A DNA stretch of 64,000 nucleotides, taken from positions 28,353,501-28,417,500 of the forward strand of contig NC_088921.1 of the NCBI RefSeq assembly GCF_038396675.1, in the 5' to 3' direction. Numbering within the stretch: the first letter of the stretch is position 1; every line of letters begins with the position of its first letter. The translations under genes were made by a program, and so were the position numbers. The DNA is from Hydra vulgaris. Its lineage: Eukaryota > Cnidaria > Hydrozoa > Anthoathecata > Hydridae. The notes under the pieces were generated by a model. That model did no database searches. It was not told the DNA's origin and saw only the letters and a program-made list of their open reading frames with translations. Below, in pieces: positions 1-64,000 of the stretch.

Positions 1-24
1 CCACGATATCTCCTCTTGTTCCAT
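1..24 (-). CDS. 5' end of a leftward viral gene, cut by the window edge
   Basis: Only the first eight codons are inside the window, starting at ATG 24-22 on the minus strand. The start is supported by context: a T-tract ending in AG, then ATTACATAATAAAAA, then ATG. The same arrangement sits in front of the other genes of this arm. The product cannot be identified. It shows that the leftward array continues beyond position 1 and that the viral segment is incomplete here. Confidence 0.6.
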
Positions 25-231
25 TTTTTATTATGTAATCTAAAAAAAATACAAAAAAATGTATACAATTCATTATAAAAAATGGAATTCAAAATTTGAT
101 ATAAAAAATGATTATATAAAAAACAAATATAAAAACAAATATATATATTAATTACAAAAATATAAAAAAATGTTTGTTTCTATCAGATAAATATAATTAT
201 ATCGACAAATGTAATTATATCTTTAATTGTT

Positions 232-459
232 TTACAATTCGTCATCGTCCAAAAATATAAAAAAATGTTTGTTTCTATCAGAAAAATGACGTTCTGTAAA
301 TGTAATTTTATCTTTAATTGTTTTACAATTCGAACATAACCTTTTACATTCACAATTCACTAATTTCGAAATTTGGTCTCGTCGATGTTGAATAATTGAT
401 TCTATCAATTCTTCAGAACAACCCATTTTTTTTGCATTTAACATTATGTTAGTTTCCAT
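232..459 (-). CDS. Small CxC...CxxC protein, array member 1
   Basis: 75 residues from the ATG at 459. The frame stays open upstream to 519, but a T-tract/AG acceptor lies just before this ATG, as in the neighbouring genes. The centre holds a Cys cluster of the form CEC-x(4)-C-x(2)-CK, likely to bind one zinc ion. A helical stretch (SEELIESIIQHRRDQISKL) precedes it and an acidic DDDEL end follows. The same cluster recurs in the genes or remnants at 580, 1035, 1398 and about 1640, so this is one unit of a tandemly duplicated family. Function unknown. Intact, unlike the copies at 1035 and 1398. Confidence 0.6.
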   Translation of the reverse strand: METNIMLNAKKMGCSEELIESIIQHRRDQISKLVNCECKRLCSNCKTIKDKITFTERHFSDRNKHFFIFLDDDEL

Positions 460-579
460 TTTTTTTAATAATCTAAAAAAAATATAAAAATTATATACAA
501 AAATTTTATTATTAAACAAAATACAAAAAAATTATTAGACAAAATACAAAAAAAATAAAAACTATATACAAAATTTTTA

Positions 580-792
580 TTATTTAAATATAACATCTAA
601 AAAATGTTTATATAATGTTTCATAGTCTATTTTTTCTTCACTCAATTCCAAAGCAATTTTTTTACAATCATAACACATCATATCGCAATATTGTTTTTTA
701 TTGTTCATATCGCAAGTACAAAAAGCCAAAAAGTTCAAACTTTTTTTTGTTTTTTCTGACAATTCCAACAAGCTCAATGTATAATTTTCCAT
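580..792 (-). CDS. Small Cys-rich protein, array member 2
   Basis: 70 residues from the ATG at 792, which follows a T-rich tract and TTTTTAG. The Cys spacing is longer than in member 1 (CTCD, then C-x(3)-C-x(2)-CKK), within an otherwise helical, Glu/Lys-rich chain. Position, length and the Cys core suggest it is a diverged paralogue of the gene at 232. No known domain is recognisable beyond possible metal binding. Confidence 0.6.
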   Translation of the reverse strand: MENYTLSLLELSEKTKKSLNFLAFCTCDMNNKKQYCDMMCYDCKKIALELSEEKIDYETLYKHFLDVIFK

Positions 793-1034
793 TTTTTATT
801 ATAAAAACTAAAAATACAAAAAAAATGTATATAAAGTTTTAAATAAAAAAAATATATAAACAAAATGCTATAAAATTTAATATAAAAAAATTTTTTTAAA
901 TAAAAAAACAAAAAAAAAAATATAACATGTTAAAAATATAAACAAAATACTATAAAATTTAATATGAAAAAATTATTAAATAAAACATTAAATATTACAA
1001 AGTTTTTAAATAAAATTCTATATACAAAATGACA
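793..1034. other. AT-rich spacer between array members
   Basis: Almost entirely A/T with runs of AAAAA and TATAAAATTTAATA-type repeats. No reading frame or palindrome of note. It probably serves as leader and polyadenylation sequence between adjacent leftward genes. Confidence 0.5.
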
Positions 1035-1255
1035 TTATTCAATTATTTCTTCATAGTCTCGTTTCCTTCTTAGAGAGTCTCTTTTTTCTGCCATTATAAT
1101 ATGTCTCGCCATCATTAGACAATTCTTACACAAATCTCTTTCACAAGCACACGAAGCTAGCTTATAAATTTCTTCTTTATAATAACGAAAGTTTTTTTCG
1201 TTATCGCTTCACTGAATCCCAATTTTATACTTGCTATTTTTATATTTTTTTCCAT
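1035..1255 (-). pseudogene. Frameshifted CxC...CxxC array member 3
   Basis: The gene starts at ATG 1255 after a T-tract/AG acceptor and reads for 32 codons to a stop. The family's Cys core (CACERDLCKNC) and a basic tail are present downstream in another frame that ends at 1035. The two frames can be related by a one-base length change near a run of seven A on the coding strand at about 1190-1200. This is either a decayed gene or a homopolymer error in the assembly. A neighbouring copy at 1398 is also broken, which favours real decay. Confidence 0.55.
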
Positions 1256-1397
1256 TTTTATTATGTAATGCTAAAAAAATTTAATATAAAAAATTCAAAT
1301 TTAATATACAAAAATTTAATATCGAAATTTAATTATTCATCCATATCCATCCATATTTATCTATATAAAAAGGTGGTTCATATTTCAACACACAATC

Positions 1398-1569
1398 ACT
1401 ATTTTCTAATATTCCAACACAATCTTTTACATTTTCGACACATATTATGCGATTTACAAGCACACGAAGCCAAACTATTAATATCCTCTTATAATAACAA
1501 AAATTATTTTTCATCAACACTTCAGGCAATACCAATTTTTTGCAAGCCAACTTTATATTTTTTTTCCAT
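1398..1569 (-). pseudogene. Broken CxC...CxxC array member 4
   Basis: It starts at ATG 1569 after a T-tract/AG acceptor. The frame meets stops after about 15 codons and again soon after. The Cys core (CACKSHNMCRKCK) is still readable downstream and ends at 1398. Its start context and N-terminal residues resemble the copy at 1035. It carries several lesions, so it is a pseudogene rather than a single sequencing slip. Confidence 0.5.
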
Positions 1570-1639
1570 GTTTTATTATGTAATCTAAAAAAAAAATACA
1601 TAATTAAAAAATTTTACCAAAATAATAATAACCAAAAAT

Positions 1640-1760
1640 ATTTCTTAGTTCGACATAAATGTGACAAGCATTTAAATTACAAAATACACATTGAGGTGAA
1701 CATTCACAATCAGCAATTTTACATAAAGCATCAAAACAAAATTACGTTCTTTACAAATCA
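1640..1760 (-). pseudogene. Remnant of CxC...CxxC array member 5
   Basis: On the minus strand a short open stretch encodes a Cys core of the form DCEC-x(3)-C-x(2)-C, matching the paralogues to the left. No ATG in the usual acceptor context precedes it. It abuts the 3' end of the gene at 1763-2227, so it may be a gene tail left by recombination inside the array. Confidence 0.4.
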
Positions 1761-1762
1761 CT

Positions 1763-2227
1763 TTAAGTAACGTTGTTGAAATTCCCAATTTTTTTTGAGA
1801 CTTTTTTACACTTTTCAAAAGTCTCTTCATTTAACCACCAACCTTGAAAGAACAAATGTCCAAAACTTTCTAATAAAAGTTCTTTTTCAATTTTAAAAAT
1901 TTTTTCTTCAGAATATTTTTTCAGTTTTTCAGGTTTTAATTTTCGCACTTCTTTTACAAAATTGACAAATTCTTCTTGAGTCATTTCTTCTTGAAACAAT
2001 TCTTTAAGATGATAATCTTCCAAACTATCTTCTTGAAACAATTCTTTAAGATGATAATCTTCCAAACCATTTTCCAAACAGTGCCATCCATTTATAGAAT
2101 TCAAATAAGTTTGTCTTATACATTCTAGAAGAAGATTGCCGTAACGAAAAGCATTGTTGTCGCGATCAATAACAGCAAACCTTCCATCTTTATTTTTAAC
2201 AATTTCAAATTCACAAACCACAACCAT
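1763..2227 (-). CDS. Unknown helical protein with an internal 13-residue duplication
   Basis: 154 residues from ATG 2227, chosen because the acceptor AG and an ATTACATAATAAAAAAA leader lie directly upstream; the open frame before it is leader. The middle holds a 36-bp direct repeat that doubles the motif LEDYHLKELFQE (about 1996-2067). The rest is Lys/Glu-rich and helical, ending in a Trp-containing segment (FFQGWWLNEETF). No family recognised. The unit duplication is recent, since its DNA is almost identical. Confidence 0.65.
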   Translation of the reverse strand: MVVVCEFEIVKNKDGRFAVIDRDNNAFRYGNLLLECIRQTYLNSINGWHCLENGLEDYHLKELFQEDSLEDYHLKELFQEEMTQEEFVNFVKEVRKLKPEKLKKYSEEKIFKIEKELLLESFGHLFFQGWWLNEETFEKCKKVSKKIGNFNNVT

Positions 2228-2286
2228 TTTTTTATTATGTAATCTAAAAAAATACAATAAAATGATTAAAAAAATGACAATAAAAT

Positions 2287-2451
2287 TTATTTAAAAATGA
2301 TATTATTGATGACAATTTTTTTTTCCACATTCATTGCATAAATAAGTTTAGTCTTTTGACATTCTTTATGATGACACAATTCTATGTATTGACAAATTGT
2401 TGGTGTTGTTGCCATAATGCTGTTTGTTGGTCGAACTATTATTTTTACCAT
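2287..2451 (-). CDS. Small protein with Cys/His cluster
   Basis: 54 codons from ATG 2451. The start is supported by the standard upstream context (T-tract, CTCTTTAG, ATTACATAATAAAAAAA). The centre has CQYIELCHHKEC, a compact Cys/His group that could bind a metal. The C-terminal third is hydrophobic/basic. Too short to assign; may be a distant relative of the CxC family to its left. Confidence 0.5.
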   Translation of the reverse strand: MVKIIVRPTNSIMATTPTICQYIELCHHKECQKTKLIYAMNVEKKIVINNIIFK

Positions 2452-2484
2452 TTTTTTATTATGTAATCTAAAGAGAAAAAAAAT

Positions 2485-2988
2485 TTAATCAAAAAAGGTA
2501 CTCAAATATTCCATTGTTTTTAAAAAAGAAAGTTGTAATTCTTCGCGAATACGTATTGTTTTTTCAGTCTTGTTGACAAAAGAAAAATGTTTCATTATTT
2601 CTTTGCGAAATTCAGGGACATTTTTTTCAATATACTCAAACATAGCCAAATCTCTTTCTTTTTGTTTTTCTTTATCTTCTTCTACCTCTATTTTAAGCCA
2701 TTCAATCTCTTTTTGATTTGTCGTAAATAATTTGTACATGGCTTGATAATACAGTTGCAAAGTTCTCAATCTGTTTATAAAACCATCTTTTTCAGCATCT
2801 TTTCGTATTAAACGGTTCAATTCGTCTACTGCTTCATTGTTGTCGTGAAAATTTTTAAAATCATCACCATATTCAACAAAACATTTTACTATTTTATATT
2901 CAGCAGCAACATCTGCGTTACGTTTATCCAACTTTCTATATTTATGAGAGATGTATTTTCCACATTTATAATCTCGAAAGAAATCCAT
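2485..2988 (-). CDS. Unknown helical protein, paralogue A
   Basis: 167 residues from ATG 2988, directly after a T-tract/AG acceptor and a GTAAACTAATAAAAAAT leader. The open frame upstream of it (to 3048) is leader. The protein is almost all helical and highly charged, with a probable coiled coil around residues 90-130. Its central part (RDLAMFEYIEKNV) aligns by eye with the gene at 3050 (RRDEALFSYMKVNV), so the two are paralogues. No known domain. Likely accessory, since it lies in the duplicated leftward arm. Confidence 0.65.
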   Translation of the reverse strand: MDFFRDYKCGKYISHKYRKLDKRNADVAAEYKIVKCFVEYGDDFKNFHDNNEAVDELNRLIRKDAEKDGFINRLRTLQLYYQAMYKLFTTNQKEIEWLKIEVEEDKEKQKERDLAMFEYIEKNVPEFRKEIMKHFSFVNKTEKTIRIREELQLSFLKTMEYLSTFFD

Positions 2989-3049
2989 ATTTTTTATTAG
3001 TTTACCTAAAAAAATACAAAAGTTATTAAAAGTATAAAAAAAAATCAAG

Positions 3050-3547
3050 TTACTCGATATAAATATTTATAAGAAGAAGCGTAAAACAATTTTTAATTGT
3101 TTTTTTTAATATTAATCTTTCTTCGTGCTTTGAAATGTAATGAAAATTTTTCATGTCCACGTTTACTTTCATATAAGAGAACAAGGCTTCATCTCTTCTT
3201 GCAAATTCTTCCTTTTCTTTTTTTACAATAAATTCGTCTTCTTCAATTGCAGCATTGCAAGTGACAATCATGAAATTGAACATCTCTATTAAAAATTGAC
3301 GTATATTGAGATATTTTTTGATGAGCTCGTTATTTTTATCTATAATTTCTGTTATTTTATCAAGTTGTCCCACTATACCATCTTGATGTTCGTCATTAGT
3401 TAAAAATTCTTTAACAATAACAAAATGAAAATAAAAAACAGGTGATAATTCTTCCAAAAACTCCCACAATTTCCGTTCAGAATGATGTAGTTTGTAACAT
3501 TTGGTAATCCATTTGATGCGATCTTCAGACCATTTTTCATTATTCAT
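3050..3547 (-). CDS. Unknown helical protein, paralogue B
   Basis: 165 residues from ATG 3547, preceded by T-tract/AG and an ATTAATTAAAAA leader. Helical, with a Glu/Lys-rich stretch in the middle and the shared RRDEALFSYMKVNV-like signature of paralogue A. The C-terminus is hydrophobic and could pack into a core; no clear signal peptide. Function unknown. Confidence 0.65.
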   Translation of the reverse strand: MNNEKWSEDRIKWITKCYKLHHSERKLWEFLEELSPVFYFHFVIVKEFLTNDEHQDGIVGQLDKITEIIDKNNELIKKYLNIRQFLIEMFNFMIVTCNAAIEEDEFIVKKEKEEFARRDEALFSYMKVNVDMKNFHYISKHEERLILKKTIKNCFTLLLINIYIE

Positions 3548-3584
3548 TTTTTAATTAATCTAAATCTAAAAAAAATAAAAAAAA

Positions 3585-4001
3585 TTATACAGATAAATGT
3601 TTAAATTCATAATTTAAATCGTTATTACATTCAATATGTTTATAACTAAAAGTTAACAATTCTGAAAAAATTTTTGCAATAGTTTGTAAACTCAATATAT
3701 AATTATAAACACTACTATTCTTTTCCATTTTTATAGAATCCATAAATAATTTTTCTCTACTACCACAATCAAGCTTAATTTTAGAAAAAATATCCAAATA
3801 ACAATCTAGTTTATTTAAACTCATAACTTGAATTGCTTGCATAAAAAAACTCTTCATATCATTAACATCTTTGAGCACATTACTAAATGAGTCTGTTTGA
3901 TACATGTTAACATAAGCGAATATTCTTGATAAACGCCCATATTGTTTTTCATCATGTTGAAAAATACTATCCCAAGTAAAGCGTGTAGGCCAACAATCCA
4001 T
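3585..4001 (-). CDS. Unknown helical protein
   Basis: 138 residues from ATG 4001, in the usual acceptor context (TTTTTTTAG, AAAAACTAATAAAAA, ATG). It begins MDCWPTRFTWDSIF and continues as mixed amphipathic helices. No metal cluster, membrane segment or known motif. It is the second gene of the leftward unit, between the dUTPase and the paralogue pair, and may share their pre-mRNA. Confidence 0.6.
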   Translation of the reverse strand: MDCWPTRFTWDSIFQHDEKQYGRLSRIFAYVNMYQTDSFSNVLKDVNDMKSFFMQAIQVMSLNKLDCYLDIFSKIKLDCGSREKLFMDSIKMEKNSSVYNYILSLQTIAKIFSELLTFSYKHIECNNDLNYEFKHLSV

Positions 4002-4113
4002 TTTTTATTAGTTTTTCTAAAAAAATAAAAAAATAAAAAAAGAAGAAATGACATAATTTTTACTAATCTAAAAAATAAAAAAATTTTACAAAAAAATATT
4101 TTACAAAAAAAAA

Positions 4114-4587
4114 TTATTTTCCAGTGGAACCAAAACCACCCTTTCTTTCTACATCTTTAATCATTGACATTTTTACTTGTCCACAAAAACACCCATCAAA
4201 TTCTATTACATTTTTTTCAGCTTTAAACATTTTTACAAATCCCATTTGAGCGATGGCATCTCCACGTTTAAACACAACATTTTCTTCAGAATGATTCATC
4301 AATAAGACTTTAATTTCGTCTTTATAATCGGCATCTATTATGCCTGGAGCATTGAACACTACCACACCATGTTTAAAAGCAATACCTGATTTTGAATATA
4401 TTTGTCCTACTAAATTTGAATCCATTTTATCTATATACACTCCAGTATTTACTAAAACACGTTGATGGGGTTGAAGTATAACATCCTTTGAGCTTCTCAA
4501 ATCAAAACAAGCACTTTCTTTTGTTTCATAAAAAGACCATTCATGAATATCTGTAATTTCAAGTGATTTAAACTCTTTATTTTCCAT
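4114..4587 (-). CDS. dut: dUTPase (dUTP diphosphatase), trimeric type
   Basis: Hydrolyses dUTP to dUMP and pyrophosphate, keeping uracil out of newly made DNA and feeding dTMP synthesis. At 157 residues it has the normal length of the homotrimeric family. All five motifs are visible: motif 1 near 25-31 (ACFDLRS), motif 2 at 64-70 (YSKSGIA), motif 3 at 82-88 with IDADY, motif 4 at 109-115 (GDAIAQM), and the C-terminal Gly-rich motif 5 at 150-156 (GGFGSTG) that closes over substrate. It should be active. It is the first gene of the leftward arm: it has a TATA box at 4645-4655 and, unlike the genes after it, no acceptor before its ATG. Large DNA viruses often carry one. Confidence 0.95.
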   Translation of the reverse strand: MENKEFKSLEITDIHEWSFYETKESACFDLRSSKDVILQPHQRVLVNTGVYIDKMDSNLVGQIYSKSGIAFKHGVVVFNAPGIIDADYKDEIKVLLMNHSEENVVFKRGDAIAQMGFVKMFKAEKNVIEFDGCFCGQVKMSMIKDVERKGGFGSTGK

Positions 4588-4895
4588 TTTATCTATCTCG
4601 CTGTCTTGTCCAAAAAGATGATAACCTCAAGTTGTTTTTCCACTCTTTTTATATAAAATAGTAGTCATAACAACATTATCTCTATCATTAAAAACAGAAT
4701 TAAAAGTGTAAAGTACAAAGTTTAAAGTTCATCGTACCACACATTGAACTTTAGACTCTTGATTAAGGGATTAACATTTTTCTAAAAAACTTGTTTAGTA
4801 CTTGTTTTTTTTTAATCTCTCTTTTCAACTGAAATAGTATAAAAAGAGTTCATTTCCATTTCAAAGTTCATTCACAACACAACAAACATCAAAAA
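4588..4895. promoter_or_regulatory. Bidirectional early promoter region
   Basis: This 308-bp gap separates two divergent genes and carries a TATA box for each. On the minus strand TATATAAAAAG lies at 4655-4645, 58 nt or more before the dUTPase ATG. On the plus strand TATAAAAAG lies at 4838-4846, about 50 nt before the ATG at 4896. Upstream of the plus TATA is a T-rich element with AATCTCTCTTTT (about 4800-4823), repeated before the next rightward gene. Confidence 0.7.
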
Positions 4896-5606
4896 ATGAC
4901 AGAGTTTGAAATTGTTTACTGCAATGATAACAACTATGTTAAATTTGCAGATCTAGCAGCTGCAACTTTGTGGCTCATTGAATTTAAAGAAGAAAAAAAT
5001 GTGAAAGAAAAACAATATTCTACTGTTCCTCTTAAACCGTTGGCCCAATTTAACTTTAATAAAAAAGAATTGATTTACAAACAAAAAAATGAGGGTTGTG
5101 AAATCTTGTTACCATGGCGATATAGAGAAATGTGCGAACTCAACAAAACAAATTATTTGTTGAGATGCGAATTGAAATTGACTAAAGACGACAACACATT
5201 TAAAATGAACAAAGGCGAACTCACTTATAATGCGGTGTTTAAATTCAATCATAACAAAATGACCAAAAAAGTATTGGAAAGTTTGATGATGGCTATGGAA
5301 GAAGCTCAAAACAAAGCCTATAGGCAAGTAGCTTACCCTAAAACTCGCATATTAAAAACGATCGATTTTAGCAATTTTAGTATACGATTAGCCAAAGAAG
5401 AAGACGAAATTTATACTACAGAATATGCAAGACAGTTGGCTATAGAACCCTCTTTTCATAATTCGTTAATTAAAAATGGCGTTTCACGAAATTTAAATCA
5501 AAATTTAAAAAGAGCTTCTCTCGAGCTTGCTGAAATTGAAACAAAAAAAACCAAAGTCGAACCAGAAGTACCAGAAGTACCAGAAGTACCAGAAGAAGAA
5601 GAATAA
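4896..5606 (+). CDS. Unknown protein with acidic tail, possibly nucleic-acid binding
   Basis: 236 residues, unspliced, with its own TATA box. The body mixes beta-prone and charged segments and ends in an acidic repeat (EVPEVPEVPEEEE) built from tandem copies of a 9-bp unit. Acidic, disordered C-termini of this sort are known in single-stranded DNA-binding proteins, where they recruit partners. With the early-type promoter this would fit a replication role, but the fold cannot be recognised and this is only a suggestion. Confidence 0.75.
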   Translation: MTEFEIVYCNDNNYVKFADLAAATLWLIEFKEEKNVKEKQYSTVPLKPLAQFNFNKKELIYKQKNEGCEILLPWRYREMCELNKTNYLLRCELKLTKDDNTFKMNKGELTYNAVFKFNHNKMTKKVLESLMMAMEEAQNKAYRQVAYPKTRILKTIDFSNFSIRLAKEEDEIYTTEYARQLAIEPSFHNSLIKNGVSRNLNQNLKRASLELAEIETKKTKVEPEVPEVPEVPEEEE

Positions 5607-5664
5607 TTTTTTTTTAAAATAAAAATTTTTGTAATTTTTTTGAATTAAAAAACCTGTTTAATAT

Positions 5665-5748
5665 CAAAAAACTTGTTTTTTTAATCTCTCTCTTTTCCTA
5701 TATAAAGGGTGAAAAAAACAAAACACTAGTTCATTTGTGAAAGAGAAA
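5665..5748 (+). promoter_or_regulatory. TATA promoter sharing an upstream motif with the gene at 4896
   Basis: TATATAAAGG lies at 5699-5708, about 40 nt before the ATG at 5749. Just upstream is CTTGTTTTTTTAATCTCTCTCTTTT (about 5670-5697), almost the same as the element before the TATA box at 4838. Both promoters also have AGTTCATTT shortly downstream of the TATA box. Confidence 0.65.
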
Positions 5749-6693
5749 ATGACTAGCAAACAACTCGACGAAAGTCTTATCAAAGCTGTTCAACTTTTTT
5801 ATCCAGATAATGAATTACATCCTATGTTGTTTGAATTTCACCATTTAAATAACACGTATGAAGAATGGCAAGACATTATCTTTAAGTATTTAAAAAATTT
5901 TAACTTGGAATTAAACTTGGAAGAAGAAAAATTTAAGGATTTATATTATATTTTTATAGCTAAAGACTATGAAAATAGACTTGATTTGTTTGAAAAACCA
6001 TCACGACGTTATATGAATTTTGTAGAACAAGCACCATCATGGAGAACAAACATGCTCGAAGTATGTCGTCTGATAAACGATGATTTTTTAAATGTTATCA
6101 AAACAAGTGTAGAAAAACAACACGAAGAATTAAAAAAACAACTAGAAGACTTTCTTAAAGTATATAAACTTTATTACAAATCAAAAAACATGGAAAAACA
6201 AACTTCGTGGAAAAGCAAACTTAAACCCACTTTAAAGTATTATTTTTTGTTTCCTTATCTATCTAACAAATGGGAATATGATCAGTTGAAGAAAAATTGT
6301 AAACTGTTAAATTATGTTGTTCCAGCTTGCATGGACCCACTCCCTTGTTTTTCGTTTGACGATAAAGTTTTTCATAATGGTTATTATACCTTATACACAC
6401 CCGTTCCTATTTATGAATATTTTATACAAAAAAAAGTACATCAAGAAGGAGATAAAGTGTACATTTACAAAGCCTTTGAACGTTGCAATTTTCACGAAAA
6501 AAGTTTAATAGAAATGTTTCCCACAGCTCAATGGTTTTTTTTCTTTAAGAGAAACTTTAACATTTCAAAGATTTTATACAGAAAAGAGGACGAAGTTTAT
6601 AATTATGAAAACGACAAAATAGTATCGAAACAACCTATTCACACAAACAATCATTACACCAAATATTATGTGACTGCGGAAGAAGGATTATAA
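5749..6693 (+). CDS. Unknown 314-residue protein
   Basis: Starts at ATG 5749; the four extra codons in frame before it begin with GTG. The chain is Lys/Glu- and aromatic-rich with a coiled-coil-prone stretch near residues 120-160. No membrane segments, no zinc cluster and no motif I can match. It forms a co-directional pair with the gene at 4896 and uses the same promoter motif, so the two are probably co-expressed. It ends 16 bp before the convergent gene at 6710. Confidence 0.75.
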   Translation: MTSKQLDESLIKAVQLFYPDNELHPMLFEFHHLNNTYEEWQDIIFKYLKNFNLELNLEEEKFKDLYYIFIAKDYENRLDLFEKPSRRYMNFVEQAPSWRTNMLEVCRLINDDFLNVIKTSVEKQHEELKKQLEDFLKVYKLYYKSKNMEKQTSWKSKLKPTLKYYFLFPYLSNKWEYDQLKKNCKLLNYVVPACMDPLPCFSFDDKVFHNGYYTLYTPVPIYEYFIQKKVHQEGDKVYIYKAFERCNFHEKSLIEMFPTAQWFFFFKRNFNISKILYRKEDEVYNYENDKIVSKQPIHTNNHYTKYYVTAEEGL

Positions 6694-6709
6694 ACAAGAC
6701 AATTTTTTT

Positions 6710-7432
6710 TTATTTTTTATTTTTTTCCATATCAAAAAGTTGATATACAAGATTATTTATTTTAAATATATTTTCAAAACATTCACAAGTGTCTTTTTTT
6801 AATATGTAAATACATTGAATGTTGTCTTTTATAAATTTAATAAAATTAAAATATTCATCGTCATAAACGTTGCCATTTATTGTAAATCCGTTTACATAAT
6901 CTTCCAAATACAATGAAAACATCAATGTTTCATATCGAGGGCAGTGATGACAAGCATTTGTTTTATCTTTGACATTTGAAAAATGTTCCAAGCATTTATC
7001 TTCGTTATTGACATACATAGGCAAAAGAGAGATTTTTGGAAAGAACCACTGATTTAAATCAAACGAGAGTATTTTAAGCTCATTTATCGCATTTAACACA
7101 TCTTTTTCCATGCAACCACCTTTATAAAATACAAAGTTTCGTTCATATTTTGAAAATTTTTCTTTTAAATAATCGATCACAGATGCGCAAAATATGATTT
7201 CACTTGTGTATTTAAAACTAGGATAGTACTCTAACCCATGTATGTTGTTTTGACAGTAAAAAAATACTTTTTTATATTTTTCATCTAATTTGTGATAATT
7301 AACACACGGAATGACTTGCGTGTGAAAATATGTTTTATCACCGATGGATCGTAAACACAATTCTCTAACACAATTTTTTCCCCACTGATGTCGTTCAGTG
7401 TTGGTTATAAATTCCAAATCTAACAACCACAA
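6710..7432 (-). CDS. Possible DEDD-type exonuclease, last exon
   Basis: 240 codons open, without an ATG at the 5' end: the frame begins right after a strong acceptor (TTTTTTTTTCTAG), so the start codon must come from another exon or leader. The first residues read WLLDLEF, a D-x-E like motif I of DnaQ-fold 3'-5' exonucleases. A Lys-Asp pair near residue 110 (GCMEKDVL) could be motif II, and CHHCPRYE near residue 165 gives H-x(4)-E in place of the usual H-x(4)-D. This fits an exonuclease, but the last acidic residue is unusual and the assignment is tentative. It is on the strand opposite its neighbours. Confidence 0.55.
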   Translation of the reverse strand: MWLLDLEFITNTERHQWGKNCVRELCLRSIGDKTYFHTQVIPCVNYHKLDEKYKKVFFYCQNNIHGLEYYPSFKYTSEIIFCASVIDYLKEKFSKYERNFVFYKGGCMEKDVLNAINELKILSFDLNQWFFPKISLLPMYVNNEDKCLEHFSNVKDKTNACHHCPRYETLMFSLYLEDYVNGFTINGNVYDDEYFNFIKFIKDNIQCIYILKKDTCECFENIFKINNLVYQLFDMEKNKK

Positions 7433-7498
7433 CTAGAAAAAAAAATGCTTTTTTATTAAAAAAAGAAGCGTATTCTTTTAATAAAACGAATAAAAAAG

Positions 7499-7508
7499 TA
7501 TAAAAAAA
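7499..7508 (+). promoter_or_regulatory. Putative TATA box for the 7556-9706 unit
   Basis: TATAAAAAAA about 48 nt before the ATG at 7556. It is the only clear TATA-like word between the divergent genes at 7432 and 7556. Three tightly packed rightward genes follow, so it could drive all of them. Weak evidence, since the region is very AT-rich. Confidence 0.4.
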
Positions 7509-7555
7509 CAAATTTTTTTAAAAATATTTTTTTTTTACATTTTTAATTAAAAAAA

Positions 7556-8197
7556 ATGAATCGCGTTGATAGCATCATTAAAAAAATTCACAACAATTGC
7601 GCAGTGTGCGCGCTCGATGAAGTATCTAAAAGATATAAATATTACGAACACAAGTCTGGAAATTCTTCACCTTCTTCGGATTACGTAGAAGAAGAACATT
7701 TTACAGATAAAAATTCGTTTGAATTTTTACAAAATGTACTCAAATCTAAAAGGATAACATTAAATTCTTACAGTATTGAAAAATGTTTTAAAAACAGCGA
7801 ATTTAATAATTTACTCGAAAATCCTCAACTTTGTTCTGTTCATCTCAACTACTTTGATGATTTGAAAGAAACCTATGGCGAACCTTATGTAATAGAACTC
7901 TATAAAACCAAGCTTACTCTTTTGCTGCTAGAAAGAAAAATCAAACCACCTATGATTCTAACAGAAGGCGATCAAACTGACGGTTTTGTGGATACGTTTA
8001 CTTCAAAAGTAATACCTACCATTACTTCTTTGATAAAAAAACTAGATGATGCTTTAAAAAAGAAGTCTGTTAAAAGAAACATTGAAGGAATTATAAAGGA
8101 AGGAACCGCCGATAAAAAAACTTTATTTGTTAATATATTACACGCTGTTGTAACACTATTTATTGCGAGTTTTTTTAATTTAGAAAAAGAAGAATAA
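7556..8197 (+). CDS. Unknown protein with Cys/His pairs and a C-terminal hydrophobic anchor
   Basis: 213 residues. The N-terminus has CAVC and a later CSVH, which together could hold a metal ion. The middle is charged and has a Ser-rich stretch (GNSSPSSD). Near the C-terminus about 20 hydrophobic residues (TLFVNILHAVVTLFIASFF) precede a short charged end, as in tail-anchored membrane proteins. The gene stops 7 nt before the protease gene. A T-tract/AG inside its last codons (about 8167-8180) could serve as splice acceptor for the protease message. Confidence 0.65.
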   Translation: MNRVDSIIKKIHNNCAVCALDEVSKRYKYYEHKSGNSSPSSDYVEEEHFTDKNSFEFLQNVLKSKRITLNSYSIEKCFKNSEFNNLLENPQLCSVHLNYFDDLKETYGEPYVIELYKTKLTLLLLERKIKPPMILTEGDQTDGFVDTFTSKVIPTITSLIKKLDDALKKKSVKRNIEGIIKEGTADKKTLFVNILHAVVTLFIASFFNLEKEE

Positions 8198-8204
8198 AAA
8201 AAAA

Positions 8205-9368
8205 ATGGCTACTGATGATTCTTTGTCTCGTTTTTTTAAAAATTCAGAATTTAAAAATTATTTTATAGGAATATATGCTTTTGACGAACTAAGTCAAACA
8301 AAAACACACATTCATATTATTCAACAAATGAAAAAAAATGGTTCCTTTATCATTTACAACAATGAAACTACAAAAGACGCAGGTCAACATTGGAGAGTGT
8401 TGATGAAAATAGACAAGGGTCATTTTTTTTGTTTTGATAGTTTAGGTGAAGAAAGTGTATTGCAACAAATTCCAATTCATTTAAGATTTAATAAATATTT
8501 GTTTGAAGCAGTAGAAGAAGTGAATAGCAATATACAAATCAACACGATTAACATTAACTACAACGAAATTGAAATTAATTCTTATATACGACAATCCAAT
8601 CATTTTCCTACAGAATGGACAGCAGAAAATCGTGAATTTTATTGGTTTACCAAATTTATTTTAAAATATAGCGAAATTACTGGTAATCAAAATGTATTTT
8701 TTTCATACAATAAATTTCCTTTTCAATGGAATGATAGTAGTTTATGTGGTGCATTTGCCGCTTATTTTGTAGCTCTAGTCTTTCGCAGCGAAAATGTATT
8801 ATATACAGATCAAATATATTTACCTTCGTTGTGCAGACTGTTAAACCATTATTTTTTTGAAGTAACAACGCTTCATGCCTCTTCACTAGTTCAAATAAAT
8901 CTTTATTCATTTTTTCAGTTTATTAAACACGAACTCTTTCCACACCTTGATAACACTGCTAAACAACTGTTTGAAAAAGACATGCAGTTGCATTTTTATA
9001 TGAAAAAACAGGAAAATCTGGAACGTGATCTTTTGTCTATGAAAACAAAACAAATTCCTTTACATTATGATATTTACGAAAAACAATTATTAGCTCAAAA
9101 TGCTGCTAAAAGATTTTTAAAAGATGCAGGATTCTTAAGAACAAATTATGAAGGTACGTGGGGTAAGTTATCCCTATTGGATATTCAAGCCATTCCAGCT
9201 GTGATGAACGAGGAAAACATTTATTACATGATGCAAAATGAAATGGATAGAATTTACGCAAACAATTATACGCGATTAAAGACTGCCAATCAATTTTTAG
9301 ATGTACCTATTGATGATGTCATGACTAAAAAAGAAATAAAAAGGCAGATTGCTCTGAATTTAATATAA
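8205..9368 (+). CDS. Adenain-like cysteine protease (C5 family type)
   Basis: Predicted to cleave virion precursor proteins at Gly-Gly or Gly-X-Gly sites during maturation. The 387-residue product has the adenain order of active-site residues in its N-terminal half: His62 (GQHW), Asp78 (CFDSLG), Gln174 for the oxyanion hole and Cys181 (SSLCGAF). The spacings match the family: 16 residues from His to the acid and exactly 7 from Gln to Cys. Asp replaces the Glu of human adenovirus adenain, as in many ULP1-like relatives. The chain is nearly twice the adenovirus length; the C-terminal half has no recognised domain. Such proteases occur in adenoviruses, Polintons/adintoviruses and adomaviruses. 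Confidence 0.85.
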   Translation: MATDDSLSRFFKNSEFKNYFIGIYAFDELSQTKTHIHIIQQMKKNGSFIIYNNETTKDAGQHWRVLMKIDKGHFFCFDSLGEESVLQQIPIHLRFNKYLFEAVEEVNSNIQINTININYNEIEINSYIRQSNHFPTEWTAENREFYWFTKFILKYSEITGNQNVFFSYNKFPFQWNDSSLCGAFAAYFVALVFRSENVLYTDQIYLPSLCRLLNHYFFEVTTLHASSLVQINLYSFFQFIKHELFPHLDNTAKQLFEKDMQLHFYMKKQENLERDLLSMKTKQIPLHYDIYEKQLLAQNAAKRFLKDAGFLRTNYEGTWGKLSLLDIQAIPAVMNEENIYYMMQNEMDRIYANNYTRLKTANQFLDVPIDDVMTKKEIKRQIALNLI

Positions 9369-9373
9369 ACAGA

Positions 9374-9706
9374 ATGAAGAGAACAGCACACACGCTATTA
9401 GAAGAAATCGTAGAAGAAAAATGCACCACGTGCAACGGATATGGTGAACTGTTTTTCGTTGTTTTAAAAGAAAAAAAAAATCAACATTTGTTAAAAAACT
9501 GCACTATCCACGTTGTAAATCAAGAAGTATGGATTTTTAATACTGTTACCAAAAGATCTGCAAAAATACATCTTTATAAAATAAATTGTTTAACTTGCAA
9601 AGGAAAAAAAACTATTCTAATAAAACGATATAAAAAGAAACGAGAACAAGAAAAAAGAAACAATTTGTTATATGTACATATTTATTCATTTAATGAATTA
9701 ATATAA
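9374..9706 (+). CDS. Small zinc-ribbon protein with DnaJ-like CxxCxG motifs
   Basis: 110 residues starting 5 nt after the protease stop, so it is probably read from the same transcript family. Two half-sites are visible, CTTCNGYGE (residues 17-25) and CLTCKGKKT (about 74-82). They resemble the CxxCxGxG repeats of the DnaJ zinc centre and probably bind one zinc ion. The C-terminal third is strongly basic (KRYKKKREQEKRNN), which suits nucleic-acid contact. There is no J domain, so it is not a co-chaperone. Specific role unknown. Confidence 0.65.
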   Translation: MKRTAHTLLEEIVEEKCTTCNGYGELFFVVLKEKKNQHLLKNCTIHVVNQEVWIFNTVTKRSAKIHLYKINCLTCKGKKTILIKRYKKKREQEKRNNLLYVHIYSFNELI

Positions 9707-9724
9707 TATTTTACAACTTTTTTT

Positions 9725-9979
9725 TTAATATACTTCAAACACTTTATCCGGAGGCATATAAGGGTTGGCAGGTTTTGTAACAACAGGAACAGGAGGCGTT
9801 TTTGTTTTTTTGCCTTTCCACGCTTTTTTTATACTGTATAACAGCGAACCCACTTGCAATGCGTTAGTTACATTTTTAGGCGTGATAAAATCGGCTAATC
9901 CTCTTCCTCTTCTGCGTATTCTCTTTCTATGACTTTTACGTCTTTTTGATCTCAAATATCTTTTTCGCTTAAAAGCCAT
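9725..9979 (-). CDS. Small basic virion-like protein (core/minor capsid type)
   Basis: 84 residues from ATG 9979; the open frame before it has only a TTG. The N-terminal 30 residues are almost all Arg/Lys (FKRKRYLRSKRRKSHRKR), followed by RRRGRGL and a moderately hydrophobic helix (NALQVGSLLYSIKKAW), then a Pro-rich end. This design resembles adenovirus core peptides such as protein X/mu and similar Polinton proteins. The relation is by composition and layout, not by clear homology. Its 5' end overlaps the 3' end of the gene at 9952 by 28 bp. Confidence 0.65.
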   Translation of the reverse strand: MAFKRKRYLRSKRRKSHRKRIRRRGRGLADFITPKNVTNALQVGSLLYSIKKAWKGKKTKTPPVPVVTKPANPYMPPDKVFEVY

Positions 9980-10293
9980 TTTTGTTGACAATGCTCAACA
10001 TAAACTAAAAAATGTTTCAAAGGAAGTTTAAAAGTTTCAAAAGGAACTTCTTCATATATAAACTCAATAATAAATTCATCGTTGAAACGTGTTACTTTAA
10101 TAATTATTCCCCGTTGGTAATGATGCGTCAATGAAAAATCACCCTTTGCTTTACTATTTGTTTTAAACAGTGAAATATAAAAATCTTGTAATTTTGCAAA
10201 CGTTAATTTTGCAAACCTCTCTAAATAATCATTCATTTTTTTATGTCTGCTTCTTCGAGTTAATTTTGCAAAGCTCTCTAAATAATCATTCAT
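9952..10293 (-). CDS. Unknown protein, paralogue of the gene at 10290, with duplicated N-terminus
   Basis: 113 residues from ATG 10293. A direct repeat of about 54 bp (10214-10317) doubles the segment MNDYLExFAKLTRRSRHKK at the N-terminus. The rest (GDF...IIIKVTRFNDEFIIEFIYEE) aligns by eye with the gene upstream at 10290-10589 (IKVTRDNNKAHIEFFYGE), so this is a tandem gene duplication. The ATG overlaps the stop of that gene (ATGA arrangement). The repeat copied the junction itself, including that gene's tail, now read in another frame. Function unknown. Confidence 0.6.
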   Translation of the reverse strand: MNDYLESFAKLTRRSRHKKMNDYLERFAKLTFAKLQDFYISLFKTNSKAKGDFSLTHHYQRGIIIKVTRFNDEFIIEFIYEEVPFETFKLPLKHFLVYVEHCQQKWLLSEKDI

Positions 10294-10317
10294 TCTTTTA
10301 TGTCTGCTTCTTCGAGT
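10214..10317. repeat. Tandem duplication of about 54 bp across a gene junction
   Basis: Two near-identical copies containing TCATTC/TTTTTTATGTCTGC and the CTTCGAGTT-TTGCAAA blocks lie end to end. Each copy holds the tail of the upstream gene and the start region of the next one, so the duplication happened at the overlapping stop/start. Confidence 0.75.
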
Positions 10318-10589
10318 TGCCAAACATTAAATGTCTCTTTAATAACATCAACAAAGTCTTCATAATTCATTTCAAATGTGGAACAAATGTGGTTGATTTC
10401 ACCATAAAAAAATTCAATATGGGCTTTATTATTATCACGAGTTACTTTGATTTGTTTACTTGCATCCAAACGAAATACTAATTTAAAATCGCCTTTAACA
10501 TGTTTTAAAATATCGCTAGCTTCAAACTTGGAAGCTTCTACATTCATAACTGTGTTATAAAATTCGTTTAAACAAGTTTTAAACTCCAT
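10290..10589 (-). CDS. Unknown 99-residue protein, paralogue of the gene at 9952
   Basis: Starts at ATG 10589; the frame upstream only offers TTG. A TATA-like word (CTATAAATTT on the minus strand, about 10670) lies about 80 nt upstream. The sequence is mixed alpha/beta with the shared IKVTR...IEFFYGE core. It ends LEEADIKE and its stop overlaps the next start. No recognised family. Confidence 0.6.
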   Translation of the reverse strand: MEFKTCLNEFYNTVMNVEASKFEASDILKHVKGDFKLVFRLDASKQIKVTRDNNKAHIEFFYGEINHICSTFEMNYEDFVDVIKETFNVWQLEEADIKE

Positions 10590-10717
10590 TTTTTTTTTTT
10601 GTTTATTTTCAAATGAATATTTTTTCTTCAAATGAATTTTTTTTATTTCAAAACAAACAAATTTATAGTACTTTTTTTAAAAAAAAACAGAAAATACACT
10701 ATCAAATATTTTTTTTA

Positions 10718-11152
10718 TCAATATATTTTTGGTATTTTATTACCAATATAAAAAACACCGTCATATACATGTGATATGCTATATATTTTATTTATAATAT
10801 CAAAATCTAATATAAATCCACCAAAAAAAGTAGATGTTTTTGTGTGTCCATTTTCTTTATCTCCGCTGATAATTTCAACAACACCGTTTTCATATTCGTA
10901 CGTAAGAATATAATCGCCATAAGCACTTGTGTCTGTACGTAAATTTTTGAGCTTTTGACTCTGTTTTTCATTATCTTTCAATAACCAAAGACACTCTTTA
11001 ATATTTTCTTCAACATAATCTCGAAATTTTTGCACAAAACATTTGTCACAATATTTTTTAATGTGACTTTTTCTTTTGGCGTGTTTACACACTATTGAAT
11101 TCATTTTCTTTTGTAAATGAACGTTTTTACAGAATTGAGCTATTTTATACAT
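10718..11152 (-). CDS. Unknown protein with N-terminal Cys/His/Lys cluster
   Basis: 144 residues from ATG 11152. The first 45 residues contain CKHAKRKSHIKKYCDKC, a basic stretch with three Cys and two His that may bind zinc and nucleic acid. The C-terminal part has the same beta-rich flavour as the paralogue pair to its left (GDYILTYEYENGVVEIISGD), so it may be a longer, distant member of that group. There is no T-tract acceptor directly before the ATG. Confidence 0.6.
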   Translation of the reverse strand: MYKIAQFCKNVHLQKKMNSIVCKHAKRKSHIKKYCDKCFVQKFRDYVEENIKECLWLLKDNEKQSQKLKNLRTDTSAYGDYILTYEYENGVVEIISGDKENGHTKTSTFFGGFILDFDIINKIYSISHVYDGVFYIGNKIPKIY

Positions 11153-11166
11153 GTTTTTTAATCCGA

Positions 11167-11370
11167 TTAAACTATAGTTTTAAACAAATCACCAATTAAA
11201 GGAATACCTCCTAATAGGTTGCCAAGAAAACCTTTACCACGCTTTCTATAACTACGTTTTCGTCCTTTACCAATTAAAGAATGATAAGGTCTAGGATTAG
11301 GTTTCGATTTTCGATGAACAAAAATATATCTTTTAGCATTTCTATGCCCTCTATGTCTTCTATGTCTCAT
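11167..11370 (-). CDS. Basic protein with hydrophobic C-terminus and adenain-type cleavage sites
   Basis: 67 residues from ATG 11370. The first 55 are dominated by Arg, His and Lys (MRHRRHRGHRNAKR). The end (GFLGNLLGGIPLIGDLFKTIV) is an amphipathic or membrane-active-looking helix. Two stretches fit the published adenain consensus: LIGK before G (M/I/L-x-G-x/G type) and LLGG before I (M/I/L-x-G-G/x type). A protease of that family is encoded nearby, so maturation cleavage is plausible. It resembles adenovirus pX/mu in composition, and its tail recalls the membrane-lytic part of protein VI. These are inferences. Confidence 0.65.
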   Translation of the reverse strand: MRHRRHRGHRNAKRYIFVHRKSKPNPRPYHSLIGKGRKRSYRKRGKGFLGNLLGGIPLIGDLFKTIV

Positions 11371-11373
11371 TTT

Positions 11374-11796
11374 TTAATAAATATTTCTGTGTTTATCGCG
11401 ATCTACTTTTGTTAAAACAAAACGATATATCGGTTTTCCTACTCGATTCATTTCGCGATTTTGTTTATTATTTATATACTTGCTTTTTGTTTTTCGATAA
11501 CACATCAGTGCTTTTCTACAATATTGACGCTTTATTTTTTTTAAATTTTTCTTAACTCTTCTACGTCTTAGAGTTCTTAGTTCTGTATTATTGGGATCAG
11601 TTAACTCGTTTTCATCAAAAGAGGTCCTATCAAAAAATTCAAAAAAAGCATCCCTATGAAAAGGCCATTTTCCATCTACTGTATATTTGGGTAATTTAGA
11701 TGTATATTTAGGTCTCAAATTGCTTTTATAAGAAGGTGTTGAAAATAAATTCCGTCTTACAATCATACGGGAAAAATCAATATCATCTGCAGCCAT
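11374..11796 (-). CDS. Basic protein with CRK...RVGK...F block, paralogue of the gene at 13310
   Basis: 140 residues from ATG 11796, first gene of the leftward basic-protein unit. The N-terminal half is mixed; the C-terminal half is strongly basic and carries C-x(5)-CYRKTKSKYINNKQNRE, then RVGKPIYRFV. The same order of residues occurs in the gene at 13310-13651 (C-x(5)-CLRRTNNRYKDNKTNRK, then RVGKRIKRWV), so the two are paralogues flanking the central non-coding region. They are probably DNA-condensing or virion core proteins. A TATA-like box lies at 11879-11870. Confidence 0.65.
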   Translation of the reverse strand: MAADDIDFSRMIVRRNLFSTPSYKSNLRPKYTSKLPKYTVDGKWPFHRDAFFEFFDRTSFDENELTDPNNTELRTLRRRRVKKNLKKIKRQYCRKALMCYRKTKSKYINNKQNREMNRVGKPIYRFVLTKVDRDKHRNIY

Positions 11797-11885
11797 TTTT
11801 GTCTTTTTTTTTAACTTTAACTTTTTTGACTTTAACTTTTTTTTGACTTTAACTTTTTTTCGACTTGTATTTTTTTATATCTTTT
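11797..11885 (-). promoter_or_regulatory. Promoter and repeated leader of the leftward basic-protein unit
   Basis: On the minus strand TATAAAAAAA (11879-11870) is followed by three tandem copies of a 15-17 bp unit, AAAAAAGTTAAAGTC (about 11866-11811), and then the ATG at 11796. The repeats lie in the transcribed leader or just at the start site. Confidence 0.5.
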
Positions 11886-11908
11886 TTTTTTTTTTACAAT
11901 ATAAAAAA

Positions 11909-12118
11909 CATAGTGTCACCCTGACACAACCTTACTTATTCTGTCTTTACTTTATCTTAGTAGGCCTACTTACTTGTGTTTTTTTCTTACAGTCTTTATT
12001 TTTTTTTTATACGGCCGTATTTTTTCTTACTTACTTACTTAACCTTACTTAGTCCTTACTTAACTTACTTAGTCCTGACTTAGTCCTTAGCCTGCTTACT
12101 CACACACTCGTTCTCACA
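11909..12118. promoter_or_regulatory. Palindrome-rich part of the central non-coding region
   Basis: Contains GTGTCA-CCC-TGACAC (11913-11927), the perfect palindromes AGTAGGCCTACT (11959-11970) and ATACGGCCGTAT (12009-12020), and many CTTACTTA/CTTAGTCC short repeats (11985-12085). No coding potential. Such clustering between divergent units fits a replication origin or enhancer; neither can be shown from sequence alone. Confidence 0.45.
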
Positions 12119-12119
12119 T

Positions 12120-12453
12120 CACTAATTCTTTCGAGTTAGTGTTTTCACTCGACACACTCACTAATTCTTTCGAGTTAGTGTTTTCACATTGAACTTTCTA
12201 TACTTTCTAGACGCACTCACTAATTCTTTCGAGTTAGTGTTTTCACATTGAACTTTCTATACTTTCTAGACGCACTCACTAATTCTTTCGAGTTAGTGTT
12301 TTCACATTGAACTTTCTATACTTTCTAGACGCACTCACTAATTCTTTCGAGTTAGTGTTTTCACATTGAACTTTCTATACTTTCTAGACGCACTCACTAA
12401 TTCTTTCGAGTTAGTGTTTTTACATTAAACTTTCTATACTTTCTACTACCCTC
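12120..12453. repeat. Hairpin repeated six times, mostly in a 59-bp tandem array
   Basis: The hairpin CACTAATTC-TTTC-GAGTTAGTG starts at 12120, 12159, 12218, 12277, 12336 and 12395. The last five are spaced exactly 59 bp apart with an almost unchanged linker (TTTTCACATTGAAC...TAGACGCACT). On the plus strand the stem has nine pairs, one of them T-G, closing a four-base loop. On the minus strand that position is a C-A mismatch and the loop becomes GAAA. The copies hardly differ, so they are recent or kept alike by recombination. Confidence 0.9.
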
Positions 12454-12538
12454 AACGAGAATCGAACCCACGACGGTCTAATGGCATGGCGTTTGAAACA
12501 TAGTGCGGCGAGCGAATGCACTATGCTACGTCGACGTA
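12450..12538 (-). ncRNA. tRNA-like RNA polymerase III element
   Basis: On the minus strand TAGCATAGTGC (12528-12518) matches an A box and GGTTCGATTC (12468-12459) a B box, about 50 nt apart as in tRNA genes. The 5' part folds into an 8-bp hairpin (CATAGTGC with GCACTATG). A closed acceptor stem and a standard anticodon arm could not be drawn, so this is tRNA-like or a decayed tRNA rather than a normal tRNA. The hairpin array follows directly downstream in the transcribed direction. No run of four T on the minus strand occurs until about 11908, so a Pol III transcript could extend through all six hairpins. Confidence 0.45.
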
Positions 12539-12818
12539 TTGGTTCATAAAGTTTTGAATTTATTTAACATGTTGTTTTAACACTTATCACAGAGTTTTTT
12601 TCTTCGCAGTGTTTTTAAAAAGTTGTTTACTCCGTATTTTAATCTTTTTAATCTTGTTCATAAAAGCGTTATTATAACTTTCTAAATTTAACTAACATGA
12701 CACAGCATTTTCTTTTCATTGAATAAAGTTGCATCACTTTAGCTTTTATTTCGCGTTAATCTGTAGAGATTAAATTTTATACATAAAAAGCGTGTTTTTT
12801 TTGTTAACAAAATCAAAA
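12539..12818 (+). promoter_or_regulatory. Promoter region of the rightward arm
   Basis: Non-coding, AT-rich. A weak TATA-like stretch TATACATAAAAAG (12778-12790) lies about 30-40 nt before the first ATG of the right arm at 12819. No acceptor-type T-tract/AG precedes that ATG, consistent with its being the first gene of a transcript. Confidence 0.4.
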
Positions 12819-13304
12819 ATGACAAAAACATTAACAAAACGTTCGATTAAAAAAACAAAATATTTTTTTAACGATGAAGTCGTCGGAAAAGAAATAAATT
12901 TTAAAGAAAACGAACTATCTTTAGAAGAAGAACCAGAAATCATAAGCGATGACGATTCGGTTATAATAATAGAAGATGAAGACGCAATATTGGATTTTAA
13001 TATTTTTATAAACGACCCAGACAAAATAGACTTTGTCGTAAAAAATCAAACTGTTGAACCTCCAAAAGAAAAAGAAACCTCCTCTGAAAAAGAAATAGAC
13101 GAAGCTCCATTAGAATTTGCAGAAGCACCGGTCAACAAAATAAAAGTTTGTTTTTTAATATTTTTTACACTTTTTCATTATTTCTTTTCTTTACACATAA
13201 GATTTTTTTATATATTTTTTTAGAAAAAAAGCAAGTCATATAAACGACGCAATGCTATAAGAAAACTAAATTATTTAATAAAAAGAAATGTTTACAATTT
13301 GTAA
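12819..13304 (+). CDS. Acidic protein with basic C-terminus, two exons
   Basis: Coding parts are 12819-13145 and 13224-13304, joined across a 78-bp intron (GT at 13146, T-rich tract, AG at 13222-13223), in phase 0. Without splicing the frame runs into a hydrophobic nonsense tail. Exon 1 is highly acidic (EEEPEIISDDDSVIIIEDED) apart from a basic start. Exon 2 adds a short, strongly basic tail (KKSKSYKRRNAIRK). Total 135 residues. Opposite charges at the two ends suggest a chaperone-like or packaging-related role, but no family is recognised. It converges on the gene at 13310 with a 5-bp gap. Confidence 0.65.
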
Positions 13305-13309
13305 ATATA

Positions 13310-13651
13310 TTATTTTTGTCTATTTTTTCGTCGTATATTTGCTTCTTTTAATTGATGTTTAATATCGACATAGGATTCAGCAGTATGAACCCAACGTTTT
13401 ATTCTTTTGCCAACTCTTCCAAGTTTACGATTTGTTTTATTATCTTTATATCTGTTATTTGTTCTTCGTAAACACGATAATATTCTTTTACAATTGCTCG
13501 GTAAATACTGATTTTCAGTCTGTGTCGATGTTGAACTTTGTTTTCTACTTGTTTGTGTTTGAACTGCTTTTTTTGTTCTAGGAACTGTTGTTTTTGTACG
13601 TGCCATATTGACAGTGTTTAATGATCTAGGAGTATACCTTATTTTAGGCAT
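13310..13651 (-). CDS. Basic protein, paralogue of the gene at 11374
   Basis: 113 residues from ATG 13651. The N-terminal half is Thr/Ser/Gln-rich and probably disordered. The C-terminal half is basic and carries the same C-x(5)-C, N-x-K-x-N-R, RVGK, W/F layout as the gene at 11374. It is the only leftward gene inside the right arm. Likely nucleic-acid binding. Function not established. Confidence 0.65.
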   Translation of the reverse strand: MPKIRYTPRSLNTVNMARTKTTVPRTKKAVQTQTSRKQSSTSTQTENQYLPSNCKRILSCLRRTNNRYKDNKTNRKLGRVGKRIKRWVHTAESYVDIKHQLKEANIRRKNRQK

Positions 13652-13747
13652 TTTATAAAAAAAATGATATTTATAACTATTTATAATTATTACAATAAAA
13701 TAAAGAGTATTTATTTCTAAATAAACCTATTTTTTTTAGTTTTAATA

Positions 13748-14369
13748 ATGAGATATATAACAATAAACAATATAAAATATGAAGTGTTTAGCGATACTAT
13801 CAACGATCAATTTTTCATTATTCAAAATGAAAAAAAAAAACCCATCAGTCTAGTATTTCCATACGACGCAAAAAGAGGTAATTGTTTTTTATGGTTTTTT
13901 TTCATTTTTATAAGAAAAATTATTATTTTTTAAAATACTATTTTTTTTCTAGAAAAAGAAATGCAAAAACTTAGAGACTTTAAAAACTTTGTCAGACAAA
14001 ATTTTGTAGATGAAACAAGATTTTCTCGCACTCGTCGTAAGTTTTTTTTAACTTTACTATTTTTTCTTATTAAAAAAATTCATTTTTTAAAAAAATATTT
14101 TCTTTTTTTAGATAATCCCTATCCACGTTCACCACCATCACCATCACTACTATCGCCACTATCACCACTATCACCACGTTCGCCACCACAAACACCACCA
14201 GAACCCAATAGGGAAGTAGGTCCTTCTCACTGGGACTACTCTCCTCGTAAGTTAAACTTGAACCTTTTTTTTATTTTATTAAAAAGTATAAATATTTTTT
14301 AATATCCCCTTTGTCTGTTTTTTTTTAGAGAGTCCAGATCCTGAAAATACAGAAAGCGAAATTTTATGA
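13748..14369 (+). CDS. Four-exon protein with Ser-Pro-rich segment
   Basis: Exons 13748-13877, 13953-14036, 14112-14246 and 14329-14369, all joined in phase 1 across introns of 75-82 bp. Donors are GTAATT, GTAAGT and GTAAGT; each acceptor is a T-tract ending in AG. The 129-residue product begins as a small beta-rich domain (MRYITINNIKYEVF), then a basic helix, then a third exon made mostly of SP and PPxxP steps, and a short acidic end. The SP sites could be kinase targets and the PxxP stretches SH3 ligands. The first ATG follows TTTTTTTTAG-TTTTAATA. No family recognised. Confidence 0.65.
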
Positions 14370-14632
14370 GCTTTTGTATATATTTTTTTATAGAAAAAAA
14401 TTTTTTTTTAGTTGTTATTACTATTTTGTTATTACTATTATATATATATATACATTACTATTTTTTTTGTTATTACTATTTTAATATTTGTCGTTTTTGT
14501 TAAATTTAAAATTAAAAAAGTATTAATTTTTTCTTTATATTTTTTTTGCTTATTTGAATTTTTACATTTTTTATTACAATATTTTTTAATACAATAGAAT
14601 TTTACATCATTTTTTAATACAATAGAAAAAAA
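14370..14632. other. T-rich spacer with acceptor
   Basis: Low-complexity T-rich sequence with a short TATATATA run (about 14440). It holds no supported gene and ends in an acceptor-like AATACAATAG ten nucleotides before the next ATG. Confidence 0.5.
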
Positions 14633-14923
14633 ATGTACAAACAAATAATAAATACAATTTCAAAACAATTAAATCACCATTGGAAACAATTAGCGATTGA
14701 TCTACACTTTAAAAGACACATTATTAAAAAAATTGACGTGAATTATATAAAAAACTTTGACAAAATTAAAAAAATTTTAATTCTTTATTTAACGCAACAC
14801 AAAGATAAAAAAAGAGCTTTAAATCATTTATATTATGTAATAACAAGATGGGAAATTGAAACCGACAAGCAAGAACTTTTATTTAATTTATTACAATGTA
14901 AATTAGTTTTATTTAATATTTAA
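14633..14923 (+). CDS. Death-domain protein 1
   Basis: 96 residues, essentially one death domain. The pattern is that of the FADD/MyD88-type fold: a Trp and Leu-Ala pair in helix 2 (HHWKQLAIDL), two Ile of helix 3 (IIKKI), a tyrosine-containing turn, a hydrophobic helix 4 and a final L-x-x-V-I-x-R-W-E helix. Death domains pair with each other to recruit kinases or caspases downstream of TNF and Toll receptors. A stand-alone viral copy would most simply act as a decoy. The identity rests on pattern, not on alignment. Acceptor AG lies 10 nt before the ATG. Confidence 0.6.
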   Translation: MYKQIINTISKQLNHHWKQLAIDLHFKRHIIKKIDVNYIKNFDKIKKILILYLTQHKDKKRALNHLYYVITRWEIETDKQELLFNLLQCKLVLFNI

Positions 14924-14950
14924 TGTTTTTATATTTTTTAGCATAAAATA

Positions 14951-15265
14951 ATGAATTTTACACGATTAAAACTAAAAATAGCACAACATTTACAAACACA
15001 TTGGCAAACGTTAGCCGAATATCTGGACTACAAAAACCGTGATATCGTATGCATACAAACTGATTATCGTGATACTAACGAAAGAATGATGAGACTTTTA
15101 AATTTAATTTATCAAAGAAAAGGAACCGAATTCGAAGCAGCTCGTGCTTTATATGATGCGTTATGGACATGGTCAGTTGACATGACAACAAAACAAAATA
15201 ATTTAGAACTATTAAAAAATATAGAAGAAACTATGAAAATAATTGAAAACTATATATTACAATAA
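14951..15265 (+). CDS. Death-domain protein 2
   Basis: 104 residues. The match to the death-domain pattern is better than in its neighbour: HWQTLAEYLDY for helix 2, DIVCIQTDY for helix 3, an ER-x(3)-LL helix 4 and an A-x-x-L-x-x-AL helix 5, then a short C-terminal helix. It is closest in layout to the FADD death domain. The two genes are adjacent, equal in size and similar in order of residues, so they arose by duplication. The ATG follows TTTTTTAG-CATAAAATA. Likely an intracellular adaptor mimic. Confidence 0.7.
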   Translation: MNFTRLKLKIAQHLQTHWQTLAEYLDYKNRDIVCIQTDYRDTNERMMRLLNLIYQRKGTEFEAARALYDALWTWSVDMTTKQNNLELLKNIEETMKIIENYILQ

Positions 15266-15327
15266 TTTTTTTATAATTTTTTTGTAATTTTTTTATTTTT
15301 TTTAGCAAACTAATATATTTAAAAAAA

Positions 15328-15763
15328 ATGAAACAATACGTCAAAAAATGTGGATGGTAAGTTTTGTCATTTGTTTTTTCTTTGTTTTTTTTTTATAATT
15401 TTTTTATATTTTTTTCTTTTTTTTCTTTTTAGTTATGTAGATTATATTAACAAAGAGAGTCTTTGCTATCACGAGTTGTTATTGACAAAAGAAGAAGAAC
15501 AAGATTTGGAAGAACTTATGGAAATGGAAGAATTAACAGAGGAAGATTATGAAAAATATTTAGTTCAATTAGTACAAGAAATGGAAGAAGAAGAATCAGA
15601 TGATATTGAAGAACTTAAATTACAAATGTTGGAAGAAGAAATGGAAAAAGAAGTGGAAGAAATAGAAAAAGAAATGCATGAAATCTTAGATGAAATGGAT
15701 TGGGAACAATACGTTATAGACGTTATGAATAAAATGGACAACTTACCAGAGCTTTATTTATAA
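15328..15763 (+). CDS. Glu-rich coiled-coil protein, two exons
   Basis: Exons 15328-15356 and 15433-15763, with a 76-bp intron (GTAAGT...TTTTTAG), in phase 2. The first exon carries the ATG after TTTAG-CAAACTAATATATTTAAAAAAA. The second could otherwise be misread from a start inside the intron. The 119-residue protein starts basic with a few Cys, then is dominated by Glu with heptad-like Leu/Met spacing (residues about 35-105), and ends WEQYVIDVMNKMDNL. A long acidic coiled coil is expected; partner unknown. Confidence 0.65.
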
Positions 15764-15884
15764 TTTTTTATTTATAAATATATCTTTTTTTTAGTCAAAT
15801 AAAATAACAAGCATCACTTTTTAAATAATAAACTCGACAACAAGAACACCATGGTTTGAAATTGCTTTTTATCATAAACTTTTT

Positions 15885-16017
15885 ATCGTATTGCAGCATA
15901 AGACGAACTGTTGTAATAAAATGAGATCACTTTATTTTGTAATTTTTTTTCATCGTATTGCATCATAAGACGAACTGTTGTAATAAAATGAGATCACTTT
16001 ATTTTGTAATTTTTTTT
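15885..16017. repeat. 67-bp tandem duplication in a non-coding gap
   Basis: Two copies, offset by 67 bp, of a unit beginning ATCGTATTGCA and containing CATAAGACGAACTG and AAAATGAGATCACTTTA differ at about one base. They lie in the 278-bp gap between genes, before a T-tract/AG acceptor. No ORF. Could be leader, transcription signal or an RNA element. Confidence 0.8.
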
Positions 16018-16041
16018 CTTTTTTTTTAGACAACTAAAAAA

Positions 16042-16245
16042 ATGAATAATAATGATGATTATGAAGATATGTTTCCTGGGTTTGGTGATTATTTAAACGA
16101 AGAAGAAAAAGAAATAGAAAATATAACTTTTAACAATATATTTGAAGAAGAAGAAGAATTTATTGAAAAGAACCTTATTTATATTTTTATTCTTTTATAT
16201 GTTTTATTGAGCAATTTTGTTTATTTATTAATTCTTTTATGTTAA
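16042..16245 (+). CDS. Small acidic single-pass membrane protein
   Basis: 67 residues from an ATG 15 nt after TTTTTTTTTAG. The first 43 residues are Asp/Glu/Asn-rich. The last 23 form one hydrophobic helix (IYIFILLYVLLSNFVYLLILL). No signal peptide, so probably tail-anchored with the acidic part in the cytosol. Function unknown. Confidence 0.55.
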   Translation: MNNNDDYEDMFPGFGDYLNEEEKEIENITFNNIFEEEEEFIEKNLIYIFILLYVLLSNFVYLLILLC

Positions 16246-16316
16246 AAAAGACATGTATATTTTTTTATATTTTTTTATATAAATAAATGTTTTTTTTTCA
16301 GCAACTAATAAAAAAA

Positions 16317-17357
16317 ATGTCAGCCAACATATATCCTTGCTGTTTTTGCGACAAAGAATTTAGTGCAAAAGAACTTTTACAGCATCAAGCAGATTGTTCT
16401 ACAGAACAATACTCCCACGAATGTTTCACCTGTAAAAAAAAGGTACAAGATTTGTTAAACCACGAATGTGATTACGAATTTCTAGATATACAAAAAATAT
16501 GTTTTTTTTGTAATACCAAAATCGATGATCAAGATTATTATGAGCACTCTGTCATCTGCTTTCAATATTATAAAGAGCAACAAAATCGTTATTTGAACCA
16601 AGTCGTTCAAGACGAAAAGAAAAATTTAAATTATTTGAATCTTTCTATGAATCAAATCATGATTAAAATGAAGAGTCTTCAAGAAAAAGAAATTAAAAAT
16701 CTAAAAGAAGAAAACGACAAACTTCAACAAACTCTAGCAAAAACGAACCAAGAAATGGCAGAATTAAAAAGTCTCTGTTATGACAACATGTTGGTTTTAG
16801 CAAATCAACAAGATACAGAACATCTCAAACAAGAAATAACAAAACTTTATCATATTGCAGAAGAAAATAGCACAGAATTCTTAGCTTTAAAAAATTCCAT
16901 TCAACAACCTAAAGAAGTCAAGGTAATTCAACACGTTTTTAAAGACACGCAATTGATCAAACTCGATCAAATGAATCTCAGACTGTTATCAGATGAAACA
17001 TTTTATTCAGAACCCATTTACACATCAGAAGGATACCGTTATCGAATAAAAGTGTATACACGAAGTACCGTCATCAACAATCTAGCCATTTACTTTCAAT
17101 TGTTAAGAGGTGACTTGGACGATGGTTTACAATGGCCTTTTACCAAAAATGTTAATATCACCTTGAGAAATAAAGAACAATTTTTTACTCGTACTACTAC
17201 CAACAATAATTATCTTCAACTTTTAGACGACAGTTCATTTGATAAACCTACCACTGAATATAATGTGGCTGTTGGTTATAAGAATTTTATTTCACACGAA
17301 GAACTAAAACCATTTATTATTAACAATAATTTATTTATTACGATTAGTATACAATAA
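16317..17357 (+). CDS. TRAF-like signalling protein: zinc fingers, coiled coil, MATH domain
   Basis: 346 residues from ATG 16317, right after an acceptor (TTTTTTTTTCAG-CAACTAATAAAAA). The in-frame ATG at 16287 lies before that acceptor and is not used in the spliced message. Three CxxC...H...C fingers lie at about 8-27, 36-51 and 62-81, a coiled coil at about 95-195, and a TRAF-C/MATH domain at about 205-346. Diagnostic pieces of the latter are FYSEPIYTSEGYRYRIKVY, the LRGDLDD-x-LQWPF stretch and SSFDKP. Cellular TRAFs trimerise through this region and bind receptor tails. There is no RING, so it cannot act as a ubiquitin ligase, as with TRAF1, and could block signalling. It is clearly of cellular origin. 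Confidence 0.9.
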   Translation: MSANIYPCCFCDKEFSAKELLQHQADCSTEQYSHECFTCKKKVQDLLNHECDYEFLDIQKICFFCNTKIDDQDYYEHSVICFQYYKEQQNRYLNQVVQDEKKNLNYLNLSMNQIMIKMKSLQEKEIKNLKEENDKLQQTLAKTNQEMAELKSLCYDNMLVLANQQDTEHLKQEITKLYHIAEENSTEFLALKNSIQQPKEVKVIQHVFKDTQLIKLDQMNLRLLSDETFYSEPIYTSEGYRYRIKVYTRSTVINNLAIYFQLLRGDLDDGLQWPFTKNVNITLRNKEQFFTRTTTNNNYLQLLDDSSFDKPTTEYNVAVGYKNFISHEELKPFIINNNLFITISIQ

Positions 17358-17467
17358 CATATTTTATGTAAAAAAATGTATTTATCCTATTTTTTAAAAT
17401 GTTTTTTTTTGTACTTTATCTAACATTATTAACCCTTATTTTTTTTTAGATTAACTAATAAAAAAAA

Positions 17468-17887
17468 ATGAATACCATTGATATATTCAGAGAAATTAGT
17501 TTGGAACTAACAACCAACAACGTGCAATCTATCAAATTCTTACTCAGAATACCATTAGGAATCAAACAAACTTTAAAAAATGGTTTGGATATGATAGAAT
17601 ACTTTAAAGATCATACTATTCAAAGTGAACATGGTCATCTTTACGAATCATTAGAAAGTAAATTGGAATATCTACTTGTATTATGTAAAACAATTCATCG
17701 AAATGATATTTTCAACAAATACAAAAATAAAATACCACGTCTTCCTAGTTACGAAGAATGCGTTGTTAATAATCCACCTGTATATGCATATCCAAGTGCA
17801 GTTGTAGAAGCAAAACAACAAGAACTATTTCATTTATATAATCCAAAACCAGCTAAAGCACCTGAATGTGCACAAGAATTCATTTAA
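17468..17887 (+). CDS. Death-effector-domain protein with PPxY motif
   Basis: 139 residues. The first 90 follow the death-effector-domain pattern of FADD, caspase-8 and viral FLIPs: an initial IFREISLEL helix, then SIKFLL, a GLDMIEYF helix and the final LEYLLVLCKTIHRNDIF helix with its R-x-D. The tail is Pro-rich and contains PPVY, a PPxY motif of the kind bound by WW domains of NEDD4-family ligases. The gene lies next to the TRAF-like gene and 2.5 kb from the death-domain pair. A single-DED protein could interrupt FADD/caspase-8-type assembly. Assignment is by pattern. Confidence 0.65.
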   Translation: MNTIDIFREISLELTTNNVQSIKFLLRIPLGIKQTLKNGLDMIEYFKDHTIQSEHGHLYESLESKLEYLLVLCKTIHRNDIFNKYKNKIPRLPSYEECVVNNPPVYAYPSAVVEAKQQELFHLYNPKPAKAPECAQEFI

Positions 17888-17914
17888 CTCTTTTTTTTTT
17901 AGGAAAAAAAATTT

Positions 17915-17991
17915 TTTACTTGTATAACTTTTTTTACTTGTATTAACTTTTTTTACTTGTATAACTTTTTTTACTTGTATTAACTCCATTT
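17915..17991. repeat. Four-copy T-rich tandem repeat
   Basis: A unit of 20-21 bp, AACTTTTTTTACTTGTAT(T), occurs four times in the gap after the gene at 17468, just before the next acceptor. It may be slippage in an acceptor-rich spacer. Confidence 0.8.
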
Positions 17992-18031
17992 GTAAACTTT
18001 TTTTTTTTTTTTAGACAACTAATTAAAAATA

Positions 18032-18772
18032 ATGGGAAGCAACTGGGGAAATATTAGAAGAATACTTGATAAAGAAGAAATTACACTTCGTCACTTTTTA
18101 CAAAGACTTCATCAACAAATGGCACGAGAAAAAAAGTTTATAGAAATAGACAAAGAAACAAGAAAAGCTAGTCATTATTTAGAATTCAACATTCTTTCTT
18201 ATATTAAAAACTTTGAAAAACAAACAGTCATCTGGTTTAGTCCAGAAGAACGTCATTTTTCTTATTATCAATTTATTTTCGACAGTTTTAGTTTGAATCA
18301 CTTTAACAGATTTACCCGTGAAATTCAATCACAACTTAGCTTGAAAGATTTGTGCAAAAGAACTTTGGCTTATCGACGAATTTATTTAGAATTTCAAGAG
18401 TTGCAAAAGAAAATTATTTCTTTATTTGATAAAACCAAACTACCACATAGCAAATGGAAAGATAAAGATAATATTCGTTTGTTATTTTACAGCTTTCATT
18501 CCATTGTTGATTTTGAATTTGATTCCTATTTTAATATTTTTAATAATCGTTTATTATTTTTTAATCTTCAAAGAGAATATCTTTACAAATTATTTCATAT
18601 ACTTTTCACAGAAATATCTTATTTTGCTGATCCAAATAAACAACTGGAAATACATTTAATACGAAAATTATATCGTTTAATCATGGAATATATAAATTGG
18701 TCACAACAACAATATTTTTATACTATTGAACCTTGTTTTATTCATTTTCAAATTGTAAAACACTATTTTTAA
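18032..18772 (+). CDS. Unknown protein, long member of the LKDLCKR paralogue pair
   Basis: 246 residues; ATG in the normal acceptor context. Helical, aromatic-rich and basic. The block LKDLCKRTLAYRRIYLEFQEL (residues about 108-128) is nearly repeated in the next gene, and both end in a helix with W-x-x-Q-Q-Y and an IHF/VHY motif. The first 100 residues are absent from the shorter paralogue. No known fold. Given the neighbours it may be another host-interaction protein. Confidence 0.65.
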   Translation: MGSNWGNIRRILDKEEITLRHFLQRLHQQMAREKKFIEIDKETRKASHYLEFNILSYIKNFEKQTVIWFSPEERHFSYYQFIFDSFSLNHFNRFTREIQSQLSLKDLCKRTLAYRRIYLEFQELQKKIISLFDKTKLPHSKWKDKDNIRLLFYSFHSIVDFEFDSYFNIFNNRLLFFNLQREYLYKLFHILFTEISYFADPNKQLEIHLIRKLYRLIMEYINWSQQQYFYTIEPCFIHFQIVKHYF

Positions 18773-18810
18773 TTTTTTTTAATTTTTTTTTTAGTTAACT
18801 AATAAAAAAA

Positions 18811-19281
18811 ATGCAAAGAAGTAAGCACTTTTATGAATACGACATTATCCACATTGTGAATTGGTTTACATCCGAAACAAAAAATAACATGGATGTAGAC
18901 TTGAAAACGTTAAAAGATTTGTGTAAAAGAAAATTGGCATATAGAAGAATTAAAATCGAATTTGAATTATTAAAAGAACAGCTTGGAAATTTATATATTT
19001 ATGATGATGAAAACAAATCTTTTTATATTTGTGACTTTTCTTATGATTACGACATTAGTTGTTTATTAAATCATAATTCATTTTATTGGGTACAAAGAAA
19101 AATTATATATCCTTTATACGAAATGTTTAGATCGCACTATAATAATCGTTATATTAAAAATGAACAACTTGATTTTTTTTATAATTGTATTAGAAAATAC
19201 ATTCAATGGGCAATAGATCAATATTATTATATTCGTGAAAATAATTTTGTACATTATAATGATATCATTTTATATTTATAG
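18811..19281 (+). CDS. Unknown protein, short member of the LKDLCKR paralogue pair
   Basis: 156 residues, co-directional with its longer paralogue and 38 bp after it. It shares LKDLCKRKLAYRRIKIEFELL and the C-terminal WAIDQYYY region. Its stop codon TAG (19279-19281) is at the same time the acceptor AG for the next gene, so the two messages touch without a gap. Confidence 0.65.
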   Translation: MQRSKHFYEYDIIHIVNWFTSETKNNMDVDLKTLKDLCKRKLAYRRIKIEFELLKEQLGNLYIYDDENKSFYICDFSYDYDISCLLNHNSFYWVQRKIIYPLYEMFRSHYNNRYIKNEQLDFFYNCIRKYIQWAIDQYYYIRENNFVHYNDIILYL

Positions 19282-19298
19282 ACAAACTAATAAAAAAA

Positions 19299-19556
19299 AT
19301 GAAATACGGTTACAGCAAAAGAAAGCCAAACAAAAAAGTGAAAAAACAAATGAAAGGTATATTTTTTTTCTGTATTTATTTTTATCATTAAAATTTTTTA
19401 TTAATTCTATTTTTTTGTTTTTTTACAGCCATGTATGCCTACTATTTTACAATAAATAAACATTCGTTAAACCACTCAGATACAATTAACCGAAGATACT
19501 TTTGTATTAAACAATGTGGCGTATGTCAAGCGTGCTACTTGAAAAAAAATGATTAA
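19299..19556 (+). CDS. Small basic/Cys-rich protein, two exons
   Basis: Exons 19299-19356 and 19429-19556 with a 72-bp intron (GTATAT...TTTTACAG), in phase 1. The ATG follows the AG at 19281 and an ACAAACTAATAAAAA leader. Exon 1 codes for a Lys-rich start (SKRKPNKKVKKQMK). Exon 2 ends with CIKQCGVCQACY, four Cys in ten residues. 61 residues in all. The Cys group looks metal-binding; the basic start could be a nuclear or nucleic-acid-binding signal. Function unknown. Confidence 0.6.
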
Positions 19557-19710
19557 CTTTTTTATACAGAAATATATATTTTATTGCATATTTGTGTCTT
19601 TTTTTTTTATTGTATATTAATGTCTTTTTTTTATTCTTTATTTTTTTACTTTTTTATAACAATTTCTATTTTTTTCTAACATTCTTTTTCTTTAGATATA
19701 AATAAAAAAA

Positions 19711-19923
19711 ATGAATTCAAATGAAAACTGGGAAGATGATCTCACTGATTCCACATTCGAGCTACCACCACCAAATATAAAATTTAAAAAAATGAATGCG
19801 AAATTAAAAGGATTAGCCTTCGAGAAATGCTTGGAAGACGAGCTAGAAAAAATAAACATTAATAAGAAAAAAACTTCTATAAACGAATATATAAAAGCGA
19901 ACTTTTCTATTCACAAATCATAA
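19711..19923 (+). CDS. Unknown 70-residue protein
   Basis: The ATG follows TTTCTTTAG-ATATAAATAAAAA. Acidic at the N-terminus (NENWEDDLTDS), then a short Pro stretch and a Lys-rich helical remainder. No motif recognised. Intact ORF in the same register of acceptors as its neighbours. Confidence 0.5.
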   Translation: MNSNENWEDDLTDSTFELPPPNIKFKKMNAKLKGLAFEKCLEDELEKININKKKTSINEYIKANFSIHKS

Positions 19924-20024
19924 ACTTTTTTTAATTGAAATTTTTTATTGTACTTTTTTTATTAACATTTTTTTTTGTACAACTATTTTTATAAATAAAA
20001 ATTTTTTTTTAGCTAACTAATACA

Positions 20025-20255
20025 ATGTGTGGAAATCGCAATTGTACTGTCAAAAACACAATCCAATTAACTGGTGAAGAACTGATATTTGTCTTGATGT
20101 CTGCAGAAAAATATCAAAAATCATTTTTTGAAGAACTCGACATTTATAATCATTATGTCACCATCGGAAAACAATATTATCCAAACATGACATTTGAAAA
20201 CTTTGTCAAAGAAAAATATCCTATTTTCAGAGAAAAAAATAAATCAATATTGTAA
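20025..20255 (+). CDS. Unknown 76-residue protein, last viral gene
   Basis: The ATG follows TTTTTTTTTAG-CTAACTAATACA. It starts MCGNRNC and continues as charged helices with FENFVKEKYPIF at the end. No known family. It is the last gene before the junction with the chromosome and converges on BCS1L. Confidence 0.55.
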   Translation: MCGNRNCTVKNTIQLTGEELIFVLMSAEKYQKSFFEELDIYNHYVTIGKQYYPNMTFENFVKEKYPIFREKNKSIL

Positions 20256-20421
20256 CATTTTTTAACTGTAACAGTTTTTATAAAATAAAAAATTTTTTTG
20301 ACACCTGATCTTTTTTTTGCGCGCATGCGCCACCTTTTTTTTTTTTTGAGACCGGGAAATTTTCATCACTTTCATTCGGTTTATTTCAACTTTTTTTTAC
20401 ACGGGCCGCGGTTTTAACGTT
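20256..20421. other. Virus/host junction region
   Basis: 166 bp between the last viral gene and the BCS1L stop codon. It differs from both sides in having GC-rich islands: GCGCATGCGC (perfect palindrome inside GCGCGCATGCGCC, about 20318-20330), GAGACCGGGAAA and ACACGGGCCGCGG. TTTTTTTACACGGGCCG (about 20395-20408) and TTTTTTACACGGTCGG (20425-20440) are similar words spaced about 30 bp apart, the second inside the BCS1L reading frame. A viral terminal repeat could lie here, but its partner end is outside the window. Confidence 0.4.
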
Positions 20422-30437
<10,016 letters not shown>

Positions 30438-30763
30438 ATCCGGTGTCATGTAAATATTTTAGTCCGTTAAAATATTACTGCGCAGTAAATCTTTAACGTT
30501 GTAATTTTACAGCGCAGTAAAATTTTAACGTTATAATTTTACTGCGCAGTAAAATTTAACGTTAAAAATTTACTGGGCAGTAAAATAACAACGTTAAAAA
30601 TTTACTACGCTTTTTATTTTTTTCACTGTCATCAAGTAAAGAAGAAATGTTAAAGTTTGTGGGAGGGGCGGGTAAAAATATACATGTTTTATGTAATTAG
30701 GGGTACCTCAATTTATCTTCCCATGAAACTTTTATTATTTAATGCATACATTAAGTGATTTTA

Positions 30764-30925
30764 TGGTTTGTATTTTCCGATGAAACGTCAACTGAATAAT
30801 CATCCTAGAAACGTCAAAACACAATAATCAAAAACAAACCACAGAACACTGAAAGGACACTTACCGTACACAGACCTGAACACTGAATGATACTCTCCTC
30901 CAAACTTTACTTCTCAACACTGGAC
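30764..30925. repeat. Direct repeat, left copy (partner 34690-34855)
   Basis: About 160 bp, containing AACGTCAACT, GGACACTTACCGTACAC and CTTCTCAA, recurs in the same orientation at 34690-34855 with roughly 80% identity by eye. Either an internal tandem unit of the element or the ends of an older insertion. Confidence 0.7.
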
Positions 30926-31129
30926 ACTTTATAATAAATAAAAATAAAAATAATAAATATATTGATATTATGAATATTAGTAATTATAATCCCAATAACC
31001 GCAATAATAGTACCTTTAACTATAATCGGAATATTTAGAAGTACAACTTAGCAACCAGACAATCTCTAATGGACTTATTATAAAAGGACAAAAATAGACT
31101 TCGACAAAGCACTAATTGCAACAATTTTA

Positions 31130-33242
31130 ATTACAACTATCAAAAATGAATTGTCTATAAAAAATGTTTGTCTTTCTAGACAATCATTTTAAAAACGGAC
31201 ACTAAATGAACAATCTCGATTTTTTAATGAGGTATAGAAGATCTATTTAATATATAATTTGGACTTATAACGAGTAATTAAATTTTCACTGCAGCATCGT
31301 TTCAAAAACTGAAAACAAGCACAAAATTAAAAATACAATTTTTCTAACAGAAGTTCATTTTTTAATTTTTTGTCCAGCTTGTGCTGTTGATTAAAAGTTA
31401 ATGTCTATTTAAAAACCTCAAAATGGACTATTTTGTGCTCAATTGAAGTTCATTAATTACTTAGTTCAGTTGTTTTTCAATTCTCAGTGAATGTGCGTGA
31501 AAATTTATTTTTAAAATGCCCTCTCCAGTTTGGGATTATTTCAAAAAAGTTGAAGGTAAGTTTGTCATATAAAAAATTTTCCTTAGTCACTAAAATCTTT
31601 ATCACCTTCAATAAAATTATTTTAAAAATATGTGATCAAGGAGTTGTCCTTTATAAAATGTGGATTAGTAAGTAGAAGATTCCAATAGGTGTTAAAATTT
31701 ATTTAGGTTTGTGAATAAAACAATAGTGAAAAAGAAAAATGTTTTTTACTTTCATTTTATTGATGAATATGTACGCAAGTTTTAAACAATAATTAATCAT
31801 GGGCAATGATCGTCATTTGGAGTTTTGATGTCATTTCAATATTTTTTTAATATTATAAATTTACTACATAACAATCTTCAAATAATACGGTAATGAAAGA
31901 TTTCTGGTTTTATAAAATCAAGTAAATTTAGACAAAATCATAGACACCAAATAGACAAAAAATTATGCTTTGTAGACTTATGAAGTGAAAATTATTTTTT
32001 AACTGAGCAATCTTAGGACACCATCAAAAATTTGATAGACACAACAAGGACAAAAAATTAAACATTTGTTGTGTCCATTACAACATACAGAATTGTCTAT
32101 GTCTGTGTTGTAAGTCTATCCATAGACTAGTCTGGTTACTAGTACAACTACACAGAATAAGGTTTTACATAGGGACACATAACCCCCTCCCCCCTCTTAG
32201 GAATATTCTAGAACATTTTTCTGAAAAATATTCTGGAATAATAATTCCCTTGGAGACAATCGATTATAACGCCTGCCTCGAAAATAAAACCACAAACAAA
32301 AAATAATTCCCATGAAAAAAAGCACGAAAAACACACCTGGAGAATTACTCAACTTTTCTGCGGTCACATACAAAGCTATGATGCGTATATAGAACAATAG
32401 ACTATTAAAAAATTACAAAAAGATAACAATAGAATCGAAATAAGCAAAATATTTAACGTTTATATGTGCGCACGTTTCATGCTCTTCAGATATCTGTTCA
32501 CAAGCAACAAGAGTACAACCGTAGCATAGTTTCGCATAGATCGTGATTTTAAAAAATTTTCACAAGCGTAATTTATCCCTTGATTATTTTTTGTTTTATC
32601 GTGACCTTCTACTTTTTAATGGAATCCAACAACAATATGAGCGAACAACTCACCACAACACCCAGCAGAATGGTAAGATAAATATGTTCTATAATAAATT
32701 CTTGGATATATTGAACCGCACCATCACCACCACAATATAACTGACCACCTTTTATTCTCACGTATGACTAGCCTACACTATTATAACTCACCAATAAAAT
32801 TACCCCATACTATCCCCGGGCGTTATACACACTTAGAATGTATTATAGGATCCGTGCACGCCTGAAGACATTTTCATTACGCCAAATAACTTTACCAAAC
32901 AAAGGAAAACCTAGGTATATGACATACTGAAAGAGGTTGAATCTAGCCAACTCAAAAAAGAAGAAGAAAGCACAAAAAAGAAGGACAATGTGGAAATAAA
33001 TGACGGACTAAGCAATAACTAAGTGCCAGAAATGGTAGGATTTAATATAAATAGGAGACCCCCCGGGTATGAGTTCATCACCTAACCTCACGTGGTAACT
33101 AAGCTGTAGGCCATGGAGTTGTTTTAGTACTTTAACTTCTTCGAAACAAGCTTAGACATTCCAACATGGCTCTGATGAGATGAAGGTTTGTCACGTACCA
33201 CAACTTTCGATCACTGTGATGACCTCAACCCCGAACTCGTGC
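31130..33242. other. Interior of the 4.66 kb element, little coding sequence
   Basis: Apart from the short BED-type exon at 31517-31555, no reading frame with a recognisable product was found on either strand. The stretch includes AC-rich and TA-poor sequence and no strong repeat. Confidence 0.5.
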
Positions 33243-33434
33243 GGTCGTGGCGCAGTGGTTAGAGCACTTGCTTTATAAGCAAGAGATCCAGGTTCGAAAC
33301 GAGCCTTAGGCATATTTTCGCGTCACGGTAAGGAAGGAGGCTTGAACTTTCTGGCTAAATGCACATCCGCGGTGCTCTGAGCACCTTGGGGCACCTAAAT
33401 AACAGTATAAAAAAAAAAAAAAAAAAAAAAAAAG
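33243..33434 (+). mobile_element. tRNA-derived SINE with poly-A tail
   Basis: The head looks like a tRNA: A box TGGCGCAGTGG (33248-33258), B box GGTTCGAAAC (33291-33300), and an anticodon arm CTTGC-TTTATAA-GCAAG with anticodon TAT. The acceptor stem does not close, and an unrelated body of about 110 bp with a CGGTGCTC/GAGCACC hairpin follows, ending in about 22 A (33412-33433). This is the layout of a SINE, not a functional tRNA. Confidence 0.8.
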
Positions 33435-33615
33435 AACTCCGCGCGCGCAGCACCATCCCCCGATATATACATTTCAATGTTACTATTATTTTACTAATGT
33501 TAGAATACGACTATTATTTGACTAATGTCTGACTAATATTTTTTTTTATTTGTACTACTATTGTTTTACTAATATTTATTATCCTGATTTAATAACCACC
33601 ATTATTACTCAAGCC

Positions 33616-33975
33616 CTTAGCATGCGTATCGAACATATATTGTATAATATATGTGTATATGTGTGTAATGTATGCATGTATATATATATGTGTATATATG
33701 TGCATGTATATATGTGTGTAGGCGCATGTGTATATATAGTATTTTAGATACACTTATATCCCTCGTATCACGCGTATCAAACATATATTATATTCTATAT
33801 ATATAATATTCTAGATACACCCATATCCCTCGTACCACGCGGATCGAACATATAATATATTCTATATTTTGTATGTATAATATTATAGATATACATATAT
33901 CCCTCGTATCACGCGTATCGAATGTATACTGTATACTATATATATAATATTGTAGATACACATACATCCCCCCAT
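33616..33975. repeat. Degenerate minisatellite of about 65 bp
   Basis: Units of the form ATATCCCTCGTATCACGCG-TATCGAACATATA... TAGATACAC occur about four times with substitutions, intermixed with ATGTGTATAT steps. Inside the 4.66 kb element. Confidence 0.75.
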
Positions 33976-34219
33976 AAAAAATAATATGAATTGATTGGAC
34001 TAACCAATATTCATCACATGACCACAACTTGAACCACTCCGACTTGAAAGAGATATAGACCACTCACATAATCCTATGAGGGGGCCACTAGTACTCAGAC
34101 CTCATAGCCCTATCTTTCAGAATCCCCGCAAATAACTACACAACAATATATCCGCCCTGATAGACTAAATCATGGAAACAGTATACATAAAAAAACTAAC
34201 ACGGGGTATAAAACAAAAA

Positions 34220-34680
34220 TTCCTACTAAAGCAGCTTGAATTATAAAATATTGGCTGTTTTAATTATAAAATATTGGGTAAAACGATTCTCTCCACTAAA
34301 ACGGTATTATATATTAACTAAAAATTTGGAAAACAAATCTTTCAACTATAACCGAAAATTCTATAACGGAAAAAACTATAACGGAACAACATAAATTGAA
34401 AATTAAGGAAAACTAATACTTTCACTTAACCGGTATTAATTATAAACTAAAATACACGAACATTCCCACTAAACCTGCATTAATTATAAACTAAAATCAG
34501 GAGAAACGAATATTTCCACTAAAACGGAATTAGTTATAAATAAATAAATTTATATTATTTATAAAACTTAAATTAGGATAAAACAAAGGTTTAAACGATA
34601 TCAACTATAAACTATAAACTATAAAATATACAGTAACCATAACTTAGAATCTCCAGAAAAAATGAATATTTCCACTATAA
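34220..34680. repeat. Degenerate tandem repeat of about 50-60 bp
   Basis: Repeats of TTCCACTAAAACGG-TATTAATTATAAACTAAAAT with variable spacing. No coding sequence. Confidence 0.6.
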
Positions 34681-35099
34681 CAATTAACTATTATTGTCAC
34701 GCATTTATTTTCCGGTAAACGTCAACTAAATAATCACCCCAGAAACGTTAAAATAGAATAATCAAAACAACGTACAGAACACTTAAAGGACACTTACCGT
34801 ACACTGAACTGGACACTAAATCATATTCCCTCTGAAATTCACTTCTCAATATGTCCAAATATGGTAATTTACCTTGCACTCTCTAGCACTTATGTAAAAT
34901 ATCTTTTCTCTTTTCTCAGAACTACAACGGCCAGATGTGTTCCAATAAAGTGGTGGAACTTTAATAGCTTCCACTGCGAAAAAATAGCAAACAATAAAAA
35001 AGTCAGTAAAATAATAACGATAGTAGTAAAATTCCAACGTTGAAATTTTGCTGCGCAGTAAAATATTAACGGCAGTAAATTAAAAACGCTACACCGGAT

Positions 35100-36085
35100 T
35101 TAAAAAGTGTTTTTGGTTTGTTGTTCTTTTTATAAATATTATTTTCACTAGACATGAACTGGCGTCGTGGTTTATCCTCCTCCAGCTAATTGCCATACAG
35201 AGGCCACAGTACAAAGTTCCGCAAAGACGAGTTCAGCTCCCTAGAGAGCAATATAATCCGCTTCGCAGACCTAGAGTGATGATTTTGAGAAGAACGATGG
35301 AATGGTATTGTGGTTTATCCTTGAAAACGCTGAAAAAATAAACGTCAAAAACTGTATTTATATTTATCCGCCAGCTAATTGGCTTGTGGAGGCCACATTA
35401 CCGAGGCCCGCAAAGACAAGTTTCGCTCCTTAAGGAGTGTCATTATCTGCTCTACAGACCAAGAGTAAAGTGAGTTTGGGAAGAACGAAGGTATATCACA
35501 GTGAAAGACAGAAGTTGTCGTGTTAGAAAGATAGCATAGTGAAGCGGAGAGGAACTGCACGCGATGTTAGAAGGTGCAATAGTACTATTAGTCGAACCGA
35601 CAAAAACTTGAAGAGTTCACTTGATATGAACTTCTCCTCAAGTAACTTTATTGTCCGATGAACGATGGAATTATAGATCGATAGAAGAACGATGGAATGT
35701 ATTGCATTTTATTACGTCTGGCTATTTGCCTTATTGATGCCCTCATATGTATACAAAGTAACGTAGGTAACAAGGTAACGTAGGTAACAAGGTAACGTAA
35801 AATATAAAACGAAAAGTAAAAATAAAAAAAGTTTTACAAAGATGTCCTTTATGGACTAAAAAAAAAACTTCCACACATGTATAAAAAAAAGAAAATAAAA
35901 AGGAAAAGAAAGACAAAAATTAAAATTCTATCAGAACTATTTTAGATAGTTCCGTGTGTTATCGATTAGTTTTAAACTTATTCTGTCATTATTTTTAATT
36001 TCATGGCTCATACTCGTTTGTTTATAAAAGTTGTACACGGAAATCTTTCTGACTTATATATAGGTAATAAAAATATATTAGTAAT
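35100..36085. other. Non-coding with an imperfect duplication
   Basis: Two related blocks, about 35165-35320 and 35355-35500, share CCAGCTAATTG, GAGGCCACA, CGCAAAGAC and GAAGAACGA. A short tandem AAGGTAACGTAGGTAAC repeat lies at 35755-35805. No ORF of interest. Confidence 0.6.
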
Positions 36086-36381
36086 AAAAATCGCTGAGAG
36101 AAAATCAATTTAAAAAACGAAAATCAATATTAAAAAATAAAAAATTATTCAAAATAGTTATGTATATCAGCGACTAGGTTTAAAACTCCTTTTTTAAAAA
36201 TGTTTCTTTATATTTATATTTCTTTTTTTCGTTTTGATTAATTATTAATAACCTCTCGTTTACAAGCAAGCGTTTAACTTTATATTCAAACTTTTTAAGT
36301 AAAAACTTTACACTTAAAACATTATTTTTCAAAAAAACTTTTCATTCTTTTAAAATATATTTCTAACACAAGAGTTTCCAA

Positions 36382-36738
36382 TCAAATATAGCCAAACTCT
36401 TTGTTGCCCGCGTTGGCCCCGTATTTAAACAAAATAAATTTCAAAGTATTAAAACGAGGATATTCCGTTGGATAAATTTGATCCAAAACATCTAATAAAA
36501 ACAAAATTAGAGGCTGCACCTTTTCGCATTTATACATCATATAATATATGGTTTCGTCTTTAGTTTTGCACTGCGGACATAATTTGTCATTTCTTAATTT
36601 TGTAATAAAACTATTTTCATTAGTTGGTAATAGAAAATGCGCAACTTTAAAAAACATTTCATTTGCTTTGTTATTTGTGTTTCTTTTGTTAATATTTAGA
36701 AAAAAAGATTTCCATTCGTTTTTACTGACCGTTTGCAT
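36382..36738 (-). pseudogene. C-terminal reverse-transcriptase zinc-finger fragment, left arm copy
   Basis: 118 codons, probably the 3' remnant of a non-LTR retroelement ORF: KLCPQCKTKDETIYYMMYKC fits the CxxC...E-T-x-x-(H/Y)...C zinc finger that follows many reverse transcriptases. No catalytic RT motif is present. The identical frame is in the other arm. Confidence 0.5.
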
Positions 36739-38753
36739 ACTTTGGCAACCTTTAGATGCCCAGCGATTATACTTATAAGCTATAATTTTTTTCGGATTGT
36801 TTTGAATTTTATAAAGTTTCGAGACTGTGAGTCTTTTATACTCACACTTTTCTTTTTTCTTTAATATATAAAAAGGTACTTTTTTTAAACCATATTTTTG
36901 TCCTTCGTTTAATATTTTATTTATCCAATTTTTTGGGAGTTTTGTTATAATATAGTAGTTATATTAGTATCTCTTCTATTTCAACTACTGGCACCCTGTC
37001 ATCTTGTATAATTTTACAAAAGCTGGATTTGAAACCAACCAACCAAAATTTTTTGTAAACGCTATGTATTTTAGTGAAAACCGAGCAGTGAACGAGATGA
37101 ATAATAAATTAAAAAAGAGTTTAGCAGAGTGAGATAAAAGTACAAAAGAACAGATGTCCAGTGGAAAGCAAAGAGCCTCAAAGTAGAAAAATACTTAAAA
37201 ACTGATCTAAGTAAAATGTTGTAAAAATAAACAAGAACAATAAACAATAGTCGAGGAAAGGAAGTAGAGTCATTAATTGTTGTGCTACTAAATTGTCGTT
37301 AGTGTCAAGCGTAAGTGTGATGTATAGGCAGTATCAGTGATGGAGCAGAATTATTTGTTTTATAAGTTGTTATCATGTAGTCTGTATTATTAGGGTGATA
37401 AACATACATTATCGATTTAAGTGTGTCATATACGTCTCGAGTACAGTATGGATTCGCGCCTAATGGTACAATATGAACACAAGAAGACCTCCAACAAGTA
37501 ACATTTTGAGTGGAACGATGGAGTTATAAATCAGTAATCAATTTTATAATTAATTTATAATCAATTTTCTTTTTCTATTTTTAATAAATCGTTTTATTAT
37601 CTTTTTAAAATCGGCTAAGATTGCTTGTGGGTTTGTATATTTTTTAAAATCTTTTTTTAATACCGAAATTGGGCTATTTGGAAAAAAATATAAATATTAG
37701 TTAAGTTAGCTTGTTTTATATTAAATTACAATCGTTAAAATCAGAACTAATTTCAAGCTATACTTATGTTTAAGGCTTGACAAATTAAATTTTAAATTAA
37801 GGAGTAGAGTCATCTTTCATCGCTCTTTCAAATAACTCCGACAATGTCGGGGTTATTTAGAAAGACGACAAAAAAAGTCGGGGCCCGACATCGGGGTAAT
37901 TTAGAAACGCAGAACTATATGATTTGCTTTTCGTCAAAATATCAATGTTTTTAAATAAATCAACAAAGAATGGTATTAAATTTTGTCCTTATGAAGTTTT
38001 ACGAATATTTTACATATTATACTCATATAATTTCAGCTAATGTAATATAAAATAAACCAAAATTCTAATAAAAACAACGTATATTTAAACGTACATGTAA
38101 AAAAATGTGACAATTGAAAGTTTAGTCTAATATTGAAATGTTTGATTCTCTTTTAAAAAATACCTTACCTTCTTTACCAAGCAAATAAAATAACCGTCCC
38201 TACTTTCACTTAGATGAGCTTGTTTAACTATCATATCTTTTTTTAAAAAACCACTGTGTTCTTTTTGTGGCAAAAAAAATCTTACTCCTTATAGTTTTTC
38301 TTTAAAAAAATTGCCCCGATAGATGCTGCATTCAAAATCATTAATGATAACAACAGAGAGTGAGTTTTGGAAATTTTTTTTTTCAAATAACAGTTTCACC
38401 AATGCAATATATTTTAGTTTCTTTAAAGTTACCAGCTTCTCTGAGCTTTTATAAAGACTTTTAGTCTTTATAAAAGTCTTTTTTTATACTGTTGAATGAT
38501 GATAATCTTACTCTTCTATTTTGGGAGTGCAAAAAATTTTTTGCTAGGACCAGCTATCTCTCCTATAATGTCAAAGAAGCAGTTGCATTTTCAGATATTT
38601 TTTCTCATGCAAAGTTTGATTTTTCTTTAATTTTTGCCTTCTTCAGACTAATGGAATATATTTGAGACAAGATATAGGTAGCGTTTGTGATGGTTGGTTG
38701 GTTTGTACTTTATAAAATAACGACGGGGTGGCATCTCGCCTCACTTCGAGCAC

Positions 38754-38759
<6 letters not shown>

Positions 38760-38835
<76 letters not shown>
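38760..38835. repeat. (TA)n at the palindrome centre
   Basis: About 76 bp of TA, itself self-complementary, so it completes the symmetry of the two arms. Confidence 0.95.
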
Positions 38836-38841
<6 letters not shown>

Positions 38842-40856
38842 GTGCTCGAAGTGAGGCGAGATGCCACCCCGTCGTTATTTTATAAAGTAAAAAACAAACC
38901 ACCATCAAAAACGCTACCTATATCTTGTCTCAAATATCTTCCATTAGTCTGAAGAAGGCAAAAATTAAAGAAAAATCAAACTTTGCATGAGAAAAAATAT
39001 CTGAAAATGCAACTGCTTCTTTGACATTATAGGAGAGATAGCTGGTCCTAGCAAAAAATTTTTTGCACTCCCAAAATAGAAGAGTAAGATTATCATCATT
39101 CAACAGTATAAAAAAAGACTTTTATAAAGACTAAAAGTCTTTATAAAAGCTCAGAGAAGCTGGTAACTTTAAAGAAACTAAAATATATTGCATTGGTGAA
39201 ACTGTTATTTGAAAAAAAAAATTTCCAAAACTCACTCTCTGTTGTTATCATTAATGATTTTGAATGCAGCATCTATCGGGGCAATTTTTTTAAAGAAAAA
39301 CTATAAGGAGTAAGATTTTTTTTGCCACAAAAAGAACACAGTGGTTTTTTAAAAAAAGATATGATAGTTAAACAAGCTCATCTAAGTGAAAGTAGGGACG
39401 GTTATTTTATTTGCTTGGTAAAGAAGGTAAGGTATTTTTTAAAAGAGAATCAAACATTTCAATATTAGACTAAACTTTCAATTGTCACATTTTTTTACAT
39501 GTACGTTTAAATATACGTTGTTTTTATTAGAATTTTGGTTTATTTTATATTACATTAGCTGAAATTATATGAGTATAATATGTAAAATATTCGTAAAACT
39601 TCATAAGGACAAAATTTAATACCATTCTTTGTTGATTTATTTAAAAACATTGATATTTTGACGAAAAGCAAATCATATAGTTCTGCGTTTCTAAATTACC
39701 CCGATGTCGGGCCCCGACTTTTTTTGTCGTCTTTCTAAATAACCCCGACATTGTCGGAGTTATTTGAAAGAGCGATGAAAGATGACTCTACTCCTTAATT
39801 TAAAATTTAATTTGTCAAGCCTTAAACATAAGTATAGCTTGAAATTAGTTCTGATTTTAACGATTGTAATTTAATATAAAACAAGCTAACTTAACTAATA
39901 TTTATATTTTTTTCCAAATAGCCCAATTTCGGTATTAAAAAAAGATTTTAAAAAATATACAAACCCACAAGCAATCTTAGCCGATTTTAAAAAGATAATA
40001 AAACGATTTATTAAAAATAGAAAAAGAAAATTGATTATAAATTAATTATAAAATTGATTACTGATTTATAACTCCATCGTTCCACTCAAAATGTTACTTG
40101 TTGGAGGTCTTCTTGTGTTCATATTGTACCATTAGGCGCGAATCCATACTGTACTCGAGACGTATATGACACACTTAAATCGATAATGTATGTTTATCAC
40201 CCTAATAATACAGACTACATGATAACAACTTATAAAACAAATAATTCTGCTCCATCACTGATACTGCCTATACATCACACTTACGCTTGACACTAACGAC
40301 AATTTAGTAGCACAACAATTAATGACTCTACTTCCTTTCCTCGACTATTGTTTATTGTTCTTGTTTATTTTTACAACATTTTACTTAGATCAGTTTTTAA
40401 GTATTTTTCTACTTTGAGGCTCTTTGCTTTCCACTGGACATCTGTTCTTTTGTACTTTTATCTCACTCTGCTAAACTCTTTTTTAATTTATTATTCATCT
40501 CGTTCACTGCTCGGTTTTCACTAAAATACATAGCGTTTACAAAAAATTTTGGTTGGTTGGTTTCAAATCCAGCTTTTGTAAAATTATACAAGATGACAGG
40601 GTGCCAGTAGTTGAAATAGAAGAGATACTAATATAACTACTATATTATAACAAAACTCCCAAAAAATTGGATAAATAAAATATTAAACGAAGGACAAAAA
40701 TATGGTTTAAAAAAAGTACCTTTTTATATATTAAAGAAAAAAGAAAAGTGTGAGTATAAAAGACTCACAGTCTCGAAACTTTATAAAATTCAAAACAATC
40801 CGAAAAAAATTATAGCTTATAAGTATAATCGCTGGGCATCTAAAGGTTGCCAAAGT

Positions 40857-41213
40857 ATGCAAACGGTCAGTAAAAACGAATGGAAATCTTTTTTTCTAAA
40901 TATTAACAAAAGAAACACAAATAACAAAGCAAATGAAATGTTTTTTAAAGTTGCGCATTTTCTATTACCAACTAATGAAAATAGTTTTATTACAAAATTA
41001 AGAAATGACAAATTATGTCCGCAGTGCAAAACTAAAGACGAAACCATATATTATATGATGTATAAATGCGAAAAGGTGCAGCCTCTAATTTTGTTTTTAT
41101 TAGATGTTTTGGATCAAATTTATCCAACGGAATATCCTCGTTTTAATACTTTGAAATTTATTTTGTTTAAATACGGGGCCAACGCGGGCAACAAAGAGTT
41201 TGGCTATATTTGA
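40857..41213 (+). pseudogene. C-terminal reverse-transcriptase zinc-finger fragment, right arm copy
   Basis: Mirror copy of the fragment at 36382-36738, with the same 118 residues. The equal sequence on both arms means either the duplication is very recent, or the arms are kept identical by conversion, or the structure is artificial. Confidence 0.5.
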
Positions 41214-41508
41214 TTGGAAACTCTTGTGTTAGAAATATATTTTAAAAGAATGAAAAGTTTTTTTGAAAAATAATGTTTTAAGTGTAAAGTTTTTACTTAA
41301 AAAGTTTGAATATAAAGTTAAACGCTTGCTTGTAAACGAGAGGTTATTAATAATTAATCAAAACGAAAAAAAGAAATATAAATATAAAGAAACATTTTTA
41401 AAAAAGGAGTTTTAAACCTAGTCGCTGATATACATAACTATTTTGAATAATTTTTTATTTTTTAATATTGATTTTCGTTTTTTAAATTGATTTTCTCTCA
41501 GCGATTTT

Positions 41509-44395
<2,887 letters not shown>

Positions 44396-44527
44396 AACCC
44401 AAAGGGCATTTGTTTTTTAAAATAACGTTCTGAACGTCTTTTAAATGTCTTCTAAAATTAAGAACGTTTACAAAACTTTTTAAAAGACATTCAGAGCGTA
44501 ATTTTTAACAATAATGCCCGTTGGGTA
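44396..44527. mobile_element. Small MITE with CCCAA-GGGCATT ends
   Basis: About 130 bp with inverted ends, CCCAAAGGGCATT (44398-44410) and AATGCCCGTTGGG (44513-44525). The inner part continues the symmetry (AACGTTCTGAACGTCTTTTAAA against TTTAAAAGACATTCAGAGCG). Non-coding, non-autonomous. Confidence 0.75.
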
Positions 44528-44792
44528 TACTTAGATCAACTTTAAGTAACCATAAACATAGTTGAATCTGTCATTTCATAATGAACATAAGTCCAATTAT
44601 TAAGATATTTAATTAAATGCTTTCTATGGTGCGAAGGAAAATAATCATACATGTTGCGGTACATGTTGATACAGTGGAGACAAATATCAAAGATACAATC
44701 AGAACAAAAATCTAAATAAAGACAAAATTTAGATAAAAATTAGTAAGCTAGTAATAAATAGTATTTCTAGTGCCTTGACTATTACTCGAGTT

Positions 44793-47700
44793 CAGAGCCG
44801 CCGAGAGTTTTCATGACGCCCGGGCATAGTAGCAATTAGACGCCCCTATAGGTACCCTTTTTTTTAAATTTAAAGCAAGTACAATTACACAAGTTAATGA
44901 CTGTTTTTTTTATTTCTAATACTGTTAATTTACATCCTTATTTTCATGAAAATTTAGATCTAATCTGGATTATATAACGCTATTGCAACAGATTCACTGC
45001 TTAGGATTAATAAACAGATACTTTAAAATTAATATTAAATCACTCTTTTTTATTTTTTTGCTTTTTTAGAACCAAAAATTGTTATTATTATGTTATCTTA
45101 CGACCGAGTTGTATCTAATTCATTTTCAAAATATATATCCGATAGACGTTCTTAAATCTCTTGTTTTAAAGTGGCCCAAACAATCATTTTTTTAAATCAA
45201 TTTTTATTTACTTAAAGGTCGTTTACCTTCTGCGACAGATACTGGCATAAAAAATAAAGATTACTTAAAACTATTAAGATGTGAAATATCTTCTATAAAG
45301 TTGTCTTATATTTCAGCTTTACTTTTTACCGGTTCTTAATCTTTTAACCAGATAAATGAAAATCTTAACGAAACAGTTTTTACAATCCCAACTTTTAATT
45401 GAATTTGTTGAATGACATGGAAAAGCGCAACGTTAAAAGTATTTACTTCGATTTTATGTTCGGGAATTTTACGAAAAAAAATTGCATAAGCAGGTTTATT
45501 GCAATTTTTATATAATCATTCGCTTTACAAAAAATTCTATTTCATTACCAAGACCAGTCATTTGCTAATCATGGGCCAATATTTTCGTTGAAGCTAAAGC
45601 AATGGCTTTAGGATGCAACGATTTCCTGTGGTCGTTTTACAATTAGTTTCATAGCGGCAATCTGAGCTGATTGTCTGGTGTCTGTAAAACAAGATCTTCC
45701 ACCTAACAGGAAAACAAAAAGATCTCAGATTTTTATTTTTTTATTACTATAATTAATGAAAATTATACATAAAAAGTTTAATATTGATGAAAGAAAGCAA
45801 ACCAAAAAAAAAAAGCTTTTATATGCTGACATTTATAGATTGACATTTCTGCAGCCGAAGTTGTATCGTAAAAACACAAAAGAGCTTACTATATATATAC
45901 ATCATTTTTTTTTTTTTTTTTTTAAACATCTTCGCTTCCAACAAGGCTGCAGGCAGCCACTAATTAAAGTTGGAAGTTACTGAAAGAAAAAAGATGAAGA
46001 TTGTAGAGCAAGATAACGATTAACGGACGACTTAAAGGATTGCAAATTATATGAATCAGGAAAGCAAGATGAAGGAAGCGAATTCCAAAGAGCTGATGTT
46101 CGAGGAAAAAAACTAGACGAATAAGCGTTTTTGGAGCACTTAGGAACAGTCACAGAAAAAGGATGACACTTAATTGAATGACAAGTAACACGAGAATGAA
46201 TTTTAGTAGATGGCACAAGAGATACTATCTTTTTAGAGCAGTGCCCATTATAGTATTTGTAGAAAAGAGAAAGAGAAGCAACATTACGACGATGTGATAA
46301 TGGTTGGAGGTTGGCTGCAAGAGCAGGTCCAACTATGTTTACAATGCGTTTTTGCACCTGTCTAAAAAAGAAAGGGCATCATTGGAAGAACCGCCCCAGA
46401 TATGGCAACAGTATTCTATACAAGGCCTGATTTGAGATTTATAGAGACAGAGAATAGAATCCGAAGTAAGAAAGTGACGAGCTCGATAAAGAGATGCAAC
46501 CTTAGCAGATGCTAATTTTGCAACTGATTTGATATATGGTTTCCAAGAAAGAATGGAAGTAAGAGTTAATCCTAGAAGATGAAGAGTAGATGACTCATCG
46601 AGTACATCACCGTTCATAAATATAGGAAGATCTAAATTATTGCGATAACGATTGGCTGAAAAAAATTGAGTTTTATCTGAATTAAAGTTCACCAGCCACT
46701 GTGAGCCCCATGCTGTAGCAGAAGTGAGATCCTTTTCAAGCTCAAATGCCCCCTCCAAGCAATCAGAAGGTGTTGGTTTCTTATCACGACAAGAATAAAT
46801 GGTAGTATCATCAGCAAACAACGCCACCTTAGGTGTGGAATATCTGGAAGATGGTTAATGTAAACTATATTGCCAAGTATAGAGTATATAGCCAAGAGTA
46901 GAACCTTGAGGAACCCCTGAAGTTACAGAATAAGAAGAAGAGTGCTGTCCATTGAGGACAACTTTTATAGTACGATTGGAAAGGAAGAATTCAATAATCT
47001 TAAAGATGTTGCCGGATACACCATAAGAAGAAAGCTTATGGAGAAGACCAGCATGCCAAACTTTATCAAAAGCTTTAGAAAAGTCAAGAGCGATGGCCTT
47101 AACCTCTCCACCTTTATCTAATGCACGATAAAACCTTTCAGTTATTACTGTTAGCAAATCAGCTGTAGAACGAGAAGATCGAAATCCATATTGATGGTCA
47201 GAAAGTAAGTTATTAGATTCAAGATGAGAAATTAAGTGTTTGTTAATTAGAGACTCAAAAACCTTGCTTATGATTGGAAGAAGACTAATGGGACGGTAGT
47301 AAGACGAATCATATAACTCTCCAGAATTTTTGAAGATAGGGATAACAGATGCCGCTTTCCAGCAGGCTGGAAAACAAGACTCAGATAAGCACTTGTTGAA
47401 TAGTTTTGAAAGTATAGACAACTCCGGAGAACACTTCTGCAAGACTATAACAGGTATGTTGTCCGGGCCACAAGCTGTAGAAGAGTCTAGGCAGGAAATC
47501 ACTTTAGATACAGAAGCTGGAGTGATATGAATGTCAAGCAATGAATCAACCTGTTTGTTGGCAATATCAGGTAGAACGCAACTAGTGGAATCAAGAGATG
47601 ATATTGATAAAAAGTTTTTAGCAAACAATTCAGCTTTGTCTTTAGGTGAGGTGACAAAGTCTGAACCATAAAAGAGAGGTGGAATTAAAGATTTGCCCTT

Positions 47701-50136
47701 ATTATTGATATTATTGAAGTTCTCCAGAAGTCGCGGGAGCCTAATTTTTGAGATGAGATACGAGATTTCATGATCTGAGAATAGCGGGTTTTGGCGTTAG
47801 ACAAAACTTTTTTACAATTGTTTCTAGCAGTAATAAACAGACGTCTGTTTTCTGGAGAATTGTTTTGCTGATAAATATGGAAGTAACGGTTTCGATTGGC
47901 AATCGCAGGAGCACAGTGTGAGGAAAACCATGGAGGAGAGTGAGGCTTGACCTGGAGTCGTCGAGAGGGAACAAAAGATTCAATGCCAGCCTGAATCCAC
48001 GAAGTTATGTAAGAAGCACATTTGTCGACAGGAAGACAAAAGATTTCTACCCAAGGGCCATCACGAAGAAATTCACGGAAAGAATCCCAGTCAGCTTTAC
48101 TGTAGTTGTAAGAGGTTCGATAATAGGGGGATTCAGGTGAAGAAGAAGAATGAGATATTAGTTTTAAAGAGATCAAACTGTGATCAGAAGCACCTAAGGG
48201 TGAATGTGGAGAAACTGAACACTGACTAGGATCAGAAACAAGACATAAGTCGAGTAGAGAAGGTAAATGATTCGGATTGTCAGAAAAGTGAGTTGGAAAG
48301 TTGACTATTTGAGCTAGGGATTAAGAAAGGCGAAAGTTGTGGGCTTTAATGCCTGCCGAATCACTGACACTAGAGCCAAGCCATTCAGAGTGGTGAGCAT
48401 TAAAGTCACCGACAACAGCTATATTAGCTGATGGATAAAGAGAGAGGGCTTGGTCAATATGATCAGAAATAACATCAAAAAGAGTGCAGTCTTGAGATGA
48501 AGGAGAGCGATATAGAACAAAGAGAAAGGCAATAGAGTGAAGTGGTGCTAAACGAAAGCACATGAAAGAATAGTCTGTGGATTCAAACCTAGTTTCACGA
48601 CAAACAGGTGAATTCTTACGAATGTAAATGCCCAGGCCAAGCATGTGACTATTGGAGTCTTTACGAATCAGAGGAAGATAACCATCAACACTAAGATCAC
48701 AAGATGAGACAGCCGAACTCAAATTAGTCTCACAAAGAGCAAGTAGGTCTGGTGAACTTTGCAAGAGATAAGACTCAACAGAAGAAAAGTTACTTTGAAG
48801 ACCACGAATATTAGTGAATGATAGGTTTAGAGAACTTGGTGATGATGATGGCTTTTTGTTTTTTATAGTTTTTGGTACTTTATTCATTTTTAAATTAGAT
48901 TGAAGAACTTGACTCAAAGCATAGATAGTACTCAGAACACCGTTTAATAGCCCAAGCAATTGCCTCATTACTACTAATAAACCCTAAGCTGTAACAAAGG
49001 GCTCCAAATGTGGCCTGACTACCAGCTGGCCTCAGAACCATAAAACTGAGTTTTAGAGCTGTACCCTCATTAGGAGATAATAGAATGAGTTGCCTAGTCA
49101 TAAAAACAGAGACACAAGCAAAACCCATGCATTGAGTCAAGAAGATCCAGCATTCAACATCCTAAACTGGAAACAATGTATTAAAAATACATTTGCGCTA
49201 GCCTAATAGATGAAGAAGGGGTGAGAGGCTGGTCAACAGATAGAATCTGTTTACCCCTTAAGTCTTTGCCTAGGAGGCTTTCTAGAAGACAGTAGGCGGA
49301 TGCATTCAACATCTGCCCAAGATGAGTATTTTTATCGAGACACCATCTCTAGCCTTTACTCAACCAAGAGCCCCAGGGCAGGGGGTGTTTTAAGTCGAAG
49401 TTGGCATCTCCTAGCCTTTGCCTAAAAAGGCGTATCCTACAAGGCAGCAGGACATGAAGCAGATTGTACTGGGTTACATGTTACCAGTAGCAGGATAACC
49501 TGATCTGACTGAAGGATAACCTGATCTGACTGAAGGATAACCTGATCTGACATCAATTACATCCTGCGCTGATTTCAACGGTTTACAAGACAGTTTTTTA
49601 AAAAGTGCTGACGCTCTGGGTAACCTTTAATTATTTGGGTTTAAACAGGTCATTTTTTAAATTATATACTAAGTGAAGTAAGAAAGTGTAAACCATCTTT
49701 TTTTAAATTGGTTTTTAACGACCTTTTAAATTCTTTAATAGCGTTTCTCTGTGTCAAAATTCCAATGTGTCAAAATTCCGGTTAAATTATACTTTTAAAT
49801 AAATTTTTTTTAATTATTTTTTTTTTTTTTTTTTTTTATAATTTTTTTTTCTTTAATAATTTATTATTGAAATTAATTATTAAAAACTTTAAATCTTTGG
49901 TAATATAAACATACTAAGTTAATAAGCGCATCACCAAGTAAATTTCATAACCTCATCCATAAAAACAGTTATATTACTTTTTTTATTAAAATCCCATTAC
50001 GATTATTTATGTCTTTCGTCCAATTTCGTTTAAAATTTCATTATGACTTTTTATAGTCTTTTATCTTCTGACACCCCAAATATCTTGGCGCCCGTGGCAC
50101 GTATGCTCCTTTTGCCCCTTCTTCTAGGCGGCCCTG
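44793..50136. mobile_element. hAT-like element with CR1-like retroposon nested inside
   Basis: The ends are CAGAGCCGCC (44793-44802) and GGCGGCCCTG (50127-50136), inverted with one difference and of the CAG-type typical of hAT elements. Each is flanked by the 8-bp direct repeat CTCGAGTT (44785-44792 and 50137-50144), exactly the target-site length of hAT. Internal sequence outside the nested element (44803-45976 and 49561-50126) has only broken frames; the transposase is not recognisable. Confidence 0.8.
45977..49560 (-). mobile_element. CR1-like non-LTR retroposon, nearly full length, inactive
   Basis: From the 5' end (right): a leader with a tandem AACCTGATCTGACTGAAGGAT repeat (49500-49555); an endonuclease domain at 48968-48321 (SFTNIRGLQSNFSS, GDFNAHHSEW) continuing after an in-frame stop at 48321; a linker at 48176-47685; a reverse transcriptase at 47628-46855 (YRPISLLPIISKVFE, GFRSSRSTADLL, DFSKAFDKVWH, GVPQGSTLG); the FADDTT box at 46815; and the C-terminal part to 45977. 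At least three breaks (48321, about 47690, about 46860) prevent one continuous ORF. Confidence 0.85.
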
Positions 50137-52080
50137 CTCGAGTTGCAAGCAAAATAAATAAAGATTTTATAAAGTTTTGGCGATAAAAATTTGTAAGTTA
50201 GTAATAAATAGCAATACAAGTGACTTGACTGTTAGAGAGACTGTTTGAGATAATTTTGTTATTTAATTTAATAGCTTTTAAACAACTGTTTGCTTTTTCT
50301 TGTTTTTATTGAACCTGGTCTGTGTATCCTTTTTAATGATAATAACTTGGAGTCTTAAACGTCCTCAACGTTTGTTAGTTTTGGATATTTTCTTATCACA
50401 ATATGCTCTCGGAAATTTAAATACTTATCTTTAAATACTTCAATAGTTTTTTGCATATTCTTTGTTTTTATTTTGTTGTTATTTAAGTCACTTTCAATTT
50501 TTTTGAGTTTGTGATTATTTTCATATTAGCACGCGTAGTTATTGCAAAGCTATTTTCTTGTTCTTTAAGAAGCTTTTCTATTGCTTTTAAAATACTTTTT
50601 TTATGTTTCTCTGACATGTGTTTCATTAAGTTTTGCCGACCTTGTCGAACTTGTGCAAAAAATTTCCTGTTGGGAAATTTGTTGATAAATTACAAAATAA
50701 TAAAAAATCAAATTTAAAAATAACAGATTGTAATAAAACGTTTAGTTTATATAAATTATAAAAAAGAATGTTTTATTTACATAATTTTTTTTTAAATTTT
50801 CAAAGTTTTACATATTTTACAAAATTACAACATGTGGTATAACAAAATTTTTCTCCCCAATTTATTTGCCGAACGTTCTCGCACCCCCTAAATCCAGTGC
50901 AGGAAATAAGCGTTAACTTACTAATAAATAGTAATAAATAGTTTTTACTTTCTCTGAATAATTTGAGTTTAATTTATAATTAAATATATAAATGCTAAAG
51001 TTTTCGTTGACCGTTTATGTAGCATATTAAAAAATTGGCGGGAATGAAAAGGTTATGATTTTTATTAAATATTATCAACAGTAGTTTTATCATACATGAG
51101 ATGCATAATCTGAAATTATAAAGTCTTTAGATTTGTAAAACTCTCTTAATTGTTTTTAACGAAAAATACTTTTTAATTTTGTCTCGTTGTAACTTTTTAC
51201 TAGTGACAATTGTTATTCAACTTCAAAAATTCTCTCATTGAAAAACTATTCTTAAAGAATTGAGTTGAATAATTTTTATTTTCTAATATTTAATTTTAAT
51301 ATTTACTTTTAATTTTAATATTTACTCATTTTTATAAATTAGTAGTATAGATAAATAATAAAACTTGTTTATAAAAAAAAAAGAAAAAAAGAAAGAAAAG
51401 AAAATAACATTTACGACAATAGTTAAAGATATTAAGAGCTTTAATCACAAGGATTATTTATTTTCAATTTTTTATAAGGCTTATAAAAAACTGAATGAGG
51501 AATATATAAATAATAGCAATTTTTTTTTATATAGTCCTCATGGTTAAGCTGGCTGAAAAATTTAAAATAAATTAATATACTTTAAAAAAATAAAAATATT
51601 TTACTAAATAAATACTGTTATTCTGAAAAAATTTAAGGATATTGTATTCTCTAGGTAAATGTATTCTGAAACCTAATTAGGAAAAAAACTAGTAAAAAAC
51701 TAGTTAAAATTAGTATATGAAATACAACCTGATATGATTTAACTGCCATTATATTTTTAAAAAGGCTTCAATATTGCTTTAAACAAAAGTAAATAAGTTA
51801 TTAAAACTGGATTCTCTTAACCTCAAATAATAAATAATATTATACCTATATTTTACCTTCATTGTTTTAGCCTCCTGAATCAACTAAATCAAAACTATTT
51901 CTCTTTACAACCTGATTTTAAACAACATGCCACTGCACACAGTGTTTCTTATTCTATTTTCAATAACTCTTATTGAAACTTCTGCAATTGTTAACCCACT
52001 ATAAAGTTCTATCGTTTTATTATAGGCTATTCATTTTTTTATGATAAATATTATATAGTTCTCGCAAATTTAGTTAAATT
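50137..52080. other. Intergenic, repeat-like, no gene supported
   Basis: Sequence just right of the hAT-like element (TAAGTTAGTAATAAATAG...TGACTTGACT, 50190-50235) resembles that just left of it (44735-44785), and a third piece is near 50920, so a tandem unit was present before insertion. Short frames at 50511-50717 and 51365-51547 have no recognisable product. Confidence 0.5.
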
Positions 52081-52639
52081 TTTAAATCTATGTCAAATAT
52101 GTTAGTGTATTTTACCATCAACCATCACCGCCACCAAGCTGTTTCAATATATATTTCACTAATAATCGTGGTCTTGAAAGTAGCTTTCCATCATTTGAAT
52201 CTTACTTCTTCCTATATTGACCAAACTTGCTTGCTCTTTGTAAGATGTTGCTTCTTCAGATTTCAGTATTGTTGGGTACTATCTTTTGATTCGCAAAGAC
52301 TCCAGTGGTCACTTTCTTAGCGCTGGACGTATACTTATGCATCAATTCACCCATTTGTCAAGAAATCAGGTTTAAATCCTCTGACCATTCTTTTATGTGC
52401 TTCCTTTTAGCACCTCTTCACTCTATCACTTTTCTTTTTATTCTATATTGTTCTCTTTCTTCTCAATTCAACACTTTTTCAATCTTGCCAATACTGTTGT
52501 TATTAGTAACTTTAATGGGTATCGCATTAAATGGCTTGGCTATAACACCACTGACCCTACCAGCAGTCAAGTCCATAAACTTCTGTATTTTTCAATCTCT
52601 TACCTAGATAGTTTTGTTCAGATAACTTTGTAACTTGTT

Positions 52640-52806
52640 TTTAAGATAACCCTAATCATTTACCTTCACTCCTTAATTTGTATCTTGACTCTGTCAAGAT
52701 ACAAATTAAGGAGTGAAGGTAAATGATTCACTCATGATTACCTTCACTCCTTAATTTGTATCTTGACTCTGTCAAGATACAAATTAAGGAGTAAAGGTAA
52801 ATGATT
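52640..52806. repeat. Nested double foldback
   Basis: Two hairpins with the arm TTACCTTCACTCCTTAATTT and core GTATCTTGACTCTGTCAAGATAC follow each other (about 52658-52728 and 52737-52806). Together they are bracketed by AACCCTAATCATT and AATGATTAGGGTT, so the whole block is again a palindrome. Inside the CR1-like copy. Confidence 0.9.
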
Positions 52807-53678
52807 AGGGTTAATGATTAATGTTGACCCTAGCTTGTGTTCAGTTTCTCCTTGTTCGCCTTTAGGTGGTTCCGACCATGCAATGATCTCTTTAAATCTT
52901 TCATCATGTACTTCTTTTTCAGACTCACCCTATTATGGTACTACTTATTACTACCTTAAAGCTGACTGCAATTCTTTTTCTGATTTTCTTTATGACGGCT
53001 TTTGGGCTAATGTCTTTTCTTTCTTTGCTGATAAATGCGCCTCTTACATAACCTGGATCTACTCAGGTATAAAAGCTTTTTTTTCTACTCATTGGTTCCA
53101 AGTCAAGCCTCAATCTACTCCATGGTTTTCACCTTCTTTTGCAGCTGCTATCTCAAAAAACGACTCTCTTGAGAACTTTTTCTTTTTTTCTTTTAATTCT
53201 TATTTTTTTCTTTTAATTCATCTTTTTAATTCATTGCTTAAATGGTCATGTTCTTCCTTCCCTTCTAATTAAATAGGTTAACCTATCGTCAGACATTTAA
53301 ATCATTCCAGCTTCAGTTGCTAAAGTCATATCTCCATTAAACTCTTCTACGGCTTGTGGTTCATACAACATTACTGTCATAGTCATACAAAAGTGTTCTC
53401 CAAAACTCTCTTCAATTCCCTCTAAACTATTTAATAAGTGGTTGACTGAATCTTGTTTTCACGCCTGCTGGAAAATGGCATCTGTGGTTTCAAGTTTTAA
53501 AAATTCTGGAGAATATTCTGAGTCATCTAACTATCATATGATTAGTCTTCTCTTTATTATTAGTAAGGTATTTGAGTCTTAGATTAACAAGTTTTTAGCA
53601 TTTCATCCTGAGTCAAATGACTGTCTTACCACCAATATGGTTTTTGGTCAATTTGTTCTATGGCTGAGTAGCTAATTG

Positions 53679-54320
53679 CAGAGATGTAGGTCTCGAGACA
53701 TAAGTCTTGGTCTCGAGACGCCTTGAGACTCATATTTAACTGTCTTGGTATTGGTATTGGTCTTAGAGCCTAAAGTCTTGGTCTTGAAAGCCTAGATTAT
53801 TGATATTGGTCTCAGACCACTACTGTCTTTTACTTTCTTGATTCTTACGAAAAATATCAACTCAATGAATGGATTAGTTATTAGTAACAAGCCGTAGATC
53901 GCCGCAACTTCCTGCTATCAATGAGAGTTCATCGCATTGGTTTGACAAGGTTCTAACTATGTTAGGAGAGTTTTAAAAAAATCTTAATTTTTTTATGTTT
54001 GATTAAAATTATTTATATTATTATTTTTTTATTTGTTTATGTATTCTGTTTTTGATTGATGTATAAAAATGCATTAATAAATAAAAATTAAGTATATAAA
54101 TATTTTTATTTAGATATTAAAAAAAAGAAAAAAAGATTTCCTATTCTCCTAATATAAAAAAAAAATTAGTTAGAACCTTGTCCAACAAAAAGTCTTGGTC
54201 TTGGTCCTGGGTTGATTTTTTGATGTCTCGGTTCTTGGTCTTAAAGCATTCAGTCTTGGTCTTGGTCTTGAGTGCAAATGTCTTTTGATTTTGGGCTTTA
54301 CTGTCTTGACTACATCTTTG
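53679..54320. mobile_element. 642-bp non-autonomous hAT-type element
   Basis: Ends CAGAGATGTAG (53679-53689) and CTACATCTTTG (54310-54320), inverted with one difference, flanked by the 8-bp direct repeat GCTAATTG (53671-53678 and 54321-54328). The interior is built from GTCTTGGTCTCGAGAC-like repeats at both ends and AT-rich sequence in the middle. The host CR1-like frame continues on both sides. Confidence 0.85.
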
Positions 54321-54913
54321 GCTAATTGCTGTGACTAAAAGATTCTATCATACGTTAGATGAAGGTCGCAAGAGAAGGCCTGTTACTCTTGACATATCTA
54401 AAACTTTCAATAAAGTTTGGCATGTTAGTCTTCTCCATAAGCTTGCTTCATATGGTATATCTGGAAAAATTTTTTGTAATTATTAAATCGTTTCTTTTTA
54501 ACCTCTTTATTATAACAATCATTGAATGCCAACACTCCTCTTCATTTGCAGTATTTTCTGGGGTACCTCAGGGTTCTACTTTTGGTCCTGTTTTGTTTCT
54601 TAACTACATTACTTTGCTCTATATGCTGAGTTAACTTTACATTCCTGTCTTGAAAAAAAGTCTTCTATTTTTGATTGCTTAAAACATGCAGCCGATCTTG
54701 GATCTGATCTCACTTCTGTAATAGATTGGGGCTTGCAGTTGCTTGTAAATTTAACTCCAACAAAACTAACTACAAACAACAATCACAACATTGTTGAAAT
54801 TCCTTTATTAAGTTTTCACAGGAAGTAATGAATGGCTTCTCTCTGAATCTCACTCTCACTGAGTCCTCTTCTTTATGTCTTCTTGGATTACTGTTCACTA
54901 CTCACCTCTTATG

Positions 54914-56164
54914 CAGGGCTTGCGATGAAGCGAGCGCAATCGCGCTCCGCTTGTAAAACGCGCCCGTCAACAGTATTTTCAAACGTTCTAGGCGCGATAA
55001 ACAACGCTTCTTCAGCTCATAACGAGCGTATAAAATAAACGCTCGTCCAATAGTTCGGGATTATTTTTTTATTTTCATAAAATATTTAAAAAAGATTTTT
55101 TATTAAAGATATTCTGTTATCAAAGCATTGATATAAAATATAAAAAGCACAACGTTGTTCTCTTTTGCACTAATGTAATGAATGAGCAGTTTGAAGTTGT
55201 TAATAGTCACTAATTTCAATAATGAAATGTGCACGTGGAAACACAATGTGAATACAAAAATGGGGAAATAAAATAAGAATAGAAAATTAGAAAACCATTA
55301 TAACAAAATTGAAACTGCACAGTATTTTTAATCTTGTTAAAATATCAAGTAAGATTTATTTGATTTATTGTTTGTAATATTCCACGCATCGTTTGTAATA
55401 AAAATAAATATTAATAATAGAGTAATTTTTAAAATTAGTTTTTGTTCATAGTATAGGTTTTTTATTAACTATTATTTATTTTAACTCAAATTTAAAACGA
55501 TTCTGTTGTTTAGAATGTTCGCAATCAAGGACATTCGAAAAGGAAACAAAGTAATGATGTCAATATTTATTAAATGGAAAGTTATTATTCTTATTTATTA
55601 TTATTTCAAATTATTCTTGTGTTATTATTTTAAAATAAAAAAACGTAATTTAAAAAAGAAATTTTAGAAAAAAATTAAATAATTAATTTGAATAGAAAAT
55701 ATCAAGAAATATAAAAACCATTAACCGTTAATTAAGTTTACAGCGTAACATTTTAAAATACTTATATCAAAACAACAAAGCAAAACTAAGTCACTAAATT
55801 ATACTTCAATACTAAATCAATAAGAAGTTGCGTTTTTGTTTGATATTATTTTTTTATAACATAAATAGTTAAAAATAAAATCTGACAATATACAAAAAGT
55901 TTGGAAGTATAAATCTCTACTTCGTTGAAGTAGTTTTATGAGTGTGATACTAATTCAAACATTTTTTGACGAAAGAATTATGTAACAAATAAAAAAAGAT
56001 GAAAAAAAAATAAAAAGCTTTTTATGAGCATCGCCTTCAGCAATTTTCATGATCGCGCTCGCCGACATTATCTCGAGCGCACATAATCACGCTCAATGAA
56101 AACATATTCTAATTTTATGAGCGCGATATAACACGCTTGACGATTTTCTTTATTACAAGTCCTG
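54914..56164. mobile_element. 1.25 kb DNA element with GCGCGA-rich ends inserted in the CR1-like copy
   Basis: Ends CAGGGCTTG (54914-54922) and CAAGTCCTG (56156-56164), inverted with one difference. The flanking CTTATG (54908-54913 and 56165-56170) is a 6-bp target duplication. Subterminal regions are rich in GAGCGCGAT/ATCGCGCTC words; the interior is AT-rich without ORFs. The CR1-like reading frame (…LLW before, KPY after) is split at this point. Confidence 0.8.
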
Positions 56165-56412
56165 CTTATGGAAACCATATATACAATCAACTTCAATTGT
56201 GTATCTTACTCCCGATTCCATTTTTTACCTCTATCAATCTTTTATTTGTCTCTGTATGAAATACTGTCGTCATATTTGGGCTGGTTCTTCTAATCATGCT
56301 TTTTCTCTTTTAGACATGGTCAAAAAATGCATTGTTAACACAGTTAGACCTGCTTTATTTGCTAAGCTTGAGTCTCTCTCCCATTGTTGTAAAGTTGCAT
56401 CTCTTTCTTTAA

Positions 56413-56414
<2 letters not shown>
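56165..56414 (+). mobile_element. CR1-like retroposon, second copy, last part
   Basis: Continues the degraded element after the 1.25 kb insertion: YCRHIWAGSSNHAFSLLD and LESLSHCCKVASLSL match the C-terminal part of the copy at 45977-49560. It stops at a (TA)n array. Confidence 0.75.

Positions 56415-56482
<68 letters not shown>
56415..56482. repeat. (TA)n microsatellite
   Basis: About 68 bp of TA between the retroposon fragment and the first recognised DSCC1 exon. Confidence 0.95.
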
Positions 56483-56487
<5 letters not shown>

Positions 56488-56519
56488 GAAGTTTATTAAA
56501 TATTTATGTTTTTATCTAG

Positions 56520-62068
<5,549 letters not shown>

Positions 62069-62930
62069 GTAATTTAGTGAATGAAAAAAAGAAAAAAAAA
62101 TAGTATTCATATTTATTTATTTAAATAAAATATTTTTATTTGTAAATTGAATATAAATATATTTTATTTATTAGGATATACAATTTGAATAGTTTAAACA
62201 TGCTACAGAAGCAAAAGCAAAAAAAAAATTGTTTTTACAAATAGTTCAGAGAACTTTACCATAAATACACCATTCATTGCTATAAAAAATTACTTAAATA
62301 CACCATTCATTACTATAAAAAAATACATAAATACAGTATTCATTACTATAATAAAATTACATAAATACAGCATTCATTACTATTAAAAAATACATGAATA
62401 CCTTTCATTCACATTCATTACAAGAATTACAAGAATTCATCACAAGAATTACAAGAATTAATTGCAATACATTACAAGAGTTCAACAAAATAGTACAATA
62501 AAGAACTTAGAAAAGTTTAATTAGAACAAAGTTTTACCAAGTGACAAAAAATAAAGAAAAGGAAAATACTCTTGTAAATCAGGTGGCAAAACAAATAATG
62601 TGAAAAAATAGTTGCATTTTGTTAATGGTAAAAAAGAAATGAACTTTTATTAAATATTTAGAGTTTTATCATTCAATTTTTAATCAACTTCTTTAAATTA
62701 CTCAAAAATAGAAAAAATTAAATAATGTAATAATAGTTGTTAACCATTTGAGAAAACTTTATGTTCTATGGAGTATTACTAGAAGTTCAGTAAACAAAAA
62801 GTTTTTAATTTATCATATGCGACCTTAAATTTTGTAAAAAAAATTATTTTTTGACCAAAATTAATGCAGAATAAGAACTTGAAACTAAAAAAAAATGTAT
62901 TAAAAGGTGTTCAGAAAGATATTTACTACA
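62069..62930. other. Sequence downstream of the last confirmed DSCC1 exon
   Basis: A candidate acceptor at 62175 is followed by a frame that reads DIQFE and then TAG. From 62255 to 62480 there are repeats of ATACA-CATTCATTACTATAAAAAAT and of ACAAGAATT. No other gene. Confidence 0.5.
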
Positions 62931-63831
62931 TTTTTATTAAATATGTCCTCTCTCAACATGAATCACAGCTTCAAGACGACTCCTGAATAGGAGTCGTCTT
63001 GAAGCTGTGATTCATGCTGAAATGGAATAGGTTATCCGGATATAGTCCTTGAGCATTTTCTTCCACTCCTTCTTGATGGCAGTCTTCAGGGAGTTGACAC
63101 TGTTGTGGGGACAATGACAAACTCGTGACTATATATGCTTAAATTGAATAGTCAAAAGGTAACAAATCTGGAGATCCAGACGACCATAACAGTGTTTAGA
63201 CCAGTGTTTTTGCAGGTTCTCCTGGAGTTACCTTTAGGTTTTATGAGATGTGTGCTTTATCTTGCTATCAATCCAAGGCTTGACATTGTTCTCCAGGATA
63301 CAAATGTACTTATTGGTGTCAACTCTCTGACCAGATTTGATGAAAACTGGAGGCATTTTGAAACCATTAGACAAAACCAGGCCAAATGTCATAACTAAAG
63401 CCGAATGCTTAGTCTTGAATGTATACTTTACATGCTCTGGGACTGCTTGGGCTGGTTGATGACTAATAAAATGATTATTTCTACTTTTTGACACAGAATC
63501 AATAGTAAACAATTTCTCCTCTGAGAAGCGGATGGTCGTTGGTCTCTTTTTTAAGAGGCTCAGAAATTTCTTTGATCTTTCAAATCTTTTTCTTTTGACA
63601 CTTGGGGAAACCAGGTGTTTCTTAATCCTGACTTGACTTTGCCCTAAGATCCTTTCTGACCATGTTTCTGGAAATGTCTTTAAGTTTGGTGCCATTTATG
63701 TCCAGGTCAACAATTAGTTTATTTTTACTACTAATCTTCACTTTTTGACTGTTTCTTTGGTTTATTTTTATTTTCAAAGTTTTATGCATCAACAAAAACA
63801 AGCTATGTGCATAAAAATACCAACAGAACAT
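62931..63831 (-). pseudogene. mariner-type transposase remnant
   Basis: The minus strand encodes pieces of a mariner/Tc1-like DDE transposase: a middle part at 63695-63234 (FSEEKLFTID-SVSKSRNNHF, ALVMTFGLVLSNGFKMPPVF, then VKPWID), and the C-terminal end near 63115-62945 (SLKTAIKKEWKKMLKDYIR, then RLEAVIHVERGHI with a stop). The region between the two parts is short, so part of the catalytic core, including its later acidic residues, is missing or unreadable. An inverted duplication interrupts the C-terminus. Inactive. Confidence 0.75.
62957..63016. repeat. Perfect hairpin inside the mariner C-terminus
   Basis: 28-bp arms (CATGAATCACAGCTTCAAGA... at 62957-62984 and its complement at 62989-63016) with a GAAT loop. 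The sequence encodes the transposase end on one arm, so the other arm is an inverted copy made by template switching. Confidence 0.9.
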
Positions 63832-63895
63832 TTTGAGAAAAAAAAACTGTCTAAATTAAATTGAATAAGTATATTTAGAGTGCTGATCTAAGTTC

Positions 63896-64000
<105 letters not shown>

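Follow-up and report, generated by a model that had tools for sequence, protein, structure and literature searches.

Viral mimics of single parts of death-signalling pathways are known, mostly from vertebrate viruses. The poxvirus protein MC159 and the vFLIPs of gammaherpesviruses are viral death-effector-domain (DED) proteins with tandem DEDs aimed at FADD and caspase-8, whereas the Hydra element described here encodes one DED with a PPxY tail and, in one related family, a DED joined to a death domain (DD). ORF111L of the megalocytivirus ISKNV is a virus-borne TRAF that likewise combines a coiled coil with a MATH domain; according to PMC3352826 it has an N-terminal RING, whereas the TRAF of the Hydra element gave no RING match. 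The giant Burro retrotransposons of planarians also carry MATH_TRAF_C, BIR, BCL2-like and dUTPase-like domains in a mobile element, although Burro is a Gypsy-type retroelement with a giant polyprotein, and the word ‘death’ is absent from the text of PMC6431247. Finally, most mammal-associated adintoviruses (a name that leads to Eupolintoviridae in the NCBI taxonomy) are said to encode anti-apoptotic homologues (PMC11071296).

The window analysed here is the whole 64,000-nt stretch of Hydra vulgaris DNA, and coordinates follow its numbering unless prefixed otherwise. Mapping of terminal inverted repeats and of a 6-bp target duplication delimited an element of 42,432 bp inserted in an exon of BCS1, of which the window holds the right-hand 20.5 kb (1..20494), the left end lying beyond it at C2:28331563. 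By blastn and alignment the right terminal inverted repeat occupies 20289..20494; its final 70 bp are identical to the left end (L011:8063-8132), and an inner stretch of 88 bp is 89% alike. The target-site duplication AATGCG (20495..20500), whose second copy lies at the element's left end, was observed in the window copy only. All seven of the other copies sampled end at the identical base of the repeat and have flanks that differ from those of the window, from which we conclude that the element moved recently. The four cassette proteins described below are encoded unchanged at ten loci on five contigs. The Hydra element is thus integrated and recently mobile.

A polinton/adintovirus-type element is the best reading of its class. 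It shares with polintons (Mavericks) and adintoviruses the terminal inverted repeats, the 6-bp duplication that is typical of polintons, an rve integrase (28.7 bits in Pfam at E 1.7e-6, short of the curated cut-off of 32.6) that has open frames in many copies, and a PolB-like ORF. This ORF of 1965 aa has Endonuclease_7 as its sole Pfam match, and DTDS and FDCET motifs seen by eye make it a candidate protein-primed family B polymerase. Genes for a PIF1 helicase and a dUTPase (4114..4587, minus strand; Pfam E 1.6e-22) are also present. The element differs in carrying a death-receptor adaptor cassette, in its size of 42.4 kb, about twice that usual for polintons and adintoviruses, and in lacking a confirmed capsid gene: in the left arm, where a double jelly-roll hexon and a penton were looked for, three ORFs (1048, 711 and 230 aa) had no Pfam match. 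A further ORF of 450 aa lies at the edge of L010 and an ATPase-like one at the edge of L009. ORF 8205 resembles an adenain-type protease in its motifs; Pfam and PHROGs returned no protease for it, and the PDB only a chance match to thrombin (E 0.99). PHROGs gave no match for seven proteins, IMG/VR none to the TRAF, DED, FADD-like, second death-domain or ORF 8205 proteins, and phage records none to the second death-domain protein. A tRNA-like stretch spotted by eye at 12440-12545 was not confirmed on checking. The element can be called a putative DNA virus.

The cassette comprises two death-domain ORFs, a RING-less TRAF and a DED ORF, all on the plus strand within 3.3 kb. These are the four ORFs that the initial annotation had placed within about 3 kb, and each has a Pfam match to the domain assigned to it. 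Death-domain ORF 1 (14633..14923, 96 aa; Pfam Death E 1.3e-5, 25.7 bits) and ORF 2 (DD2; 14951..15265, 104 aa; E 4.9e-8, 33.4 bits) both exceed the Pfam gathering cut-off of 22.6 bits. A PDB search with DD2 alone found no death domain better than THOC1 (E 0.11) and ankyrin (E 0.15). Built from five of the elements' death domains and depending mainly on family 3 (see below), because DD2 alone yields nothing below E 0.1, a profile matched RIPK1, THOC1, ankyrin and FADD; MyD88 and IRAK were not among its 26 PDB matches up to E 1. The 27 window ORFs that were scanned gave no TIR domain. The proposal that the cassette covers consecutive steps of receptor signalling hence finds support on the TNF-receptor/RIPK1/FADD/TRAF side and none for the Toll/MyD88 step, and Toll/MyD88 mimicry was rejected as the main reading.

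The third member of the cassette is the TRAF (16317..17357, 346 aa with the ATG at 16317 as start; called mechanically, the ORF begins at 16287 and has 356 aa). It matches Pfam TRAF-mep_MATH at E 1.1e-18 and 68.3 bits against a cut-off of 27.4, and consists of an N-terminus that is Cys/His-rich by eye, a long coiled coil (helices 71-162 and 167-195 of a model whose overall confidence is low, pLDDT 59 and pTM 0.36) and the MATH domain. Pfam gave no RING match in this ORF; an N-terminal RING is also missing from TRAF1. Its MATH domain lies nearest those of TRAF3 and TRAF5 (PDB profiles, 3.4e-17 and 1.2e-16), with whose SSF..P stretch its own aligns. A fold search with the TRAF returned TRAF5 at 1.6e-8. 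The structure prediction called for initially failed for the DED protein, whose single-sequence AlphaFold model was poor (pLDDT 48).

Compared with ten host-like MATH domains, the element MATH reaches 32% at best. In the phylogeny that had likewise been called for, the TRAFs of the window family and of family 2 group with P0028 at a bootstrap of 96, and the tree gives them no firm position among host-like MATH domains. A genome scan in which 150 of 542 candidates were scored set 12 host-like MATH matches apart at 88-146 bits, the element copies coming next at <80 bits. Of the 28 TRAF relatives found, 25 are listed at NCBI under names such as Hydra TNF receptor-associated factor 2-, 3- or 5-like.

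The DED ORF (17468..17887, 139 aa; Pfam DED E 7.5e-7) scores 29.7 bits, and with L073 (32.2) and L075 (30.9) does not reach the cut-off of 35.9, which a related ORF at L077 exceeds (38.0 bits). A profile of element DEDs aligned by hhalign to a profile of six host-like DEDs over 74 columns (probability 83%, E 8.4e-6); to the death domains of the elements it did not align (E 0.088, 6 columns). Since the counterparts in the other families give matches to these domains as well, and the profile aligns to host-like DEDs, the match is beyond chance, and by these comparisons the element DED appears homologous to cellular DEDs. The RxDL motif in helix 6, a DED feature, reads RNDI in the window protein and RTDL in L073. 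A PDB search with the element-DED profile found no DED, a homologue search with the ORF found none, and a fold search with the poor model yielded nothing, its 15 matches up to E 10 being chance. The DED tree consists of long branches and was left out of the argument on origin. The C-terminus bears LPSY and PPVY motifs, the latter being the PPxY noted initially; PPVY is present in the window ORF and L075 and absent from L073.

Two diverged element families besides that of the window retain the cassette. Family 2 (L073) has a death domain, a TRAF (34%) and a DED (39%) in the same order as the window, though the match of its death domain is a weak one that stays below the cut-off (15.8 bits, E 0.015). 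Family 3 (L077 and L074) has MATH, DED and death domains together with a FADD-like ORF, and its cassette adjoins a piece 31.6% identical to the PolB-like ORF of the window element. The FADD-like ORF (170-175 aa) matches human FADD at E 7.5e-8 in one stretch, 9-146, with the DED preceding the DD as in FADD, although the family 3 protein is encoded by an element. L074 and L076 have such a DED-DD ORF; none was seen in the family of the window. The death-adaptor cassette is thus common to three element families. A viral-type cassette of this kind in a cnidarian, as first proposed, therefore holds for Hydra vulgaris, with further families retaining the set and one adding a FADD-like protein. No paper among those searched combined two death domains, a DED and a RING-less TRAF, in agreement with the novelty originally claimed.

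Our data also show purifying selection on open copies of the cassette, with dN/dS of about 0.3-0.4, values that are biased downward since the sets took in open-frame copies only. Median dN/dS was 0.335 for death-domain ORF 1 (<1 in 46/46 usable pairs) and 0.404 for ORF 2 (88/88); values were 0.29 and 0.38 for the TRAF, 0.28 and 0.39 for the DED ORF and 0.32 for the FADD-like ORF. A figure of 0.85 was obtained for a neighbouring ‘LCKRK’ protein (18032..18772, plus strand; mostly helical by inspection), for which a homologue search found none. It is a paralogue of a second such protein at 18811..19281, plus strand (blastp E 5.7e-15); family 2 has relatives (E 2.5e-7), and family 3 weakly matching ones (E 0.003). 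The accessory arm starts with a basic protein (KLGRVGK; 13310..13651, minus strand) that has a counterpart in family 2 (57.5% over 80 aa to L073:754-1023). The ORF start at 19300 is not an ATG and was left out of the 12 listed ORF starts (giving 8/11).

We consider it somewhat probable that the element encodes decoys of the TNF-receptor/RIPK1/FADD/TRAF pathway, which would tamper with host death signalling. The cassette proteins would be produced during activity of the element and serve as pared-down decoys, with the RING-less TRAF trimerising and occupying receptor tails with no ubiquitin-ligase output, the lone death domains capping RIPK1/FADD-type assemblies, and the DED protein capping FADD/caspase-8-type filaments, its PPxY/LPxY tail perhaps bringing in a NEDD4-family ligase. 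The infected cell would then neither die nor raise an alarm during replication of the element. Known dominant-negative adaptors are lone adaptor domains of this type, devoid of RING or caspase parts. A contrary point is that FADD and TRAF can promote death too.

It is unlikely, in our judgement, that the cassette triggers caspase-8-type death late in the cycle, thereby releasing particles or spreading the element. Family 3 does keep the complete DED-DD architecture of FADD, which has a mammalian precedent for activation, and the TRAF ORF111L of a fish iridovirus is known to bind TRADD and to cause caspase-8 apoptosis (PMC3352826). The window family, however, is without output parts, having no RING and no caspase domain and carrying its DED and DDs on separate ORFs. 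Less likely again is a hijack of the alarm, in which the cassette would drive TNFR/NF-kB signals for survival or proliferation and so favour growth of the carrier cell, as KSHV vFLIP stimulates such signalling; the closeness of the MATH domain to TRAF3 and TRAF5, with whose SSF..P stretch its own aligns, and of the death-domain profile to RIPK1 would suit this, but none of the four ORFs has a RING or kinase domain. That these are host TRAF, DED and DD genes beside a transposon, or carried along functionless, is very improbable despite the host-type names given to most TRAF relatives, because the ORFs sit between the terminal inverted repeats (which rules out an adjoining location) and move with the element, the cassette occurs in three diverged families, its MATH is distant from host-like MATH domains, and open copies are under purifying selection.

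Antiviral death signalling through this pathway may be ancient, as the initial annotation supposed; in corals, TNF-induced apoptosis and a FADD-binding caspase-8 have already been described (PMC4979521). With a confidence barely above even, we propose that polinton-type elements of Hydra maintain together a module that acts on one step after another of TNF-receptor signalling, by way of its TRAF, its RIPK1/FADD-type death domains, its DED and, in one of the families, a whole viral FADD. The module would mark that pathway as antiviral defence in a cnidarian, and some of the TRAF-like gene models of Hydra, perhaps the majority, would be element genes. A further caution, which holds in any case, is that a TRAF-like gene model of Hydra can belong to an element. 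A conserved set with a FADD look-alike, in mobile elements of an early-branching animal with laboratory genetics, would make extrinsic death signalling as an antiviral defence directly testable in cnidarians.

All four of the right-arm open reading frames named by the initial annotation are present. The two stand-alone death domains it described (DD1, 14633-14923, and DD2, 14951-15265) score 25.7 and 33.4 bits against Pfam Death, each above the cut-off of 22.6, and the ORF at 16317-17357 is likewise recovered as a TRAF with a MATH domain (Pfam TRAF-mep_MATH, 68.3 bits versus a cut-off of 27.4). The proposed death-effector-domain (DED) protein at 17468-17887 stands in part: it matches Pfam DED with an E-value of 7.5e-7, but its 29.7 bits fall below the cut-off of 35.9. 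None of the remaining six right-arm ORFs in the same Pfam scan rose above any cut-off. A dUTPase of the same element also lies inside the window.

Further support for the DED comes from its relative at locus L077, which exceeds the Pfam cut-off and matches both the window's protein (E 1.2e-4) and the relative at locus L073 (E 2.6e-6). By hhalign, a profile of the element DED aligned with six host-like DEDs over 74 columns (probability 83%, E 8.4e-6), while the control alignment with the element death domains covered only 6 columns (E 0.088). Host-like here means that none of eight element proteins tried lay within 1.5 kb, as was found at 19 of 20 loci when the cross-hits of the FADD-like ORF's own DED were disregarded. 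Against the PDB the element DED profile retrieved no DED up to E 1, and for the window's DED the structure model was poor and the fold search empty. Single DED ORFs are also numerous on contigs C1, C2 and C14, for the most part within the first 20 Mb; the 19 loci above lacked, within 1.5 kb, all of the element genes tried, and the set may reflect an expansion of such genes in the host.

The element spans 42,432 bp between inverted repeats at position 8063 of L011, the piece holding the left flank, and 20494 of the window, and AATGCG flanks it at both ends. To the left of the window it carries a PIF1 helicase (E 3.5e-35), an rve integrase match (28.7 bits, below the cut-off of 32.6), and a 1965-aa ORF that matches Endonuclease_7 and in which polymerase motifs can be made out by eye. 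The right-flank exon (20422-20742, minus strand) encodes the mitochondrial chaperone BCS1 (PDB E 8e-19); joined flanks read 19 protein letters and then a stop, so the element is inserted in the last (C-terminal) codons of this host exon.

Our data show that the element has moved recently. The window corresponds to C2:28353501-28417500. In the 911.5 Mb searched (15 contigs), all four proteins recur at 100% identity at ten loci on five contigs (C2, C14, two each on C3 and C15, and four on C10). Seven loci were compared base by base with L002 over 4,038 bases: L004 and L006 were identical and L005 had one difference, the counts for the other four being meaningless because opposite strands or indels put them out of register. 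The right end was sampled in 7 of the 9 other loci, and all seven stop at the same base of the terminal inverted repeat with flanks that differ from the window's, making these separate insertions, with the proviso that two of them (L091 and L096) both lie within TA repeats and are barely distinguishable on 45 bases. More broadly, the genome holds at least 149 TRAF matches (117 of 798 candidates scored), at least 150 each for DD1 (150 of 499) and DD2 (150 of 551), at least 151 for the DED (150 of 361) and at least 97 for the integrase (97 of 802).

MATH, DED and death domains occur together in three families, as judged from the window's element, one family 2 locus and three family 3 loci. The family 2 locus (L073, C8:8694001-8699000) keeps the window's order: the basic marker protein (13310-13651 in the window), a death-domain-like ORF, TRAF, DED and two LCKRK proteins. 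Its TRAF and DED share 34% and 39% identity with the window's (MATH 56.7 bits, DED 32.2 bits), and its death-domain-like ORF is weak (15.8 bits, E 0.015, below cut-off). An integrase (68-71% identity) lies about 26 kb off in at least five of seven DED copies of this score class (30.9 bits); L073 is not one of those five among the matches listed. In family 3 (L074, L076 and L071, where the frame is cut short), a death domain (37.6 bits in L074) is followed by an ORF with both DED (53.4 bits in L074, 51.6 in L076) and Death (39.8 and 44.6 bits), which is the domain layout of FADD; in the PDB it matches full-length human FADD best, in a single stretch (E 7.5e-8, residues 9-146). To the left of L074, L077 carries on the opposite strand a MATH ORF (54.4 bits), a DED ORF (38.0 bits), a dUTPase and two pieces resembling the window element's PolB-like ORF (31.6% over 342 aa, E 3e-42; 23.9% over 176 aa). 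No integrase was seen near the family 3 loci among the matches listed. Seven DED matches belong to the FADD-like score class: two each on C3 and C8 and one each on C11, C12 and C14. Six of them, three of the seven loci having been read, are no more than about 1.5 Mb from the end of their contig (C12 being of unrecorded length), so family 3 may prefer subtelomeric regions. A family of uncharacterised proteins sharing an LCKR-type motif, paired in the window as paralogues (18032-18772 and 18811-19281), is found in L073, L074 and L076, clear in family 2 and weak in family 3 (E 0.003-0.007).

Nei-Gojobori dN/dS values, which lean low because only open, near-complete copies were used (out of 30 loci for the death domains), were below 1 in all 46 DD1 pairs (median 0.335, 11 distinct open copies) and all 88 DD2 pairs (median 0.404, 15 copies), counting only pairs with dS above 0.05. 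Between the window and L075 they were 0.29 for TRAF and 0.28 for DED, and between the window and L073, where saturation (dS about 1.5) affects the pairs, 0.38 and 0.39. The FADD-like ORF gave 0.32 (L074-L076) and the LCKRK ORF at 18032 gave 0.85.

We take the cassette proteins to be decoys: an active element would express adaptors stripped of their output parts, and these would block TNF-receptor complexes. What the proteins bind, in which direction they act and what the PPxY tail does are inferred. The strongest competing reading is a pro-death role, since a fish iridovirus TRAF acts in this way (PMC3352826). As to the arm of the pathway, the TRAF profile found TRAF3 (3.4e-17) and TRAF5 (1.2e-16) nearest in the PDB, followed by fish TRAF4 (7ypc, 5.7e-14), TRAF2 (9.5e-12), human TRAF4 (4.9e-8) and lastly TRAF6 (1.2e-5); these matches do not fix the type sharply. 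Its SSFDKPTTEYNVAVG aligns with SSFKKPTGEMNIASG of TRAF3, a stretch that includes serines contacting the receptor peptide. The AlphaFold model is of low confidence (pLDDT 59, pTM 0.36), and a fold search with it returned 48 TRAF and 2 meprin entries in the best 50 rows. The profile built from five death domains of the elements lay nearest RIPK1 (1e-8), then THOC1, ankyrin and FADD; alone, DD2 matched THOC1 (0.11), ankyrin (0.15) and nothing else, and the L074 death domain matched RIPK1 (0.005). Together the TRAF and death-domain profile matches point to a cassette aimed at the TNF-receptor arm. Toll/MyD88 mimicry, also proposed initially, finds no support, MyD88 and IRAK being absent from the 26 PDB matches of the death-domain profile up to E 1.

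An acceptor-like pyrimidine tract with AG lies within 45 bases upstream of 8 of 11 picked right-arm ORF starts versus 20 of 116 other ATGs of the region, and the string AACTAAT..ATG occurs seven times in the right arm, four times in L075 and not at all in L073, L074 or L076. These features suggest that a set of accessory genes is expressed through alternative splicing of the adenovirus type. By eye, the ORFs at 12819 and 13748-14302 continue through short GT-AG introns. Where the leftward block of genes gives way to the rightward one, a 59-bp unit with an inverted repeat (by eye) stands in four to five tandem copies (12089-12445) and is perhaps a shared promoter or origin. A tRNA-like stretch at 12440-12545 (minus strand), with a B-box-like GGTTCGATTC by eye, was unsupported by ARAGORN, Rfam or folding.

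In the literature searched, which did not include the adintovirus accessory-gene list of Starrett 2021, no polinton was described with a death domain, and novelty is claimed to that extent. Planarian Burro retroelements, which are not polintons, carry MATH, BIR and BCL2-like domains (PMC6431247), and most mammal-associated adintovirus species reportedly appear to encode anti-apoptotic homologues (PMC11071296).

The element MATH shares at most 32% identity with ten host-like MATH domains (of 12 standing apart in the genome scan), and its place among them in the MATH tree is not resolved; for both reasons the presumed capture of TRAF/MATH is probably old. A second, different MATH match lies about 10-19 kb from at least ten TRAF-type matches in the genome, on the opposite strand (C13:44254410, C2:12860786, C6:339727, C2:16132003, C5:21955319 and C1:73194067, among others); the two that were read are identical to each other, and none occurs among the scanned left-arm ORFs of the window. 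All 28 named relatives of the element TRAF (P0001-P0028) are from Hydra vulgaris, with identities up to 94%, and NCBI names 25 of them as Hydra TNF receptor-associated factor 2-, 3- or 5-like. Given such host-like names, genes that belong to these elements may be included when the TRAF genes of cnidarians are surveyed.
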